Notes under the pieces: model-generated
What the model was told of the DNA's origin: nothing
The model's database searches: none
The model's input: the letters and a program-made list of their open reading frames with translations, nothing else
Made by a program: the position numbers and the translations under genes
Source of the DNA: Woeseiaceae bacterium
GTDB taxonomy: Bacteria; Pseudomonadota; Gammaproteobacteria; Steroidobacterales; Woeseiaceae
Length of the DNA stretch: 64,000 nucleotides
Assembly (NCBI GenBank): GCA_028279985.1
Contig: JANQMR010000033.1
Coordinates: 1-64,000 of the forward strand
Direction of reading: 5' to 3'
Shown: piece after piece, positions 1-64,000 of the stretch
Position numbering within the stretch: the first letter of the stretch is position 1
Layout of the letters: the number at the start of each line of letters is the position of its first letter

Positions 1-28
1 TTACCGACATGGCAACGAATCGAAAATC

Positions 29-493
29 ATGATCAAGAACAACTCCTTGCTCCTGGTGGTGGCGTCTCTCGCGATATCGGGCGTCCTTTTGGCCGGTACC
101 CGTATCGCTGCGGCGGACGACCCTGACCGCGATTGGCTCGCGCTGGAGGAAGCGCGGTATGCGGCGATGGTCCGCGTGGACCTGCCGGCGCTTCGAGCGA
201 CCCTGAGCGACGATCTCATTTTCACGCATGCGAGCGGCCGGCTCGACGACAAGGCGTCGTTCCTCGAAAAACTCTCGTCCGGCACACTCGTCTACGAAGC
301 CATCACGACCGACGATCTACGCGTGCAGGCGTACGATGCGTGTGTCGTCATCACCGGCAGGTCGCTGCTCGAGATTAAAGTCCGGGGCGAAGCTCGCGAG
401 CTCAACCTGAGGTTCACTTCCGTCTGGGTCGAGGACGAAGACGGTTGGAAGATCGTTGCCTATCAGTCCACCCATACGAGTCAGGGCACGTAA
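29..493 (+). CDS. Exported NTF2-like (DUF4440/SnoaL-type) protein
   Basis: The 154-residue product has an N-terminal hydrophobic segment (about residues 7-28, ending near AAADD) that looks like a signal peptide. After it comes a single small domain with the pattern of DUF4440/SnoaL-like proteins: a helical start with DRDWLALEEARYAAMV, then LSDDLIFTHASGR and a C-terminal strand WKIVAYQSTHT. Members of this fold are small-molecule binding or catalytic domains of varied function, so no reaction can be assigned. The gene stands alone; the next gene starts about 350 bases downstream. No clear ribosome binding site precedes the ATG. Fold assignment is an inference from motif order. Confidence 0.7.
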   Translation: MIKNNSLLLVVASLAISGVLLAGTRIAAADDPDRDWLALEEARYAAMVRVDLPALRATLSDDLIFTHASGRLDDKASFLEKLSSGTLVYEAITTDDLRVQAYDACVVITGRSLLEIKVRGEARELNLRFTSVWVEDEDGWKIVAYQSTHTSQGT

Positions 494-845
494 GCACCGC
501 CGGTCGGTCGTATACTCGCGTCGCCGTCGATCAAAGTGTGACGTGGCGCACATATTCCGGGCCGCGGAAATGAGACGTATAACGTGAGACGTATAGCGGT
601 AGTTGGTCCGCTTCGGAATACCGTTATCAATATCATTATGGTAAGTCCTGCGGAATGACAGGCGCTCACCCGAGGCTGCGACGCATTGGCGGACTGGCAT
701 CGGCGGACTACGTTCGGATTCGGGTGTTGTCATTTTGCGGCGGTAGCGGCCGGATAGTATCGTCTGTAGGATTGTCGCGTCCGAACGCGGGCGAGCGGCG
801 AGTTGGATCAAGCCCGGGTTTCAGTTATCTATGGAGGGACATCAA
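494..845. other. Intergenic region with short direct repeat
   Basis: No convincing gene is seen. The 11-base string TGAGACGTATA occurs twice at 571-581 and 585-595, a 14-base period. A GGCGGTAGCG string at 739-748 resembles the ops core but is not reliable on its own. The last part holds the ribosome binding site of the next gene. Confidence 0.5.
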
Positions 846-1712
846 TTGCTGATTCCAGTACGCGGTACGACAATCAGGCTGGCGGCGGCATCGTTGCTGA
901 TTTTGGGTTGCGGCTTGTCCGTGCCGTCGGCGGCAATCGCGGATGCGTATTTTGATTGGATCAAGTCGCGGCCGGAACTGCTCGCGGCTCGCACCTACGA
1001 CAACGCAGACGAGATCGAGGCGGACATCAACGCCGGCAATCCGGCCAATCGACAGAACCCTCCCGTTTACGATGCGCAGATGAACGCAGCGCGGTGGGAC
1101 ATGAGGATAGGCGTGGCGAGTCCCGACCAGCTACGCCCTGAATTCCCGACTGTCTCGTCGGGGAACCTGCTGCTGGTGTGGGAAGCGTATTGGGACAACG
1201 GTTTCCTCGGAGACCTTGGCGGGTTGCGTCAGCACAAGGCATTCCAATTGTCGAAAGACGGCTCCAACGATGCGCGGCGCATCGAGATCCGGACCCGATT
1301 CAACTTCGGCGGTGCGAACGACGTCGGAAAGATCGACGGTCGCGGCTACGTCTGGAATCCGTCGGGCGCGCCGTTGCCGGGGCAGGTCAACGACTTCTTC
1401 ATCGCTCCGGATACCTGGACCCGGTTCTGGGCTTACGTCGATTTCGATCGACGCGAATTCTCGCTCTGGGTGTCCGACGAAACGCGCGGGCCCGTGCAAC
1501 TATTTGATGCGCTCGACTACAACAACATGAGCGGCGGGCTGGACAACTTCTGGTTCGAGTTCAACTCGAGTCAGAACAGCGGTCCCGGCAGGACGCTCTA
1601 CATCTGGGGTCGCCACTTTGCCGCCCTGAAAGACGTATCGAACGTTGCGGAATTCTTGATAAAGGGCAGCCCGGTCCGACCGAATCCGCCCGGCGCGCTC
1701 ACCGCGGAATAG
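846..1712 (+). CDS. Exported protein, possible lectin/glucanase-like fold
   Basis: I place the start at a TTG (846) because GGAGGG lies at 833-838, seven bases upstream. An ATG in frame at 831 overlaps that site and has no ribosome binding site of its own. The product has a signal peptide (LAAASLLILGCGLSVPSAAIADA) and a mature part rich in aromatic residues and beta-strand patterns (LLLVWEAYWDNGF, RIEIRTRFNF, TWTRFWAYVDFDRREFSLWVSDE, FWFEFNSSQN). This is the kind of pattern seen in concanavalin-like polysaccharide lyase or lectin folds, but I recognise no family signature or catalytic residues. Being next to polysaccharide genes it may act on or bind a glycan; that is inference. Confidence 0.65.
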   Translation: MLIPVRGTTIRLAAASLLILGCGLSVPSAAIADAYFDWIKSRPELLAARTYDNADEIEADINAGNPANRQNPPVYDAQMNAARWDMRIGVASPDQLRPEFPTVSSGNLLLVWEAYWDNGFLGDLGGLRQHKAFQLSKDGSNDARRIEIRTRFNFGGANDVGKIDGRGYVWNPSGAPLPGQVNDFFIAPDTWTRFWAYVDFDRREFSLWVSDETRGPVQLFDALDYNNMSGGLDNFWFEFNSSQNSGPGRTLYIWGRHFAALKDVSNVAEFLIKGSPVRPNPPGALTAE

Positions 1713-1785
1713 CCGACACCGGGCAACGGTTCGGAAATTTGGGTATGGTGAGCGCCTGCGGCCCAGCTTAGGTGTTTCGACCGTC

Positions 1786-2937
1786 GTGACGAGCGATAGC
1801 CAGGGGATGCACCCGGAGATACGACGGTACACGAGTGTCGCCGATCTTCCGCTCGCGATCCGAGATGGCACCGCGCGTGACGGCGTCGCCGGCTTTTTTT
1901 CCCGGTCCGAATGGTTTTCGTGTCTTGCGAGCGTCGGCTTCGAGCAGAAGCCGGCGCTATTGTTACTCGCCGGCCACGGGCAAGCCGGCCGCGATCGACA
2001 GACCTGCATTCTGTGGCTACAGACCGATCGGAGGAACGGTCGGCTGCGGAGTTTGACGAATCACTACACGATCCATTACCCCGGTCTCGTCGGACCCGAA
2101 ACGCACGCGCCGGAGATCGCCGCCAGGATGCTCGGGGTGTTGGCCGGGGAAAGTTCGCCGTGGAGCGAGATCGAGCTCCGCAACCTCTCGCTGCAAAGTC
2201 CGAACACGATCCTGCTGAAATCGGCGCTGGTGGCTGCCGGGTGGCGGGTGGAGCTGTTCCACCATCATTGGAACTGGTACGTGGACGTCACCGGGCGTAG
2301 CTTCGGGGAATACCTGGCTGCGAGACCGGCGAGGTTGCGGAACACCTTGCGGCGCAGGTTCAGGCAGGCCGGCGAACGCCATGCGCTTCGGCTCGAGGTT
2401 GCAGAGTGCGAACGGAAACTACCGGCGGCACTGGCCGAGTATCAACGGGTCTACGCTCTTAGCTGGAAAGAGCCCGAGTTCAGCTCGGCGTTCATACCGG
2501 CGCTGATGCACGTGTGCGCCGGATCCGGTGCGCTGAGGCTCGGCATACTCTATCTGGATGAACAGGCCGTGGCCGTGCAGTTTTGGATCGTCGCCGACGA
2601 GACGGCGTACATCTACAAACTGGCACACGATCCCGCCTACGAGTCCCTGTCGGTCGGCTCCCTGCTGACCGCGCATATGTTCGAACAGGCCATCGACGTC
2701 TGGCGTGTATCCGAGATCGATTTCGGCATCGGGAACGAAGCCTACAAGCGCGATTGGATGGAACACCGGCGGCAGCTCGTCGGGCTTCAGGCCCTCAATC
2801 CCGACACGGTGCGGGGCAGGTTGTTGCTGGCGAGGCAAGCCGTTCGAAACCTGCTGCGCAGGCTCGGACTTCGCGCGTACACGCCGGTGGACAACGGCCC
2901 GAAGCGGTCGAGACGCGACCCGGAGCCGGCAGGGTAG
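1786..2937 (+). CDS. FemAB/BioF2-like GNAT-family acyltransferase
   Basis: A 383-residue soluble protein with the layout of the Acetyltransf_6 (BioF2-like, CelD/BcsL/FemAB-related) family. It has a first half ending in the basic segment ARLRNTLRRRFRQAG (about 190-205), then a second GNAT-like half containing LRLGILYLDEQAVAVQFWIV, AYIYKLAHDPAYESLSVGSLLT and EIDFGIGNEAYKRDWMEHRR. The last two are typical of the acyl-donor side of this family. Proteins of this kind transfer acyl or aminoacyl groups and are frequent in exopolysaccharide loci. It opens a plus-strand run of acid-activating and reducing enzymes and may be the transferase for their product. The GTG start at 1786 is the longest reading; ATG at 1807 is possible. 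Confidence 0.75.
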   Translation: MTSDSQGMHPEIRRYTSVADLPLAIRDGTARDGVAGFFSRSEWFSCLASVGFEQKPALLLLAGHGQAGRDRQTCILWLQTDRRNGRLRSLTNHYTIHYPGLVGPETHAPEIAARMLGVLAGESSPWSEIELRNLSLQSPNTILLKSALVAAGWRVELFHHHWNWYVDVTGRSFGEYLAARPARLRNTLRRRFRQAGERHALRLEVAECERKLPAALAEYQRVYALSWKEPEFSSAFIPALMHVCAGSGALRLGILYLDEQAVAVQFWIVADETAYIYKLAHDPAYESLSVGSLLTAHMFEQAIDVWRVSEIDFGIGNEAYKRDWMEHRRQLVGLQALNPDTVRGRLLLARQAVRNLLRRLGLRAYTPVDNGPKRSRRDPEPAG

Positions 2938-2989
2938 CGTTAACCACGTCCGTTTCAGCTTCGGGATATGCTGATACTATTCGGGTCCT

Positions 2990-4123
2990 ATGGCAAAGCT
3001 TGCAATCAGCTACCCGCGCTTCCGGCATGCGCCCCTGGTGACTTTCGGGCGAGGTTCGGTCCGCTCACTCGCGGAGTGCGACGACGGCGCCACGGCATTC
3101 CTGTTGAGCGGCGCCAAGCACGTTCGTGCGTGTATCGAGGAGGCCCTGCAGCGCGGGTCCGGACGTCTCTCGGGCGACAACAGTCTGTGTAAACCGGCCG
3201 GCGAGCCCGACCTCGACGCGATTCGAGAGGGCGCGACGTTCCTCGAGGCGCGGCGCGCGCGGCGGATCGTGGCCGTCGGTGGCGGCTCGGTGCTGGACTG
3301 GGCCCGATTGGCCTGGGCCGAGTCGGCGGGCATCCTCGACCTCGATGCCGGAGAATTGCGGCCGGGCGCCGGGCTCGACAGACCGGAGTTCTGGTTGTTG
3401 CCGACGACATGCGGCACGGGTGCGGAAGCGGCGGACGTAGTCGTCTACGCCGATCGCACTGGAGAAAAACGTTCGCTTGTGGCGCCGGTGTTCGCGGCGC
3501 AGCACGTGATTCTTGACAGCCGTTTTCTCGACGGCATACCGGCCACAAGGCTCGCGGGTTTCGTCAGCGACGCCATCAGCCACGGCGTTGAGTCGTACCT
3601 TTCCGTCGTACCGAATACGCTGGCGAGGGCTTCGGCGCTGAGCGCCCTGCGTCTGATCTTCGAGCATTTCGAGCCGCAACCCGATCATGCGCAGCAGGAT
3701 CGCCTGATGGAGGCGAGCTTTTTGGCCGGCGTTGCCGCGGCGAATTGCTCGGTAGGTATCGTTCACGCCTACGCCCATGCCATCGGCCGTGACGGCGTGC
3801 CTCACGGCCTGGCCAACGCCGCCGGGCTCGATGCCGGCATCGCCTTCAATGCCGAGACGCCGCAGATGACCGGATTGCTGGCGGCTTTGGGCATGTCGCA
3901 CGTCGATGCGTTACGCCGTAGCGTGCAGCGGATTACCGACGTAGCGCTGCAAGCGGCCGGTGAATACGAGGCGATCGACCGGTTCGCGGCCGATCCGGAT
4001 TATCGTGCAGAGATAGCCGAACGTATGGCGCGTGACGTTGCAATTCGCTCCAATCCGCGGCGTCCCAGTCCGGACGAGCGGCTTGCGTTCGTTACCGAGA
4101 TCGCCGCCCGGCAGGCCGCATGA
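2990..4123 (+). CDS. Iron-containing (group III) alcohol dehydrogenase
   Basis: A 377-residue protein with the family layout. An N-terminal Rossmann-like nucleotide domain holds VAVGGGSVLDWAR (about 93-105) and the TTCGTGAE stretch (about 142-149). The C-terminal helical domain carries metal-ligand regions FVSDAISHGVES and GIVHAYAHAIGRDGVPHG. It would interconvert an aldehyde and an alcohol with NAD(P)H. The stop overlaps the ATG of the following ligase gene by four bases, so the two are translationally coupled. In this run the likely role is final reduction of an aldehyde made by the LuxC-like protein at 6764; the substrate is not known. Confidence 0.85.
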   Translation: MAKLAISYPRFRHAPLVTFGRGSVRSLAECDDGATAFLLSGAKHVRACIEEALQRGSGRLSGDNSLCKPAGEPDLDAIREGATFLEARRARRIVAVGGGSVLDWARLAWAESAGILDLDAGELRPGAGLDRPEFWLLPTTCGTGAEAADVVVYADRTGEKRSLVAPVFAAQHVILDSRFLDGIPATRLAGFVSDAISHGVESYLSVVPNTLARASALSALRLIFEHFEPQPDHAQQDRLMEASFLAGVAAANCSVGIVHAYAHAIGRDGVPHGLANAAGLDAGIAFNAETPQMTGLLAALGMSHVDALRRSVQRITDVALQAAGEYEAIDRFAADPDYRAEIAERMARDVAIRSNPRRPSPDERLAFVTEIAARQAA

Positions 4124-5559
4124 CGAATGTCATGACGAATGTGCTGGAATCATGGCTGCGCGCGGCCGATCCGGATGCCGTAGCCGTCGCGGACGGCGAC
4201 GAGCGCCTGACTTACGGTGAACTGCTCGATCGGTCTGCCGTGCTCGCAAGCACCTATCAGGCCGCAAACGGTCTCGGCACGTATCTCTTGGTGCCGGCCG
4301 AAAAATCGATCGCCTTCGTGGTCGCGCTGGTCGCTGCGTCGCGCAGCGGCAATATTCCGGTGCCGGTGGACCCGGCATCGCCCAAGTCCGCGCTGGAGGC
4401 CATCGCCGCGCGCTGCGGAGGCGCGACTCTGGTCGACCCTGCCGCTTACGGCGAAGCGGGCGGTGATGCGGAGCTGGCGCCGGCAAGCGCCGACAAGGCG
4501 CTCGTTCTCTTCACGTCCGGCACGAGCGGCGTGCCCAAGGGCGTTCCCGTGAGTTGGGATAATCTGCTGCACTCGGTGAAAACGGTTTCCGCTTATCTGG
4601 AGTATGCAAGGTACCGGTCCGCGGCGATCGTGTTGCCGCTGCATTACAGTTACGCGCTGCTCACGCAGCTTTTCACGATGTTCTACGTCGGCGGCCACGT
4701 GCGCCTGTTCGCCAGTTTTCGCAATCCCATCAAGTTCGCAAAGGCAGTCGAGGCCGAGAATCTCGAGACTTTCTGTGGGGTCCCGTCCACGTATCACGCC
4801 TTGTGCACGATCCATCGCATGGCCCCGCTGAGCATGCCCGGGGTCAGGGTGCTGTGTTCGGCTGGAGCGGCGATGGATCGAACGCTCATGCCGGAGATAC
4901 GGGAGATGTTCCCGCAGGCGCGCTTCTTCGACAACTACGGCATGACCGAGGCAACGCCGCGGATTTCCTACGTGAGGGGCGATGATCCGCGTTTCGCCGA
5001 GCCGACCTGCGGCCGGGCGATCGACGGGCTGGAGGTCCGGGTACTCGATGAACGGAGCCATGCCCCGGTCGAGGATGGAGAGCAGGGTATCGTCGCAATA
5101 CGGGGCCCCAACGTATTCGACGGTTACCTCAACGATCCGCAGAGCAGCCGCAAGGCATTTACAGGCGACGGTTTCCTGCTGTCCGGCGACTACGGTTATA
5201 TTCGCGATGGCTATATTTACATAACGGGGCGCTCGGACGACGTTTTCAACGTCGGCGGCGAGAAGATCGCGCCGCTGGAGATCGAGCGGGCTTTGTCCGA
5301 GCATCCATCGATCATCTCCAGTGCGATCGGCAGGATCGAAGACGAGATTCGGGGCACGCTATCGGTCGCCTACATCGAGACTCATGACGACGTCCGGCGC
5401 GAGGAGATCATCGCTTTCCTCGGGGAACGGCTTGTGCCGGCAAAAATCCCCTACCGGTACGTGCGCGTCTCGTCCTGGCCTTTGACGGCAAACGGAAAAC
5501 TGCAGCGTTCACGCTTGTCTCCCGACGATGAGACATTCGTCATCGGCGAGTTGCAGTAA
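4120..5559 (+). CDS. AMP-forming acyl-CoA/ACP ligase (ANL superfamily)
   Basis: 479 residues with the adenylate-forming signatures in order: FTSGTSGVPKG (P-loop-like, about 129-139), YGMTEA (about 271-276), GDYGYIRDGYIYITGRSDD (about 369-387) and a C-terminal catalytic lysine in ANGKLQR (about 461-467). It activates a carboxylic acid as acyl-AMP and passes it to CoA or to a carrier protein. With an ACP gene in the same run (8067), loading of that ACP is plausible. The first codons are a perfect-phase duplication (ATGACGAATGTC then ATGACGAATGTG, 4120-4143) giving MTNVMTNV and two possible starts; the first overlaps the upstream stop. The 3' end begins a tandem repeat that re-copies the stop codon. 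Confidence 0.88.
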   Translation: MTNVMTNVLESWLRAADPDAVAVADGDERLTYGELLDRSAVLASTYQAANGLGTYLLVPAEKSIAFVVALVAASRSGNIPVPVDPASPKSALEAIAARCGGATLVDPAAYGEAGGDAELAPASADKALVLFTSGTSGVPKGVPVSWDNLLHSVKTVSAYLEYARYRSAAIVLPLHYSYALLTQLFTMFYVGGHVRLFASFRNPIKFAKAVEAENLETFCGVPSTYHALCTIHRMAPLSMPGVRVLCSAGAAMDRTLMPEIREMFPQARFFDNYGMTEATPRISYVRGDDPRFAEPTCGRAIDGLEVRVLDERSHAPVEDGEQGIVAIRGPNVFDGYLNDPQSSRKAFTGDGFLLSGDYGYIRDGYIYITGRSDDVFNVGGEKIAPLEIERALSEHPSIISSAIGRIEDEIRGTLSVAYIETHDDVRREEIIAFLGERLVPAKIPYRYVRVSSWPLTANGKLQRSRLSPDDETFVIGELQ

Positions 5560-5655
5560 GCGAGTTACAGTAAGTGAATTACGGTAAGCGAATTACGGTA
5601 AGCGAGTCGCGGTAGGCAAGTTGCAGTAAGCGAGAGAGTGAGCAAGTCGCAATGA
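5546..5655. repeat. Degenerate 14-bp tandem repeat starting at a stop codon
   Basis: Eight units follow each other without gaps. The first, GCGAGTTGCAGTAA, is the 3' end of the ligase gene including its TAA. Next come GCGAGTTACAGTAA, GTGAATTACGGTAA, GCGAATTACGGTAA, GCGAGTCGCGGTAG, GCAAGTTGCAGTAA, a 12-base unit and GCAAGTCGCAATGA. Every unit ends in TAA, TAG or TGA. As 14 is not a multiple of three, stops fall in all frames. Confidence 0.9.
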
Positions 5656-5685
5656 GGTCGCAATCAGCAGGCGGAGGCCCGGCGG

Positions 5686-6780
5686 TTGAATAATCTGTTC
5701 GTCCAGGATGTCGGCCCGTTTTCCATGCGCCCGCAAGAAAAGGCGGCGTTCCTCGGCAGCCGCTTGAGCGAGTTGCTCGAGTACCATGTCGAGCGCTGCC
5801 CGCAATACGCGACGCTGGTCGCGGACTGGCGCCGGACCGGGGGCCGGGAGGCCGACAATATAGTCGACAATATAGCGGACTATCCGTTCGTGCCGGTATC
5901 GCTGTTCAAGGAATACGATCTGCGATCGAGCCGGGAAGAGCTGGCAGTCATCCAGTCTTCTTCGACTACTTCTACCAGCGCGGCGAAGGTGTACGTGGAC
6001 AAGGAGAGCCGTAAACGCCAGACGCGTAGCGCCAACCTGATCCTGGCCGACTTCATCGGTGCGGAACGCCGCCCCTACCTGGTTTTCGACCTCGAATCCA
6101 CGGTGCGCGGAACGAAAGGTTTCAGCGCGAGGGGTGCGGCGATTCTGGCGCTGGCGCACATGGCGAACGAGTTCCATTTCGTCATGGTAGAAGGAGATAA
6201 CGGTCCGGAGATCGACCTGGACGCGCTGTCGGCGGCGTTGGCGAAGATCGACGGCCGGCCGTTCATTGCGTACGGCTTCACCTACCTCCTGTACCAGGCA
6301 CATCGTGCGATGTCGGAGCTGTCCGGCCTCGAAGCGCATCCGGATTCGGTCTTCCTGCATAGCGGCGGATGGAAGAAGCTGACCGATATTGCGGTAGACA
6401 AACCCGCCTTCAACGCGACGGTCGCCGAACCGTGGAGATTGGCGCATGAGCGGGTCATCGATTTTTACGGCATGGTCGAGCAGATCGGTATCGTCTATCC
6501 CGATTGTCCGGAAGGCGTCAAACACGTTCCGTACTGGGCCGATGTGATCATGCGCCGTGCCGACACGCTCGAGCCCGCCGAGCCCGGCGAGCCGGGTCTC
6601 ATCCAGTTAATCAGCAGCCTGCCGCTGGCAGCGCCCAATCACTCGGTCCTGTCGGAAGATCTCGGGTGTATCGTCCAGACGAATGGCTGCGCCTGCGGCA
6701 GATCGGGTACCGCTTTCGTCTTCCGCGGCCGTGCGCCGCGTTCCGAAACCCGGGGGTGCAGCGATGTCGTACGCCGTTGA
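5686..6780 (+). CDS. LuxE-like acyl-protein synthetase
   Basis: 364 residues. TTG start at 5686 is supported by GGAGG at 5673-5677. The adenylation-type S/T-rich loop SSSTTSTSAAKVY (about 91-103) and the C-terminal signature CACGRSGTAFVFRGRAPRSE followed by RGCSD match the LuxE/PaaK-like family. In that family the protein adenylates a carboxylic acid and transfers the acyl group to the reductase LuxC. Its 3' end overlaps the LuxC-like gene by 17 bases, consistent with a complex. There is no luciferase gene in the window, so the role is not light production. A 12-base in-frame duplication (5854-5877) gives DNIVDNIAD in a loop before the adenylation motif. Confidence 0.85.
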   Translation: MNNLFVQDVGPFSMRPQEKAAFLGSRLSELLEYHVERCPQYATLVADWRRTGGREADNIVDNIADYPFVPVSLFKEYDLRSSREELAVIQSSSTTSTSAAKVYVDKESRKRQTRSANLILADFIGAERRPYLVFDLESTVRGTKGFSARGAAILALAHMANEFHFVMVEGDNGPEIDLDALSAALAKIDGRPFIAYGFTYLLYQAHRAMSELSGLEAHPDSVFLHSGGWKKLTDIAVDKPAFNATVAEPWRLAHERVIDFYGMVEQIGIVYPDCPEGVKHVPYWADVIMRRADTLEPAEPGEPGLIQLISSLPLAAPNHSVLSEDLGCIVQTNGCACGRSGTAFVFRGRAPRSETRGCSDVVRR

Positions 6781-8029
6781 CATCCGGCATGCACCCGACG
6801 CCGCCGGCGGATCTCTCGAAGAGGCCGTTGCGGCTTTGCGGGCACGTGCGCCTGACAGTGGGGTCGGTTTCACCGAGCGCCTGGAGGCGCTGGACCGGCT
6901 TGCCAAGGGAATCCTCGAGCCGTCGTCCGTCATCCGTCGGCAGGTCCCGGCTCAGGGGCTGGCCTACTTGGCGACGTTTCTTCAGAAGTGCCAGCTCGAG
7001 GGACTGATTCGCCGCGAGCTGGCCGATCCCCGGTCGCTGTCTGAGTTCGTGAGCGTCGGTTCGCGCAAAAGCATCCGGCATGTGCCGCGTGGACTCGTCT
7101 GTCACTGGGTGGCAGGCAACGTGCCGCTGCTGGCCCTGTTCTCGTGGGCCGTATCCGTGGTTCTCGGCAATCGCAACCTGGTCCGGCTGAGTTCCCGCCA
7201 GGAGGACGTCGTCTCGCCGTTTCTGGAGGCACTCGCAGGAGGGTCCGAAGCCGGAGCGGGTATCGCTCGCGAGACTGTCGTCGTGTCGTTCCCGACCGAT
7301 CACGCCGATGCACACCGCATCATGAGCGAAGCGGCCGACGTGCGGATCGCCTGGGGCGGTCGGGAGGCCGTCACGGCGGTTCGGTCGCTGCCGGTGCCGT
7401 GGGAATGTGAAGACATCGTATTCGGCCCGCGGGCGAGTCTCGCCGTGATCGACCCGGCGGCGATCGATCCTAAGGGTATCGGGAGGCTGGCGGTCGATAC
7501 GGCCGTTTTCGATCAGCTTGCATGCAGCTCGCCGCAATGTATCTTCGTCCGGGCGGGCCGCGACTCGGAACGCTTCAAACGTTTCCGCGACGACTTCAGC
7601 CGGGCTTTCGCCGACGCGGCGAACAACTATCCCCGGCATCCGCTGGATTTCTCGGAGACGTACACCATCGGGCTCGATCGGGCTCGGGCCTTGCTGGAGG
7701 GCGGCGAGATCGCCCGTGACGACGGCACGAGCTGGACGGTTGCCGTGCTGGACACACCGAACGATTCGGTGCAATGTGCCAACCGGTTCGTCCAGCTCAT
7801 CCCCTTCGAGTCGTTTAGCGAAGTCTATCCGCTGATTCCGCTCAACGTACAGACCGTCGTCACCCAGCTTGCCGCGGACGATCTCGCGGAGTTTACCGAG
7901 CAGGCGGCCCACTTCGGAGTGTGCCGTTTCCCGAAGCCCGGCGAGGGTAACAACTTCGAGAATCCTTGGGACGGCGTAGGGTTGGTATCGCGCCTCTGCC
8001 GTTCCGTGCTTCGTACCGACGCGATCTGA
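6764..8029 (+). CDS. LuxC-like acyl-CoA/acyl-protein reductase
   Basis: 421 residues from ATG 6764, preceded by a G-rich site and overlapping the end of the LuxE-like gene. Seen motifs: HVPRGLVCHWVAGNVPLLALFSWA (typical LuxC N-terminal region, about 103-126), the nucleotide-binding part NRNLVRLSSRQED, and the active-site cysteine in FDQLACSSPQ (Cys about 254). Such enzymes reduce an acyl thioester to an aldehyde with NADPH through an acyl-cysteine intermediate. Together with the LuxE-like protein this gives a fatty-acid-reductase-like pair, which may act on an ACP-bound or free acid in this locus. Confidence 0.87.
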   Translation: MSYAVDIRHAPDAAGGSLEEAVAALRARAPDSGVGFTERLEALDRLAKGILEPSSVIRRQVPAQGLAYLATFLQKCQLEGLIRRELADPRSLSEFVSVGSRKSIRHVPRGLVCHWVAGNVPLLALFSWAVSVVLGNRNLVRLSSRQEDVVSPFLEALAGGSEAGAGIARETVVVSFPTDHADAHRIMSEAADVRIAWGGREAVTAVRSLPVPWECEDIVFGPRASLAVIDPAAIDPKGIGRLAVDTAVFDQLACSSPQCIFVRAGRDSERFKRFRDDFSRAFADAANNYPRHPLDFSETYTIGLDRARALLEGGEIARDDGTSWTVAVLDTPNDSVQCANRFVQLIPFESFSEVYPLIPLNVQTVVTQLAADDLAEFTEQAAHFGVCRFPKPGEGNNFENPWDGVGLVSRLCRSVLRTDAI

Positions 8030-8066
8030 ACCTGTTTGCTTGACAACCGGAGAGTGCAGTAGACCC

Positions 8067-8321
8067 ATGAGCGACACGATGAGTGACACGGCGGCAGAAC
8101 TCAAGAAACTAATGGCCGACCTTTTCCAGTGCAGTGAGTCCGAGCTCTCCGACGACACCGGACCGGGCGATATCAACGGCTGGGATTCGCTGGGACACGT
8201 TTCCCTGATGGCGGAGATCCAGACCCGTTTCGGCAAGCACATTCCGGTGGAAGATGCGATCGAGATCGAGTCGATCGCCGACATCGTCCAGCTTCTCGAG
8301 AACATCGAGGCGACACACTAG
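8067..8321 (+). CDS. Acyl carrier protein
   Basis: An 84-residue acidic carrier protein with the phosphopantetheine site NGWDSLGHVSLM (Ser41) and a normal four-helix length. It would hold the acyl intermediate of this gene run as a thioester. The start region is duplicated: ATGAGCGACACG then ATGAGTGACACG (8067-8090) gives MSDTMSDT, so a start at 8079 is also possible. The stop TAG shares its G with the GTG start of the SDR gene. It resembles carrier proteins of polysaccharide and secondary-metabolite clusters more than the fatty-acid ACP (no fab genes around). Confidence 0.88.
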   Translation: MSDTMSDTAAELKKLMADLFQCSESELSDDTGPGDINGWDSLGHVSLMAEIQTRFGKHIPVEDAIEIESIADIVQLLENIEATH

Positions 8322-9076
8322 TGCAGGTATCCGGATCCGGCATCCTGATAACGGGCGGCGCCTCAGGCATCGGACTCGCTTGCGCGCAACAGCTCGCCGC
8401 CATGGGTGCTCGGATTCTGGTCGTCGACAACGACGTCGATGCGCTGGCAGAGTTGTCGACAGCCGGCGACGGTGAGCCGGGCATCGCGGCCCTGCGTTGC
8501 GACATCGGCGACGCCGCCGAGGTCGAGGCGCTCATGGCCGATGTCGCCGAGCGGTTCGGGGACATCGACGCGGTCGTCAACAACGCCGCGATTCTCCGCG
8601 ATCAGACGCTCGTCTCGCGTCTGGGCAAGCGCACCAAGAAGCATTCGGTCGAGGACTGGAACGCCACGCTTGCCGCCAATCTGACCGGTACCTTTCTGGT
8701 TGCGAGAGAGGCCGCGGCCGCTTGGGTGACGAAACGCCGGCCCGGCGTAATCATCAATACGTCATCCGTCGTGCGGACAGGTAACCCGGGCCAGAGCGCA
8801 TACGCTGCGACAAAGGCAGCCGTCGAGGCGCTCACGGTGACCTGGGCTCAGGAACTTGCGCCGTACAGGATTCGTGTCGCGGCGATTTCATACGGTTTCG
8901 CGGAGACGGGGATGACCCGTCGGATACCGCCATATTTTCTCGAGCGGATCAAGGCCCGTTCGCCGATCGGACGGTTCGCGACAGTGGAAGAACTCGCCGA
9001 GGGGTGCCGTTTCATCATCGAGAACGACTATTTCCTCGGACGAACGCTGGATCTCGACGGCGGGCTTCGATTCTGA
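8321..9076 (+). CDS. SDR-family oxidoreductase (3-oxoacyl/3-hydroxyacyl reductase-like)
   Basis: 251 residues. Glycine motif ITGGASGIGLA (about 9-19), NNAAIL (about 87-92), and the catalytic YAATKAA (Tyr about 163, Lys 167) are all present. It starts with GTG directly on the stop of the ACP gene, so coupling to the carrier protein is likely and a 3-oxoacyl-ACP or 3-hydroxyacyl reaction is a reasonable guess. An insertion-like segment VSRLGKRTKKHSVEDW after NNAAIL is also found in short-chain 3-hydroxyacyl dehydrogenases of this type. It ends the plus-strand run; the next gene is convergent. Confidence 0.82.
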   Translation: MQVSGSGILITGGASGIGLACAQQLAAMGARILVVDNDVDALAELSTAGDGEPGIAALRCDIGDAAEVEALMADVAERFGDIDAVVNNAAILRDQTLVSRLGKRTKKHSVEDWNATLAANLTGTFLVAREAAAAWVTKRRPGVIINTSSVVRTGNPGQSAYAATKAAVEALTVTWAQELAPYRIRVAAISYGFAETGMTRRIPPYFLERIKARSPIGRFATVEELAEGCRFIIENDYFLGRTLDLDGGLRF

Positions 9077-9209
9077 GTCTCTTCGATCGAGTACCGTCAG
9101 CGACCCAGCCGGCGCTGTCGTCACCTGTCCCTTGTCGCGCCCGGACTCAGGTGACTTGGGCGTCGCCGCCGGTACCTGCGCCTTCGGGTCTGAAACGTAG
9201 CCGCTCGAT

Positions 9210-10433
9210 TCAGAGCAGGATCTCCGCAGCCGGGTGATGCGAGAGAAAATTCTCCGGGCTGGCGGTCTTGCCGTAGGCGCCGGACTGAAGAACGGCAATC
9301 AACGCGCCTGCGTCCAGCCTGCTGATCGTGACGCGATCTCCCAGAACGTCGAGCGGCGTACACAGCGGCCCCACGATTGTGGTCGTTTCCTCCGGTTGCC
9401 GCCGTTCGACGGCCGCTATCGGGTAGTTTCTTCGGATGACCTGGCCGAGGTTGCCGGACGCCGACAGATGATGGTGCAGCCCGCCGTCGGCGATCGCGTA
9501 GCGCCGGCCGCGCGATTCCTTGACGTCGACGATGCGGCAGACGTAGACACCCGCTTCTCCGACCAGGTAGCGGCCGAGTTCCATGATCACCTCGGGATCG
9601 CCGAGCTTCTCCCCCAGTCGCTCTACGGCACACTCCGCCGCCTCGGCGACGGTCGCCAGCTCGAGCGGCCGGTCTTTTGCAAAATAGGGGATGCCCAGGC
9701 CTCCACCCAGGTTGACGGTTGCGACGTCGGAGTCGGATGCGGCCGCCAGGCCGAGCACCAGGTCGACCGTGCTGCCGATACATGCGGCGATACCCTCCGC
9801 GTGCAGGCTCTGCGACCAGGCGTAGACGTGGAAGCCCTTGAAGCACAGGTCGAGCGACTTCAGTTTCGCAAGCGCGGCCGGAACTTGTTCCGCATCGATG
9901 CCGAAAGGTGACGGCCGCCCGCCCATTTTCATGCCGGCGCTCTTGAGTTCGAACACCGGGTTCACGCGCAGCACGATATTGGGGCGCATCCCCAGCGAAT
10001 CTGCCAGTGCGGCGATACGCTGCATCTCGTTGACCGATTCGACGCTGATTGTGACGCCTGCTTCGATGGCTGCCTGGATCTCGAAATCCCGCTTGCCGGG
10101 TCCGGCAAAACTCACACGAGACCGGTCGACGACCGTTTCCAGCGCCGTATTCAGCTCTCCCGCCGAGGCGATGTCGAGTCCGTCCAGCAACTCCGCCATG
10201 TGCGCGACGACGGCCGGCATCGGGTTGGCCTTGATCGCGTAATAGATGTGCAATCGTGTCGGCAGCGTTGCCCTGAGTTCCTCGACACGTGCGGACATGC
10301 GTGCGCGGTCGTAGACGTAAAGGGGGGTCTGCCCGGCCTCGTCGACTACTTCGGTGAGCTTGCGCCCCGCCCACGTGAGAACGCCGTCCCGATACTGCAG
10401 GGATTGCAACGCCGAGTGTATCTGCGTGTTCAT
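9210..10433 (-). CDS. PLP-dependent decarboxylase, exosortase A system-associated type
   Basis: 407 residues of the ornithine/diaminopimelate decarboxylase type III fold (alanine-racemase-like barrel). The lysine that binds PLP sits in YYAIKANP (about 64-71) and the glycine-rich phosphate loop is VNLGGGLGIPYF. Towards the end GPLCTPLDVLGD and QSGAYGKTASPENFLSHH match the group found next to exosortase A genes (the TIGR03099-like family, from memory). The substrate is unknown. It lies 16 bases after the ligase gene in the same direction and both belong to the same conserved pair of the XrtA exopolysaccharide loci. Confidence 0.87.
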   Translation of the reverse strand: MNTQIHSALQSLQYRDGVLTWAGRKLTEVVDEAGQTPLYVYDRARMSARVEELRATLPTRLHIYYAIKANPMPAVVAHMAELLDGLDIASAGELNTALETVVDRSRVSFAGPGKRDFEIQAAIEAGVTISVESVNEMQRIAALADSLGMRPNIVLRVNPVFELKSAGMKMGGRPSPFGIDAEQVPAALAKLKSLDLCFKGFHVYAWSQSLHAEGIAACIGSTVDLVLGLAAASDSDVATVNLGGGLGIPYFAKDRPLELATVAEAAECAVERLGEKLGDPEVIMELGRYLVGEAGVYVCRIVDVKESRGRRYAIADGGLHHHLSASGNLGQVIRRNYPIAAVERRQPEETTTIVGPLCTPLDVLGDRVTISRLDAGALIAVLQSGAYGKTASPENFLSHHPAAEILL

Positions 10434-10449
10434 TGCTCAGCCGTTTCTC

Positions 10450-12048
10450 TCAGCCTTTTCCCTCGGCCGTTTCCGCGACCGAGATTTCCAGCATCGCGAC
10501 GATCTCCCGCCGGTCGATTTTTCCGTTCGGATTACAGGGAAGCGTTTTCAGAAAGATGACATCGCACGGGACCATGTAACTCGGGAGCGCCGCACGGCAG
10601 GCGGCGAGCAGGCGGTCCTGCGTATCCTTCCCGGCCCGTGTCGACTCGCAGACCAGGACGATCGCTTGTCCCAGCTCTGCATCGGGCATGCCGACTGCGG
10701 CACAGTTGTCGACCAGGCCCGTAGCATAGACGACTTCCTCGATTTCGGCAGGACTGATGCGGTAGCCCGAGGACTTGATCATGTCGTCTTTGCGGCCGAC
10801 GAAGTACAGATAACCCTGTTCGTCACGCACGACCGTATCGCCCGACCAGACCGCTATGTCGGGAACGGAACGGCCGTCCGGCTGGTTCGGCGCCGGGCGG
10901 AACCGTCTTGCGGTCGACTCCGGATCGTTCCAGTAGCCGAGCGAGACCAGCGCGCCGCGATGCACCAGCTCGCCGGGTTCGCCGGGTTCGCACAGGGTGC
11001 CGTTCTCGCGGACCACGAGGATCTCGGCGTTCGGTATCGCCTTGCCGATCGACGTCGGCCGTCGATCGAGTTCATCCGGAGACAAGAACGTCGAGCGAAA
11101 TGCTTCCGTGAGCCCGTACATCAGGAAGACGTCGGTTTTCGGCAGGCGCTCGCGCAGCGCGGCCAGCGTATTGCTGGGCATCGCACCGCCCGTGTTGGTG
11201 ACATAGCGCAGTGTGTCGATCACCGTCTCGGGCCACTCGAGTCTGGCGAGCTGTGTCCACAAAGTCGGCACGCCCGCCAGACCGGTAGCGCCATGACGTT
11301 CAGCCGCGTCGACGACGTCGCGTGCGAGCAGGTAGTCCGTCAGCACGACGCTCGCGCCCACCGAGAACGCCGTAGTGAGCTGGCTAAAGCCTACGTCGAA
11401 TGAAAACGGCAGCACGGCCAGTATGACATCGTCCGCCGTGTTGCCGAGATACCCCGCGACGCTGCTCGCCCCGGCAATCAAGTTCCGGTGCGAGAGAACG
11501 ACGCCCCGAGGTTTGCCGGTGCTTCCCGAGGTGTACAGGATTGCGGCGATGTCGACGTCGATTCTGCTGACGGCGGTCCGGTCGGGCGCACCGCCCGCGA
11601 TGAGCGAATGCCAGCTCACCGGGTCGAGACGTCGAGGCAGGCGAGCGGCTCTCCCAGCTTCGTCCAATACGACGACGGTATGCAGGTCTTTGCACGCCGC
11701 AATCGCTTCGGCAAGGTCCTGTGCCCTTGCTGGCGTGGTGATCAGGACCGATACGCTACAATCGTCGAGTATGTGCGCGACCTGCGTCTTTTTCAGCCTG
11801 GGATTCACCGGCACGAACACGGCGCCCGCATAACTGGCGCCGAAGTACGACAGGACGGCTTCGATACGCTTGTCCAGGTAAACCGCGATGCGGTCTCCCG
11901 GCTCGACACCTGCCGCCTTCAAGCCGGATGCAACTTGCTGCATCGCAGTCGCGAGAGTCGCGTAGTCGAGCGATTCTCGCCGCCTGACCAAGGCCGTCCG
12001 GTTTGGTGACGTAGCGGCGGAACGTAGGATGAGATCGTGCAACAACAT
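10450..12048 (-). CDS. AMP-forming acyl-CoA ligase, exosortase A system-associated type
   Basis: 532 residues from ATG 12048 (MLLHDLILRSAATSPNRTALV), the start that matches the family; a longer open frame upstream has no similarity pattern. Signatures: LYTSGSTGKPRGV, MYGLTEAFRSTFL, WSGDTVVRDEQGYLYFVGR followed by KDDMIKSSG, and the catalytic lysine region CNPNGKIDRR. The LTEAFRSTFL stretch and the partner PLP decarboxylase point to the exosortase A-associated ligase family (TIGR03098-like). It probably activates the carboxylate of an amino acid or acid for the polymer. First gene of a two-gene minus-strand operon, divergent from the GT2 gene. Confidence 0.87.
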   Translation of the reverse strand: MLLHDLILRSAATSPNRTALVRRRESLDYATLATAMQQVASGLKAAGVEPGDRIAVYLDKRIEAVLSYFGASYAGAVFVPVNPRLKKTQVAHILDDCSVSVLITTPARAQDLAEAIAACKDLHTVVVLDEAGRAARLPRRLDPVSWHSLIAGGAPDRTAVSRIDVDIAAILYTSGSTGKPRGVVLSHRNLIAGASSVAGYLGNTADDVILAVLPFSFDVGFSQLTTAFSVGASVVLTDYLLARDVVDAAERHGATGLAGVPTLWTQLARLEWPETVIDTLRYVTNTGGAMPSNTLAALRERLPKTDVFLMYGLTEAFRSTFLSPDELDRRPTSIGKAIPNAEILVVRENGTLCEPGEPGELVHRGALVSLGYWNDPESTARRFRPAPNQPDGRSVPDIAVWSGDTVVRDEQGYLYFVGRKDDMIKSSGYRISPAEIEEVVYATGLVDNCAAVGMPDAELGQAIVLVCESTRAGKDTQDRLLAACRAALPSYMVPCDVIFLKTLPCNPNGKIDRREIVAMLEISVAETAEGKG

Positions 12049-12155
12049 CGATCTGGGACGTCGATTCGAAACTTCCAACAAACAATAGTCTATCATTGAG
12101 TTCGGAGCGATCGCTTGACCGAGGTCGCAAATCCCCGCGGGATGCCGGCGGGATT

Positions 12156-12170
12156 TTGACATTGCGTCAA
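12156..12170. promoter_or_regulatory. Inverted repeat TTGAC-N5-GTCAA
   Basis: A perfect 5-base dyad, TTGACATTGCGTCAA, 12 bases upstream of the candidate sigma-54 promoter at 12183. It could be a site for a regulator, but it is closer to the promoter than usual enhancer sites, so the assignment is weak. Confidence 0.35.
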
Positions 12171-12182
12171 ACGCGTGTTATG

Positions 12183-12198
12183 TGGCACCCTCCCGGCA
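12183..12198 (+). promoter_or_regulatory. Candidate sigma-54 (-24/-12) promoter
   Basis: TGGCACCCTCCCGGCA has the invariant GG and GC with the correct spacing, and a full TGGCAC in the -24 box; the -12 box is CGGCA rather than TTGCA. It lies about 105 bases upstream of the GT2 glycosyltransferase ATG. A sigma-54 activator of the PrsR type is encoded at 42734. Confidence 0.5.
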
Positions 12199-12304
12199 CT
12201 CCTGGACCTCTGAGAAATCATCAATAACAAGTCGATTGGCAGACGTCGCCGGGCGCGGATGCGCCAGTATCCGTGGCGGTAACACTGCCCTTCCAAGCAC
12301 GGTA

Positions 12305-13231
12305 ATGAGTGAAACCAATACAGATGCGAAACTTGCCGGTGGCAGCCGCGTGCCGACGATATCGGTGGGCGTGCCTGTATATAACGGCGAGCAGTTCCTG
12401 TCGGAGACCATAGACTCGATCCTTGCCCAGACCTGCCGCGATTTCGAGTTGATTATCGTGGACAATGCGTCGGAAGACGCCACGGAAGCAATTTGCAGAG
12501 AATATGCCGACTGGGACGAGCGCATTCGCTATTTTCGGAATCCCGAGAACATCGGTGCGGCGAGGAATTTCAATCGGGCCTTCGAACTGGCACGAGGCGA
12601 GTTTTTCCGCTGGTCGAACGCCGACGATCTGCTCGAGCCGGAGTTGCATGAGGCGTGTCTGAAGGGCCTGATGGAGAACCCGGCTGCGGTGCTCTGTTAC
12701 GGAAAGACCGAGATCATCGACGAGTCGGGTTCGGTCGTCGAGCCCTACGACGACAACCTGCATCTGCCGTTCGACTCGGCTCGCGTCCGGTTCGCGACGT
12801 TCTTCGAACGAATCGGAATGGTGAACGCGATATACGGATTGATGCGTGCCGACGCGATGCGGCAGACCGGGCTGTTCGGGGATGCGACGCTCCCCGCTCC
12901 GGATGTCGGTTTCATGGCCGAATTGTCGATGCAGGGGCAGTTCATCGAGGTACCCAAAGTCCTGTTCAAACGCCGCATGCATGCCGAGGCGAGCAGCTAC
13001 GATCGTAGCAACGATGCGAAGATGCAGGTGTTCTGGCGCGCGCAAGCGAGCCCCTTCAAACTGCCGAAACTACGCCGTAATCTGCGCTATGTGCAACGCG
13101 CCTGGCGGACCGGGTTGGCCGTTCGGGAGAAGCTCGCGATCACCGCGTACATCTGCCGCAGGATCATCTGGCAGCGTCGTGCGATCCTCGCCGAGTTCAT
13201 CGACCTGCTGCGGCGACCGCGGTTTGGCTGA
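12305..13231 (+). CDS. Family 2 glycosyltransferase
   Basis: 308 residues from ATG 12305 (MSETNTDAKL), chosen because the family starts with VGVPVYNGEQFLSETIDSIL soon after. GT-A motifs: IIVDNASEDATEAICREYA, the long donor-site region NIGAARNFNRAFELARGEFFRWSNADD (DxD-equivalent NADD). No membrane segments are seen, so it acts at the inner face of the membrane, adding a sugar to a lipid-linked chain. The C-terminal basic stretch LRRNLRYVQRAWRTGLAVREK may bind the membrane. It stands alone behind a possible sigma-54 promoter and is followed by a sulfotransferase. Confidence 0.88.
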   Translation: MSETNTDAKLAGGSRVPTISVGVPVYNGEQFLSETIDSILAQTCRDFELIIVDNASEDATEAICREYADWDERIRYFRNPENIGAARNFNRAFELARGEFFRWSNADDLLEPELHEACLKGLMENPAAVLCYGKTEIIDESGSVVEPYDDNLHLPFDSARVRFATFFERIGMVNAIYGLMRADAMRQTGLFGDATLPAPDVGFMAELSMQGQFIEVPKVLFKRRMHAEASSYDRSNDAKMQVFWRAQASPFKLPKLRRNLRYVQRAWRTGLAVREKLAITAYICRRIIWQRRAILAEFIDLLRRPRFG

Positions 13232-13406
13232 CGTCATCGGTTACGACGACTTGCACGATCTACCTTACACGGTCTACCTCACACGATTTACAGAGGATGC
13301 TCCGGCATCCGAGTATCGGCGGTAGCAGGATGTGACCCTTGCGGTTGACTGCTTTCGCTGCTTGTGAATAAGCTTGCGGGCCTCGTCAACGGCCCGCGTG
13401 TCCAAG

Positions 13407-14306
13407 ATGTCTATCGTATCCGCTCTCAAGAAACCGCTCCGGCCGCTCAAGAAACCGATCTACGCGCTCGAGAAGGCGTATCGTGCCCGGTTGCCGGGGA
13501 AGCTCCGGATGCCCGATTTCGTGGGACTCGGCGCCGGTCAGGCCGGCAGCACCTGGCTCTTCGCACAACTGGAAAAGCGCCCGGACGTTTTTGTCGCCAG
13601 AAAAAAAGAGACACACTACTTTACCCGCAATTTCCACGAGTGGTCATTGGCGTACTACGCGTCGTTATTCGAGGAGGGCGGCGATCGCATCAGCGGTGAA
13701 ATCACTCCCGGTTACAACGTACTCCGGCCGGAACGCATCGAGTTCATGCACAAGATCATGCCGGACGTCCGGCTGATTCTCACGGTACGGAATCCGATCG
13801 AACGGTCGTGGTCCGCGGCGCGCCGCGTGATGTCGAAGCTGGCTGAACAGTGGGGCGTAAGCTTCGATCAGATCCCTGACGACGAGTTCTACGAATATTT
13901 CTCGAAGGAGTGGTTTTACCGACCCGAGCGGGGGATGGTGGGAGACGTCGTGCCGGGCTTGACGCAAGGTTATTACAGTCGGACGATCGACAACTGGACC
14001 CGCGTGTTTCCCGAGGAGCAACTGCTGGTCTGCTTCTTTGACGAGATGCGTAACGACCCGCAGGCTTATCTGAGACGCGTTTTACGTCACATCGGCGCAA
14101 ACGACGAAGTCGACTTGGATGCACCGTCGCTGCGAAAGAAAGTCAACTCCAATCCCGAACATGCGATGCCGCAGCGTTTCCACGAACATCTGGCGGAGAA
14201 GTACCGATCCGAGATCGAGGAGTTGGGTCAACGTTACGGCGAGCAGGTCGGCGGCTGGCAAGACTATCGCGGTTCGGGGTGCGGTTCGGGGTGCGGTTCC
14301 GGGTAG
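13407..14306 (+). CDS. PAPS-dependent sulfotransferase
   Basis: 299 residues from ATG 13407. The 5'-phosphosulfate loop is GLGAGQAGSTWLFAQL (about 38-53) and the 3'-phosphate site is LTVRNPIERSWSAARR (about 125-140). This matches the bacterial sulfotransferase family that modifies glycans or lipids; the enzyme would move sulfate from PAPS to a hydroxyl. In this locus a polysaccharide acceptor is likely. The C-terminus GSGCGSGCGSG is a 12-base tandem duplication (14271-14303) and is probably a dispensable tail. The gene is convergent with the flippase gene, with 26 bases between stops. Confidence 0.85.
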   Translation: MSIVSALKKPLRPLKKPIYALEKAYRARLPGKLRMPDFVGLGAGQAGSTWLFAQLEKRPDVFVARKKETHYFTRNFHEWSLAYYASLFEEGGDRISGEITPGYNVLRPERIEFMHKIMPDVRLILTVRNPIERSWSAARRVMSKLAEQWGVSFDQIPDDEFYEYFSKEWFYRPERGMVGDVVPGLTQGYYSRTIDNWTRVFPEEQLLVCFFDEMRNDPQAYLRRVLRHIGANDEVDLDAPSLRKKVNSNPEHAMPQRFHEHLAEKYRSEIEELGQRYGEQVGGWQDYRGSGCGSGCGSG

Positions 14307-14332
14307 GTCCGATTTTTGGCCGTCGACGGTTT

Positions 14333-15829
14333 TCAGGGGGTGGCGTTGGTGGTCTTTTGCCGCAGCTTGCCGGCGATTTCGGCTGCTTTCTCCAGCGCGT
14401 ACGACTCGGCGCCGCGAGGCCGTCCCGCCAGCCACCAGAGCAAGCCGATCGTCGTTATGTAAACGAATCCGCCCACCGCGATCTTGCAGATCAGGATCGC
14501 CGCCTCAGGCCAGGTCAGTAGCGGCGACAGGTAGGTGAGCGCGAGCGCCATCGCCGATGCGGCGAGGAGAGGCCGAATCGAGTTGGCAATCACCTCGGTC
14601 GGGCGCAGCGTCGGGATCCACGCAACGAGCATCCAGAGCAGTATCCAGAGCCCCACGCCGGCGACGGTCAGGCGCAGGATCGCCAGGCTGATCGCGCTCT
14701 CGCCGTAGAGAAAAGTCAAGGCGATCAGCGCAAACAAGACCACCTGAGCCCAGCCGAACAGCGCACTGGCGCGGACGCGGCCGACGACGATCAGCACCCA
14801 TCTGCCGCTCGTCGTCAGCGCCTGTACGATGTTCACGAGCGCCAGCACCTGGATGAAAGCGATGGCGGCATCCCATTTATCGCCGAGCAGGACGGGTACC
14901 GCCTCCGTCGCCACCAGCGCCAGACCAGAGGCGATGGGGACTGCGACCATCGTTTGCACGCCCTGGGCGAGCAGGAACAGCTTCTTGAGCTTGGTCATGT
15001 CGTCTTTGGTCTTGGCGAACGAGGGAAACAATGCGCGGTTTATGGGCGCGAGCAATTCGCCGGCCGGCAGCGACGATATCTCGTCCGCCAGCGTATACGC
15101 GCCCATCGTGGCAGTAGACGACCACTGGCCGACGAGGATTCGGTGCAGCTTCCGCTGGAAGTAAGTACCGATCCTATTGACCAGCATCCATTGCGAAACG
15201 TGAAAGATTTCGCCGAATTTCTTGAAACCGATTCGCGGCCGCATGGGATGGAAGATGTAACTCAAGACAACGCCGGACACGGTGCCCGTCAGCGTTCCGA
15301 TGACGAGTGCCCAGTAGTCCCTGAGTATCAATGCGGCAATCAGGGTCGCCGTAAAGCCGATGATGCGACGCAGGAATCGAAAACGGAATTCGGCGCCGAA
15401 CTGCATGTGCTTCTGGAAGTTGACGACGCCGATGTTCTCGAACCCTGCGAGCAGAACCGACAACGATAGCCATCGCATCACCGACTCGACGCGGGCGTCG
15501 TTGAAGTAGTCGGCCACGACCGGTGCGAGCAACAACAGGATCAACATCGAGACGACCGTTTGCAGCAGCCGCAACGTCCATGCCGAATCGTAGTGTTCCT
15601 GCGTTGCATTCTGGTTCTGAATGAGCGCAACGTGTACGCTGAAACCGAGCAGGACGTCCGCCAGCCCGACGGCGAGCGTAGCCATCGCGACGATCCCGTA
15701 GTCCTCCGGCATGAGTAGCCGGGCGAGGATCAGGATGCTGACGATGCCCAGGGCGCGGTCGGTCCACGACATCGAGACTGTCAGCAGCGTCGCGCCGAAT
15801 GTCGAGTAAGTGCGGTTCTTTGACTTCAA
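14333..15829 (-). CDS. Wzx/WzxC-type polysaccharide flippase (MOP superfamily)
   Basis: 498 residues with about 12-14 hydrophobic segments spread over the whole length, starting with WTDRALGIVSILILARLLMPEDYGIVAMA. The LxPEDYGxxAxA stretch and the later NFQKHMQF are typical of the lipopolysaccharide/exopolysaccharide flippases of the WzxC group. It would move lipid-linked repeat units across the inner membrane. The TTG start at 15829 has no good ribosome binding site, so the exact start is unsure. It is convergent with the sulfotransferase gene and shares the direction of no adjacent gene. Confidence 0.87.
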   Translation of the reverse strand: MKSKNRTYSTFGATLLTVSMSWTDRALGIVSILILARLLMPEDYGIVAMATLAVGLADVLLGFSVHVALIQNQNATQEHYDSAWTLRLLQTVVSMLILLLLAPVVADYFNDARVESVMRWLSLSVLLAGFENIGVVNFQKHMQFGAEFRFRFLRRIIGFTATLIAALILRDYWALVIGTLTGTVSGVVLSYIFHPMRPRIGFKKFGEIFHVSQWMLVNRIGTYFQRKLHRILVGQWSSTATMGAYTLADEISSLPAGELLAPINRALFPSFAKTKDDMTKLKKLFLLAQGVQTMVAVPIASGLALVATEAVPVLLGDKWDAAIAFIQVLALVNIVQALTTSGRWVLIVVGRVRASALFGWAQVVLFALIALTFLYGESAISLAILRLTVAGVGLWILLWMLVAWIPTLRPTEVIANSIRPLLAASAMALALTYLSPLLTWPEAAILICKIAVGGFVYITTIGLLWWLAGRPRGAESYALEKAAEIAGKLRQKTTNATP

Positions 15830-16383
15830 ACTTTGCGATCCGGATCAGAGTGCAATTGGCGTCCTGCCTGGATTGCGATCGTCGCTCCCGGTTCGAGGTT
15901 TCAAGACCGCCGCTCAGGTCGAAAGTACCAAGCCGCCGGCCCGAATACTACGGTCTTTGTCAGGGCCCAACTCGACGGCACGTCACAAAGTTGTCATACT
16001 GCTTTTGCTTGTAACGGGACCAACGGCCTCGAAGGCCGGCAGCAATTCCAGAAGCGATCTCAAGACACTGTTTCGGGAGAACTGAGTATACAGCCGAGAT
16101 GGGCACAGCCAAGGTGGTTTTCCACTGGCAGTCATATCAATTGGGCGTCCTGCAGTTCCTCCCGTCGTAGCATCGCTCACTCCCGCGGTATCGTACCTGG
16201 GAGCACAGAATTTTAGATCAGCTTAAATGGGGTGTTTTGAAGCCGATCGTAGTAATCTCAGCGTAGTAATCTCATCGTAGTAATCTCAGCGAATCCCGAA
16301 ACGCCATCTGTGCCTGCCCTACCCGGCAAGACACTCTTACTCAGTAAGGCCGCGGGCCGCACATCAATAGGTATCTCAGGCGA
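15830..16383. other. 554-base intergenic region
   Basis: No convincing gene. It holds a possible stem (CTCCC at 16180 and GGGAG at 16199) and a 14-base direct repeat at 16248-16289. It must carry the promoters of two divergent genes, but I see no strong consensus. Confidence 0.5.
16248..16289. repeat. 14-bp tandem repeat, three units
   Basis: CGTAGTAATCTCAG, CGTAGTAATCTCAT and CGTAGTAATCTCAG follow each other with no gap, about 95 bases before the next gene. Confidence 0.9.
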
Positions 16384-18303
16384 ATGACGCGCATCGATAC
16401 ACACCGGTGGTATGAGGCTGTATGGCATGCGGCGATCGCCGGGGCGCTGCTCATTGTGCCGTCCCGCCTGCTGACTGCCGAACCGTTCTGGACACTGCGC
16501 GGCGTTACCGCCTTGTTGGTGATCGGCTTGTTCGTGGCTTACGTCACAACGGTAGTGTCGGCGTATCTGCTCCATCGGTTGACCGGGCAGGCGAGGCCGC
16601 TGCTGCTCCTGTCATTCGGCGGCGTTGCTCTCTCGATCCTCTACGTCATCGTGCTGTCGCTGCCGGAGCCGGATTTTTCTCGGCGAGTATTGCTCTCCGG
16701 TCTGGCATTGTTCGCCACGGGAGTTCTGGTACCTGTCTTTGCCGCCTGGACATGGCGCCAGCGGATTCTCGGGATGGGTATCGGCGCGGCTGTCGTCACG
16801 GCCGCGACCGTCGTCGCGCTCTTGGTGGCAAGCCGCAACGACGAGGATGCGGCAAGCTTGGTGTCGACGATCCAGACCAGCCGCCACACCCTGCGGGCAG
16901 TCTACCATTCCGATTTCCTGCCTCCCGAAGCCGCACCGCCGGTCCGCGGCGGTGCGATCACCGGAGATCCGGACGGTGACGGATACATACTGGTCCGCGC
17001 GCGGGGCGGCGTGTTTCGATTGTCGATCGGCCCGGACGATGAACTCATTGCCGAGGACCTCTCGCTCCAGGTGCCGATCAACGGTAAGGAGTTCGAGAAG
17101 GACAACGGCGATACGGCTGCGACAGGCAACCTGCGGATTGCGGACGTGGTTGCCGTTCGTGAGCGCGGTGCGACTCGTATCTACGTGTCACATCACTACT
17201 GGAATCGCGACGAGCAGTGTTTCGTCGTGCGTGTCTCGGGCCACGCGCTCCCCGCGCCGGGCGCATCGGCCGGGGAACGTCGGTCGGAGTGGAACACGGT
17301 CTTCCAGAGCACTCCGTGTCTTTCCGTCGTCCAGGGACGCGGACAGTTCTTTGCGGGTCTGCAGATCGGCGGCCGCCTCCTGGACATGGGCGCCGGCAAG
17401 CTGCTGTTGACCGTTGGCGACCATCAGTTCGACGGATGGTACAAGCCGACGAACCTGGTCTCCGATCCCGCCGCGGATTACGGCAAGACGGTCGTGATAG
17501 ACACGCATACCGATACCGTGTCGCACTTCACTTACGGGCACCGTAATCCCCAGGGGCTGGTCCGCGACGCGGCCGGGAGGATCTGGTCCACGGAGCACGG
17601 GCCGCAAGGCGGAGACGAGCTCAATCTGCTCGAGGAGGGTAGTCACTACGGCTATCCGTACCATACCTATGGGACGCACTACGGCAGTGTCGACTGGCCG
17701 CCGGGGATGGCGGCGGAAGCACGCGAGACGACACGTCCAGCTTTCGCCTGGGTGCCGTCAATCGGCATTTCCTCGCTGGTCGCAGTGACCGACCCGAGCT
17801 TCAGCCGCTGGCTGGACGATCTGTTGATCACCTCGCTCGGCGCCCAATCCTTGTGGCGCGCGAAGCTCGAAGGAAACCGGGTGGTGTACGTCGAACCGAT
17901 CCATATCGGCAGGAGGTTGCGTGACATCAGCATGCGCGGCGACGGCGACATCGTATTGTGGAGCGACTCGGAGACGCTCATCCACCTGCGGCCGATACAG
18001 CAGATCGATGATGGCGCCGCATTATTCGCGCTTCGCTGCGGCGGTTGCCACTCGTGGTCGGGACACCGTATCGGCCCGCGCTTGGCCCGGCTGTTCGCCC
18101 GGCCGATTGCGTCGGCTAAGGGATTCGACTATTCGCCCGGGCTGTCGCAACTGGCCGGGCGCTGGACGGAGAAGAAGCTCGACGATTTTCTGAGAGATCC
18201 GACCGGGTATGCGCCCGGGACGACGATGTCGACTGCCGGGGTTGTCGATGACGAAGAGCGTGACAAGATCGTTGCCTACTTATTGGCACTTGGTTCCGAA
18301 TAG
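16384..18303 (+). CDS. Membrane PQQ-type sugar dehydrogenase fused to cytochrome c
   Basis: 639 residues in three parts. The N-terminus has about five hydrophobic segments (roughly residues 15-155). A beta-propeller of the glucose/sorbosone dehydrogenase (GSDH) family follows, with the typical FTYGHRNPQGLVRD and TEHGPQGGDELNLLEEG stretches (about 380-415). A C-terminal monohaem cytochrome c has CGGCH at about 552 and a possible methionine ligand in GTTMSTAG. It would oxidise a sugar or sugar alcohol at the periplasmic face and pass electrons through its own haem to the respiratory chain. The membrane part plus fused haem is unusual for a protein inside a polysaccharide locus. Confidence 0.82.
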   Translation: MTRIDTHRWYEAVWHAAIAGALLIVPSRLLTAEPFWTLRGVTALLVIGLFVAYVTTVVSAYLLHRLTGQARPLLLLSFGGVALSILYVIVLSLPEPDFSRRVLLSGLALFATGVLVPVFAAWTWRQRILGMGIGAAVVTAATVVALLVASRNDEDAASLVSTIQTSRHTLRAVYHSDFLPPEAAPPVRGGAITGDPDGDGYILVRARGGVFRLSIGPDDELIAEDLSLQVPINGKEFEKDNGDTAATGNLRIADVVAVRERGATRIYVSHHYWNRDEQCFVVRVSGHALPAPGASAGERRSEWNTVFQSTPCLSVVQGRGQFFAGLQIGGRLLDMGAGKLLLTVGDHQFDGWYKPTNLVSDPAADYGKTVVIDTHTDTVSHFTYGHRNPQGLVRDAAGRIWSTEHGPQGGDELNLLEEGSHYGYPYHTYGTHYGSVDWPPGMAAEARETTRPAFAWVPSIGISSLVAVTDPSFSRWLDDLLITSLGAQSLWRAKLEGNRVVYVEPIHIGRRLRDISMRGDGDIVLWSDSETLIHLRPIQQIDDGAALFALRCGGCHSWSGHRIGPRLARLFARPIASAKGFDYSPGLSQLAGRWTEKKLDDFLRDPTGYAPGTTMSTAGVVDDEERDKIVAYLLALGSE

Positions 18304-18326
18304 CCAGGCAAGTTCGACAGCATTCA

Positions 18327-19709
18327 TCAGGCGCCGTTGCGCGCCAAGTCGAGCAGCAGGGGATACTGTCGTTGCACGCGCTCCGAGAACGCTTCCGCCT
18401 TCTCGCCGATATCGCGGCGAAGCGGAACGAAATCGTCCAGCATCTCCCGGAACCGGCGGGTGAGTACGGTTTCGTCGATCTCGGAACCGTCGATCAGAAA
18501 TCGTTCCTGACCAAAAATCCTCATGTGCGCTTCCACCTTTGCCTCGAAGGATACCGCCAGCGTCGGGCAGGCGTTACGTTGCGCCAGGATCACGCTATGC
18601 AGGCGACTGGCGATCATCACATCGATGGTCGACAGCGAGCTCACCAGCGCGCGGACATCGTCGCTCGGCAGTTTGACCAGCGAGTCCGGGTCGATCTCGG
18701 GGCGGATCCGAGCGATCTGCCGCAGTAGCAGCTCCAATGCCTCGACGTCGTCCCAGGACGACGTCACGAAAACGAGCTCGTGTTCCGAGTCGAGTATCGT
18801 CAACGCGAGCTTCGCGAGTGCGTCGACGTAATTCCGATAGACGGCCTCCTGTCCCGGGACTCCGCGGCGGTGCGCTCCGTATTTGATCGGACTGATCGCG
18901 ATCCGGTAAGCCCCGTTGCGGCGTTCCGCAACCGGTTCGCGGCGGCCCGGCAGGCTGTACGCGAAGTCGGGGACGATCGGGTCGTCCCGCGTCGCGGGCC
19001 GACCCGAGAACGAATTCGAGAGCGAATTCGAGAGCCGGTCTCGCGACGCCGGGTCTCTGAACGACCGGTAGTCCGACCACGATAGTGCGCGCCGAATGAA
19101 ATAGCGGCTGAGCGGCAGAGATAGCGAACCGACACCGACGCTGGCTATCGCGAACGGCGTGCCGGTCAGTTTTGCAATCGCTGCCCACCGGAAGAGTGCA
19201 TAGGGGTGGCCCCACGCATTGCCGTAGGCATCGTTGAGCTGGCCGCCGCCACAGGCGAGTATCAGGTCTAAGTTTCGCGCGAGCGCGAACGACCGGCGCA
19301 AGTGGGAAGGCTCGGATCGTTTGGACCACAGCCAGGACAAACGCCTTGCTCCGGCGACAAGCAGCCGGCCGGCAATCGGTGTCCGCTTGATTGCAGACTT
19401 GATCCTGCCCAGCAGATTCGTGTCGGTTTCGGGTCCGACAGGTTTTTGTCGGGCCGTAGGCCGCCGGGGCAAGGGGCGCGGCCGGTCGGTCGCGGCGTCC
19501 TGCGGTCGGGTCAACTCAAACGGCCCGATCGATCCGGACGGGGTAACCGCCGACGTCCCATGCAGCGCACAAATCGTTTCCGGCTCGGTGACGAGGCTCA
19601 CGAACTCGATACTTTCGTCGTAGCGTTGCATGTTGGCTACGATGGCATCGTGGATCGCGCCGTCGCCCAGGTTGGCGCCCGAGTACGGGGTGAGCAATGC
19701 GATTCGCAT
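18327..19709 (-). CDS. Polysaccharide pyruvyl transferase family protein
   Basis: 460 residues starting MRIALLTPYSGANLGDGAIHDAIVANM, the usual N-terminus of the CsaB/WcaK-like family, with the later DLILACGGGQLNDAYG and IASRLHSVILAQRNACPTLAVSFEAKVEAHM (the conserved H-site region). The enzyme moves pyruvate from PEP onto a sugar to form a ketal, adding a negative charge. A low-complexity region at about 75-115 separates the first strand from the rest. A 12-base in-frame duplication (19006-19029) gives SNSLSNSFS. It stands alone on this strand, convergent with the dehydrogenase gene and divergent from the nucleotidyltransferase. Confidence 0.85.
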   Translation of the reverse strand: MRIALLTPYSGANLGDGAIHDAIVANMQRYDESIEFVSLVTEPETICALHGTSAVTPSGSIGPFELTRPQDAATDRPRPLPRRPTARQKPVGPETDTNLLGRIKSAIKRTPIAGRLLVAGARRLSWLWSKRSEPSHLRRSFALARNLDLILACGGGQLNDAYGNAWGHPYALFRWAAIAKLTGTPFAIASVGVGSLSLPLSRYFIRRALSWSDYRSFRDPASRDRLSNSLSNSFSGRPATRDDPIVPDFAYSLPGRREPVAERRNGAYRIAISPIKYGAHRRGVPGQEAVYRNYVDALAKLALTILDSEHELVFVTSSWDDVEALELLLRQIARIRPEIDPDSLVKLPSDDVRALVSSLSTIDVMIASRLHSVILAQRNACPTLAVSFEAKVEAHMRIFGQERFLIDGSEIDETVLTRRFREMLDDFVPLRRDIGEKAEAFSERVQRQYPLLLDLARNGA

Positions 19710-20026
19710 TCGTCGACCTTGGTTACGGTTCTGGGCTGTGGGCGGGAATGACCGGTAATCGTCCGTTGGCGGGTCCCGTCACGGCACCGGCTGTCGGCGT
19801 GGCCGCAACGAGATGGCCGCAATAATATCGACAAATTCTTCCATTCTCTACTCGACCCGCCACTTTGTGGACCAGTCGACAGGCAGCCGCCGGGTCGATT
19901 GACTAGAATACGGGATCAGGCAGTCGACCCCACTTGTTTTCGCACCGCTTTCGCGAAGATTATGGCGCGAAGGTATGGTAGTAGCGGGCGGTCAAGCACA
20001 GTATTCTGACGAGGCAGGATGACATC
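19710..20026. other. 317-base divergent intergenic region
   Basis: No gene seen. It separates the pyruvyl transferase and nucleotidyltransferase genes and must carry both promoters. TTGACTAGAAT at about 19898 has promoter-like character, but no well-spaced -35/-10 pair is clear. Confidence 0.4.
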
Positions 20027-20800
20027 ATGAAAGTCGTACTCTTCTGCGGCGGTTTCGGCACGAGGTTGCGGGAGCACTCCGACACGATACCCAAGCCGCT
20101 CGTGGAAATCGGCAGTCGGCCGATACTCTGGCACTTGATGAAGTACTACGCTCACTACGGCCACCGGGACTTCATCCTTTGCTTGGGTTACAAGGGGCAG
20201 ATGATCAAAGAGTTCTTTCTCGACTACAATAGCTATCTGTATCGCGATTTCGAGATGCGGGCGGGCGGGAAGCAAACGATCCCGCCGGATTCCGACATCG
20301 CAGATTGGAACATCCACTTTGTCGATACGGGTCTGCATTCGAACATCGGGCAACGATTGCGGCGAGTGCGCCACCTGCTCGACGGCGAGACCGAGTTTCT
20401 CGCGAACTACAGCGACCAGCTCTCCGACTATCCGCTGCCGGAGTTGATCGACTTCCATCGCCGAGAGAACATGATCGCGAGTTTCGTCAGCACCAAACCG
20501 ACACACTCCTTCCACCACCTGGCCGTCGACGAGTCCGGACGCGTGACACGGATGGGCAGCGTGGACAAGACCGACGTTTGGATCAACGGCGGGTTCATGG
20601 TGCTCAACAAAGAGATCTTCGACTATCTCGAAGAAGGTGAGGAGTTGGTCGAGGAGCCTTTCGAGCGCCTGATCGCCAAACACCGTCTCGGCTCCCTACA
20701 GCACACCGGCTTCTGGGCGGCGATGGACACTTTCAAGGATAAGATCCAGTTCGACCGCATGCACGGGCGAGGTGAGCGGCCCTGGGAGGTCTGGCGGTAA
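20027..20800 (+). CDS. rfbF: Sugar-1-phosphate nucleotidyltransferase, glucose-1-phosphate cytidylyltransferase-like
   Basis: 257 residues, the usual length of RfbF. The nucleotide-binding signature is CGGFGTRLREHSDTIPKPLV (about 7-26), followed by RPILWHLMKYYAHYG and DFILCLGYKG, and later VDKTDVWINGGFMVLN. These match glucose-1-phosphate cytidylyltransferases, which make CDP-glucose for deoxy and branched sugars. The usual partner CDP-glucose 4,6-dehydratase is not in the window, so the cytidyl specificity is inferred from the sequence only. Convergent with the MBOAT gene. Confidence 0.83.
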   Translation: MKVVLFCGGFGTRLREHSDTIPKPLVEIGSRPILWHLMKYYAHYGHRDFILCLGYKGQMIKEFFLDYNSYLYRDFEMRAGGKQTIPPDSDIADWNIHFVDTGLHSNIGQRLRRVRHLLDGETEFLANYSDQLSDYPLPELIDFHRRENMIASFVSTKPTHSFHHLAVDESGRVTRMGSVDKTDVWINGGFMVLNKEIFDYLEEGEELVEEPFERLIAKHRLGSLQHTGFWAAMDTFKDKIQFDRMHGRGERPWEVWR

Positions 20801-20827
20801 CGGGCCGGCAGATGGCGGCGCCGACAG

Positions 20828-22450
20828 TCAGAACTGCCAGTACAAGAACTCGCTCTCGCCTCCGAGCCGCATTACGGCCGCGACGATCAATCCGCCGACG
20901 ATGACCGCCCAAGCGAAAGAGGGACGCCAACGAAACAGGCGTGCAGTAAGACTGCCCTCCTGCCCCGGAGCATCGATGTCTTCGAGGACCGGCTTGTAGT
21001 TGGCGACGAGTTGAAGGCTGTTCGGAGCCAGCAGTGCGATGGCCGTCAGTGCCAGCACCCAGGCGCTGGCGAGTATCAAATCGACGGCGCCGGTGTCATC
21101 GCCGGCGATCATGGTCTGCGCCGTGGGGCCGAGCATCTGCAGTACGGTGTCCGGCAGCGAGACGCCATTCAGTCCGACGAGTCCGAAAAGTACTTCCTGC
21201 GCCGCCTGAGGCGTGGGGCCTCTGAATAAGACCATCGCCACGACGACAGCCAAGAAAGTCAGGACGAAACCGAAAGTCTGTTTCAGTCGAGGATTCCCGT
21301 CTGAATCGGTTCCGTCGCCGGACATGGCCATCCGCCAGCCGTGATTGACGACCAGGTAGATTCCGTGCAGCAGGCCCCACAACACAAACAGGTATGCGGC
21401 GCCATGCCAGAGCCCGGAGATGAACATCGTCAGCAATGTCGGCAAGGCCAGCAGATAGAGGAACGGAACGAGTGCCGGGCGGCGCGGGTTGAGCAGTTCT
21501 TTGTTACGCGATAATCGCCGCCGATTCAGCCACAATGTGATGGGGTTGTAGACGTAGGCGGTAAGAAAGCGGGTCAGCGTAATATGCCAACGGGCCCAGA
21601 AATCGATGATGCTCGTCGCTTTGAGCGGTGAGAAGAAGTTCATGGGCAAACGGGGGCCGATCGAACGCGCAAGTCCGGCGGCCATGTCGCTGTAGGCCGA
21701 GAAGTCGAAATAGATCTGCAGCGTGAATCCCAGCGCGGCGATCCACGCCCAGAGCAGCGTAACCTCTGCACCGCCGGCGGCCGCTGTGTAGACCGGCGTA
21801 ACGTGTGCGGCGAGTCCGTCGGCCAATACGATCTTCTTGAACAGGCCGATCCCGAGAAGCGTCAGTCCGACTGCCAGGGCCTCCCGGTCGGGGCGCCGTG
21901 GCAATGCCTTGAACTGCGGCATCATCTCCCGGTAGTGCACGATCGGGCCGGCGATCAACTGTGGAAAGAACAGCACGAACAGACAGAAATCGCGGAAGTT
22001 GCAAGACTTGATCCGACCTCCGTGTACGTCCACCAGGAATGCGATCAACTGGAACGTGATAAAGGAGATGCCGAGCGGCAGCACCATCGTTTGCAGTACG
22101 AAATCCGTTCCTGCGATGTCGTTGGCGATTGTCCGCACGAAGTTCGCGTATTTGAAGTAACCCAGTACGCATACGTTGAAAACGATGCCCGCCGTAAGCA
22201 GCCAACGTCCGGAGTCGTGGCCATGCGCGTCGGTACTGCGCGCCATCAAGGCTCTGGCGATCGTGAAGTTGACGATGAGGGACGGGCCGATGATCAGCAG
22301 GTTCCACGGGCGCCACCAGGCATAGAACACAATCGACGAGAGGATCAGCCAGCCCAAGGCGAGCTGTAGCGAACGCAACTTCAGGAGCAGGAAGCCGGCG
22401 AGGACGATTGGCAGGAAGCCGAACAGGAACGTCGTCGAGTTGAAAAGCAT
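20828..22450 (-). CDS. MBOAT-family O-acyltransferase (AlgI/DltB-like)
   Basis: 540 residues, strongly hydrophobic with about ten or more membrane segments. It begins MLFNSTTFLFGFLPIVL, the classical start of AlgI-like proteins, and has SAYSDMAAGLARSIG, the WARWHITLTRFLTAYVY stretch and the catalytic histidine in SGLWHGAAYLFVLWGLLHG (about 347). It would move an acyl group from a carrier across the membrane onto a polysaccharide. It is the last gene of a four-gene minus-strand set (SGNH-like, FkbH-like, ACP, MBOAT), so the ACP-bound group made by the FkbH-like protein is the probable donor. Confidence 0.9.
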   Translation of the reverse strand: MLFNSTTFLFGFLPIVLAGFLLLKLRSLQLALGWLILSSIVFYAWWRPWNLLIIGPSLIVNFTIARALMARSTDAHGHDSGRWLLTAGIVFNVCVLGYFKYANFVRTIANDIAGTDFVLQTMVLPLGISFITFQLIAFLVDVHGGRIKSCNFRDFCLFVLFFPQLIAGPIVHYREMMPQFKALPRRPDREALAVGLTLLGIGLFKKIVLADGLAAHVTPVYTAAAGGAEVTLLWAWIAALGFTLQIYFDFSAYSDMAAGLARSIGPRLPMNFFSPLKATSIIDFWARWHITLTRFLTAYVYNPITLWLNRRRLSRNKELLNPRRPALVPFLYLLALPTLLTMFISGLWHGAAYLFVLWGLLHGIYLVVNHGWRMAMSGDGTDSDGNPRLKQTFGFVLTFLAVVVAMVLFRGPTPQAAQEVLFGLVGLNGVSLPDTVLQMLGPTAQTMIAGDDTGAVDLILASAWVLALTAIALLAPNSLQLVANYKPVLEDIDAPGQEGSLTARLFRWRPSFAWAVIVGGLIVAAVMRLGGESEFLYWQF

Positions 22451-22471
22451 CGCCGGAGTCGCCCGAGAGCC

Positions 22472-22717
22472 TCAAGCGTCAGAAAGACGCTTCGCTTCGT
22501 CGATGATGTCGCCTACGGTTTCAAAGGACTCGATATCCGCGACACGGAAGCGGATTTTCAGCTCCTGCTCGACAGCCGCGATGAAAGTGATGTAGTTGAA
22601 GGAATCCCAGCCATTGACGTCGGTGCGCACGGTTTCTCTCGTGAGTACGATCGTATCGTCGAAAAGCAGCCGCCCGAGTATGCCGGCGAAGAGTTTGAGC
22701 AAGTCGCTGTCGTTCAC
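22472..22717 (-). CDS. Acyl carrier protein of the MBOAT/FkbH cassette
   Basis: An 81-residue carrier protein from a GTG at 22717 that overlaps the stop of the FkbH-like gene (GTGA). The attachment site is NGWDSFNYITF (Ser39) and the remainder is short and acidic as in ACPs. A longer open frame upstream is inside the preceding gene and is not used. It would carry a small acyl group loaded by the FkbH-like protein. It is the second ACP of the locus, separate from the one at 8067, which suggests two different acyl products. Confidence 0.87.
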   Translation of the reverse strand: MNDSDLLKLFAGILGRLLFDDTIVLTRETVRTDVNGWDSFNYITFIAAVEQELKIRFRVADIESFETVGDIIDEAKRLSDA

Positions 22718-24597
22718 TGTCGTGAGCCTCTGTCGATGTGGGTGTGCCGAGCTTGGTAGTCGCCGGTGGTCAACCGCCACGACGACGCATCGGTTTCCGC
22801 GGAGGTAGCCGACACTTTGCTGAATCCCAGGCGCTCGTACAGCTCGCCGACGACCGCGTTACGATCGGTCGGTACGAAACGTGCCGAGATCGTCGGCCAG
22901 TTGCGTGCGTTCGCCAACTCGACGACGATGTTCATGATCTCGTCCTCGAGCTGGCGGCCGAATACGCGGCAGCTCATGACCCAGTTGAGGATATCGGCGC
23001 CGGCACCGTCGTCGTCGCCGGATTCGAGTACCAGCGCGCTGACGAGACCGTTGTCGCCGAAGCGGTCTGCGAGTCGAAAAACGAGCACTCGGACCTTGCC
23101 TCCCGCAATCAGGTCTTCGATCTGGCCTTGGGTAGGGCGGAGACCGGTCATGTTGAATTGATTGGTTTTCCCCAGCAGTTGCGCGGTACGGGGAAGATCC
23201 GCAGCGCCCGGCTCACCGAAAGCGAGGCGCATGTCGAGGCTCTGCAGGAAACCGTCCAGGCTCTGGGACGAGGCCTGCAGGGCAGCCCGCTGGCCCTGAT
23301 TGCGATACTGTTCCGCGCGTGCCCGGTCGTCGCTGGTGAACGACAGCGCTTCGAAATAGCCGGCTCTCGCGATGGTCGGCACGTACTCGGACGGATCGTC
23401 CGGCAACTCCGGCACGGCGACCATCGGCAGGCTGGCACGGACGCGCTGCCGTTCGGCCGGGTTGTCGTCCACGAATACCAGGCTGTCCAGACCGATGTTC
23501 AATTCATCGGCGATAGCCCGTATGTTCTCGCTCTTGTCGTCCCAGTTCGCTTTGAATACGGCGATATGCTGCCGGTCGAGGAGCATCTCCGGATGCTCCG
23601 CGAAAGCGCGTTCGGCGACTCGAGGATCGTTCTTCGAGCAGATTGCCAGTACGATTCCGCGACTCCTGAGCTGTAATGCATAGGTCTGTATGGCGAGGAA
23701 CGCCTCGCCGGCGGCATCTCCCTGCCCGAGCGCCAAACCGGCCACACCGTCGTCGCCGACGACGCCGCCCCAGAGGGTGTTGTCGAGATCCAGGACCAGA
23801 CACTTTCTCGAGCGGCCGCGCTGGGCGGCGACGATCCCCGCCAGCAACTCGCCGTAGGCCGGGCCGGCATTCGGTGAGATCTCGTACTTGGCTTGCAGCC
23901 AACGCTGCCGGTCGTGCCAATAATCCCGGCCGTCACGCAGACAGGCGGATTCCAGGTCGAGTAGCGCTACGCCGGCCTCGGCGGCCGAACCTGCGAGCAG
24001 ATCGTTGAAGCGCCGCAGCAGGCGTAACGGCGCCGCGGGAACCAGGCGGTCGAAGCTGCCGAATACCGGTTCGCTAGAATCCAGTACGGTCTGCTGGACG
24101 ATACTCGCTCCCGTTCCCTCCCGTACAAGCCGCCAAAGATCGCGCACTTCCTCGAGTTTGCGCGCGAGCGCGTCCTCGCTGCTTGCGGCGTCAGCCGTAA
24201 TGTCGAGGCCCGCAACAACCTCCGCGGCTCCCACGGTCGTCAGGACGACCTGCGGCTCGAAGGCGTGGAACTGCGAAGTCCGGTCGAGAATCTCCTGCCG
24301 GTACTGGCCGTATTGGTTGATATAGGTTTCTATCGCCAGCCCGCTTCGCAATCCGGCGACGCGGATGCCCGGAAGCAGGTGTTGCGTCGTGTGTGGCGCA
24401 AGGATGGCGACGCGTACCGACGGGAGCTCGCCGGATTCTGTTTCGCACAGCAGGCGATCGAGCTGCATCGTGTCTACGAGGTCCAGCCGATACGCCGCCA
24501 GCCGGGTCAATTCGGCCAGCCGGGCCTCGGCCGGCAAGCCCGCGACGCTTCGCAACTGATCCTGGAAGTCGTCCGGCTTCCCTGCGAGGTGCATCAT
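22714..24597 (-). CDS. FkbH-like HAD-IIIC protein (acyl/glyceryl loading)
   Basis: 627 residues. The C-terminal half is the FkbH group: the HAD motif CLVLDLDNTLWGGVVGDDG (about 265-283), ICSKNDP, and FVDDNPAERQRVRASLP, followed by a GNAT-like tail with LGKTNQFNMTGLRPT and FGDNGLVSALVL. The N-terminal about 240 residues resemble the SGNH-like domain often found in these proteins. FkbH proteins take a three-carbon unit from 1,3-bisphosphoglycerate and attach glyceryl to an ACP. Its position directly before an ACP and an MBOAT gene suggests the same chemistry for a polysaccharide. The product is inferred, not shown. Confidence 0.85.
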   Translation of the reverse strand: MMHLAGKPDDFQDQLRSVAGLPAEARLAELTRLAAYRLDLVDTMQLDRLLCETESGELPSVRVAILAPHTTQHLLPGIRVAGLRSGLAIETYINQYGQYRQEILDRTSQFHAFEPQVVLTTVGAAEVVAGLDITADAASSEDALARKLEEVRDLWRLVREGTGASIVQQTVLDSSEPVFGSFDRLVPAAPLRLLRRFNDLLAGSAAEAGVALLDLESACLRDGRDYWHDRQRWLQAKYEISPNAGPAYGELLAGIVAAQRGRSRKCLVLDLDNTLWGGVVGDDGVAGLALGQGDAAGEAFLAIQTYALQLRSRGIVLAICSKNDPRVAERAFAEHPEMLLDRQHIAVFKANWDDKSENIRAIADELNIGLDSLVFVDDNPAERQRVRASLPMVAVPELPDDPSEYVPTIARAGYFEALSFTSDDRARAEQYRNQGQRAALQASSQSLDGFLQSLDMRLAFGEPGAADLPRTAQLLGKTNQFNMTGLRPTQGQIEDLIAGGKVRVLVFRLADRFGDNGLVSALVLESGDDDGAGADILNWVMSCRVFGRQLEDEIMNIVVELANARNWPTISARFVPTDRNAVVGELYERLGFSKVSATSAETDASSWRLTTGDYQARHTHIDRGSRQ

Positions 24598-25574
24598 GGC
24601 CGTAGGTTCCTTGCGTTAGCCTCCGTCGATACGGCGGATTCGACCTTCGTCTCGCCGAGACACCGGTGCAGGTAAGGCGCGGCTGCGTCGAAAAACGACG
24701 CCGACCAGGCTTCGGCGCTTTGCCGATCCAGGTGCGAGCCGTCGAAGGTCCCTAAAGGGCCCGGCTGCGGTGCCACGAAAGTCAGGTCGAGCTGCTCGGC
24801 GATCCACTCGGCCTCTGCGCGCCGGGTTTCAGGGTTGGGAACTATAGTCAGTAGCACGCAATCCCTCGGCACGTTCAGGGAGTCCACGAACGCATCGCCG
24901 ACGTCAACCTGTTCTTGCCAGGTCGGATCGTATTGTTGTGGCAGATCGGCGACCGCCTTTTCGTCGCCATCCGTGTTGCCGAGCAGCGTCCAATGGCCGT
25001 TGTCGCGCTGACGATAGATCGCTCGCGCGTCGCCGCACAAGGCGGGTTCCGCCAGGCAGATGGAGCGGTGAGGGTGCTGCCAGCGCTTTTTGTCCCGATA
25101 CGAAGACGCCGCGTCCTCTTCGTGCATCAACCGGGAAGTCGGCCTGCGAAGGCTTTCCGTGAAAACCAGATCGGCATTGATGACGTAAGCGCTTGCACGA
25201 GGCCGGATGCGCTCGAGCAAAGGACCGATGAAAGAGACATTCTCGTAATGCGTGAAACCCAGAAGATAGTGCGAGGCGCCGCTCGCCGAAAACCACTGCG
25301 CCGTCGCTTCGGTCGAGAGCCCGAACTGGAGTCTGCTGTTGCCGAGGAATAGAACGTCGGCGTCCGCCGCGTGTCCGGCCGCGGGCGGTTCCAGCTCGAA
25401 ATAGAATGCTCCCCTGTCGTAGTCGCCGTACCGGGTGGTGTTACAGTAGGCGATATAGCTGTCGGACCCTGCGGTATCGGCAGGGCAGCCAAACAACCCC
25501 TGTGTTCGCTGCTTGACCGCAAACGTCGCCGCGGCGGCTATGATGAGCGCCAGCGAATATCCGAGCGTCTTCAT
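24594..25574 (-). CDS. Exported SGNH-like protein partnering the MBOAT
   Basis: 326 residues with one N-terminal hydrophobic segment (residues 5-21) that may be a signal anchor. DVLFLGNSRLQFGLS (about 73-87) resembles the GxSR/GDS block of SGNH-type proteins, and DGSHLDRQSAEAW near the end (about 278-290) would supply the D..H part of the catalytic site. Such proteins accompany MBOAT transferases (AlgJ/AlgX-like) and complete acyl transfer in the periplasm. The stop overlaps the start of the FkbH-like gene by four bases. First gene of the cassette. No close family was recognised; the SGNH call rests on two blocks. Confidence 0.65.
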   Translation of the reverse strand: MKTLGYSLALIIAAAATFAVKQRTQGLFGCPADTAGSDSYIAYCNTTRYGDYDRGAFYFELEPPAAGHAADADVLFLGNSRLQFGLSTEATAQWFSASGASHYLLGFTHYENVSFIGPLLERIRPRASAYVINADLVFTESLRRPTSRLMHEEDAASSYRDKKRWQHPHRSICLAEPALCGDARAIYRQRDNGHWTLLGNTDGDEKAVADLPQQYDPTWQEQVDVGDAFVDSLNVPRDCVLLTIVPNPETRRAEAEWIAEQLDLTFVAPQPGPLGTFDGSHLDRQSAEAWSASFFDAAAPYLHRCLGETKVESAVSTEANARNLRP

Positions 25575-26084
25575 TGACCGTTCGATACCGTCTCTATTGA
25601 ACGTTTAACAACACATTACATGTGGTGCCGGTCGGGTCGGGGATCGCCGTGATCCACTTCCGTGCCGAGCTGAACGGGTGCCTATGTTGCTACGGCCCGG
25701 GTAGTATCCGCAAGGCGCACTGCCGGTGACGACACGTGTCGCCAAGCCGGAACCGGGCCGAGGATAGCGACGGCCCTGCAACCCGCCGGGCGCCAGCGAA
25801 CCGCTATTTTGCGAAACCGCGCAGAATATTCGAAGAAAAAAAAGCGTAACATGTATGATAGATCATTGCTTGAGCAAGAATTCTTTCAGGTTGAGCGGTG
25901 CGGGTCGGTATCGATGGTTATGTCAATAGCGGCCCGCGCTCGACTAGTCCCCGGACGGTAGGTATATCCTCTTGGCCGTTGTTTGGGCCGGGAACGGTGT
26001 GTCTTGGCGTTTGGGGAGCTTGGATGCTTCTGGGCAGATGAGGGATTAGGCGGATTAGGGATGAGGGAGTAAGGACAGAGAAAC
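25575..26084. other. 510-base divergent intergenic region, locally AT-rich
   Basis: No gene seen. An A-rich stretch at about 25830-25890 includes a small dyad TTGCTTGAGCAA. GGATTAG and GATGAGGGA are each repeated between 26038 and 26070 ahead of the next gene. Promoters for both flanking operons should lie here. Confidence 0.4.
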
Positions 26085-27215
26085 GTGAAAGAGATAACCC
26101 AACTGATTTCTGAAGAAGAACTTCTCAGCGAAGACCTCACCTACTTGCGTGACGGTCTTCGGCAGGAGTTGACGGAAATGTCGGGGAGCCGCCTCCTCAT
26201 TACCGGAGGCGCCGGATTCCTCGGTTACTACTTCGTCAAGACGGCGCTGGATTGGAACCGTTCTAACGCCGATCGCGAACCCATCAGCGTGACGGTTTTC
26301 GACAATTTCATCCGCGGTGTTCCCGATTGGCTGGCGGGCCACACCGGCGATCCGAATCTCGACGTGCAGAAGCAGGACATGATACAGCCGCTGCCCGCGG
26401 ACATGCCCGGCTTCCAATACATCGTGCACGCCGCCGGGATCGCTTCGCCGATTTATTACCGCAAGTATCCCATCGAGTGTATCGACGCCAATATAAACGG
26501 TCTCCGGAACCTGCTCGAATACGCGCTGCAACAGCGAGAGCGAAGTGAGCCTGTAAGGGCGTTCCTGTTCTTCTCGTCGAGCGAAATCTACGGCGACCCC
26601 GATCCCGAAGCCATTCCAACGCCCGAAGACTACCGGGGTAACGTATCCTGTACCGGCCCAAGGGCGTGTTACGACGAATCCAAACGATTCGGCGAGACAC
26701 TCTGCGTCAATTTCGCTCAGCAGCACGATCTGCCGGTGAAGATCGCACGGCCGTTCAACAACTACGGGCCCGGGCTCAAGATCACCGATCGTCGCGTGTT
26801 GCCGGATTTCGCGCGAAACGTGTTGAACGGGGAGGACATCGTCATGTTCTCGGACGGTTCTCCGACGCGCACGTTCTGCTACAGCGCCGATGCCCTGACC
26901 GGTTATTACAAGGTGCTCGTGAGGGGGCATCAGGGCGAATCGTACAACATCGGCATCGAGCATCCGGAGATCTCGATGAAGTCGCTCGCCGAACTCGTCA
27001 TCGACAAAGCCCGCTTACTGTTCGGCTATGAGGGCAAGCTGGTTACGGCGGCGAGCGAGGACGAGGCCTATCTCGTCGACAACCCCAATCGCCGCTGTCC
27101 GGTGATAGAAAAGGCCAGAAGTCACACCGGATACGATCCGCAGATCGAGTGCGAAGAAGGTGTCGCCCGCTCGCTGGTGTGGTACTACCACAATCAGGAC
27201 GCGGCAGAGGCCTGA
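26085..27215 (+). CDS. NAD-dependent epimerase/dehydratase, UXS-like extended SDR
   Basis: 376 residues from a GTG. The nucleotide site ITGGAGFLGYYFVK is at about 34-47. The substrate region FSSSEIYGDPDPEAIPTPEDY and the GPRACYDESKR catalytic block (Tyr-x3-Lys) plus IARPFNNYGPG resemble UDP-glucuronate decarboxylases, though the N-terminal 30 residues and the RGNVSCT stretch differ. It modifies a nucleotide sugar. The TGA overlaps the ATG of the next gene, so it is first in an operon of five sugar enzymes. Exact product not known. Confidence 0.78.
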   Translation: MKEITQLISEEELLSEDLTYLRDGLRQELTEMSGSRLLITGGAGFLGYYFVKTALDWNRSNADREPISVTVFDNFIRGVPDWLAGHTGDPNLDVQKQDMIQPLPADMPGFQYIVHAAGIASPIYYRKYPIECIDANINGLRNLLEYALQQRERSEPVRAFLFFSSSEIYGDPDPEAIPTPEDYRGNVSCTGPRACYDESKRFGETLCVNFAQQHDLPVKIARPFNNYGPGLKITDRRVLPDFARNVLNGEDIVMFSDGSPTRTFCYSADALTGYYKVLVRGHQGESYNIGIEHPEISMKSLAELVIDKARLLFGYEGKLVTAASEDEAYLVDNPNRRCPVIEKARSHTGYDPQIECEEGVARSLVWYYHNQDAAEA

Positions 27216-28549
27216 TGAAGATTTCGATCATCGGCGCGGGCTACGTCGGCCTGGTCTCCGGTATTTGCCTGGCGGACAAGGGTAATCAGGTCGTGTGTGT
27301 CGACGTGGACCGCGGTAAGGTCGATAAGATCAACAAGGGTGAAGCGCCCATCCACGAAGATGGTCTGGGTGCGCTCCTGACGAAACACGTCGGCAAGAAT
27401 TTTCGGGCGAGCGCCGACCTGCATGAGGCCGTGCTGCAGACGGAGCTCACGATGATCGCGGTCGGCACGCCGTTCGACGGCCGGGACATCGACCTCGGTT
27501 ACATCCGCCAGGCTTCGCAGGACATTGGCGAAGCGCTCGCCGAGAAGCCGGATTATCACGTCGTCGTGGTCAAGAGCACCGTCGTGCCCGGGACGACCGA
27601 GGGGGTCGTTCGCGAAACGCTCGAAAGGGCTTCGGGCAAAAGTGCCGGCGACGATTTCGGTCTTGGTATGAACCCCGAGTTCCTTACCGAGGGCGTCGCG
27701 ATTCGCGATTTCATGAACCCCGATCGTATCGTGCTCGGCGGTATCGATGAGCGGACCCTCGACGCGCTGCGCGCTGTCTACGCCGGCTTCGAATCCACGC
27801 CGATCCTCGAAACCAACCCCTCCACGGCGGAGTTGATCAAATACACGTCCAACGCCCTGCTGGCCACGATGATCTCGTTCTCCAACGAGATTGCCGGTCT
27901 TGCCGCCAAGGTCGGCGGCATCGACACGTCGGAAGTGATGCATGCCGTTCACCTCTCCGAGTACCTGAGCCTCGACGTCGACGGACACCGGAAGAAAGCC
28001 AAGATCACGAGCTTCCTCAATCCGGGCTGCGGCTTCGGAGGAAGCTGTCTGCCGAAGGACACCAAAGCGCTGGCCGCTCAGGGCGAATCGCTCGGCGCGC
28101 CGATGCGACTGCTCGAGCAGGTCATCGAGGTCAATCTCGGGCAACCGCAGAAGATGCTCGAGCTACTCCGACAGTTCCTGCCCGATCTCGAGGGTAAGAC
28201 CGTCGGCGTTTTGGGCCTGGCGTTCAAAGAGGGTACCGACGACATGCGGGAGTCTCCGGCCGTACCGATCGTGGAGGCGCTGGCAAGCTGCGGGGCGAGG
28301 GTCGTGGTATTCGACCCGGTTGCGATGCCGGCCGCCCAGCCGCTGTTGCCCGACGACACGACGTACGCGGAGGACCTCGCCTCGGTCATAGGGACCGCGG
28401 ACGCTTTGCTGCTGGTCACGCGCTGGGACGAATTCCTGGAACTGCCGTCGCTGATGCGGGAACTCGGCAGAGAGGATGTGCCGCTGGTTGACGGCCGGCG
28501 ATTCATCGACAAGCACGCGATACGGAACTACAGCGGTATAGGTCTCTGA
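27215..28549 (+). CDS. UDP-glucose/GDP-mannose dehydrogenase family protein
   Basis: 444 residues from ATG 27215, which matches the family start MKISIIGAGYVGLVSGICLADKG; a longer frame upstream is not used. Later blocks: GMNPEFLTEGVAIRDFMNPDR, the TSNALLATMISFSNEIA helix, and the catalytic cysteine in GCGFGGSCLPKDTKAL (Cys about 278). It oxidises C6 of a nucleotide hexose twice with NAD to a uronic acid. It overlaps both neighbours by one base (TGATG each), so the operon is tightly coupled. Its product could feed the UXS-like enzyme just upstream. Confidence 0.9.
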   Translation: MKISIIGAGYVGLVSGICLADKGNQVVCVDVDRGKVDKINKGEAPIHEDGLGALLTKHVGKNFRASADLHEAVLQTELTMIAVGTPFDGRDIDLGYIRQASQDIGEALAEKPDYHVVVVKSTVVPGTTEGVVRETLERASGKSAGDDFGLGMNPEFLTEGVAIRDFMNPDRIVLGGIDERTLDALRAVYAGFESTPILETNPSTAELIKYTSNALLATMISFSNEIAGLAAKVGGIDTSEVMHAVHLSEYLSLDVDGHRKKAKITSFLNPGCGFGGSCLPKDTKALAAQGESLGAPMRLLEQVIEVNLGQPQKMLELLRQFLPDLEGKTVGVLGLAFKEGTDDMRESPAVPIVEALASCGARVVVFDPVAMPAAQPLLPDDTTYAEDLASVIGTADALLLVTRWDEFLELPSLMRELGREDVPLVDGRRFIDKHAIRNYSGIGL

Positions 28550-29079
28550 TGGAGTTTACAGCGAACAAGGTAGCCGGGAGCTGCGTCATCGACATTCGCC
28601 GCATCGAGGATGATCGCGGCTTCTTCGCGCGGACGTGGTGTGAGAAAGAACTGCTCGACGCCGGCCTGACGGCGCGTATCGCGCAGGTCAACACCGCCCT
28701 TAGTATCGAGAAGGGGACCCTGCGGGGCATGCACTTTCAGCACAGTCCCCACGAGGAAGTGAAAATCGTGTCCTGCACGGCGGGATCGGTATTCGACGTG
28801 GTGCTGGATCTGCGTCCCGACTCCGAAACTTATCGTCAATGGTTCGGTGTCGAGCTCTCGGCGAAGAACTGCCGCATGCTCTACGTGCCGGAAGGCTGCG
28901 CACACGGTTACCAGACGCTCGAGGACAACGTGATGCTCACTTACGCGACGTCGGCGGTGTATGCTCCGGATGCCGCTTCGGGCGTGAGGTTCGACGATCC
29001 GGCTTTCGGCATCGAGTGGCCTCTCGCCGTCAGCGTCGTCTCGGACGCCGACAGGGGCTGGCCGGATTTCGAGCGCTGA
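28549..29079 (+). CDS. dTDP-4-dehydrorhamnose 3,5-epimerase family protein
   Basis: 176 residues, the usual RmlC length. Motifs: DDRGFFARTWCEKEL, VNTALSIEKGTLRGMHFQHSPHEEVKIVSC (with the catalytic His in MHFQ), and MLYVPEGCAHGYQTLEDN. It would epimerise C3 and/or C5 of a 4-keto-6-deoxy nucleotide sugar. No RmlA, RmlB or RmlD is present in the window, so the substrate may be another 4-keto sugar, for example a CDP-linked one given the RfbF-like gene at 20027. Start codon overlaps the previous stop. Confidence 0.87.
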   Translation: MEFTANKVAGSCVIDIRRIEDDRGFFARTWCEKELLDAGLTARIAQVNTALSIEKGTLRGMHFQHSPHEEVKIVSCTAGSVFDVVLDLRPDSETYRQWFGVELSAKNCRMLYVPEGCAHGYQTLEDNVMLTYATSAVYAPDAASGVRFDDPAFGIEWPLAVSVVSDADRGWPDFER

Positions 29080-29094
29080 CACGGGGGCTGGAAT

Positions 29095-30042
29095 ATGACG
29101 GACATCAAGCGAGTGCTCGTAACCGGCGCGTCGGGATTCATCGGCCGCCATGTCATCGCGCCGCTGCGCGAGCGCGGTTATGAAATACACTTGACGAGTT
29201 CGCGGGCAGGCGCGGATATCGACGGGATTGAAGGGGTGTCGCAGGTCCATGTGGCCGACCTCCTGGACGCGGATCAGTCACGTGCGCTCATGGGCGCGGT
29301 AAAACCCAGCCATCTGCTGCATCTCGCGTGGATCGTCAAACCCGGAGAGCTGATCGCGTCGGTCGAAAACCTGGACTGGATCAGCGCCAGCCTGTCGCTA
29401 TTGCGATCTTTCCACGAGGCGGGCGGGCAGCGATTCGTCGGCGTGGGCTCGTGTTACGAATACGACTGGGCTTACGGCTATTGTTCCGAGGAGCTGACGC
29501 CCACCAATCCGGACACGCTGTACGGCGCGAGCAAGAATGCATTCCGGCAAGTGGCGGAGGAGTACGGGCGTACGCACGACCTGGATTTCGCCTGGGCGCG
29601 AGTCTTCTTCCTCTACGGCCCGCATGAAAACCCGAATCGGCTCGCCTCGTCGCTGATTCTGTCGCTGCTTCGGAGGCAGGAAGCCAAGAGCTCGCACGGA
29701 CTGCAGATCCGCGACTACATGCATGTCCAGGATGCCGCCGATGGCATCGCGACTCTGCTGGATAGCGCGGAGACCGGCGCATTCAATATAGCGACGGGTC
29801 AGGCACCGAGGATCCGGGATATCGTGGAGACCATCGGCCGGGAGGCCGGCGCCGAGGAACTGCTCAGAATCGGCGTGCTGCCGGCGAGGAAAAACGACAC
29901 GGCGCTGGTCGTCGCCGACACTCAGAAGGCAAGCGACCGGCTCGGATTCACCCCACGCTTCGATCTGCTCGGCGGTTTGCGCCACACGATCTCGTGGTGG
30001 AAGGCCGAGCTCGAGCGCAATGCACACCAGACCAAGGAGTGA
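29095..30042 (+). CDS. NAD-dependent epimerase/dehydratase (4-keto sugar reductase-like)
   Basis: 315 residues of the extended SDR type. VLVTGASGFIGRHV (about 6-19), LLHLAWIVKPGEL, VGVGSCYEYDWAYGYCSEE and the catalytic YGASKNAFR (Tyr-x3-Lys) are seen. The pattern is close to reductases or epimerases that act on 4-keto-6-deoxy sugars. It follows the RmlC-like gene by 15 bases. A likely role is to reduce the epimerised 4-keto sugar. The specific sugar cannot be read from the sequence. Confidence 0.8.
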   Translation: MTDIKRVLVTGASGFIGRHVIAPLRERGYEIHLTSSRAGADIDGIEGVSQVHVADLLDADQSRALMGAVKPSHLLHLAWIVKPGELIASVENLDWISASLSLLRSFHEAGGQRFVGVGSCYEYDWAYGYCSEELTPTNPDTLYGASKNAFRQVAEEYGRTHDLDFAWARVFFLYGPHENPNRLASSLILSLLRRQEAKSSHGLQIRDYMHVQDAADGIATLLDSAETGAFNIATGQAPRIRDIVETIGREAGAEELLRIGVLPARKNDTALVVADTQKASDRLGFTPRFDLLGGLRHTISWWKAELERNAHQTKE

Positions 30043-30046
30043 AAGC

Positions 30047-31354
30047 GTGACACGGAAGATCAGCATTCTCGGTTCCGGCATGGCGGGCTGCGGTGCGGCG
30101 CATCGCGCATCGGAACAAGGTGTCGGCAGCGTCATGTACGACATGAAAGATCACTACGGCGGACATACGGCGTCGTTTACGTTCGACAACGGCTTCACCA
30201 TCGACGAAGGCCCGCATGTCTCGTTCACCAAGATCCAGCGTGTCAAGGACCTGTTGGCTGAGTGTGTCGACGGGGAGTTCATCGAGCACAAGACTCGCGT
30301 CAACAATCACTGGAAAGGTCACTGGATCAAACACCCCGCGCAAGTGAACCTGCACGGCTTGCCGGGGGATCTCGTGGCCAAGTGTATCGAGGACTTCGTG
30401 ACCGCGATGCACGACGAGCATCCGCCCATCAAGAACTATGAGGATTGGCTGCTGGCAGCCTTCGGTCCGACGTTTGCCCGAACGTTTCCGATGGAGTACA
30501 CGAAAAAGTACCACACGACGGAAGCGGCCAACATGGACACCAACTGGCTCGGTCCGCGTCTCTACAGACCGTCGCTTCAGGAGGTGTTGAGCGGCGCGCT
30601 GTCTCCAAAGACGGATGACGTGCACTACATCGGCGAGTTCCGCTACCCGAAGCAGGGCGGGTTTAAATCGTACCTGGCGCCATTCGTCGCCAAGACCGAC
30701 CTCAAGCTCGGCCATAAAATGGTCGGCATCGACGCGAGGGAGAAAGTACTGCGCTTCGCCAACGGCGAGTCCGAACCCTACGATGAACTCGTCTCCTCGG
30801 TGCCGCTACCCGAGCTCGTACCCGCCATAGACGGCGTACCCGACGACGTCAGGGAAGCGGCATCGAAACTCGCCTGCTCGAGAGTGGTCATCGTGACGGT
30901 CGGGGTCGACAGGGAAGATCTGATCGATGCGCACTGGACGTATTTCTACGATGAGGACTATTTTTTCACCCGACTGAGTACGCCTCATCTGCAATCTGCG
31001 GAAAACGCACCGCCCGGTTGCGGCTCGATCCAGGCGGAGTGCTATTACTCCGACAAGTATCGCCCCTTGGACCGCGATCCGGGCGACTGTATCGAGCCTG
31101 TCATCGCCGATCTCGAGCGCTGCGGCGTACTGCGCGAAAGCGACCAGGTCCTTTTCAAGCATGTGATGGACATTCCCTATGCGAATGTCATCTTCGATCT
31201 CGACAGGCGCTCGGCCTTGGCGACGGTTCACGGTTATCTGGACGACGTCGGTATCCGGTATTGCGGCCGTTACGGGGATTGGGTCTATACGTGGACGGAT
31301 CAGGCCTTCGTCAGCGGCGAGCACGCGGCACAGAAAGCCATTGACGGCAAGTGA
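30047..31354 (+). CDS. FAD-dependent amino-oxidase/UDP-galactopyranose mutase-like protein
   Basis: 435 residues from GTG 30047, chosen because AAGGAG at 30035-30040 is well placed; an ATG at 30020 lies upstream of that site. The N-terminal FAD site ISILGSGMAGCGAAHRASEQG (about 4-24) is followed by DMKDHYGGHTASF and DEGPHVSF. The internal regions WKGHWIKHPAQVNLHGLP and YPKQGGFKSY resemble flavoproteins of the protoporphyrinogen-oxidase/UGM class found in sugar operons. It may convert or oxidise a sugar nucleotide. It is the last gene of the operon; 4 bases separate it from the previous stop. Confidence 0.75.
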   Translation: MTRKISILGSGMAGCGAAHRASEQGVGSVMYDMKDHYGGHTASFTFDNGFTIDEGPHVSFTKIQRVKDLLAECVDGEFIEHKTRVNNHWKGHWIKHPAQVNLHGLPGDLVAKCIEDFVTAMHDEHPPIKNYEDWLLAAFGPTFARTFPMEYTKKYHTTEAANMDTNWLGPRLYRPSLQEVLSGALSPKTDDVHYIGEFRYPKQGGFKSYLAPFVAKTDLKLGHKMVGIDAREKVLRFANGESEPYDELVSSVPLPELVPAIDGVPDDVREAASKLACSRVVIVTVGVDREDLIDAHWTYFYDEDYFFTRLSTPHLQSAENAPPGCGSIQAECYYSDKYRPLDRDPGDCIEPVIADLERCGVLRESDQVLFKHVMDIPYANVIFDLDRRSALATVHGYLDDVGIRYCGRYGDWVYTWTDQAFVSGEHAAQKAIDGK

Positions 31355-31361
31355 CGGGCGG

Positions 31362-32021
31362 TCACGCGGTAAGGGATAGCTTTCGGCAGTAGAAGGCTTC
31401 GGCGAAACCTTCCGCGGCATTGCATTCGATGCCCCGCAGGCGCGGCAGCGCGCGGAAGGTCTCTTCCGTGAACCAGCCCTTCGATCGTTGTGACGCAAAT
31501 GTATCCATGAGGATCGAAATTTTCCGATCCAGCGTCTGCTTGCTGATGGGCATGAACACGCCGGGTGATCCGAGACCGCCGTCGTACTTCGGGATTTCGT
31601 ATTCCAGGATCAGATGGTTGCGGAAGGTATTCCAGGTAAGCTCACCGATGGTCCGGTGATCCTGATGCAGATCGTCGCGGAAATGCGTGAAAACGACGTC
31701 CGGGTCGAACCTGTTCTTGATGGACTCGAAGTACTCCTTGATTTCCGTCGCTTGCTGAGGGAAGAAGCTGTTCCGGAACCGCAATACCTCGACCCGGGCC
31801 GCGTTCTTCTCGCCGAGTAGCTGCAGAGCCGCCGCTCGCGTTTCCGCTTCCCTGACGTCGTTCGAACTAAAAACGACCCAATCGACTTCAAGCTCGGGTT
31901 TGAGCGCCAGGAGCTCGAGCAGGCTGCCGCCGCAGCCCAGTTCGATGTCGTCGGAATGTGCGCCCAGGAACAGGCAGCGTGGCGCGCGTGAGAGGCCGGA
32001 GAACAGGTTGACAGCCAACAT
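31362..32021 (-). CDS. PIG-L family deacetylase
   Basis: 219 residues from ATG 32021. Zinc-site motifs are FLGAHSDDIELGCGGSLLELL (AHxDD, about 16-20) and the later HFRDDLHQDHR (HxxDxH-type). The family removes acetyl groups from N-acetylglucosamine derivatives or related small molecules. In a polysaccharide locus it probably acts on a sugar precursor or lipid-linked sugar. It is convergent with the flavoprotein gene (7 bases between stops) and divergent from gltX. Confidence 0.86.
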   Translation of the reverse strand: MLAVNLFSGLSRAPRCLFLGAHSDDIELGCGGSLLELLALKPELEVDWVVFSSNDVREAETRAAALQLLGEKNAARVEVLRFRNSFFPQQATEIKEYFESIKNRFDPDVVFTHFRDDLHQDHRTIGELTWNTFRNHLILEYEIPKYDGGLGSPGVFMPISKQTLDRKISILMDTFASQRSKGWFTEETFRALPRLRGIECNAAEGFAEAFYCRKLSLTA

Positions 32022-32199
32022 GATCCTTGTCGGTATCCTTGTCGGTTGATGGAGATTGCGCGGGATTATACTGGAATCGACGCGGGGCCGGCGAACTGGT
32101 CCGCCCATGTCAATTCGCACATGTCAATCCACCAATATCAATCTGATAAACTCCGACGCCACCCGATCGTGAGAGTATAGCGCGAGAGTATCGCAGGCC

Positions 32200-33615
32200 A
32201 TGTCCGTTCGAACCCGTTTCGCCCCGAGCCCAACCGGCGTGCTGCATCTAGGCAGTATCCGCACGGCGCTTTTCTGCTGGCTCTATGCGCGCCGCCGGGG
32301 AGGCCGGTTCATCCTGCGCATAGAAGATACCGACCGTGAGCGATCGACGCCCGAGAACGTCGAGGCGATCCTCGACGGCATGTCCTGGCTCGGGCTCGAC
32401 GCCGATGAAGGTCCGTTCTACCAGACGGAACGCTTCGAACGTTACGAGCAGGTATTGGCAGAGTGGCTGGAAACAGGCAAGGCGTATCGCTGCTACTGCA
32501 CTCGGGAGGAACTCGACGCGCTGCGCGAGCGACAGATGCGCGCCGGCGAGCGCGTGCGTTACAACGGACTCTGCCGGGATAGAACCGAGGCGAGACCAGG
32601 TGTCGATCCCGTCATCCGATTCAGGAATCCGCTCGACGGCGAGGTTGTCGTCGACGATCAGGTACGCGGCAGGGTCGTATTCGAGAATGCACAGCTCGAC
32701 GATCTGATCATCGCCCGCTCGAACGGCACGCCGACCTACAATTTCACGGTCGTCGTCGACGACTACGACATGCGGATCACACACGTCATCCGCGGCGACG
32801 ACCATCTGAACAACACGCCGCGGCAGATGAACATGATCGAGGCCCTGGGCGCGGCACCGCCCGTGTATGCGCACCTGCCGATGATCCTGGGGCCCGACGG
32901 TTCCAAACTCTCGAAGCGTCACGGTGCGGTGGATATCCGTGAGTACCGCGAAGAGGGATACCTGCCGGAAGCAATGCTCAACTACCTCGTCCGGCTCGGT
33001 TGGTCGCACGGCGACCAGGAGATATTCTCGCGCGAGGAGATGGTAGAGCTGTTCGACATCTCGGACGTGAATCAGTCGGCCTCCGCATTCAATCCCGAGA
33101 AGCTTCGCTGGATCAATCAGCAGCACATCATCGCGATGCCGGCGGAGAAGCTTGCGGAACGGCTGATGCCTTTCCTGGTAAAGGCGGGGCTCGACCCGAG
33201 CGAGGGCCCGGACCCGGTCCACCTTGCCGAGGGTTTTCACGAGCGCGCCGACACGCTGCTGCACATGGCCGCCGGCGCCCGCTACTGTTACGAGGATTTC
33301 GAGGCCATCGAGCCCAAGTCGGCCAAGAAACACCTGAGGCCGGTCGTATTGGAACCGATGCGGGCCGTCCGTTCGCGCCTCGCGGGCCTGAGTCACTGGG
33401 GAAAAACGGCCATCGTCGAAACGATAGAGGGCGTGGCCGAGGACTACGAACTCGCCCTTGGGAAAATCGGCCAGCCGATACGGGTTGCAGTGACCGGCGG
33501 ACCGGTGTCGCCGCCGCTCGACGTGACCTTATGGTTGGTCGGCCAGGCCAGGTCGATCGAACGTCTCGACCACGCTATCGAGCTCATCGCACAGCGCGCC
33601 GGCCAGACCCGTTAA
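32200..33615 (+). CDS. gltX: Glutamyl-tRNA synthetase
   Basis: 471 residues, the normal length. FAPSPTGVLHLGSIRTALF carries the HIGH-type motif (HLGS, about 16-19) and SKLSKRHGAVDIREY the KMSKS-type motif (about 238-245). The C-terminal anticodon-binding part is complete to DHAIELIAQRAGQTR. It charges tRNA-Glu, and tRNA-Glu(TTC) is encoded about 190 bases downstream on the same strand. It is the housekeeping anchor of the window and separates the polysaccharide locus from the accessory patch. Confidence 0.97.
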   Translation: MSVRTRFAPSPTGVLHLGSIRTALFCWLYARRRGGRFILRIEDTDRERSTPENVEAILDGMSWLGLDADEGPFYQTERFERYEQVLAEWLETGKAYRCYCTREELDALRERQMRAGERVRYNGLCRDRTEARPGVDPVIRFRNPLDGEVVVDDQVRGRVVFENAQLDDLIIARSNGTPTYNFTVVVDDYDMRITHVIRGDDHLNNTPRQMNMIEALGAAPPVYAHLPMILGPDGSKLSKRHGAVDIREYREEGYLPEAMLNYLVRLGWSHGDQEIFSREEMVELFDISDVNQSASAFNPEKLRWINQQHIIAMPAEKLAERLMPFLVKAGLDPSEGPDPVHLAEGFHERADTLLHMAAGARYCYEDFEAIEPKSAKKHLRPVVLEPMRAVRSRLAGLSHWGKTAIVETIEGVAEDYELALGKIGQPIRVAVTGGPVSPPLDVTLWLVGQARSIERLDHAIELIAQRAGQTR

Positions 33616-33667
33616 TCGGCCGCAATTCGCTGTTTTAGCTCACAAAGTCCAGTTACCAGCCGATTCC

Positions 33668-33696
33668 TTGACAGACCGATATCCTGTCCGTAAAGT
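33668..33696 (+). promoter_or_regulatory. Sigma-70-type promoter for the two tRNA genes
   Basis: TTGACA at 33668-33673 and TAAAGT at 33691-33696 are 17 bases apart, followed by tRNA-Ala 12 bases later. This is the best sigma-70 promoter that I find in the window. Confidence 0.8.
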
Positions 33697-33708
33697 GCCC
33701 CGCTCCGT

Positions 33709-33784
<76 letters not shown>

Positions 33785-33808
33785 AAACCTGCCATAACAA
33801 GCTCCTAC

Positions 33809-33884
33809 GTCCCCATCGTCTAGAGGCCTAGGACACCGCCCTTTCACGGCGGTAACAGGGGTTCGAATCCCCTTGGGGACGCCA
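33809..33884 (+). tRNA. tRNA-Glu (anticodon TTC)
   Basis: 76 bases with encoded CCA. Acceptor GTCCCCA pairs with TGGGGAC, anticodon stem CCGCC/GGCGG with loop CTTTCAC (anticodon TTC), T arm AGGGGTTCGAATCCCCT. Accessory genes begin right after it. Confidence 0.97.
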
Positions 33885-34005
33885 ATTTCTCTAATAAAAT
33901 CAATATTTTAGATAGGGTTCCGCCCAGGCTCCCAGTTCTTGCTTTCGAACACGTCATTACGGTGTAGCTGGCATCACCGAGGTTCGACATTGTTCCCTCA
34001 GAGTT

Positions 34006-34293
34006 CTATCTCAGTGCCCACGCCCTTTCGGCAACCTCCTTCAGCAGGACCTCACGCTGAGTCCTGCGTGTAAAGCGATCCCGCACAATCGTCTCGATGA
34101 ACGCGGTGGCGAACTCAGGCGACGCGTAGAGGGCAGTGAAGCCGTCCGCCTTTGAGCAGAAGCGCGAGTCGCCTGGAGCCACGCCAAGCGGCGTTTCGAC
34201 ATGGCAATGTGGGATGATTCGAGAGCTCGGCGGTAGTTTTGCTTTGGTGAGAACATCCTCGACGCGCTTACGTGAATACGTGCCTTTCGTCAC
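34006..34293 (-). pseudogene. RES-domain toxin, 3'-truncated
   Basis: 95 residues, about half the length of most RES toxins. The core HVETPLGVAPGDSRFCSKADGFTALYASPEFATAFIETIVRDRF shows the RES-like beta-strand and the ALYASPEFATAF helix. The frame stops after AERAWALR, before the C-terminal conserved part, and the tRNA-Glu gene lies about 120 bases further on. The GTG start overlaps the stop of the antitoxin gene (GTGA), the normal order of Xre-RES pairs. RES toxins degrade NAD+; this copy is probably inactive. Confidence 0.6.
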
Positions 34294-34847
34294 GTGATGG
34301 CCGTTCCGAAGCTCGGAACGGCATCCATTACCTCCTCAACCTCGCCGGTCTTCAGCTTATCGATCGGACGCATGACCTCGTTCTCAAAAGGCCACTCCTC
34401 GGAGAGGAAAGCCCAGCCGAGTTCGGGATCGTCGATGGTCTCGAGAAGCTGCTCGATGCCCGGCACCACCTTGCCCGGTCCCAAAATCTGTTCTGACGGG
34501 ATCGTCAGCCCGCGCTTCGTCGACTTCCAGCCGAGCAGGATTCCCTTTTCTATCCAGTCGTAGACTGTCGTTCGGGATACCTCCAGACGGGCGGCTGCTT
34601 CGGAGACGCCGAGCATCCCTGCGCCATGCGGCCGCGTGATAACAAATGGTTTGAGATGGTCGGGGACATGCTCCACCTGGCGCCCCACATCATACTGCGC
34701 GGCTGCCGCCTCTAGCGCTGCGGCAACGGCTATTCGCGCCTCCTTCGGATGGCGACGGAGAAATCTTGTTGCGTTTTGAGAGAGGCCGCTGAGGCCCTCG
34801 ACGTGAAACTCGGTGGCAGATTTCGCTATCTTGGTTGCTCTGCTCAT
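34290..34847 (-). CDS. Xre/MbcA-type antitoxin with HTH (RES partner)
   Basis: 185 residues. The middle holds a helix-turn-helix of the excisionase/MerR type, LGVSEAAARLEVSRTTVYDWIEKGILLGWKSTKRGL (about 81-116). The C-terminal part WAFLSEEWPFENEVMRPIDKLKTGEVEEVMDAV is like the DUF2384 toxin-binding region (RPIDxLKTGE). It would neutralise the RES toxin encoded just downstream and repress the operon. The N-terminal 75 residues are of unknown role. The intact antitoxin beside a broken toxin suggests the module is decaying. Confidence 0.7.
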   Translation of the reverse strand: MSRATKIAKSATEFHVEGLSGLSQNATRFLRRHPKEARIAVAAALEAAAAQYDVGRQVEHVPDHLKPFVITRPHGAGMLGVSEAAARLEVSRTTVYDWIEKGILLGWKSTKRGLTIPSEQILGPGKVVPGIEQLLETIDDPELGWAFLSEEWPFENEVMRPIDKLKTGEVEEVMDAVPSFGTAIT

Positions 34848-34956
34848 CCTGCTGAGTTCCTGGCCGGTCTAAATCTTGGCATCATACGACTATACAAGAA
34901 GAGTGTTCAGTTTGTCCAGTATGTTAGTTTTCCGTGCATTGGAACCACACAGCAAT

Positions 34957-35199
34957 ATGGCAAAACATCGGCAATTGGCCTTAAGTTCCGAGGTTTCATT
35001 ATTGCCGGGCACCGCCTATTCGTACTTGTGGCGCTACGAGCATGCCGAGGGTTACGAGGACGGTCGAAAGGTCCGCCCGGCCGTCATCATCATCGCCACC
35101 GCGTCTCTTGAGGAAGGCGAGACGGACGTCTACGTTGCGCCGATCGCCTCTGAATTTCAAGCTTCTATGGGCGTCCGCCTTGGGCAGAAGACGTTCTAA
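34957..35199 (+). pseudogene. PemK/MazF-like protein remnant
   Basis: 80 residues from ATG 34957. SYLWRYEHAEGYEDGRKVRPAVIIIATAS and DVYVAPIASEF resemble the first two strands of PemK/MazF-fold proteins (the R-K-RPAVII block). The frame ends at RLGQKTF, short of the rest of the fold (usually over 100 residues), and a bare T-rich region follows. It is probably a 3'-truncated gene. No antitoxin partner is adjacent. Assignment rests on one conserved block. Confidence 0.45.
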
Positions 35200-35260
35200 T
35201 GCTGCATGGTATTGAACGTCGGCTTTTCAATACAGCGAATCATCACGGCCTTCAAGTTGG

Positions 35261-35566
35261 CTAAGGACTCGGCTTCAGTTCCAGCTCTAGGCGCATTCCG
35301 ACAGCACTTGCGGCTCGTTTTAGTGTTTCTAGCGTTACGCTTTCATTGTCAGGATCAAGCAGCCGGTCAAGCTGCGAGCGGCTAGTCTCCATCCGCTTGG
35401 CCATTCGTGCCTTGGAGAGATTCTGCGCTTTCATGGCTTCTTCCAGCTTGTAGGCAATCACTGACTTAATCGCATGATTTCTAGCGTCTTCATAAACGCC
35501 GTCTTCCCTGAGCAAGCTTTCAAGGGTTGATCCGGTTCTGGGGTTTTTCTTAGCCATTTCGCTCAT
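35261..35566 (-). CDS. XRE-family antitoxin (HigA2-like)
   Basis: 101 residues. A helix-turn-helix in AYKLEEAMKAQNLSKARMAKRMETSRSQLDRLLDPDNESVTLETLKRAASAVGMRLELEL (about 38-96) is the usual form of antitoxins of phage-derived Gp49/HigB-type systems. It would bind DNA and the toxin. The upstream toxin survives only as a C-terminal piece (35550-35660), whose stop overlaps this start by 17 bases, the normal layout of such pairs. Confidence 0.8.
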   Translation of the reverse strand: MSEMAKKNPRTGSTLESLLREDGVYEDARNHAIKSVIAYKLEEAMKAQNLSKARMAKRMETSRSQLDRLLDPDNESVTLETLKRAASAVGMRLELELKPSP

Positions 35567-35660
35567 GCTCCTTCATTCGGCGGTTTGCGAGTTTCAGGTC
35601 CTTTTGCGGTGTAGCTTGAGATTTCTTGATAAAGCCATGTAGCAGTACCGGCGCCTTCAT
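35550..35660 (-). pseudogene. Gp49/HigB-type toxin, C-terminal remnant
   Basis: About 36 codons, too short for automatic calling. Read on the minus strand they give LLHGFIKKSQATPQKDLKL followed by ANRRMKEHERNG. This matches the end of phage-derived Gp49-like RelE-fold toxins (LLHGFxKKxQxTPxxxxxxAxxR). The 5' part is missing; a stop lies in frame 24 bases upstream of the first ATG. It directly precedes the XRE antitoxin gene. Confidence 0.7.
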
Positions 35661-36014
35661 ATTTGAATGCACCAAAAATGGTACGGATTATCACTAAGAA
35701 AATACTCCTTCCCTTGGGTCCTGTACCTCTTACCGCTGTACTTATTCATTTCTACCTCTCCAAGTCCCGGCTCGGCCCACGTTGCCTGGGACGCGTACGC
35801 CCGCCGGACTGCCTTCGTCTCCGCCTAAAATCTTCCACTCTAGGATTCAACGCTTCTCGCCGCATAGCGTCATATCTGGACAGATCGCTGTCTATCTCTC
35901 GTCTTTGTCCCGCGTGGTCTTGCCGCTGTCACCGGATATGGGTCCCGAGCGGCTGCGCTCCGGCCTCCGCCTTGAGCGCTCGCGGCCCGTTTCAGCGTCT
36001 CCAGCGCGACGCTT
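35661..36014. other. Intergenic region in the accessory patch
   Basis: No gene that I can support. Open frames here have no recognisable domain and Arg/Pro/Ser-rich translations typical of chance frames. It may hold debris of the missing toxin 5' end. Confidence 0.4.
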
Positions 36015-37010
36015 CTACTCACCGCCATGCGCTCTTCTCACCAGCTTTCGGGTCGCTTCGTAGCAGTCCGCACAAAAGGCCGTGAAGTCGTTCAGAAGGA
36101 TGGGTTTTGGCCAGACACCGGTGTGCCTATCGATTACGCCGAGGGTCAATTCGTACTCCGCCAGTAGCTGGATGTAGAGCTGTCGCCGTTCAGCCGGTAT
36201 GACGATCGGCGGCAGTCCGGCGCGCAGCAAGGGAATATTGGCAAGCAGTCGCGCGATACGGCCGTTGCCGTCCCAAAACGGGTGAGTGTGGGCAATGCCC
36301 GCATGGATTTTTGCGTATGTCTCGGGGGCAGTGTCCAGGTTCAGTGGCGGAGTATGTTCGGCATTGAGCGCGGTGAGTATTTCGCGCATCAGGTGCGGCA
36401 CCTCTTTGGGGGCCGCGTATTCGATGTAGACCTGCCGATCGTCTCGGGTCACCGCGTAGGCGCCGTTCGGCTCGAGCTTCCAGGCGCCGTTCGGTTTGTA
36501 GATATCGATGACGATGTCGGTTTGCACGGCCTTGTGCAAATCGAACACGGTTTGTTCGCTCGTCGTCGTGGTCAGGCTTCTGTAGAGAATCTCGATTGCG
36601 CGGGCGTGACCGATGACCTCCTGGTGGTCCTTGATGGACTTGCCGGAAATCGTCAGTCCTTGCTCCAGCACAAAATGGGTGTCGCCCAAGGTCAACGTGT
36701 TGCCTTCGACGGCGGTGGAGGTGTGGGTCCACAGATCTCGCAACTGGCCCAGTAAGGTGTGTTTGCGCGAGGCGCTCAAGCCTTGCAGGAACTTGAACTC
36801 AGGTTCGACACCGGCCTCGGATAGACGGTAGCGCGTGGATCGGCGGTTGCCGGTCTTGATGAGCCGTCCTTCGTCCACCCACTTCGACAGCCAGCGTCGA
36901 AGGGTTCTTTCCGGCACCGCATGATCGATTTCGACGAGCAGCTCCGGTAACGACAAATCGCCATGTGATCGCCGAAAAGCAGCGAAAATCTGCGGTGTAC
37001 TGTGCTTCAC
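36015..37010 (-). CDS. Fic family AMPylase/nucleotidyltransferase
   Basis: 331 residues. An N-terminal winged-helix-like part (about 20-65, LPELLVEIDHAVPERTLRRWLSKWVDEGRLIK) is followed by the inhibitory helix with STAVEGN (Ser98 to Asn104), the (S/T)xxxE(G/N) type. The Fic core has HPFWDGNGRIARLLAN with catalytic His near 243. All key residues are present. Fic proteins transfer AMP to target hydroxyls; this type is held inactive by its own N-terminal helix. A strong palindrome lies upstream and the N-terminal DNA-binding-like part suggests autoregulation. The gene sits at the far end of the accessory patch. Confidence 0.88.
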   Translation of the reverse strand: MKHSTPQIFAAFRRSHGDLSLPELLVEIDHAVPERTLRRWLSKWVDEGRLIKTGNRRSTRYRLSEAGVEPEFKFLQGLSASRKHTLLGQLRDLWTHTSTAVEGNTLTLGDTHFVLEQGLTISGKSIKDHQEVIGHARAIEILYRSLTTTTSEQTVFDLHKAVQTDIVIDIYKPNGAWKLEPNGAYAVTRDDRQVYIEYAAPKEVPHLMREILTALNAEHTPPLNLDTAPETYAKIHAGIAHTHPFWDGNGRIARLLANIPLLRAGLPPIVIPAERRQLYIQLLAEYELTLGVIDRHTGVWPKPILLNDFTAFCADCYEATRKLVRRAHGGE

Positions 37011-37057
37011 GGCCAGATCTTTAGAGTGGGGTCTCCGAATACGGCCATAATACTATA

Positions 37058-37083
37058 GATACGGCCACACTAATGGCCGTATC
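37058..37083. promoter_or_regulatory. Palindromic operator upstream of the Fic gene
   Basis: GATACGGCCA, CACTAA, TGGCCGTATC: perfect 10-base arms with a 6-base centre. A further half site AATACGGCCATAA begins at 37039. The site lies 48 bases before the Fic start. Confidence 0.75.
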
Positions 37084-37564
37084 TACGGTGATACGGGTAT
37101 CCGTCGTTTCGTTCCTTTGGGCATCGACGTTCAGACCTTCCAACAGCTAACAAGAAGTACGAACCTTCTGAGTGTCAGAAACCCTGTCCCGACTCGGCAT
37201 TGTTAAGCTCAGGTTGCGTTCCTGGCGGCGGGCTTCGGCAGGCGCGAGCGAATGCGAAAACGGCTTGCAGCCGCGTTCGCGCAAATGGGCTCGGCGAACG
37301 GCGAAATCCGGCGGGTTCGACAAAAAAAGTTCGCGCCGTTTCTTGTAGATTCGGCGGGCAAATCCCGACAAACCTTGAACTCGATCACGTTTTAATGTCC
37401 GTTTTGCAACCCATACTTAAGGCTGAAACTGCAGACTCGACATAAGGTATCAGTCGCTGATCTGCGACAGGTTTCAAAGGCCGGAGATAGTGGTATTTTC
37501 TGCCCCGTAAACGGCCCCTTTACATGCAAGGAGCAAGGTAAGGACTTTAACGGAGTTCTCGAAC
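37084..37564. other. Intergenic region before the riboswitch
   Basis: No gene seen. Short open frames exist but have no domain or good start. The region contains the promoter of the riboswitch-controlled transcript, not identified. Confidence 0.4.
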
Positions 37565-37567
37565 TGA

Positions 37568-37650
37568 TAAAGGGCAATCCAATCGAAAGGTTGGGACGCA
37601 AAGCCACCGGTCTAAGGGCAACGAGCCTACGACGGCGGGGTTGCCAGTTT
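37568..37650 (+). promoter_or_regulatory. Cyclic-di-GMP-I (GEMM-I) riboswitch
   Basis: The conserved blocks appear in order: AAAGGGCAATCC, CGAAAGG with the GNRA-type loop, TTGGGACGCAAAGCC, ACCGGTCTAAGG, then CTACGACGGCGGGGTTGCC. The 5' GGCAA pairs with the 3' TTGCC (P1), the GGGACGCAAAGCC strand is the hallmark of the GEMM-I fold, and the tetraloop/receptor pair is present. It lies 155 bases upstream of the start of the repeat lipoprotein on the same strand. Confidence 0.9.
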
Positions 37651-37777
37651 ACCCGAGTCTCTTGCGGCATCGACTGACGGCCTGTCGTTGGTGTCCCTGT
37701 GTCGGCGGCTCACGCGTCTCGACTACTCCCGATGGATTGCCTGTTCGAACCCAGGCCAGGCCAACGCAGGCCAACCC

Positions 37778-37807
37778 AGGAGCAATACCATCAGGAGCAA
37801 TACCATG
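37778..37807 (+). repeat. 15-bp duplication of ribosome binding site and start region
   Basis: AGGAGCAATACCATC and AGGAGCAATACCATG are adjacent. The second carries the real ATG (37805); the first has ATC instead. Confidence 0.85.
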
Positions 37808-40621
37808 CAGGGACAACTTCCAGGCAGACTCTGGAAGATCGTAACAGGCACCGCGGCTGCATTGCTGCTCGGCGGTTGTCTTTCCAGCGGCGGCTCGGAC
37901 GAGTCTTCCGATGTCACGGCGCCGATTGTCGCCAAAGAGCTTTCCGGCAGCGTCGTCGACGGCCCGGTAGCCGCCGCCGATGTTCGCGTCGCGAGCAGTT
38001 CCGGTCAGACGATCGCCGAATTCCAGAGCGACATGCTTGGCGGCTACAAGGTCACGATCGAGACCAGTGACTCACAGTATCCCCTGTCTCTAGAGGCAAC
38101 CGGCGGCACGGATCTCGTGTCCAATCTGCCGCCCGAGTTCGTGCTTCGCGGAGCGGCTTGGTCGTCGAGCAGCCGCGCCGTCGCAAACATCAATGTGTTC
38201 TCGACACTGGCTTTCGAAACGGCCCGGGACATGCCGGGCGGCCTGAGCAGCAACAACTTGCGTAGCGCGGAGGACATCGTCGTCTCCGCGCTGAACTCCG
38301 GGCTTACGACGCTGGAATCGTCCGGCCCCATGACGACACAGATCGACGAGGGGAACGTCGCGGAGATGCTCAAGGCGTCGGAGACGCTGGCCGAGACGAT
38401 TCGAAGAACGCGCGCCGCGCTCAATGCGGCCGGGAGTTCGCGTACCGCCGACCAGGTCGTGCAGTCGCTGGGCTCGGACCTGACCGACGAAGTCATCGAA
38501 GGCTCCGGTGGACCGCGCGCCGATTCGCGGATTGCAGCAGTTTCGATCGTCGTCTACGCGCAGGTACTGCTGGAGTCGATGGCCAACGAATTGCGCGTCA
38601 ACGGCGTGGATGCCGCCGAGGCGATGCGCTCGGCGATCGAACAGGTATCGCCCTCGACGCCGTCCCCGACCCTGGACGAGCTCACGATCACCCAAAGCAC
38701 GATCGCAAGGGCGAGGGCCGGCATATCCGCCGCCTTCGCGGTCACCGGAGACCCGGCGCTCGAGTCGCTGGGTGATGCGGTGGACGGTTTCCAGGCCGGG
38801 ATGAGTCCGACGCTGGTCAGGAACCTGCTGCCGGCGAACTACCGCGCGCGGCTGGATACCGCGGTATCCCAGGTTGCAAACGGCGACTCCGGCACCCTCG
38901 CCACGGTCAACGACATTGCACGTGGCGACAGTTTGCCGCCGCCCGCCAATCGGGCGCCCAGCCTGTCCGGCACGCCGCCCACGTCGGTGGCCGCGGGTAA
39001 CGTCTATTCGTTTACGCCCGCGGTCAATGATCCGGACGGCGATGCCGTGACGTTCGGTATCGCCAACCGTCCGGCCTGGGCGAGCTTCAATACCATAACC
39101 GGTGTGCTGTCCGGTACGCCCGGCGAGAGCGACGTCGGTTCCTATGCCGGCATCGTGATCAGTGCGTCCGACGGCGAGCTGTCCGCGAACCTGCCGGCGT
39201 TCACGATCACGGTCGCGACCGCATCGTCGAATTCGGCGCCGGCGATATCGGGCACGCCGCCTGCGTCGGTCACTGCCGGTAACGCGTACACTTTCACGCC
39301 GTCGGCGAATGACCCCGATGGCGATACCCTGAGCTTCAGCATCTCGGGCCGTCCCGCGTGGGCGAGCTTCGACGCCGCGAACGGCACCCTTTCCGGTACG
39401 CCCGGCCAGGGGGACGTCGGTACCTATTCGGGGATCGTCATCACCGTATCCGACGGGGAGCTTTCCGCGAGCCTGCCGGCGTTCACGATCCGGGTCGAGG
39501 CCGCATCGCCGAATTCGGCGCCGACGATATCGGGCACGCCGCCGTCCCAGGTCCTGGTAGGCGAGTCTTACTTTTTCGCACCGACCGCCAGCGATCCGGA
39601 CGGCGACCGGATTACATTCGATATCTCGGGTCGGCCCGAATGGGCGAGTTTCGACACCGACAACGGCCGATTGAGCGGCGGTCCGCAGGCGGCCGACATT
39701 GGCGTCTACAGCGGCATCACGATTACGGTTTCCGACGGCGTGGCAAGCGACAGCCTCGGACCGTTCACGATCACCGTGCGGTCCGCTTCCGGAAATTCGC
39801 CGCCGACGATCGGCGGTAACCCGACGCCGCAGGTGACGGCAGGCACGGCCTACGAATTCACGCCGACGGCGGATGACCCCGACGGCGACAGCTTGAGCTT
39901 CAGCGTCGAATCGCTGCCCGGCTGGGCCGGTTTCGATACCGGCAACGGCCGTATCAGCGGTACTCCTGCGGAAGCCGATATTGGCGAGTACGGCGGTATT
40001 ACGATCACGGTGACAGACGGCGAGTTCAGCGACAGTCTCGGACCGTTCACGATCACGGTGATCGCGGTAGGGGCCAACGCGCCGCCGACGATCAGCGGCA
40101 GCCCGGCGTCGGAAGTCACGGCGGGCCAGGCCTATTCGTTCACGCCGACGGCGGACGACGCCGACGGCGACCCACTGAGCTTCAGTGTGGCGGGCTTGCC
40201 CGTATGGGCGAGCTTCGACACGACGGACGGCCGTATCAGCGGAACGCCGGCGGACGGTGATGTCGGCGTCTACACCGGCATTACGATCACCGTTTCCGAC
40301 GGTGCGCTCGACGCCGATCTCGGGCCGTTTTCGATCGAGGTCCTGGCCGCACAGACGGGCACCGGTACGGCGACGCTGTCGTGGACGGCGCCGACACAAA
40401 ACGAGGATGGCACGCCGCTGACCGACCTCGCGGGTTACAAGCTGTATTGGGGCACGACTCCGGGCAACTATCCCAACTCGGTGACGATCGACAATCCGGG
40501 CTTGACGACCTTCGTCGTCGAAAACCTCGTATCCGGCACCTACGAGTTCGTCGCGACGGCGTTCAATACGTCGGGCGTCGAGAGCCAATTCTCGAATACG
40601 GCAACGAAGACGGTGCCGTAG
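37805..40621 (+). CDS. Lipoprotein with five Ig/cadherin-like repeats and a fibronectin-III domain
   Basis: 938 residues from ATG 37805, preceded by AGGAG. The signal peptide ends in a lipobox LLLGGC (Cys about 18). About 360 residues of unknown N-terminal region start with a carboxypeptidase-like turn VVDGPVAAADVRV. Five repeats of about 93-96 residues follow from 38946 to about 40350, each with DPDGD (calcium-type), WASFD and SGTP blocks of the He_PIG/cadherin-like family. A final fibronectin-III-like domain (SWTAPTQNEDGTPLTDLAGYKLYWG) ends the protein. It is probably a surface or matrix protein. The upstream cyclic-di-GMP riboswitch suggests expression tied to biofilm state. Confidence 0.88.
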   Translation: MQGQLPGRLWKIVTGTAAALLLGGCLSSGGSDESSDVTAPIVAKELSGSVVDGPVAAADVRVASSSGQTIAEFQSDMLGGYKVTIETSDSQYPLSLEATGGTDLVSNLPPEFVLRGAAWSSSSRAVANINVFSTLAFETARDMPGGLSSNNLRSAEDIVVSALNSGLTTLESSGPMTTQIDEGNVAEMLKASETLAETIRRTRAALNAAGSSRTADQVVQSLGSDLTDEVIEGSGGPRADSRIAAVSIVVYAQVLLESMANELRVNGVDAAEAMRSAIEQVSPSTPSPTLDELTITQSTIARARAGISAAFAVTGDPALESLGDAVDGFQAGMSPTLVRNLLPANYRARLDTAVSQVANGDSGTLATVNDIARGDSLPPPANRAPSLSGTPPTSVAAGNVYSFTPAVNDPDGDAVTFGIANRPAWASFNTITGVLSGTPGESDVGSYAGIVISASDGELSANLPAFTITVATASSNSAPAISGTPPASVTAGNAYTFTPSANDPDGDTLSFSISGRPAWASFDAANGTLSGTPGQGDVGTYSGIVITVSDGELSASLPAFTIRVEAASPNSAPTISGTPPSQVLVGESYFFAPTASDPDGDRITFDISGRPEWASFDTDNGRLSGGPQAADIGVYSGITITVSDGVASDSLGPFTITVRSASGNSPPTIGGNPTPQVTAGTAYEFTPTADDPDGDSLSFSVESLPGWAGFDTGNGRISGTPAEADIGEYGGITITVTDGEFSDSLGPFTITVIAVGANAPPTISGSPASEVTAGQAYSFTPTADDADGDPLSFSVAGLPVWASFDTTDGRISGTPADGDVGVYTGITITVSDGALDADLGPFSIEVLAAQTGTGTATLSWTAPTQNEDGTPLTDLAGYKLYWGTTPGNYPNSVTIDNPGLTTFVVENLVSGTYEFVATAFNTSGVESQFSNTATKTVP

Positions 40622-40652
40622 ACACACCGGTGTGGCCGGCGTCCAATGGACG

Positions 40653-40700
40653 TAAAAAAACCGCTCCAACAACGACCGTCGAGGCCGTTGTCGGAGCGGT
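40653..40700 (-). terminator. Rho-independent terminator for the PEP-CTERM gene
   Basis: On the minus strand ACCGCTCCGACAACGG pairs with the mirrored arm GTTGTTGGAGCGGT (one mismatch) and is followed by seven T. It lies 73 bases after the stop of the PEP-CTERM gene. Confidence 0.85.
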
Positions 40701-40772
40701 GTCTGGGCTTGCAGTGGAGAAAGTGCTGCGCCCAGCCGGGGTTCTTCGGCCCCGACCGTCCGAATGAATCAG

Positions 40773-41465
40773 CTAGAAGCGTGCGCGCCGAAGCCGTACC
40801 CGGCCGATGAAGGCGAAAGCCAGAAGGCCCATGCCCAGCAATGCCAGGGACGACGGCTCCGATACCTGCCGCGCGCCGCAGCGGTCCTGGTTGATCGAGA
40901 CGTTGCCGAAGCCCCACAGGCGCGGTTCGATGATCACCCGGCTGATCGAATTGCAGCTATCGCTGACCGAGATACCGTAGCCCGAGGTTCCGTAACCCCA
41001 GTGACCGTCCGGGCCGACCCGAAAGCGCACGATACCCGTGTCGTTTCCTAAGCTGTCGAAAGCCTGTATCCAGGCATCGCCGCGAAACGATGCGCCGACC
41101 CACAGCGACAGCGCGCGCGTGTTGGCGGGCAGAACCAGTTCTATCCAGTCGACGTGGGTGGCGAGAATGTTGCCGTGATCGAATTGCCACCAGCCATTGT
41201 CGTAGGCATCCACGGCCATCATGGCCAGCGGTTCGTGATGTTGATCCTCGAAACAGACCTGACCCTCGATCGGAGAGTCGATACAGTCGATTTCGAAGCC
41301 GCTTACCGGTGCGAAATCCGTCATCGCGTAACCATTGACGTTGCCGCCGTCGTCGCCGCCGGCGATTCCGACGATCTCGATCGGGTCTGCCACGACGGCG
41401 ATCGGTAGAAATGTCGCCAGCGCGACGTAAACGCGGGTCCGCTTTGCAAGCTGCTTCAAATCCAT
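40773..41465 (-). CDS. PEP-CTERM sorting domain protein
   Basis: 230 residues with a signal peptide (VYVALATFLPIAVVADP) and a C-terminal sorting signal starting at about 201: VSEPSSLALLGMGLLAFAFIG then RVRLRR. This is the tripartite PEP-CTERM pattern (here SEP for PEP, hydrophobic helix, basic end) recognised by exosortases. The mature part is Trp/Gly/Asp-rich with an apparent beta-sandwich (WWQFDHGNILATHVDWIELVLP). It would be exported, cleaved by the exosortase and joined to or released at the cell surface. A consensus sigma-54 promoter lies just upstream and a terminator downstream, so it is a single-gene unit. Confidence 0.9.
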   Translation of the reverse strand: MDLKQLAKRTRVYVALATFLPIAVVADPIEIVGIAGGDDGGNVNGYAMTDFAPVSGFEIDCIDSPIEGQVCFEDQHHEPLAMMAVDAYDNGWWQFDHGNILATHVDWIELVLPANTRALSLWVGASFRGDAWIQAFDSLGNDTGIVRFRVGPDGHWGYGTSGYGISVSDSCNSISRVIIEPRLWGFGNVSINQDRCGARQVSEPSSLALLGMGLLAFAFIGRVRLRRARF

Positions 41466-41516
41466 TTGTCGTTATCTTCCTTTGTGGTGTGGCCGTTACG
41501 AAGTCAAGCTAGATAA

Positions 41517-41532
41517 TGCAACGGCCGTGCCA
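41517..41532 (-). promoter_or_regulatory. Consensus sigma-54 promoter of the PEP-CTERM gene
   Basis: On the minus strand TGGCACGGCCGTTGCA matches the full TGGCACG-N4-TTGCA consensus. The -12 end is 52 bases from the ATG, with AAGGAAG as ribosome binding site. A dyad AGTCA-N7-TGACT (41555-41571) lies upstream and could bind the activator. Confidence 0.88.
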
Positions 41533-41628
41533 CAAGCGGAAAGCGCCACGGATCAGTCACTTGCGATGACTACCTCTTGGAGGTTGTAAGCGGTTTCGAC
41601 ACTTGTCGTTTACAAAGTGCGACGCAGC

Positions 41629-42093
41629 TCACATCTGCGATTGGACATAATTTTCGAGCCCCGTCTTTTCGATCAAGCCGAGCTGGGTCTCGAGCCAATC
41701 CACGTGTTCTTCCTCCGACGTGAGTATCGCATCGAAAAGTTCACGACTGACGTAATCCTTGTGCGCTTCGCAGTATGCGATCGCCGCGCGCAGGTCCGGT
41801 ATCGCATCGATCTCGAGGTCCAGGTCGCACTGGAGGACTTCCTTCACGTCCTCGCCGATCCGAAGCTTGCCGAGGTCCTGCAGATTGGGTAGGCCTTCCA
41901 GGAACAGTATGCGCTCGATGATCGAATCCGCATGTTTCATCTCGTCGATCGATTCACCGTACTCGTAGTCTCCGAGCTTGTGCAGGCCCCAGTCCTTGAG
42001 CATGCGGGAGTGCAAGAAATACTGATTGATGGCCGTCAGCTCGTTTTTCAGGACCTTGTTGAGGTGTTCGATGACGGTCGGGTCGCCCTTCAT
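41629..42093 (-). CDS. bfr: Bacterioferritin
   Basis: 154 residues from ATG 42093 ([15 protein letters not shown]) with GGAG in front; a longer upstream frame lacks support. All ferroxidase ligands are in the expected places: Glu18, Glu51, His54, Glu94, Glu127 and His130. Met52 for haem is present as well. It stores iron as a 24-mer shell. The bfd gene lies just upstream in the same direction with a terminator between, so the two are separate units. Confidence 0.95.
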
Positions 42094-42195
42094 GCGGTTT
42101 TCTCCAGCGGCGTGTGTGATCGGCGCCCAGTTTACTTCGGCACCGGGCAATCGCAAGTCGCCGAGGCGCGGTCGCCGGGCAATGCGCCGCGCAAA

Positions 42196-42224
42196 GAAAA
42201 AGCCCCGCGCTAGGCGGGGCTTTG
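42196..42224 (-). terminator. Terminator after bfd
   Basis: AAAGCCCCGC-GCTAG-GCGGGGCTTT hairpin. On the minus strand it is followed by TTTTTC. The strong arms also give some termination in the plus direction. Confidence 0.88.
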
Positions 42225-42248
42225 TCGTCGCGAAATTCGGGTCGCCGG

Positions 42249-42455
42249 TCAGGCGGGGGAGGGATGATAGATCACGGGCTCGAACAGGCTCGTTCCGTGA
42301 TGCTCGGCCAGGATTTTCGCCGCATGCTCATGACAACTCCCGCAGCCGGCCGCAACGCCCAGTTCGCTTTGCAGATCCCGAACCGAGCTTGCGCCGGCGC
42401 TGGCCGCGCGCCGGATTTGCTTGTCGGTGATGCCGTTACAGATGCAGACGTACAT
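42249..42455 (-). CDS. bfd: Bacterioferritin-associated ferredoxin
   Basis: 68 residues with the four [2Fe-2S] ligands Cys4, Cys6, Cys38 and Cys41 ([14 protein letters not shown] and [13 protein letters not shown]). Bfd reduces the haem of Bfr and so releases stored iron when iron is low. A good Fur box is 44 bases upstream of the start, so it is probably induced by iron starvation. It precedes bfr in the same direction. Confidence 0.95.
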
Positions 42456-42498
42456 ACGGGTCTTACGAGTTTCCCTTGTTCCAGAGCCCTATTTGACT

Positions 42499-42517
42499 GC
42501 TAATGAGAATGATTGTC
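42499..42517. promoter_or_regulatory. Fur box upstream of bfd
   Basis: GCTAATGAGAATGATTGTC matches 15 of 19 positions of the GATAATGATAATCATTATC consensus. It lies 44-62 bases before the bfd start. Confidence 0.8.
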
Positions 42518-42733
42518 AATAGCGTTACGTATAAACCGAGACATCAGTTGCGCCCGCGGGCCGGGATCCAGGGCCGTTCGACGCTCCGGCGCGGCCGATT
42601 CGGCCGGATTGCGGCCTGATCGAAACCGCGTTTCGAGACCTGGTCCAAACCGTGTAGCGTGACACCGACCCTCCACAGCCTGAGCGCAACATGGCACCAT
42701 TCGGATAGCTGTCACAACTGATACAAGGGCTCG

Positions 42734-44122
42734 ATGAACGACCAAAGCCGCAAGCTTCTGATCGTCGAAGACGATCCTGGCCTGATGAGCCAGCTCAAAT
42801 GGTGTTTCGACGGTTACGAGGTGTTCACGGCCGAGGATCGCGGGACGGCAATCGCCGAGCTGCGCCGGCACGAGCCCGGGGTCGTGCTGCAGGACCTGGG
42901 CCTGCCGCCCAAACCGGAAGGCGTCGACGAGGGGATGGCCACGCTCGCCGAAATCCTGAAGTTGTCTCCCCACACCAAGGTGATCGTCGTCACCGGCAAC
43001 GGCGACCAGGCGAACGCGCTGACGGCGGTCGCCGAAGGCGCCTACGATTTCTACGAAAAACCCGTCGACACCGACACGCTGCGCCTGCTCGTCGATCGTG
43101 CGTTCAACATCGCCGAGCTCGAAGCCGAGAACCGGCGGCTGCAGTATCAAGTCAGCGATTCACCACTGGACGGCATCGTCGCGGCCAGCGAGGCGATGCT
43201 CGCGGTCTGCAAGATGATCGAAAAAGTCGCGCCCACCGACGTTACCACCCTGCTGTTGGGCGAAAGCGGCACCGGCAAGGAGTTGCTGGCGCGTGCGCTG
43301 CATCGCCTGAGCCCGCGCGTCGACAATAACTTCATTGCGATCAACTGCGCCGCCATCCCGGAGAACCTGCTCGAATCGGAGCTGTTCGGCCACGAGAAAG
43401 GGGCGTTCACCGGCGCGGTCAAGACCACGCCGGGTAAAGTCGAGCTGGCAAACGGCGGCACCTTGTTCCTGGACGAGATCGGCGACATGCCGATGGCGCT
43501 GCAGGCGAAGATGCTGCGTTTCCTGCAGGAGCGGGTCATCGAACGGGTCGGCGGACGGCAGGAGATGTCGGTGGACGTGCGCGTCGTCTGCGCAACCAAT
43601 CAGAATCCGGAAGCGCTGATCGAGCAGGGCCTGTTCCGCGAAGACCTGTACTATCGTATCAGCGAGATCACGATCAACATCCCGCCGTATCGCGAGCGTG
43701 AGGAGGGCCGGTTGATACTCGCCCGCACCTTGTTGCAGAAGTACGGCAGCAAACAGGGCCGGGCCCTGAACGGCTTTTCGGAGGATGCGGTGCGGGCGAT
43801 CGAGGCTTACGGCTGGCCCGGTAACGTCCGCGAGCTCGAGAACAAGATCAAGGGTGCGGTCATCATGGCCGACGGCAAGCTCGTCACGGCCGCCGACCTG
43901 CAGCTTTCCCCGGGCGACGAGGAGCCCGAGTCGCTGAATCTGCGTGAGGTACGCCAGCGGGCCGAGTCCAAGGCGATCCGGGTGGCGCTGGCCAGGAGTT
44001 ACGGCAATATCTCCAAAGCCGCGGAGCTTTTGGGCATTACCCGTCCAACGCTCTACGATCTATTGAACAAGTACGGCCTGTCGGCCGAAGGGTATTCCCG
44101 CAAGGCCATTGTGGGAGATTGA
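42734..44122 (+). CDS. prsR: PrsR, PEP-CTERM-box sigma-54 response regulator
   Basis: 462 residues in three parts: a receiver domain (Asp54 in VLQDLGLPP, Lys109 in YEKPVD), an AAA+ sigma-54 interaction domain with GESGTGKELLARALH, the GAFTGA loop (about 224) and GWPGNVRELEN, and a Fis-type HTH (about 415-455, KAAELLGITRPTLYDLLNKYG). The N-terminal pattern LLIVEDDPGLMSQLKWCFDGYEVFTAEDR and the DLGLPP stretch are those of PrsR, the regulator found with exosortase/PEP-CTERM systems. It would activate sigma-54 promoters such as the one at 41517. Its partner kinase PrsK is not in the window. Convergent with glrR. Confidence 0.92.
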   Translation: MNDQSRKLLIVEDDPGLMSQLKWCFDGYEVFTAEDRGTAIAELRRHEPGVVLQDLGLPPKPEGVDEGMATLAEILKLSPHTKVIVVTGNGDQANALTAVAEGAYDFYEKPVDTDTLRLLVDRAFNIAELEAENRRLQYQVSDSPLDGIVAASEAMLAVCKMIEKVAPTDVTTLLLGESGTGKELLARALHRLSPRVDNNFIAINCAAIPENLLESELFGHEKGAFTGAVKTTPGKVELANGGTLFLDEIGDMPMALQAKMLRFLQERVIERVGGRQEMSVDVRVVCATNQNPEALIEQGLFREDLYYRISEITINIPPYREREEGRLILARTLLQKYGSKQGRALNGFSEDAVRAIEAYGWPGNVRELENKIKGAVIMADGKLVTAADLQLSPGDEEPESLNLREVRQRAESKAIRVALARSYGNISKAAELLGITRPTLYDLLNKYGLSAEGYSRKAIVGD

Positions 44123-44212
44123 CTCGCGGCGGCGGCGCCCGAGTCCGCGGCCGTCGGCGCAGGCCCGCCCCGGAGTCGTGCCGCCCGCGAGTTCGTCGGG
44201 GAAACGGCGAGA

Positions 44213-45565
44213 CTAACGAATCTTGAACTGGTCGGGGTTGAGGTCGTGACGCGCGAGCAGCTTGTAGAAGTCGGTACGGTTACGTTTCGCGAGCCTCGCG
44301 GCCTGGCTGACGTTACCCATCGTGACCTGCAGAATCTGTGACAGGTAATTGCGGGTGAACTCGTCGCGCGCGTCCGAAAAGGACAACAGCTTGCCGGCAT
44401 GTTCGCCCAGGGATTGTTGCACGAGTTCCGCCGAGATCACCGGCGAGCGCGATAGCGCAACGTTTTGCCGGACCACGTTGTAGAGCTGGCGTATGTTGCC
44501 CGGCCATTCGGCCGTGACCAGCATCTCGACCGCTTCGGGCGCGTAAACCTTGCGCTCCTGTCCGGCCTCGCGCGCGATCTGGCCCAGAAAATGGGCGACC
44601 AAAAGCGGGATGTCCTCACGGCGCTCGCCCAGCGTCGGGATCCGGATGTTGACGACGTTCAGACGGTAATACAGGTCTTCGCGGAACGAACCCTCGGTCA
44701 TCAGGGTTTGCAGGTCGCGATGGGTGGCCGAAATGACCCGCACGTCCACGTCGACGGCATCGGTACTGCCGACCGGGCGTACCTGATTCTCCTGCAGTAC
44801 CCGCAGCAGCTTGACCTGCAGGCGCATCGGCATGTCGCCGATTTCGTCGAGCAGCAAGCTGCCGCCTTCGGCCGCCTGGAACAGCCCCTTGTGGCTGCGG
44901 GTCGCCCCGGTGAACGCGCCTTTCTCGTGGCCGAACAGCTCCGATTCGAGCAGGTTTTCCGCCATCGCGGAGCAGTTGATCGCAACGAACGCCTGCTCGC
45001 GACGCGTGCTGGCGTTATGGATCGCCCGGGCCAGAAGCTCCTTGCCCGTGCCGCTATCGCCGTTGATCAATACCCGCGCATCGGTCGCCGCGACCATCTT
45101 GGCCTGATTCAGGATCTCCTTCATGGCCTGGTTGCGGGTGATGATGTCGGACGCCCAGTCTTCGTTCACTTCCACCGAACCCGACACGCGCAACGCGCGC
45201 TCGACCGTCTGCATCAACTCGTCCTTGTCGATCGGCTTGGTCAGAAAACCGAAGGCGCCGCTTTGCGTGGCGAGTACGGCGTCGGGGATGGTGCCGTGTG
45301 CCGTGATGATCACGACCCGCAGGCCCGGCGAACGCGTCTGCAGCTCTTTCAGAAGCTCGATACCGTCCATCTTGTCCATGCGCAGGTCGGTGACCACGAG
45401 GTCGGGACTGAAGCGATTCAAGGCCGCCAGGGCCTTGTGCGCCGATTCGACGGCTTCGACCTCGTAACTCTCGGCGCGCAAGCGAATCGAAAGCAGGCGC
45501 AACAAACCCGGATCGTCATCGACGAGCAGTATCTTGCCGGCTGGCTGGGCGTGTCTCTGAGCCAT
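44213..45565 (-). CDS. glrR: GlrR (QseF)-type sigma-54 response regulator
   Basis: 450 residues. The receiver has the acceptor Asp60 in VVTDLRMDKMDG, the AAA+ domain has NGDSGTGKELLARAIH and GAFTGA, and there is a C-terminal Fis-type HTH (QAARLAKRNRTDFYKLLARHDL). The gene order glrK-lipoprotein-glrR on this strand is that of the GlrK/GlrR system. In enterobacteria it activates sigma-54 genes for envelope functions. It ends convergent to prsR with 90 bases between stops, so two sigma-54 activators sit tail to tail. A 215-base gap separates it from the lipoprotein gene. Confidence 0.88.
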   Translation of the reverse strand: MAQRHAQPAGKILLVDDDPGLLRLLSIRLRAESYEVEAVESAHKALAALNRFSPDLVVTDLRMDKMDGIELLKELQTRSPGLRVVIITAHGTIPDAVLATQSGAFGFLTKPIDKDELMQTVERALRVSGSVEVNEDWASDIITRNQAMKEILNQAKMVAATDARVLINGDSGTGKELLARAIHNASTRREQAFVAINCSAMAENLLESELFGHEKGAFTGATRSHKGLFQAAEGGSLLLDEIGDMPMRLQVKLLRVLQENQVRPVGSTDAVDVDVRVISATHRDLQTLMTEGSFREDLYYRLNVVNIRIPTLGERREDIPLLVAHFLGQIAREAGQERKVYAPEAVEMLVTAEWPGNIRQLYNVVRQNVALSRSPVISAELVQQSLGEHAGKLLSFSDARDEFTRNYLSQILQVTMGNVSQAARLAKRNRTDFYKLLARHDLNPDQFKIR

Positions 45566-45780
45566 TTGATTTCGAAAGGATTTACGGATAAACCGACAGG
45601 TTAAGGCGAATCATCGGCTTCGGCAAGAAAGCCGGTTACAGGCCCCGGGTTCCCTGCAAACGGCGCAAGGCCCCCGCTAGCGCACGGACCGGACACAGCC
45701 TTTGGCCCCGGGCGATCGAATTCGATTCGGCGCCGGCACGGGATCATCGCCTTAGAACCGAGAGAGTCGAATCGACCGGG

Positions 45781-46443
45781 CTATTCGCCCTGCTCGCGGA
45801 TCGAGCGCTCGATCGTCGTGATCGCCTCCAGTTTGTTCTCGGCGTCGTCGAGCTCGCGCCTCAGGCGCAGGTTTTCGGCTTCGACCGTGGCGATACGCTG
45901 ATTTACCGCAGCCTCCCGGGTTTGTTGTTGCCGCGACGACGACCTGCGCAGCCGTCTCGCCTCCGACTCCAGTACGATGCGCTGTTCCACGGACCTCAGG
46001 TGAATCGTGGCAAGCGAAATCTCCGCCGCGGTCATCAGTTCCGTTTGCGCCAGGAGCTCGCGCAGCAGCGCCTGCGCTTCCTGGGCGTTTTCTTCCGAGT
46101 GCCCGGGGGTCGCGAGCACCAGCGCGTAGCGCAGCTCCGTGGACGGGTTCGGCGTGAGCCGGGCGGCGGCCCTCGCGTCGGCAAAAATCTCGGCCTGGGT
46201 CGCAGGATCCCCGGCCGCCAGGTCGTAGAGCTCGGCCAAGTACTGGTCCGCCTCCGGCGCCCCGAGGATGATTGCTTCCTCGGCGGATGCCGCGGGCCCG
46301 AGGCGTACCGAGCTCAGCCAGTTCTTGGTCTGGGCGCAGCCGGACAAGGTTGCGACGATTGTCGTCGCGACCATAGTGGTCGCGACCATCTTCGCCGCGA
46401 CCACGAATCGCGTTGCTTCGTCCGTCTGTCTGCCTTTACGCAT
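45781..46443 (-). CDS. QseG-like lipoprotein between glrK and glrR
   Basis: 220 residues from ATG 46443, overlapping the end of glrK by eight bases. The longer frame has no signal sequence at its start. The signal peptide with lipobox TLSGC (Cys about 36) contains a visible duplication VATTMVATTIVAT. After it the chain is helical and ends in a coiled coil (RIATVEAENLRLRRELDDAENKLEAI). QseG is the outer-membrane lipoprotein that links to GlrK; this is the same place and form. It may sense the envelope and control the kinase. Confidence 0.7.
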   Translation of the reverse strand: MRKGRQTDEATRFVVAAKMVATTMVATTIVATLSGCAQTKNWLSSVRLGPAASAEEAIILGAPEADQYLAELYDLAAGDPATQAEIFADARAAARLTPNPSTELRYALVLATPGHSEENAQEAQALLRELLAQTELMTAAEISLATIHLRSVEQRIVLESEARRLRRSSSRQQQTREAAVNQRIATVEAENLRLRRELDDAENKLEAITTIERSIREQGE

Positions 46444-47902
46444 TTGCCGCCAGTTTCTGTACTGTCGCACGCCGCTTTTGCGGAATCCGGATGCGGAAGT
46501 GGGCGCCCGGAAACTCGCCGGTGTCCACCAGCTCCACGGTACCCTCGTGCGCCTGGACGCATTCCAGGACCACCGAAAGGCCGATACCGGTACCCCCGAC
46601 ATGCCCCCCCTGTTCACGGCGTCCCTGGAAGAACGCCTCGAAAATTCGGGGCTTCTCATCGTCGGGGATTCCGGGGCCGGTGTCGGCGAAGTCGATCACG
46701 AAAGCCGAACGCGCGTATCGGGCCCGAATCGATACCAGACCGCCTCTGGGCGTGAATTTGACGGCGTTCGACAGCAGATTGTCGAGCACGGTACGGATCT
46801 TGTCGCGATCGGCGTTGACGAGGATGTCTTCGACATCGAGCTCGAGCCGGATGTGCGCCGACTTCAGCGCGAGTCTTTGCGCCTTGGTAACCGACATCAC
46901 CAGCGCCCTGAGCGGAAAGTCGCTTAGGGTCAATACCTCGTTTTGGGTCTGCCAGGCCGAGAAACTCAGCAGGTTTTCGATGAGCTGCTGCAGTTTCGCG
47001 CCGTTTGAGCGCAGGATGTCGGCGACCTCCCGTTGCGCCGGCTCGAGCTCACCGACGGTACCGTCGAGCAATAGCTCGGTTCCTTCACGGATGTTGGCGA
47101 GCGGCGTCTTGAGCTCGTGCGACATGTGCCGGAGGAAACGGTTCTTCTCCTGCGCGAGCTCGAGCAGGCGTACCCGCAGCCATTCGAGCTGTTTGCCCAG
47201 CCGTTCGAGGTCGGTCGGGCCCTTGACCTCGATCGGTTTGGAAAAACCGCTCTGGCCGAGCTGGTTGATCGCTTTGTCGATCTGGCGGATCGGCCTTGCG
47301 ACCAGCAGTATGAAAAACAGCACCAGAAACAGCGTGCCCGGGACCAGCGCCGCCACCTGCCATGCCGAGATTCGCTGCGCGCGCCGCGTCGATGCCTGAA
47401 GCTCGGTGAGCTTGTCGTCGACGTGTTTGGTCAGCGTCGTCGTCAGCGCAGCCATCCGTGTGCGCAACTCGCCGAATCGCTGGATGGCCGCCTCGCCCGC
47501 TGCTTCGTCGAGCGCCGGGTCCAGCAGCGTGCGAACGATACCCTGAGCGCCGCGGCCGATGGCAATGGATTGCTCGCCTGCACCGGCTTCGGCGATGAGG
47601 CCGGTCATCGACGCGAGTCCGTCCTCAAGCGATGCGAGCTCCCGCTGCAGGTTCTGCGCGGCCTCGGGGTATCGCAACACCAGGTACTGGCGGGCGACGC
47701 GTTCGAGTTGTTCGAGCTGGCCTACGAGCCGGCGCTTGTTCTCGGCGGCCGCAACCCCGGTGGAGACGAGTTGCTCGGATTGCGCGGCGAGCCGATCGAG
47801 ATTCACCAGCGTCCAGATCACGGCCACGAGCAGCGGTACCGCGACCAGACCAAATCCTACGAGAATCAGTCCGTTAAGCGATCTTGGACGGCGTAGTCTC
47901 AT
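46436..47902 (-). CDS. glrK: GlrK (QseE)-type sensor histidine kinase
   Basis: 488 residues from ATG 47902. Membrane segment 1 is about 9-31 (LNGLILVGFGLVAVPLLVAVIWTLV), a periplasmic region follows, then segment 2 (about 185-207), HAMP, the HisKA box with His262 in RHMSHELKTPLANIREG and the ATPase blocks NLLSNAVKFTP, DTGPGIPDDEK and GTGIGLSVV. It would phosphorylate GlrR. The ATPase region and the kinase box are intact. First gene of the three-gene operon. galE ends 29 bases upstream on the same strand and could be read together. Confidence 0.88.
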   Translation of the reverse strand: MRLRRPRSLNGLILVGFGLVAVPLLVAVIWTLVNLDRLAAQSEQLVSTGVAAAENKRRLVGQLEQLERVARQYLVLRYPEAAQNLQRELASLEDGLASMTGLIAEAGAGEQSIAIGRGAQGIVRTLLDPALDEAAGEAAIQRFGELRTRMAALTTTLTKHVDDKLTELQASTRRAQRISAWQVAALVPGTLFLVLFFILLVARPIRQIDKAINQLGQSGFSKPIEVKGPTDLERLGKQLEWLRVRLLELAQEKNRFLRHMSHELKTPLANIREGTELLLDGTVGELEPAQREVADILRSNGAKLQQLIENLLSFSAWQTQNEVLTLSDFPLRALVMSVTKAQRLALKSAHIRLELDVEDILVNADRDKIRTVLDNLLSNAVKFTPRGGLVSIRARYARSAFVIDFADTGPGIPDDEKPRIFEAFFQGRREQGGHVGGTGIGLSVVLECVQAHEGTVELVDTGEFPGAHFRIRIPQKRRATVQKLAANA

Positions 47903-47931
47903 GTCCGGAGTGTAGCACCGGCGCTGGCCCC

Positions 47932-48942
47932 TCAGGCAGCCCAGTAGGCTTCGGGATCGCCGGCGGCGATCTTGCGCTCCCATTCCAGGCTGGTGCGTAC
48001 GATGAGGTCCAGGTCGTCGTAACGGGGCGTCCAGCCAAGGACATCGTGTATGCGCTCGGCAACGGCGACAAGCTCGGGCGGGTCGCCCGCGCGGCGCGGT
48101 TTCTCGCTGACGCTAAGCGGCGCGCCGCTGGCGGATTCGACGGCGGCCAGGACCTCGCGTACGCTGAAGCCGTGACCGTAGCCGCAGTTCAGCGTCGTGG
48201 ACTCTCCGCCGGCACGAAGGTAGCTCAAGGCATCGAGATGGGCCGTTGCGAGATCCTCGACGTGAATGTAATCCCTGAGTCCCGTGCCGTCCGGCGTCGG
48301 ATAGTCGGTGCCGAAGATCGATACGCCGGGCCTGCGACCGGTCGCCGCCTCGCAGGCGACCTTGACGAGCAGGGTCGCATTCGGCGTCGATTGCCCGATC
48401 GAACCGCCGGGCTCGCAGCCTGCGACATTGAAGTATCGCAGCGCCACGTAACGCGGACCGCCGCTTCTCGCGAGATCCCGGAGCATCCACTCCGTGACCA
48501 GTTTCGACCTGCCGTAGGGATTGATCGGCGCCGTGGGCGTGTCCTCGGCCGCGCGTCCGCCGTCGGGAATGCCGTAAACCGCAGCGGTCGAGGAGAACAC
48601 GAAATGCCTGACGCCGTGCTCGTGTGCGGCCTTGAGCAGCGTGCGGCTGGAACAGGTGTTGTTGCGATAATACTCGAGCGGATCGGCGACCGACTCCGGA
48701 ACCACGGTATGCGCGGCAAAATGCATCACCGTGTCGATCCGGTGTTCGGTGAACAGGCGTTCGAGCAGGGCCGCGTCGCCGGTGTCGCCGACGACCAGTT
48801 CACCGGCCTTGACGGCTTCGCGAAAGCCGGTGGCCAGCGTATCCAGCGTCAACACCGCCTCGCCCGCGGCGCCGAGTTGTCTCACGACATGACTGCCGAT
48901 GTAGCCGGCGCCGCCAGTCACGAGTATCGTTTTTTTGGACAT
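47932..48942 (-). CDS. galE: UDP-glucose 4-epimerase
   Basis: 336 residues from ATG 48942 (MSKKTILVTGGAGYIGSHVVRQ); a longer upstream frame has no similarity. NAD site GGAGYIGS, HFAAHTVVPESV, FSSTAAVYG, the catalytic YGRSKLVTE and RYFNVAGCEPGG are all in place. The enzyme makes UDP-galactose from UDP-glucose for surface sugars. It is separate from the main polysaccharide locus. The 3' end is 29 bases from glrK. Confidence 0.93.
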   Translation of the reverse strand: MSKKTILVTGGAGYIGSHVVRQLGAAGEAVLTLDTLATGFREAVKAGELVVGDTGDAALLERLFTEHRIDTVMHFAAHTVVPESVADPLEYYRNNTCSSRTLLKAAHEHGVRHFVFSSTAAVYGIPDGGRAAEDTPTAPINPYGRSKLVTEWMLRDLARSGGPRYVALRYFNVAGCEPGGSIGQSTPNATLLVKVACEAATGRRPGVSIFGTDYPTPDGTGLRDYIHVEDLATAHLDALSYLRAGGESTTLNCGYGHGFSVREVLAAVESASGAPLSVSEKPRRAGDPPELVAVAERIHDVLGWTPRYDDLDLIVRTSLEWERKIAAGDPEAYWAA

Positions 48943-49061
48943 GTTCTCTTCGACATGGAGTATTTCCGAAACCCGCCGAGGCGGCAAAATAATGTGAACT
49001 GTATCGTCCACACCACGATCGAATTTTAGCAACACTCGGTTACCAATATTCGGACCCAGAT

Positions 49062-49097
49062 CGCATATTGTTGCGCATATTGTTGCGCATATTGTGA
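49062..49097. repeat. 12-bp tandem repeat, three units
   Basis: CGCATATTGTTG, CGCATATTGTTG, CGCATATTGTGA lie in the divergent gap between galE and the next gene, near where both promoters should be. Confidence 0.9.
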
Positions 49098-49151
49098 TGA
49101 GGGCTTGGGCAACGACGCCTGCTGCGTGGGCGCGTGTGGAGATTTTTGTCG

Positions 49152-51275
49152 ATGATCGGATTTGCGCGGGGCCGCAGGCGCGCCGCACTGATGTCGCTGG
49201 GTTTGCTCGCGCTCGGTGCCTGTGGTGGTGGCGACGGGGGCGGGAGCGGTATCGTGGAGCCCCCGCCGACCAATCCGTCCCCGAACAACGCGCCTGTGGC
49301 AGATGCCGGTGTCGATCGGTCGGCTGTCGAGGGCGCCGAAGTCGCCTTGCAGGGTGCCGGATCGGATGCCGACGGCGATACGCTGACTTATCGCTGGACG
49401 CAGATCGGCGGCACTCCGGTAAGCATCGTCGATGCCGACGCCGCGCAAGCGAGTTTCGTCGCTCCTGCGATCGACGCGAACCTCGGCGCTTCGGTCGCCC
49501 TTTCCGGTGCCGTCAGCTACGAATTCGTTCCACCGAACGACAATTGTCGCGGTCTCGACTTCGACAGTGTCGAAACTCGACCGGTCCGCGGCGCGACGCT
49601 GCAGGTAATCGACTTTGGCGCGCACGGTGAGACACAAGGCGAGACACAAGGCGAGACACTCGAATTCGAGCTTACGGTGAGCGACGGTACCGACAGTTCG
49701 ACGGACAGCATCACAGTGACGGTCGGAAACGTACATGACTCGGTCGTCGTCGCAGACGACGGAACATACTCGTTTGCCGCGGTTCCGGCGAACGCAAGTG
49801 TCCACCTCAGATTGCGCGCCGAACTCAAGCGGCCGAAGAAGCCCGGCGAGCCGGGCTGGGACGTCGAAGTGCGGGACAATTTCATTCCCGGCCAATCGGA
49901 TGCCGACGACACCCAATACGCTACCAGGCCTTTGTACGTAGTCGACGGCGTGCAATTCGAGACCGGTTCCACGGCCGTCCAGCGCAATCTGACGGCGCGA
50001 ACCGGCTGGGGCGATACGAGCTACACGTCGCCTCGTGCCGCAGCCCCTTTCGCGATACTGGATGCCATCTACGGCGCGATGCAATTTGTGCTGGAGGCGG
50101 ATTCGTCAGTCGATTTTCCCCCGCTGGATGCGTTCTGGAGCGTGAACAACACGATCCCCGAGTCCCCAAGACCGATCGACATCACGGCCGGTGAGCTCGG
50201 CGCATCGTTTTATCGTGGCGATATCGATTCGCTGTTCCTGCTCGGCGACGCCGACGTCGATACCGAGGAGTTCGACGATCACGTCGTCGTCCACGAGTGG
50301 GGACACTATTTCGAGGACACCCTGTCCCGTACCGATTCGATCGGCGGACCGCATCGAATCGGCGAACGGATCGATGCGCGGCTGGCTTTCGGCGAAGGCT
50401 GGGCCACGGCGTTCGCGGCGATGGCGCTCGACAACACGCTGTATTGCGATACCGGTCCCGCGGGATCGAACGCCGGATTCGGTATCGGCGCGGACGCCGG
50501 CAGCCACAAGGGCCAGGGCTGGTACGACGAAATCTCGGTGCTGCGTTTTCTCTACGATCTGTACGACACCACCGATGAAGTGGACCAGGTCGACGGGGTT
50601 CCCGCGCCGGGTACCGATTCGGGGTCCATCGGCTGGCAGCCGATCTACGACGTAATGACGGGCCCGCAGGCGTTCACGCCGGCGTTTACCACGGTGTTCT
50701 CGTTTGCGACCGAGCTCAAGAACACGCTGGCCGACCAGGCCGATCGCGACCTCGTCGACGAACAGTTGGCACGCGAGTTCATCGACCCGGCGGGGCTGGA
50801 CATTTTCGGTACGACCGAAACCAACGATGCGGGCGGCGGGCGCGACGTATTGCCGGTGTACACGGAGCTGACGCCCGACGGTTCCGTGACCTCGCTTTGT
50901 GTCAACAGCGATTTCGACACCGGGCGCGAAGGCAACAAGCTCGCCGAGTACCGGTATTTGCGATTCAATATCGTCGACGCGAGCGTCTACGACGTCGAGA
51001 TTACGACCCGGCAGCCGACGGACCCGCCGCTGCCGCCGGACGATCCGTCGAACGCTCGCGACCAGAGCGACCCGGACATCGCGATATTCCGTGACGGCAC
51101 GATCGTCGCGACCGGCTTCAGCCCAGACGCAAACTCGGAACGGTTTCAAACCCAGACCGTGCTACAGCCTGGCGTCCACGTTGCAGACCTGACAGAGTTC
51201 CGTTTCGCCGATCCGGACACGTCGGCCGATTTTCCTGGACAGGTCTGTTTCGACGTGTCGATCTCGCCGCAGTAA
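49152..51275 (+). CDS. Lipoprotein with gluzincin-type metalloprotease signature
   Basis: 707 residues from ATG 49152, with GGAG in front; a GTG at 49134 is possible. The lipobox LLALGAC is at about 16-22, then a Gly-rich linker and a PKD/REJ-like domain (VADAGVDRSAVEGAEVAL, SDADGDTLTYRW). The central part holds HEWGHYFEDTLSR (His about 381) and GEGWATAFAAMALD about 33 residues later, the arrangement of M36/M4-type zinc peptidases. HExxH and the third ligand Glu are therefore visible. The C-terminus has beta-rich pre-peptidase-like sequence (YRYLRFNIVDASVYDVEIT). It may be a surface-bound protease. Three 12-base repeats at 49626 give GETQGETQGET. Confidence 0.75.
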   Translation: MIGFARGRRRAALMSLGLLALGACGGGDGGGSGIVEPPPTNPSPNNAPVADAGVDRSAVEGAEVALQGAGSDADGDTLTYRWTQIGGTPVSIVDADAAQASFVAPAIDANLGASVALSGAVSYEFVPPNDNCRGLDFDSVETRPVRGATLQVIDFGAHGETQGETQGETLEFELTVSDGTDSSTDSITVTVGNVHDSVVVADDGTYSFAAVPANASVHLRLRAELKRPKKPGEPGWDVEVRDNFIPGQSDADDTQYATRPLYVVDGVQFETGSTAVQRNLTARTGWGDTSYTSPRAAAPFAILDAIYGAMQFVLEADSSVDFPPLDAFWSVNNTIPESPRPIDITAGELGASFYRGDIDSLFLLGDADVDTEEFDDHVVVHEWGHYFEDTLSRTDSIGGPHRIGERIDARLAFGEGWATAFAAMALDNTLYCDTGPAGSNAGFGIGADAGSHKGQGWYDEISVLRFLYDLYDTTDEVDQVDGVPAPGTDSGSIGWQPIYDVMTGPQAFTPAFTTVFSFATELKNTLADQADRDLVDEQLAREFIDPAGLDIFGTTETNDAGGGRDVLPVYTELTPDGSVTSLCVNSDFDTGREGNKLAEYRYLRFNIVDASVYDVEITTRQPTDPPLPPDDPSNARDQSDPDIAIFRDGTIVATGFSPDANSERFQTQTVLQPGVHVADLTEFRFADPDTSADFPGQVCFDVSISPQ

Positions 51276-51303
51276 GCCGCAGTACAGTTGCCGCAGTAAA
51301 GTT
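51264..51303. repeat. Short repeat copying the stop region
   Basis: GCCGCAGTAA is present at the gene end, then GCCGCAGTACAGTT, then GCCGCAGTAAAGTT. The first TAA is the stop codon of the protease-like gene. Confidence 0.75.
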
Positions 51304-51319
51304 GAGGAGCGCAGAGCCA

Positions 51320-51970
51320 ATGAAAACGATGACTTTCCGGGGAGAAACGCACACAGCAGCCCTCTCGAGACGTACGTCGGCGCCGTCTGCCTCGTTACGG
51401 CGTGCGCCGTCGACGTTTACGCTGCTCGCCTTGTCGATGCTCACGGCCTGCGGTGGCAAAGCAGCCGGACCGGCCGCCGAAACGGCCGGGAACGAAAGCG
51501 CAGCGCCGGCGACGAAGTTCACGCCGGACGAAACCCGGGAGGTGATCGGCAAGCCCACCGGGCCGGTCACGGTCGCTTATCGGGTCATCGGCAAGCCGGT
51601 GGTCGGACAGCCGGTTGCCATCGACCTCGAGGTCCGTTCGGAGATCGGCTCCAAGCCCGTCACGCTTAACTACCGTATCAACGACAGTTCGGCGATGCGG
51701 CTTGCGCCGTCGCAGCCCGATCGGGCCGCGTTGTTGTTCGACGACCAACGGGAATCTCTTGCCCGGCAGGTCATGGTCGTGCCCCAACGCGAGGGCCGGC
51801 TGTTCCTGAACGTTGCCGCCGAGGTCGAGACCGACGGCGGCACGATCTCTACCGTCACGGCGGTACCGATCCGGGTCGGCGCAGCCCCGGCCGGCGCCGG
51901 GGAAAACGGCACCGTGACGACGGACGAAAACGGCGAACGGATTCGCGTCCTGCCGGCCGACGAATCCTGA
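51320..51970 (+). CDS. Lipoprotein of unknown function
   Basis: 216 residues from ATG 51320, with GAGGAG about 12 bases upstream. A rather long basic N-terminal region (about 38 residues) precedes a lipobox SMLTAC. The mature domain is all-beta in appearance: VTVAYRVIGKPVVGQPVAIDLEVRSE, ALLFDDQRESLARQVMVVPQREGRLFLNVAAEVETDGG. The form suggests a single immunoglobulin-like domain. It follows the protease-like lipoprotein by 44 bases and may be in the same operon. I do not recognise a family. Confidence 0.75.
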   Translation: MKTMTFRGETHTAALSRRTSAPSASLRRAPSTFTLLALSMLTACGGKAAGPAAETAGNESAAPATKFTPDETREVIGKPTGPVTVAYRVIGKPVVGQPVAIDLEVRSEIGSKPVTLNYRINDSSAMRLAPSQPDRAALLFDDQRESLARQVMVVPQREGRLFLNVAAEVETDGGTISTVTAVPIRVGAAPAGAGENGTVTTDENGERIRVLPADES

Positions 51971-52020
51971 TGAATCCTGATGAATCCTGATGAATCCTGA
52001 TGAATCCTGATGAATCCTAG
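51962..52020. repeat. 10-bp tandem repeat following a stop codon
   Basis: GAATCCTGAT is repeated about five times after the gene end; the first unit carries the true TGA stop, the last runs into GAATCCTAG. Each unit contains a TGA, and with period 10 all frames are stopped. Confidence 0.9.
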
Positions 52021-52052
52021 GGAGCCTCGGCATGACTTGCGCAGAGGCTCCC
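52020..52052. repeat. Dispersed palindromic element, copy 1
   Basis: GGGAGCCTC at 52020-52028 and GAGGCTCCC at 52044-52052 are perfect arms around GGCATGACTTGCGCA. Related copies are at 61581 and 63651. Confidence 0.85.
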
Positions 52053-52427
52053 CAGTGTCCTGTCTCGCACCTGAGATCAGTTCGCCGTTTTTCGATACCC
52101 GCTACACGCCGTTGGTATCGCATACCGGAACTTCGGTATCACAGCTTCGTATCATCTGCGGCGTTGTCCGCCTGGCAGTACTGCCGCTTTTGCGATAAGG
52201 CCTGCAGCAGCGCCATACTCGCGCGAATCTGCGTCTAAGCGCAGGGATCGAGTCCAGTGCCAGTCCACTTGAGCGCATACGGCCGACGTTATGGAAAACA
52301 CATAAGACAAACGGGAAAAGTTTCCCATATTATTTTTGAAAACTTGGACTGAATCACAGATCCGAGAGCGATTCCGACTTAAGGTTTTGCGCAGGCGTGG
52401 TTTGCCCGCTGCCCGGGAATCGGATCG
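52053..52427. other. 375-base intergenic region with two dyads
   Basis: No gene seen. There are two inverted repeats: ATACCG-GAACTT-CGGTAT (52122-52139) and GGGAAA-AG-TTTCCC (52313-52326). The second is followed by T-rich sequence and lies about 100 bases before the next gene. Confidence 0.5.
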
Positions 52428-55400
52428 ATGTCGAAGGCCCGCGGCAGGCGCAACTTTTGGACGAACGCAGTCGGCATGGACCAGGATCTAAGGGACAGGA
52501 TCAGACAAGCCACTGAAGAGACCGGCATCGAGAAGTCGGACTTCGTCGAGCTCCTGCGCTTGGTGGGCGCACATTATGACAAGATGGAAGCGACGATCAC
52601 GCAGTCCATCGTGGCCGTCACGCCGGTCGAGGTCATTTTCGACAGCGTTACCGAGGCACTGCTGTCCGTCAGCGACGAGGGCGCGATTCGGGTCTGCAAC
52701 AAGGTGTGCGCGCGTTACTTCGGACTCACCAAGGACCAGTTGATCGGCTCCAGGCTCGCCAACCTGCTGCCCGCCGCGAACGACCGGCCGCTCGAGGAAT
52801 TTCTCGCGCCGTTCATGTCCGATCCGGATGCAACCAACCTCCAGTTTGCAGCCGGCGACGTCGAGGCGCGACGCGCAAACGGCGAGTGTTTCGTCGCCGA
52901 AATCAATGCCAGCAAACTCGACACCGCCGACGGGCTGATCTATGTCATCAGCCTGCGCGACGTGACGGGCCGGAAGGAAGCCGAGCTGGCGCTGAAAGAA
53001 AACGAGGAGCGTTATCGCGCGCTGGTCGAAAACGCGCCGGAAGCGATCGTCGTCTACGACGTCGACGAGAACCGGTTCATCGACGCCAACGACAAGGCCT
53101 GCGAGCTGTTCAACCTGTCGCGCGCGCGGTTGCTGTCGATTGGACCGGAGGAGATCAGCCCGGCACAGCAGCCGGACGGCACGCCGTCCTTCGGCGTTCG
53201 CCGCGGCTACATCGACGGGGCGCTGGCCGGCGAGCATCCGAATTTCGAGTGGGTACACCAGGATTCGAACGGCAGGCAGTTCCACTGCGAGGTCCGTTTC
53301 AGCCGGCTACCGGCCGGATCGCGCCGGCTGATCCGCGTCAGTATCACCGACATCGAGGAGCGCAAGCGCGGCGAGACGCTGGCCTTTGCGCAGAACAAGA
53401 TCCTCGAGATGATCGCGTCGAATACGCCTTGCGACCGGACGCTCAGAGCCGTCTGCCGTTTCGTCGAGCGTATCAGCGCCGATTTCCGGGCCGCGGTCAT
53501 GCAGCGCGACCTGTCCGCCGATACGCTGTCGGTTTCGGAGGCACCCGGCCTGCCGGAGGCGTTCAAGTCCTGTCTCGAGAACGTTGCCGTCGCGCCCAAC
53601 GGCATCACCTGCGCGACGGCGGCAGCCGGCGGCCAGGACGGGATCTGCGAGGATATCGCCGGCGAGGGCGGGTGGTCGGCAAATCTCAACGTGGCCGGGC
53701 AATGCGGTGTCGCCGCGGCCTGGTCGTTCCTGCTCCGCGGCACGGCGGATCGCGTCATCGGCACGTTGGACGTCTACGTCGACAAGCCGCGCGCGCCGAC
53801 CACCGACGAACTGGACGTATTGAGCCGCATGGCGCGCCTCACCGGCATTGCGATTACCCGGCACCTCGACGAGGAACGGCTGCGATCCAGCGAAGCGCGG
53901 TATCGCGGCCTGTTCGAAAACGTCGTGGACGGCGTCTACATTGCCTCGCGGGACGGCGAGATCATTACGGCCAACCCGGCGCTGGTGGAGATGCTCGGCT
54001 TCGACACCGTGGACGAGCTCAGGCTTATGGGTAAGACCACCAAGCTGTACGTGAACCCGGTCGACCGCGAGCGGGTGTTTGCGCGTCTCGAAGCCCAGGG
54101 CTACATACGCAACTTCGAATACCGGCTGAGGCGCAGGGACGGCGATGAGATCGTCGTCCTCGAGAATGCCCGCGCCATCTATGACGACGACGGCAACGTC
54201 GTCGCACAGGAGGGCACGATCACCGACATCACGGATCGCAAGCTTGCCGAAACCCGTATCTTCGAGGAGAAGGAGCGGGCGCAGGTCACCTTGCAATCGA
54301 TCGGCGACGGTGTCATCACGACGGACGCCGACGGCCGTATCGACTACATCAATCCGGTGGCGCAGAACCTGACCGGCTGGGATCTGCGCAGCGCGCGCGG
54401 GCGGCCGGCCACCGAGATCATGACGATCATCAACGAACACACCCGGGCGACGATCGAGTGCCCGGTCGTGCGTTGCCTTAAGGACGGCCGCGTTATCTCG
54501 CTGGCCGGAGACTCGATACTGATCAATCGCAACGGCGACGAGATTCCGATTCAGGATTCCGCGGCGCCGATCAGGGATCGGATCGGCAACATCATAGGCT
54601 CGGTCATGGTGTTCCACGATACCAGCAAGGAATCGCGGTTGTTCCGCCAGCTCAGCTACCAGGCATCGCACGATTCCCTGACCGGCCTGATCAATCGGCG
54701 GGAGTTCGAGAACCGGATCGCCGCGGCGATCGACGCCGTCGAAAGTGACGACGCGACACATGCATTGCTCTACCTGGACCTGGACCAGTTCAAGGTCGTA
54801 AACGACACCTTCGGCCACATCGCCGGCGACGCGTTGCTGACGCAGGTTTCCGAGCTCGTGCAGAGCTGCATTCGGTCCACCGATGTGCTCGCCCGGCTGG
54901 GAGGCGACGAGTTCGGGATCATGCTCGAGCGTTGCGGCGAGGCGCGTGCGCTCGACATCGCCGAGTCTATCCGCAGCGCCATCGAGCATTATCGTTTCGA
55001 ATGGAAACACTCGTTCACCAATGTCCGGTGCTCGATCGGCGTCGTCATGATCGGCGGCAACCACGACGACGTGGCCGGTGTCATGAGCTCGGCCGACGTC
55101 GCCTGCTATTCCGCCAAGGACATGGGCCGCAACCAGGTGCACCTGTACCGGGACAGCGACGTCTCGCTGCGGCACGAAGAGATGAAATGGGTGTCGCGGA
55201 TTACGAACGCCGTCGAAGAAGACCGTCTGGAACTTTACTTCCAGCCGATCATCGCCATCGGCGAGCAGGGAGGCGAGGGCCGCGGCCATTACGAGCTGTT
55301 GCTGCGCATGCGGGAAAGAAACGGCGCGATCGTAAGCCCGGACCAGTTCATCCCCGCCGCCGAGCGTTACAATCTGATCTCCACGCTCGATCGCTGGGTC

Positions 55401-55967
55401 ATCAAGAAGTCGCTGTCCGATCTGGCCGACGCAAGCAGCCGGCAGGAAGCCCGCTATACGGTGGCGATCAATCTCTCCGGTAACTCCCTGAGTGAGGACC
55501 GTTTCCTCGAGTTCGTCGTCGACGAGTTCAGCCGGCGCAAACTGCCCGCGGGCGCCGTCTGCTTCGAGATCACCGAGACCGCGGCGATCAACAATCTCGC
55601 CAGGGTCATACACTTCATGCAGGAGCTCAGAAAACTCGGCTGCAAGTTTTCGCTGGACGACTTCGGTAGCGGTCTGTCGTCGTTCACCTATCTCAAGAAC
55701 CTGCCGGTGGACTATCTCAAGATCGACGGCCAGTTCATCAGAAACGTCGTGGACGACACCGTCGACGAAAGCATGGTTCGTGCGATCCACGAAGTCGGCC
55801 ACGCCATGGGTATCGAAACCATTGCCGAACGGGTGGAATCGAAACAGGTGCTCGACAAGCTCGGGGCGCTGGGCGTCGAGTTCGCACAAGGTTATTACAT
55901 TGCCCGTCCCGCTTCGGTCAAGAGTTTCGAACCCTGGAGCCCCGTGATGACACAGCTTCGTGCCTGA
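52428..55967 (+). CDS. Multi-PAS/GAF diguanylate cyclase-phosphodiesterase (GGDEF-EAL)
   Basis: 1179 residues, cytoplasmic (no membrane segments). Domains in order with rough limits: PAS 65-180, PAS 190-310, GAF 325-480, PAS 488-608, PAS 620-740, GGDEF 747-905, EAL 935-1175. The GGDEF site is LGGDEF near 824 with an RSTD inhibitory-site motif just before it. The EAL part begins with YELLLRM and keeps FEITE, DDFG with GSGLSSF and IDGQFI, so both enzymatic halves may be active. It makes and/or breaks cyclic-di-GMP. The start may be the ATG at 52428 or 52476; neither has a clear ribosome site. Confidence 0.92.
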   Translation: MSKARGRRNFWTNAVGMDQDLRDRIRQATEETGIEKSDFVELLRLVGAHYDKMEATITQSIVAVTPVEVIFDSVTEALLSVSDEGAIRVCNKVCARYFGLTKDQLIGSRLANLLPAANDRPLEEFLAPFMSDPDATNLQFAAGDVEARRANGECFVAEINASKLDTADGLIYVISLRDVTGRKEAELALKENEERYRALVENAPEAIVVYDVDENRFIDANDKACELFNLSRARLLSIGPEEISPAQQPDGTPSFGVRRGYIDGALAGEHPNFEWVHQDSNGRQFHCEVRFSRLPAGSRRLIRVSITDIEERKRGETLAFAQNKILEMIASNTPCDRTLRAVCRFVERISADFRAAVMQRDLSADTLSVSEAPGLPEAFKSCLENVAVAPNGITCATAAAGGQDGICEDIAGEGGWSANLNVAGQCGVAAAWSFLLRGTADRVIGTLDVYVDKPRAPTTDELDVLSRMARLTGIAITRHLDEERLRSSEARYRGLFENVVDGVYIASRDGEIITANPALVEMLGFDTVDELRLMGKTTKLYVNPVDRERVFARLEAQGYIRNFEYRLRRRDGDEIVVLENARAIYDDDGNVVAQEGTITDITDRKLAETRIFEEKERAQVTLQSIGDGVITTDADGRIDYINPVAQNLTGWDLRSARGRPATEIMTIINEHTRATIECPVVRCLKDGRVISLAGDSILINRNGDEIPIQDSAAPIRDRIGNIIGSVMVFHDTSKESRLFRQLSYQASHDSLTGLINRREFENRIAAAIDAVESDDATHALLYLDLDQFKVVNDTFGHIAGDALLTQVSELVQSCIRSTDVLARLGGDEFGIMLERCGEARALDIAESIRSAIEHYRFEWKHSFTNVRCSIGVVMIGGNHDDVAGVMSSADVACYSAKDMGRNQVHLYRDSDVSLRHEEMKWVSRITNAVEEDRLELYFQPIIAIGEQGGEGRGHYELLLRMRERNGAIVSPDQFIPAAERYNLISTLDRWVIKKSLSDLADASSRQEARYTVAINLSGNSLSEDRFLEFVVDEFSRRKLPAGAVCFEITETAAINNLARVIHFMQELRKLGCKFSLDDFGSGLSSFTYLKNLPVDYLKIDGQFIRNVVDDTVDESMVRAIHEVGHAMGIETIAERVESKQVLDKLGALGVEFAQGYYIARPASVKSFEPWSPVMTQLRA

Positions 55968-56080
55968 GCGCGTGTGTTCCTCGATTGCGATGCCCAAGTG
56001 ATGTCTAGGTGATGTCCAAGGGTGGCGTACCGCCCGGGTTCAGGTACACTGATCCTCCCTCGAGCTTCCCGACAAACCCG

Positions 56081-56893
56081 ATGCCAGACGGCGCAAGCCC
56101 CAACGCGGAACGAACCGTGCTCTCCGCGAACGAGCCGCCACCCTTCCGGGTGATGAATCCCGAGGCGGACTCGCCCATCCTGCTAATCTGTGACCACGCG
56201 AGCCGCCGCTTCCCGGCGTCGCTCGGTGACATGGGCCTGGACCCGTTCGCCCGGCGCTGTCACCTGGCGATAGACATCGGCGCCGGAGACCTGACCGAAA
56301 AGCTCGCCGAGCGCCTGGGGATGACGGCCGTGCTGGCGAACTATTCGCGGCTGGTCATCGACTGTAACCGGGAGCTGCTCGATCCGAGTTGTTTTCTCGA
56401 GTACGGGGACGGGGCCCTGATACCGGGGAACCGCAACCTCGGCAATGCACAAAAACAGGCGCGCGCCGAGGAAATCTACTGGCCTTATCATTATGCCGTC
56501 GAAACCGAGGTGCAGCGGCTCTGTGCCCTCGGCCCGCCGCCGGCGTTTATCGCCGTACACAGTTTTACGCCGGTGCTAAACGGCATCTCCCGGCCCTGGG
56601 AGATGGGCGTCTTGTGGGACAAGGACCAGCGGCTGTCGAAACTCTTTCTCGAAGGCTTCACCGCGGCCGGTTATCACGTCGGCGACAATGAGCCGTACTC
56701 GGGCAAGGCGCCGCAGGACTTTACGATCGATCATCACGCCGAAGACCAGGGATTACCGCACGTCGGTTTGGAAATCCGCCAGGACCTGATCGACGATCGA
56801 AGCGGGGTCGAGCGAATTGCCGCGCTGATGGAAAAAATAATACTGTCGATACCGGACAGGATAGGCTTGCACGAGCATCGCGCGTCAGCCTGA
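56081..56893 (+). CDS. N-formylglutamate amidohydrolase family protein
   Basis: 270 residues from ATG 56081; a frame open to 56009 would add 24 residues with no pattern. Blocks: ILLICDHASRRFPASLGDMGL, HLAIDIGAGDLTEKLAERLGM, NYSRLVIDCNREL, FIAVHSFTPVLNG and GLPHVGLEIRQDLIDD. These are the conserved parts of the family, which cleaves N-formylglutamate or related amides. It lies 31 bases before the YbdK-type ligase gene, so the two may be one unit dealing with glutamyl compounds. The substrate is not certain. Confidence 0.85.
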   Translation: MPDGASPNAERTVLSANEPPPFRVMNPEADSPILLICDHASRRFPASLGDMGLDPFARRCHLAIDIGAGDLTEKLAERLGMTAVLANYSRLVIDCNRELLDPSCFLEYGDGALIPGNRNLGNAQKQARAEEIYWPYHYAVETEVQRLCALGPPPAFIAVHSFTPVLNGISRPWEMGVLWDKDQRLSKLFLEGFTAAGYHVGDNEPYSGKAPQDFTIDHHAEDQGLPHVGLEIRQDLIDDRSGVERIAALMEKIILSIPDRIGLHEHRASA

Positions 56894-56924
56894 ATAAAAA
56901 CAGCAACACAAAACAGGGGGACGC

Positions 56925-58061
56925 ATGAGAAAAGATGAACCGAAGTTCACGATAGGCGTCGAGGAAGAGTACCTGCTCGTCGATCGCGATACCCGCGCCC
57001 TTGCGGTCGACCCGCCTGCCGAGTTGATGAGCGAATGTGAGGCCGCATTGGGTGCGCAGGTGACCAACGAGTTCCTGCGTTCACAAATCGAGATCGGCAG
57101 CAAGGTATGCGACAACGTACAGGAAGCGCGTGAGGACGTCGCGCGCCTGCGGCGTTGTATCATCGACTACGCCGCGGCGTACAACCTCGCTCCGATTGCC
57201 GCCTCGACGCACCCGTTCGCCCGTTGGACCGAGCAGAAACACACCGACAAGGACCGTTACAACGCCCTGGCGACCGAGATGCAGGCCGCGGCGGGCCGGC
57301 TGGTGATTTGCGGCATGCACGTGCACGTGGGCATCGAGGACGACGAGCGGCGTATCGACCTGATGAACCAGATGTCCTATTTTTTGCCGCATCTGCTTGC
57401 CCTGTCCTGTTCGTCGCCTTTCTGGGAGGGGCGGGACACCGGTCTCAAGAGCTACCGCCTGACCATCTTCGACACCTTGCCTAGGACCGGGCTGCCGGAA
57501 CGTTTCGCAAGTTGGGCCGAGTACCAGCGCCACGTGAAAATCATGGAAAATGCCGGTCTGATCGAAGACTCGACGCGTATCTGGTGGGATTTGCGTCCTA
57601 GCGCGAAGTTCCCGACCCTGGAGACACGCATCATGGATGTGTGTACGCGCCTGGAAGATACGATCACGCTGGCGGCGCTGCTCGTTTGTATCCTGCGCAT
57701 GCTGTATCGGCTGGGCCGCAACAATCAGCGCTGGCGAATCTACGCGCCGATGCTGATTCGGGAAAACCGTTGGCGGGCCATGCGTTACAGTTTCGATGCG
57801 GGACTCGTGGACCTGGCGAGAGGCGAGATCGTTCCTTTCGAGTACTTGGTCGACGAAATCCTCTCGCTGGTTGCCGAGGATGCCGAGGCATTGGGCTGTT
57901 CGGAGGAAGTCGCCGGGGTACACAGGATCCTGACCCGCGGCACCAGCGCGCATCGCCAGCTCAAGGACTTCGAGATCGAGCGCGCGGCCGGCCGTAACGA
58001 GGAAGACGCGCTCAAAGCCGTGGTGGATACCCTGATTACCGATACCGCCGACGGCGTTTGA
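56925..58061 (+). CDS. ybdK: YbdK-type carboxylate-amine ligase (GCS2 family)
   Basis: 378 residues starting KFTIGVEEEYLLVDRDTRAL, the family hallmark. It then has ICGMHVHVGIEDDERRIDLMNQM, SPFWEGRDTGLKSYR and WWDLRPSAKFPTLETRIMDVCTR, and is of full length. The enzyme joins an amine such as cysteine to glutamate with ATP, at low activity in known members. It follows the N-formylglutamate amidohydrolase-like gene in the same direction. Confidence 0.93.
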   Translation: MRKDEPKFTIGVEEEYLLVDRDTRALAVDPPAELMSECEAALGAQVTNEFLRSQIEIGSKVCDNVQEAREDVARLRRCIIDYAAAYNLAPIAASTHPFARWTEQKHTDKDRYNALATEMQAAAGRLVICGMHVHVGIEDDERRIDLMNQMSYFLPHLLALSCSSPFWEGRDTGLKSYRLTIFDTLPRTGLPERFASWAEYQRHVKIMENAGLIEDSTRIWWDLRPSAKFPTLETRIMDVCTRLEDTITLAALLVCILRMLYRLGRNNQRWRIYAPMLIRENRWRAMRYSFDAGLVDLARGEIVPFEYLVDEILSLVAEDAEALGCSEEVAGVHRILTRGTSAHRQLKDFEIERAAGRNEEDALKAVVDTLITDTADGV

Positions 58062-58261
58062 GTTGCGCGATCCGCTTTCCTGCCGCTTTCCTGGGCCCCC
58101 CGTAGCGCCCAAAGTGTGATCCCGTTCGGCCTCGGGCGCCGGTAATGCGGCACAGGTCGCATCACCGCCATGCGGTCCTCGCTAGCATTGTCCGATGCTC
58201 TCCGTGACGATCGCATTACCCGGGTTACCCAGGTTATCCAGGGGCCTCGTACCGGCACGCG

Positions 58262-60193
58262 GTGGCGGCCGTGGCTGACACCCTGGGCACGTTGATCCTG
58301 CCCGTTTTCGGTCTGGCGGCTGTCCTGTACCTGGGCCTGGCCGTCTATGTGTCGCGATCGTCGCCGCAGAGCATCATCGGCTTTTTTCTGTTGTTGATCG
58401 GCATGCTGGTCGCAAGCACCGCGTTCTCCCACGGCACGGACGATGCCAACATGCACGACATCGGCCGGGTGCTCGGGTATTTTTCCTCGTCCTTCATTCC
58501 CGTCACCTTCTATGCGGTCTACCGGCACTATACGATCGGACCGGCGCCGATGCCGATGATGCTGGTCCTGTCCGTCGTGCCGGCGATGACGACGCTACTG
58601 GCGTTGACCGACGCTTGGCAAAACGTCATTTGGTGGGTAGTCGAGACCGAAAGCGGTTGGCGTTTTTCTTACGCAACCGAAAGCCTCTGGTCCAAGCGCG
58701 TGCAAGGTCCGTACTCTTACGGTTTGTTTGCGTATTCGGCCCTGGCGTTGGCGGCGCGCCTGGATAGCATCGCTCTCGCGCATCGCAAGATCGTGACCTT
58801 GTTGCTGGTGTGTGGGGTCTTGCCGTTCGCCGTGAGCTTTGCCAACAACGTTCTCGGCATCGGTCCAGAGGATTTCCCGGTCACGTCGGGGAGCCTGGTC
58901 GCGATGTTGCCGGTGTACGCCTACATCAGCCTTTCGTTGCGTGTATTCGAGGTCAGTCCGCTGGCCTATCCGACCCTGTTCGATCATGTCCGCGACCCGA
59001 TTATCGTGTTGGACAACGACCAGCGTATCGTCTGCGCCAACCGGCGCGCCGGCGATATGCTGGGCCGGCCCGAACGCGAACTGCTGGGCCATCGCTTGTG
59101 GGAGGATTTCCCGGAAGCGCGCGCCATCCTGGATCAGGCGAAAGAAATGGACCTGACCCAGACGCTCAAGCTCGGGACCGATCAGATCTACGAGCTCAGT
59201 GTCGCGCCGCTGACCGGTCGCCACGATCATCAACAGGGGATCGTCGTCGTGTGCCGCGACGTGACACAGCGGCGCAAGGCGCAGGCGCGGCTCGCCGACA
59301 GCGAGCACCTGATCCGGACGCTGATCGAGACCTCGTCGAACGGCATCCTGCGTTTCGGCCGTGGCGACCCCGATACGGGCGGGGACGCGGCGGGCGGCTT
59401 TCGTTGCGTATTCGCAAACCGCGCGGCCGAAGAATACCTCGCCCGCGATGGCGCGGCGCTGGTCGGAATGCCGCTGGACGCGCTCGAGGCGCTGGAACCC
59501 GAGCGCTTGCGCAAGCAGTTCCGGAAACCGGGCGGGGCCAAACGAACCGTCAGCTTCGAGACCTCGACGCCTACCGAGGGTGACGAGCGTTGGCTCAGAA
59601 TCATCGCCGAGTCGGTTGGCGCCGATTTCTCGGTCACGCTGATCGACATCACCCAGCGCAAGCGCGACGAGGACAAGATGCTGGCCGATGCGCTACGCGA
59701 TCCCTTGACCGGTGTGCTGAACCGGCGGGGCTTCGAATCCGATGGCCGTGCCGGTATCCGCGACAACGATACCGGTGCGGTCTTGTACCTCGATCTCAAC
59801 GGCTTCAAGAAAATCAACGACCGCTTCGGACATCAGGCAGGCGACGCGCTGCTGAGAGCCTTTGGACACCGCCTGCAGTATTGTTTGCGTCCGGAAGACG
59901 TTCTGGGCAGGCTCGGCGGCGACGAATTCACGATCGTACTGCCCGGCGTCTCGGTCGAAGATGCCAAACATGTCGCCGAACGCCTGGTGGCGGCGGCGTC
60001 GGAGGCCTACATCATCCAGGGCCGGGAGATCAACTGCACGGCCAGCGTCGGTATTGCGCTGATGCCGCAGCATGGCGAAGAGCTCTGGCATCTCGTGAGC
60101 GTCGCCGACCAGGCGATGTACAATGCCAAGTCCATGCAGCGGGATGCCGCAGACGATCGTGCGAGTTATATCGAAGCTGCGATAGCGTCGTAA
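58262..60193 (+). CDS. Membrane diguanylate cyclase with 7TM, PAS and GGDEF
   Basis: 643 residues from a GTG. The N-terminal about 225 residues have seven hydrophobic segments with the HisKA_7TM-type pattern (VFGLAAVLYLGLAVYVS, FFLLLIGMLVASTAFSHG, TFYAVYRHYT). A PAS domain follows (about 240-355), then a second PAS-like one (365-470) and GGDEF (475-640) with LGGDEF near 551 and an RPEDV inhibitory-site motif before it. It should make cyclic-di-GMP in response to a membrane-sensed signal. It stands alone. After its stop codon comes a set of TAA-containing repeats. Confidence 0.9.
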   Translation: MAAVADTLGTLILPVFGLAAVLYLGLAVYVSRSSPQSIIGFFLLLIGMLVASTAFSHGTDDANMHDIGRVLGYFSSSFIPVTFYAVYRHYTIGPAPMPMMLVLSVVPAMTTLLALTDAWQNVIWWVVETESGWRFSYATESLWSKRVQGPYSYGLFAYSALALAARLDSIALAHRKIVTLLLVCGVLPFAVSFANNVLGIGPEDFPVTSGSLVAMLPVYAYISLSLRVFEVSPLAYPTLFDHVRDPIIVLDNDQRIVCANRRAGDMLGRPERELLGHRLWEDFPEARAILDQAKEMDLTQTLKLGTDQIYELSVAPLTGRHDHQQGIVVVCRDVTQRRKAQARLADSEHLIRTLIETSSNGILRFGRGDPDTGGDAAGGFRCVFANRAAEEYLARDGAALVGMPLDALEALEPERLRKQFRKPGGAKRTVSFETSTPTEGDERWLRIIAESVGADFSVTLIDITQRKRDEDKMLADALRDPLTGVLNRRGFESDGRAGIRDNDTGAVLYLDLNGFKKINDRFGHQAGDALLRAFGHRLQYCLRPEDVLGRLGGDEFTIVLPGVSVEDAKHVAERLVAAASEAYIIQGREINCTASVGIALMPQHGEELWHLVSVADQAMYNAKSMQRDAADDRASYIEAAIAS

Positions 60194-60280
60194 GTACGAT
60201 CGTAGATACAATCGTAAGTACAATTGATAAGAACGGTCGTTAAGAGCGGTCGTAAGAATAAGAACGGTCGTAAGAACAAG
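60187..60280. repeat. Degenerate 12-13-bp repeats ending in stop codons
   Basis: After the stop (TCGTAA) units such as GTACGATCGTAG, ATACAATCGTAA, GTACAATTGATAA, GAACGGTCGTTAA, GAGCGGTCGTAA and GAACGGTCGTAA follow without gaps, apart from one 6-base unit. All end in TAA or TAG. Confidence 0.85.
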
Positions 60281-60368
60281 TGCGGCGATTCGACGCGGAC
60301 TTTTCGATGCCCGGGTTTCGCAAGTGCCGCAGGATCTCGACCAGAATCTCGACGAGGCAGGGCGCATT

Positions 60369-60863
60369 GTGAACGTTTTGTTTCTATGTACCGGAAATTC
60401 GGCGCGCTCGATACTGGGCGAGGTGCTTCTCAACGAGCTCGGTGCCGGCCGTTGCCGTGCCTACAGCGCCGGCAGCCATCCCGCCGGGAGGGTGAATCCC
60501 GGTGCGATCGCCAAGCTTCGTGCCGAGGGCCATGCGACCGAGGGCCTGGCTTCCAAGTCCTGGGACGTGTTCGCCGGCGCCGGCGCGCCGGCCTTCGACA
60601 TCGTCATCACGGTTTGCGACAGCGCCGCCGGCGAATCCTGTCCGATCTGGAACGGCAGTCCGGTCACCGCGCACTGGGGGATACCCGATCCGGCCGGGAT
60701 CGATGATCCCGACGCGAGCCGCGCGGCTTTCGATCGGGCTTACGCGCAATTGCGAACGCGCATTGCGGCGATGCTCGAGCTGCCGCTGGAAGAATGTGAC
60801 GCCGAAGCGACGCGGTCCGCGCTCGCCGGAATACACGACGCACAGGCCGGCCTCGATGCCTGA
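60369..60863 (+). CDS. arsC: Thioredoxin-type arsenate reductase
   Basis: 164 residues from GTG 60369, with GAGG about 11 bases upstream; a GTG at 60324 has no ribosome site. The active-site loop FLCTGNSARS (Cys7) is followed by VCDSAAGESCPIW (Cys83, Cys91), the three-cysteine relay of the low-molecular-weight phosphatase-like ArsC. It reduces arsenate to arsenite with thioredoxin. The next gene, an aquaporin-like channel, overlaps its end by eight bases, so both are coupled. Confidence 0.88.
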   Translation: MNVLFLCTGNSARSILGEVLLNELGAGRCRAYSAGSHPAGRVNPGAIAKLRAEGHATEGLASKSWDVFAGAGAPAFDIVITVCDSAAGESCPIWNGSPVTAHWGIPDPAGIDDPDASRAAFDRAYAQLRTRIAAMLELPLEECDAEATRSALAGIHDAQAGLDA

Positions 60864-61533
60864 TGTGGATTTGCCGCAGCGCCTCGGCGGCGAGGCGCTC
60901 GGCACGGCAATGCTGCTCGCGACGGTGGTCGGCTCCGGGATCATGGCTGAGAATCTCGCCGGCGGCAACGTGGCGATCGCGCTGCTGGGCAATACGATTC
61001 CGACCGGCGCCATTCTGATCGTCCTGATTCTGGTGTTCGGTCCGGTATCGGGCGCGCATTTCAACCCTGCCGTCACGCTGGCGTTCGCCCTCCGGCGCGA
61101 GCTCCCGCCATGGACGGCAAGCTGTTATGTGTTGGCGCAGATCGCAGGGGCGATTCTCGGCGTCGTCGTTGCACACCTGATGTTCGAACTGGACTGGTTG
61201 CAGGCGTCCGCGAGGTCGCGGACCGGCGCGTCGCAGTGGTTCGCGGAAGGCGTCGCGACTTTCGGTCTGGTGATGGCGATCCTGGGCACCCTGCGCTGGG
61301 GAACCCGGGTCGTCGCCGTCTCCGTCGGTCTCTACATCACGGCGGCCTACTGGTTCACCGCCTCGACCAGCTTCGCCAATCCGGCGGTCACGATCGGCCG
61401 TGCTTTCACGGATACGTTTTCCGGCATACAGCCCGCGCACGCGCCGGCGTTCATCGCAGCGCAGTTCGCGGGCGCCGTGACGGCCGTGCTGGTCATGCGT
61501 TGGTTGCTCGGCCGGGCCGGCGCTCGGGTTTGA
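60856..61533 (+). CDS. Aquaporin-family channel (AqpS-like)
   Basis: 225 residues with about six membrane segments and two NPA boxes (HFNPAVTLAFALRREL and FANPAVTIGRAF), the core of MIP channels. Start ATG 60856 lies inside the end of arsC. In some bacteria an aquaglyceroporin (AqpS) takes the place of an arsenite efflux pump, letting arsenite made by ArsC leave the cell. The overlap with arsC supports this role. No arsR-type regulator is present near. Confidence 0.85.
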   Translation: MPDVDLPQRLGGEALGTAMLLATVVGSGIMAENLAGGNVAIALLGNTIPTGAILIVLILVFGPVSGAHFNPAVTLAFALRRELPPWTASCYVLAQIAGAILGVVVAHLMFELDWLQASARSRTGASQWFAEGVATFGLVMAILGTLRWGTRVVAVSVGLYITAAYWFTASTSFANPAVTIGRAFTDTFSGIQPAHAPAFIAAQFAGAVTAVLVMRWLLGRAGARV

Positions 61534-61580
61534 TGTCCCGTCTCGCGAATGTGTCGTCCGAATCGACCGGACAGGACCCT

Positions 61581-61616
61581 GGGGAGCCTCGCCGGACTCA
61601 TGCAGAGGTGCCCTCC
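61581..61616. repeat. Dispersed palindromic element, copy 2
   Basis: GGGGAGCCTC-GCCGGACTCATGCA-GAGGTGCCCTCC: the same element as at 52020 with mismatches in the right arm. It lies between two convergent genes. Confidence 0.8.
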
Positions 61617-61652
61617 TAGGTATAAGCAGTTCGAAGCAGCTCGAAGCAGCGC

Positions 61653-62999
61653 CTAGGGCTCGGGATAGAAAACGATCTCCGCGAGTTCCGGATCGACGAC
61701 ATCGAGCACGATCGCCTGCAGCACGTCGCCGATTTCCAGATCGATTCTGACCGGGCCGGCCAGGATCGTGTCGCGTTCCGCCAACGGCGTCAGGTAGATG
61801 TCGTAACCGTCGGCGACCAGATCCAGCGGCGGCGCGGCCTGGCCGAATTGCAAGCTTGCAATCGCCACGGCCTCTTCGAGCAGCGGCTCGCTGTCCGGCT
61901 CTATCGCGAACACCTCGATGAACTCGTGATTCAGCGCGGCGTGGAAAAACTGAATGCGGCCGGCGGTCGTCCGCGACTGCAGGCCCGGCAGGTAGGCGGC
62001 CGAACTCAGGCCGTTGTCCGAGTTCAGCAGGACGAAGTTGGCGCGGCTGCCCAAAACCAGCGTGCTGGCTTGTTCGAGCAGCACGGCACCCGCGTCGTTG
62101 GCCGGCGTGAACCGGTAGGTCGATTCCGACGGCCGCTCGATCCGTCCGCTGACCGAACCGAACCCGAGACCGGTTACGATCGCGTTGGTCAACATCTCGT
62201 CGTCGAAAACGTCCACGGCACTGGCATTGATGGCGCCGTGCACGAAGCGGACCGTCGATGAAAACCGGGCATCGGGGAAAGCCACCGCCCCGCCGTTCGC
62301 CGGCAGCGCGACCAGAACGTGCGGCGCCGTGGTGACCTCGTCGCCGTCCGCGATCGTGTACGTCACCTGTACCCGCGCGACCAGGTCCAGCGTGCCGCTC
62401 CGGTAATACACCGTGTCCGGGTCGCCGGCGGCGGTGACGGTGACGACGTAATCCCCCGCCTCGTAGTCGGCCGCCGGCAATACCTCGCCGAAGGCCAGCG
62501 TGCCGATTTGCCCGCCCAAGGCCGGGACGACATCGGGCGGGTCGAGATAAACGTCTACCGGCCCCAAGCTTGCCGACACATGGCCGAAACGCGCGTCGAA
62601 AACGGTCTCCGTCTCGCTCCATTCACGGACGTCGGCCTCCCAGACCGTGACGTCGGGTGCCTCGGCATTGCCGGTCAGGACCAGGGTGTAGTCCCTGTCG
62701 GCGACGACGTCGAGAAATTCGGTGGCGACCCGCGTGTTTGCGGCTTCGCCCGGGAGGCGGATATCGAAGTTGAAATTGTAGTCGAAATCGTCCCATTCGC
62801 CCCCTCCGACCGCCGAGCGATAGCTCATGTCGCCCAGGAAGCGTTCCTCGATCAAAAAGCCGATCTCCGGAGAACCCGGTACCGCGTTGATCGCGCGAAC
62901 GACGCCCTTGCCGGTTGGCGTCGGCAGCGACGATTCGCCGGTACAGCCATACAGTGTGATCGCCGCCGTAACGAGCAGCGGTAGGATTGCGCGTTTCAT
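61653..62999 (-). CDS. DUF4397-like lipoprotein
   Basis: 448 residues with a lipobox TLYGC (Cys about 19). The body holds several repeats of the VRxxHxxxxAxxVDVF type (VVRAINAVPGSPEIGFLI, VRFVHGAINASAVDVFDDE, IQFFHAALNHEFIEVFAIE), as in DUF4397 proteins. These are beta-rich envelope proteins of unknown job. Fifteen-base repeats lie immediately upstream of its start codon. Confidence 0.75.
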   Translation of the reverse strand: MKRAILPLLVTAAITLYGCTGESSLPTPTGKGVVRAINAVPGSPEIGFLIEERFLGDMSYRSAVGGGEWDDFDYNFNFDIRLPGEAANTRVATEFLDVVADRDYTLVLTGNAEAPDVTVWEADVREWSETETVFDARFGHVSASLGPVDVYLDPPDVVPALGGQIGTLAFGEVLPAADYEAGDYVVTVTAAGDPDTVYYRSGTLDLVARVQVTYTIADGDEVTTAPHVLVALPANGGAVAFPDARFSSTVRFVHGAINASAVDVFDDEMLTNAIVTGLGFGSVSGRIERPSESTYRFTPANDAGAVLLEQASTLVLGSRANFVLLNSDNGLSSAAYLPGLQSRTTAGRIQFFHAALNHEFIEVFAIEPDSEPLLEEAVAIASLQFGQAAPPLDLVADGYDIYLTPLAERDTILAGPVRIDLEIGDVLQAIVLDVVDPELAEIVFYPEP

Positions 63000-63000
63000 T

Positions 63001-63078
63001 CGTATTTCCCGAGGCCGTATTTCCCGAGGCCGTATTTCCAGAGGCGTGCGTAATTCCAGAAGCGTGTTTCCAGAAGCC
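63001..63078. repeat. 15-bp tandem repeats directly before a start codon
   Basis: CGTATTTCCCGAGGC occurs twice, then degenerates (CGTATTTCCAGAGGC, CGTAATTCCAGAAGC, TTTCCAGAAGC). The minus-strand gene at 62999 starts directly beside the first unit. Confidence 0.88.
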
Positions 63079-63144
63079 TTCTCGTGATCGACCGTCTATG
63101 GGCCAGCGCTTTTCCGACCGCCGCTTCCGCCGCAAGGCGGGTGC

Positions 63145-63585
63145 TCAGGACGCCGCCAGCACCTTTTGCCGGTACTCGGCCGGCGGCATGTCGTACCAGG
63201 ACTTGAATGCCGTCGTAAACGAGCTGATGTTGGAGTAGCCGAGCAGCATGGCCACTTCGAGCGCCTTGAGGCGCGTGTCCTTGAGGTAACGTACCGCAAG
63301 CTCCGCGCGCACCTCGGTCAAGACCTTCTGGAAACTGGTTTTCTCAGCCTTGAGCCGCCGCTGCAGCGTGCGACGGCTCAGGCGCATCGCCCGGCAGGCG
63401 GCATCCGCATTGGCCTCGCCCTGCGCTAGCAGCTCTGCGATCCGGCGTTTGAGTTGCGCGACCAGGTTGTCTTCCTTGCCGAGCGATCGCAGGTAGCGGT
63501 CGACCTGCCCGGTGAGATGGCCGGTGAGTTGCCCGGTGATTCGAAGACAGACGCTGCCGGCGGAAAATGAGGATCTGTGATTCAT
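63145..63585 (-). CDS. AraC-type DNA-binding protein, short form
   Basis: 146 residues. The C-terminal about 100 residues are a complete AraC-type double HTH (ADAACRAMRLSRRTLQRRLKAEKTSF, then LEVAMLLGYSNISSFTTAFKSWYDMPPAEYR). The N-terminal sensing domain of about 200 residues usual in this subgroup is absent, and the first 25 residues show a repeat TGQLTGHLTGQ (12-base units at 63505-63540). It may be a 5'-truncated gene or a small DNA-binding remnant. Possible target: the divergent enoyl-CoA hydratase-type gene. Confidence 0.75.
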   Translation of the reverse strand: MNHRSSFSAGSVCLRITGQLTGHLTGQVDRYLRSLGKEDNLVAQLKRRIAELLAQGEANADAACRAMRLSRRTLQRRLKAEKTSFQKVLTEVRAELAVRYLKDTRLKALEVAMLLGYSNISSFTTAFKSWYDMPPAEYRQKVLAAS

Positions 63586-63650
63586 TATTCGCTTAACATA
63601 CCGTCTGTGTCGGAAATTGCCAGTCTCCGTCTGTCATAACACATGTATTC

Positions 63651-63691
63651 GCAGCCTCGCCAGACTCATCCAGACTCATGCAGAGGCTCCC
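63651..63691. repeat. Dispersed palindromic element, copy 3
   Basis: GCAGCCTCGCCAGACTCAT, then CCAGACTCATGCAGAGGCTCCC: the element with an inner duplication of CAGACTCAT. It ends just before the ribosome binding site of the next gene. Confidence 0.8.
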
Positions 63692-63704
63692 TGGAGGATC
63701 CTCG

Positions 63705-64000
63705 ATGAGCTCGCCCGTTTGTTATCAACTCGCCGATACGATCGGCATCATCCGCGTCGACAACCCGCCGGTCAACGTGCTGTCGCAGCCCGTCCGGCAG
63801 GGCATTCTCGATGCGGTACGAGCCGCGCGGCAAGATGCGAGCGAGGTCCTGCTGCTGCTTTGCGCCGGCCGCACTTTCATCGCCGGCGCGGACATCACCG
63901 AGTTCGGCAAGCCGCCGGCGGCGCCCCTGTTGCCGGCGGTCATCGATGCACTGGAAGACAGCGAGAAACCGGTCGTCGCCGCGATCCACGGCACCGCGCT
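63705..64000 (+). CDS. Enoyl-CoA hydratase-type protein, N-terminal part (cut by window end)
   Basis: ATG at 63705 with GGAGG at about 63693. About 98 codons are visible: [19 protein letters not shown], then [13 protein letters not shown] and the oxyanion-hole region [19 protein letters not shown], and [12 protein letters not shown]. This is the start of crotonase-fold proteins; the AGADITEF block is typical of the FadB/FadJ-like multifunctional enzymes. Hydration of enoyl-CoA in fatty acid degradation is likely. The window ends before the dehydrogenase part could be seen. Confidence 0.85.

What the first reader, a model, noticed from the sequence alone, without database searches (positions are those of the whole stretch)
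1786..9076. LuxC/LuxE-like acid-reduction run inside an exosortase A polysaccharide locus
Seven genes in one direction: GNAT/FemAB-like transferase, Fe-ADH, AMP ligase, LuxE-like, LuxC-like, ACP and SDR, most with overlapping or near-overlapping ends. Activation, thioester reduction to aldehyde, aldehyde reduction and a carrier are all present, but no luciferase. Seen: the motifs and the order. Known: LuxC/LuxE form a fatty-acid reductase. Inferred: the run makes a reduced acyl or alkyl group that decorates the exported polymer through the transferase.
Basis: partly seen in the sequence, partly recalled or inferred. Interest (0 to 1): 0.72.

Follow-up and report, generated by a model that had tools for sequence, protein, structure and literature searches.

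The report
Hydroxyacid-making gene cassette for exopolysaccharide
A six-gene cassette that resembles, in gene content, the one assigned to a small acid on the cholera O1 sugar coat sits inside an exosortase-type sugar-polymer locus, where it probably makes a short reduced acid that is hung on the polymer: a new variant of a known kind of system, not a light-producing one.

Summary
The genes are real: Fe-ADH, AMP ligase, LuxE-like, LuxC-like, ACP and SDR on the + strand at 2990-9076. Exosortase A is not in the window, but the window's contig shares a unique 99-bp end with the contig carrying a full XrtA locus. The same six genes in the same order occur in two further lineages, both beside XrtA-type genes. 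The GNAT gene at 1786 is not part of the set: 7 XrtA-bearing relatives have it without LuxC. Another GNAT-like gene follows the SDR in both other lineages; its own-genome copy lies about 7.5 kb left of the window and is found, like LuxC, in the same 2 of 149 relatives, own included. LuxE/LuxC fall in a mostly Fe-ADH-linked clade. The closest described system is V. cholerae O1 VC0248-VC0252 (sequences not compared). Best reading: a tetronate-like cassette reduces one carboxylate of a short acid and loads the hydroxyacid on ACP for transfer to the XrtA polymer. Substrate and polymer are untested.

The parts
2990..4123 (+). iron-type alcohol dehydrogenase (cassette gene 1); proposed to reduce the aldehyde to the alcohol
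   Evidence: PF00465 70 bits, PF25137 58 bits; aligns to solved Fe-ADHs; same place in L027, L028, L029
4120..5559 (+). AMP-forming acyl ligase (cassette gene 2); proposed to load the acid on the ACP
   Evidence: PF00501 198 bits, PF13193 34 bits; 5e-181 to the L027 gene
5546..5634 (+). 14-bp tandem repeat, 6.4 copies, starting in the ligase stop region, between ligase and luxE
   Evidence: Tandem Repeats Finder, sequence read
5686..6780 (+). LuxE-like acyl-protein synthetase (cassette gene 3); TTG start; C-terminal Cys358 (counted from 5686) conserved 26 of 26
   Evidence: PF04443 160 bits; PDB 7xc6_E 5.6e-15
6764..8029 (+). LuxC-like acyl reductase (cassette gene 4); frame open from 6683; Cys256 (counted from 6758) conserved 25 of 25
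   Evidence: PF05893 214 bits; PDB 7xc6_A 2.6e-16 with the Cys aligned
8067..8321 (+). acyl carrier protein with DSL serine motif (cassette gene 5); frame open from TTG 8040
   Evidence: PF00550 31 bits; 2e-37 to the L027 gene
8321..9076 (+). FabG-like SDR (cassette gene 6)
   Evidence: PF13561 176 bits; nearest NCBIfam model PRK08217, 259 of 298 bits; SDR tree
1786..2937 (+). GNAT/FemAB-like transferase upstream; goes with XrtA rather than with the LuxC set
   Evidence: PF13480 108 bits; 8 of 149 relatives, own included; the 7 others have no LuxC match and have XrtA over its cut-off
9210..10433 (-). context: decarboxylase, exosortase A system-associated (TIGR03099)
   Evidence: 540.8 bits, cut-off 478.45
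10450..12162 (-). context: AMP-forming ligase, exosortase A system-associated (TIGR03098)
   Evidence: 753 bits, cut-off 592.35
1..99 (.). contig-end overlap with the start of contig C12, which carries xrtA
   Evidence: exact 99-bp match in reverse complement; only these two places in the genome

Best explanation
A cassette that makes a short, reduced acyl group for the exosortase-A polysaccharide, working like the tetronate cluster of Vibrio cholerae O1. Proposed steps: LuxE activates one carboxylate of a short (probably di-) acid as acyl-AMP and takes it on its C-terminal cysteine; LuxC takes it over on its catalytic cysteine and reduces it to an aldehyde; Fe-ADH reduces the aldehyde to an alcohol; the AMP ligase loads the remaining carboxylate on the ACP (before or after the reduction); the FabG-like SDR sets a further hydroxyl or its stereochemistry; a GNAT-like acyltransferase, coded 7.5-8.6 kb left of the window rather than at 1786, moves the hydroxyacyl from ACP to a sugar of the polymer. 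Two adenylating enzymes in one set make sense if one reduces and the other loads. Shown: genes, order, conserved cysteines, setting, co-occurrence, clade. Inferred: substrate, order of steps, SDR role, transferase role and target.
For: Six genes in the same order in L027, L028 and L029 (L029 is a close copy of L027), all beside XrtA-type genes. Own XrtA locus joined by a unique 99-bp overlap. LuxE+LuxC tree of 25 sets: the window group sits in a clade (support 0.99) of 10 sets, 9 of which have a Fe-ADH; the tenth, L042, starts 94 bases from a contig end. Among the 19 genome loci: LuxE with LuxC in 19, ligase in 17, ACP detected in 13, Fe-ADH in 12, SDR in 7, both in 3. Described V. cholerae O1 cluster: VC0248-VC0252 assigned to tetronate synthesis (PMC3441752); RfbL described with 2,4-dihydroxybutanoate and carrier RfbK (PMC12208996); VC0250 Fe-ADH, VC0251 acyl protein synthase/acyl-CoA reductase RfbN, VC0252 acetyltransferase (PMC9201469). 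L036 and L038 have ACP-ligase-FeADH-LuxE-LuxC-hexapeptide transferase, the same content. LuxC and the GNAT-like gene are found in the same 2 of 149 relatives, own included. A phosphopantetheinyl transferase lies just upstream in L028.
Against: No substrate or product is known for this set; the V. cholerae pathway is itself called putative (title of a cited reference, seen), and V. cholerae sequences were not compared here. The same paper says that RfbL (VC0249) groups in a tree with the V. harveyi acyl-ACP synthetase AasS, a fatty-acid enzyme. The Fe-ADH/SDR split is not clean: L031 with Fe-ADH pairs with L039 with SDR outside the Fe-ADH clade, and the SDR sets L032, L044 and L045 sit in the larger half of the tree together with the Fe-ADH clade (midpoint-rooted). 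The SDR has no counterpart in the V. cholerae set. The own copy of the GNAT-like gene is not adjacent to the set, its GNAT assignment is weak (Pfam E 0.004-0.015, below cut-off), and its fold could not be predicted (pLDDT 34.8). ACP is fifth here, not first.
Confidence: 0.57

Rival explanations
1. Fatty-acid reduction: the set makes a fatty aldehyde or alcohol (alkyl group) from a long-chain acid, as in the Lux fatty-acid reductase, and attaches it as a lipid anchor or alkyl decoration.
For: LuxC and LuxE fall in the same Pfam families as the Lux reductase and match PDB 7xc6 with both cysteines aligned. Authors of two flagellin-island papers read similar sets as fatty-acid synthesis and a possible liposugar. 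RfbL of V. cholerae is reported to group with a fatty acyl-ACP synthetase.
Against: Far below the NCBIfam luminescence models; no LuxD thioesterase among the seven genes; three LuxE cysteines conserved in 25 of 26 cassette LuxEs have no counterpart in the aligned LuxE of 7xc6; the described set nearest in content is assigned a four-carbon acid.
Confidence: 0.22
2. The set makes an acyl group for an amino sugar at the nucleotide-sugar stage (as may happen in flagellin islands), so it feeds a precursor and is not specific to the XrtA polymer.
For: Sets of ACP, 3-oxoacyl-ACP reductase, AMP synthetase, LuxE and LuxC lie in Aeromonas and Enterobacteriaceae flagellin glycosylation islands; in Paenibacillus L030, sister to the window group, a cytidylyltransferase follows LuxC.
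Against: Window LuxE/LuxC and SDR fall outside the clade of sets that have the five-gene order of those islands; all close relatives lie beside XrtA-type genes.
Confidence: 0.12
3. A stand-alone small-molecule pathway that only happens to lie in the polysaccharide locus.
For: The set is sporadic: LuxC in 2 of 149 relatives while XrtA is over its cut-off in 34 of 149. A Rhizobium plasmid LuxE/LuxC lies among transketolase, GMC oxidoreductase and FabZ genes, with one glycosyltransferase.
Against: The two other lineages with the same six genes also have it beside XrtA-type genes.
Confidence: 0.08

Closest known systems
Vibrio cholerae O1 tetronate cluster VC0248-VC0252 (rfbK-rfbO, wbeKLMNO)
   Same: By published gene names: carrier RfbK, ligase RfbL, Fe-ADH, LuxE/LuxC-type reductase RfbN and an acetyltransferase in a surface polysaccharide locus
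   Different: LuxE and LuxC are separate genes here, an SDR is added, ACP lies after LuxC, the linked transferase is GNAT-like, and the polymer is an exosortase-A type exopolysaccharide. V. cholerae sequences were not compared; that VC0248 is RfbK and the names rfbM and rfbO are recalled
Flagellin glycosylation island set (Aeromonas group II, Enterobacteriaceae)
   Same: ACP, 3-oxoacyl-ACP reductase, AMP synthetase, LuxE, LuxC
   Different: the passages seen name no Fe-ADH; sets with that order here (for example L061, L022) form another LuxE/LuxC clade and another SDR clade
Lux fatty-acid reductase (LuxC, LuxD, LuxE)
   Same: Pfam families PF05893 and PF04443, both cysteines aligned with PDB 7xc6
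   Different: no LuxD or luciferase among the seven genes; own ligase, ACP, Fe-ADH and SDR; far below the luminescence models

Membership tests
V. cholerae O1 tetronate-type cassette | ACP, AMP ligase, Fe-ADH and LuxE/LuxC reductase together | tested here: met
V. cholerae O1 tetronate-type cassette | acyltransferase gene in the set (VC0252 acetyltransferase) | tested here: inconclusive
   hexapeptide transferase in L036 and L038, none among the six window genes; a GNAT-like gene is linked instead
V. cholerae O1 tetronate-type cassette | LuxE/LuxC in the same sequence clade as RfbN | not tested
   V. cholerae sequence not at hand; only the Fe-ADH clade among 25 sets was tested
V. [quoted passage not shown]
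   needs polymer chemistry
Lux fatty-acid reductase | LuxD thioesterase and luciferase with LuxC/LuxE | tested here: not met
   none among the seven genes; rest of the genome not searched for them
Lux fatty-acid reductase | NCBIfam equivalog cut-offs for LuxC and LuxE | tested here: not met
   85 of 750 and 54 of 550 bits
Lux fatty-acid reductase | catalytic cysteines of LuxC and LuxE | tested here: met
Flagellin-island ACP/SDR/ligase/LuxE/LuxC set | five-gene content | tested here: met
Flagellin-island ACP/SDR/ligase/LuxE/LuxC set | LuxE/LuxC and SDR in the clades of the sets that have that order | tested here: not met
   no sequence known to come from an Aeromonas or enterobacterial island was compared
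Exosortase A (XrtA) locus | XrtA with PrsK, amidotransferase, deacetylase and glycosyltransferase over their cut-offs on the adjoining contig | tested here: met
   joined

The most novel reading that the evidence does not exclude
Exosortase-A polysaccharides of some bacteria carry a hydroxyacyl decoration made by a seven-part cassette (Fe-ADH, ligase, LuxE, LuxC, ACP, SDR plus a new GNAT-like acyltransferase family), so the dedicated transferase of a tetronate-type pathway is a protein family without a confident Pfam match, and the cassette marks which XrtA polymers are acylated.
Probability: 0.35. Interest if true: 0.55.

Novelty: new variant of a known kind. Interest (0 to 1): 0.42.

Why it matters
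The chemistry of exosortase-A exopolysaccharides is little known (recalled). A cassette like the one assigned to the V. cholerae O1 acyl group gives a concrete guess at one decoration. It also suggests that the bioluminescence label carried by such acyl-CoA reductases in annotated records (seen) misleads, and that sets read in flagellin islands as fatty-acid synthesis may make short hydroxyacids.

Tried and rejected
Rejected: a Lux luminescence operon; the 1786 GNAT as the dedicated transferase; the SDR as a copy of the SDR in the flagellin-order sets. Led nowhere: structure prediction of the GNAT-like protein (pLDDT 34.8), so no fold search was made; a profile search of it in the PDB (best E 0.15); PDB relatives of the ligase (gramicidin synthase, oxalate and malonate ligases among the first) do not fix its substrate; promoter scan, 0 found against 2.1 expected. 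Paper searches with exosortase and Lux terms showed no paper holding both, in 3 of 3 and 20 of 115 rows listed; this is no proof that none is in print. Rows left out before counts: for conservation and tree I used 26 LuxE and 25 LuxC; left out were duplicates or near-duplicates (L016, L020, L021, L029), L019, L035, the short loci L001-L015, and L038's LuxC, which a stop codon splits. L026's distant SDR hit was not counted as a cassette gene. The genome scan needed two conserved LuxC peptides, so its 19 loci are a sample biased towards LuxCs like those in alignment A1.
Full report
What is there. The LuxE-like gene starts at a TTG (5686) after a 14-bp tandem repeat that begins in the ligase's stop region. 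LuxC and LuxE match the solved Lux reductase pair 7xc6 with E 2.6e-16 and 5.6e-15, and the cysteines align (that these residues carry the acyl group is recalled). They are far below the luminescence models.

Setting. The own genome has one XrtA match, on contig C12. The first 99 bp of C12 and of the window's contig are reverse complements and occur nowhere else in the genome, as expected for neighbouring contigs of one assembly graph (inference). C12 carries XrtA, an amidotransferase, the stp2 glycosyltransferase, the deacetylase, PrsK and both hydrolases over their cut-offs; an stp1 relative, a second amidotransferase and a TIGR03097 relative are below theirs. The window itself holds TIGR03098, TIGR03099 and PrsR over theirs. 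If the join is right, xrtA lies about 26 kb left of window base 1 and reads in the same direction as the cassette.

Relatives. LuxC at E 1e-20 is found in 2 of 149 relatives (own and G128) and in 13 of 398 phylum genomes, own included, the 12 others at 39% identity or less. XrtA is over its cut-off in 34 of 149 and present at E 0.001 in 48; G128's exosortase is below the XrtA cut-off (183 of 208 bits) and on another contig than its LuxC. The one scan of named genomes gave 19 loci. Three are close (54-55%): L027 (the G128 record), L029 (90% of L027's bases without gaps) and L028, an acidobacterial MAG. All three have Fe-ADH, ligase, LuxE, LuxC, ACP and SDR in that order. L027 also has TIGR03013 over its cut-off and TIGR03108, TIGR03015 and TIGR03097 relatives below theirs; L028 has a TIGR03108 relative below cut-off and a phosphopantetheinyl transferase.

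Wider pattern. In the 19 loci LuxE and LuxC are always together (19; one frame in 6), the ligase is found in 17, ACP in 13, Fe-ADH in 12, SDR in 7; Fe-ADH only in 9, SDR only in 4, both in 3, neither in 3, two of which are cut by contig ends. A small, insensitive set of glycan-gene queries rang in 7 of 19, two of them the source of some queries or its near copy. In the tree of 25 sets (midpoint-rooted) one clade holds L022-L026 and the plasmid sets L060-L062: L022-L025, L060 and L061 have an SDR beside ACP or ligase, L062 one on the other strand, L026 none beside it. The window group is in a Fe-ADH clade (0.99), sister to Paenibacillus L030. Exceptions: L031 (Fe-ADH) pairs with L039 (SDR) outside that clade, and the SDR sets L032, L044 and L045 lie in the same half of the tree as the Fe-ADH clade. 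In the SDR tree the window group's SDRs are apart from those of the flagellin-order sets; they group with the cassette SDRs of L021 and L032 (0.90) and with two SDRs of the own genome (0.98), the closest 41% identical. So the SDR was probably gained separately from the flagellin-order SDRs; whether it was added to a Fe-ADH set or shared with sets like L032 is open.

Transferase. The 1786 GNAT has no match beside the relatives' sets. It is found in 8 of 149 relatives at 35-42% identity apart from the own copy; the 7 others have no LuxC match and all have XrtA over cut-off; four of the seven share one genus, and two matches hold stops. A 369-aa protein after the SDR in L027 and L028 (44% identical) has its own-genome copy at C12:7649-8731 (49%). 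It is found in 2 of 149 relatives, the same two as LuxC, and in 1 of 398 phylum genomes, the own one, so the 12 genomes with distant LuxC lack it. Its GNAT nature rests on weak Pfam hits.

Known systems. VC0248-VC0252 of V. cholerae O1 are assigned to tetronate synthesis, and a wbeL deletion has no O1 antigen (PMC3441752, passages). RfbL is described with 2,4-dihydroxybutanoate and carrier RfbK, and is said to group in a tree with the fatty acyl-ACP synthetase AasS (PMC12208996, passages). A gene table names VC0250 Fe-ADH, VC0251 acyl protein synthase/acyl-CoA reductase RfbN and VC0252 acetyltransferase (PMC9201469, passage). The 1995 paper by Morona and others was seen only as a citation. Flagellin islands hold ACP, oxoacyl reductase, ligase, LuxE and LuxC (PMC7874193 and PMC4875605, passages).

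Verdict. A new variant of a known kind: a tetronate-like cassette, with an SDR and a probable GNAT-like transferase, in exosortase-A loci. The substrate, the order of steps and the acceptor are inferred. On checking I lowered the main reading from 0.60 to 0.57 and raised the fatty-acid rival from 0.20 to 0.22, because of the AasS remark and the tree exceptions.

Noticed in passing
window 20828-24597 (-): FkbH-domain protein, a small PP-binding ORF at 22472-22780 and an MBOAT acyltransferase: possibly a second carrier-protein acyl decoration set in the same locus.
   Followed up: partly
window 1-99: Exact reverse-complement overlap with the start of contig C12, unique in the genome, so the XrtA locus probably continues off the left edge.
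   Followed up: yes
window 5546-5634: 14-bp tandem repeat, 6.4 copies, that begins in the ligase stop region and carries repeated stop codons before luxE.
   Followed up: no
window 5686-6780: LuxE residues C274, C335 and C337 are each conserved in 25 of 26 cassette LuxEs and have no cysteine in the aligned LuxE of 7xc6; possibly a metal site.
   Followed up: partly
window 831-1712 (+): Possibly secreted 293-aa protein upstream of the set with no Pfam or NCBIfam match at E 0.001 (weak chance-level hit).
   Followed up: no
window 18327-19709 (-): Relative of polysaccharide pyruvyl transferase CsaB (65 of 213 bits); with the sulfotransferase at 13374-14306 it hints at a much decorated polymer.
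   Followed up: no
window 49134-51275 (+): Protein with a short stretch (residues 50-117) like part of myxosortase- and rhombosortase-dependent M36 peptidases, far below the cut-offs.
   Followed up: no
L031, L036, L038, L039, L041: The same ACP-ligase-LuxE-LuxC core occurs in records named as archaea and candidate-phylum bacteria.
   Followed up: partly
L038 9522-10802: LuxC split by one in-frame stop codon in a Woesebacteria MAG; left as it is.
   Followed up: no
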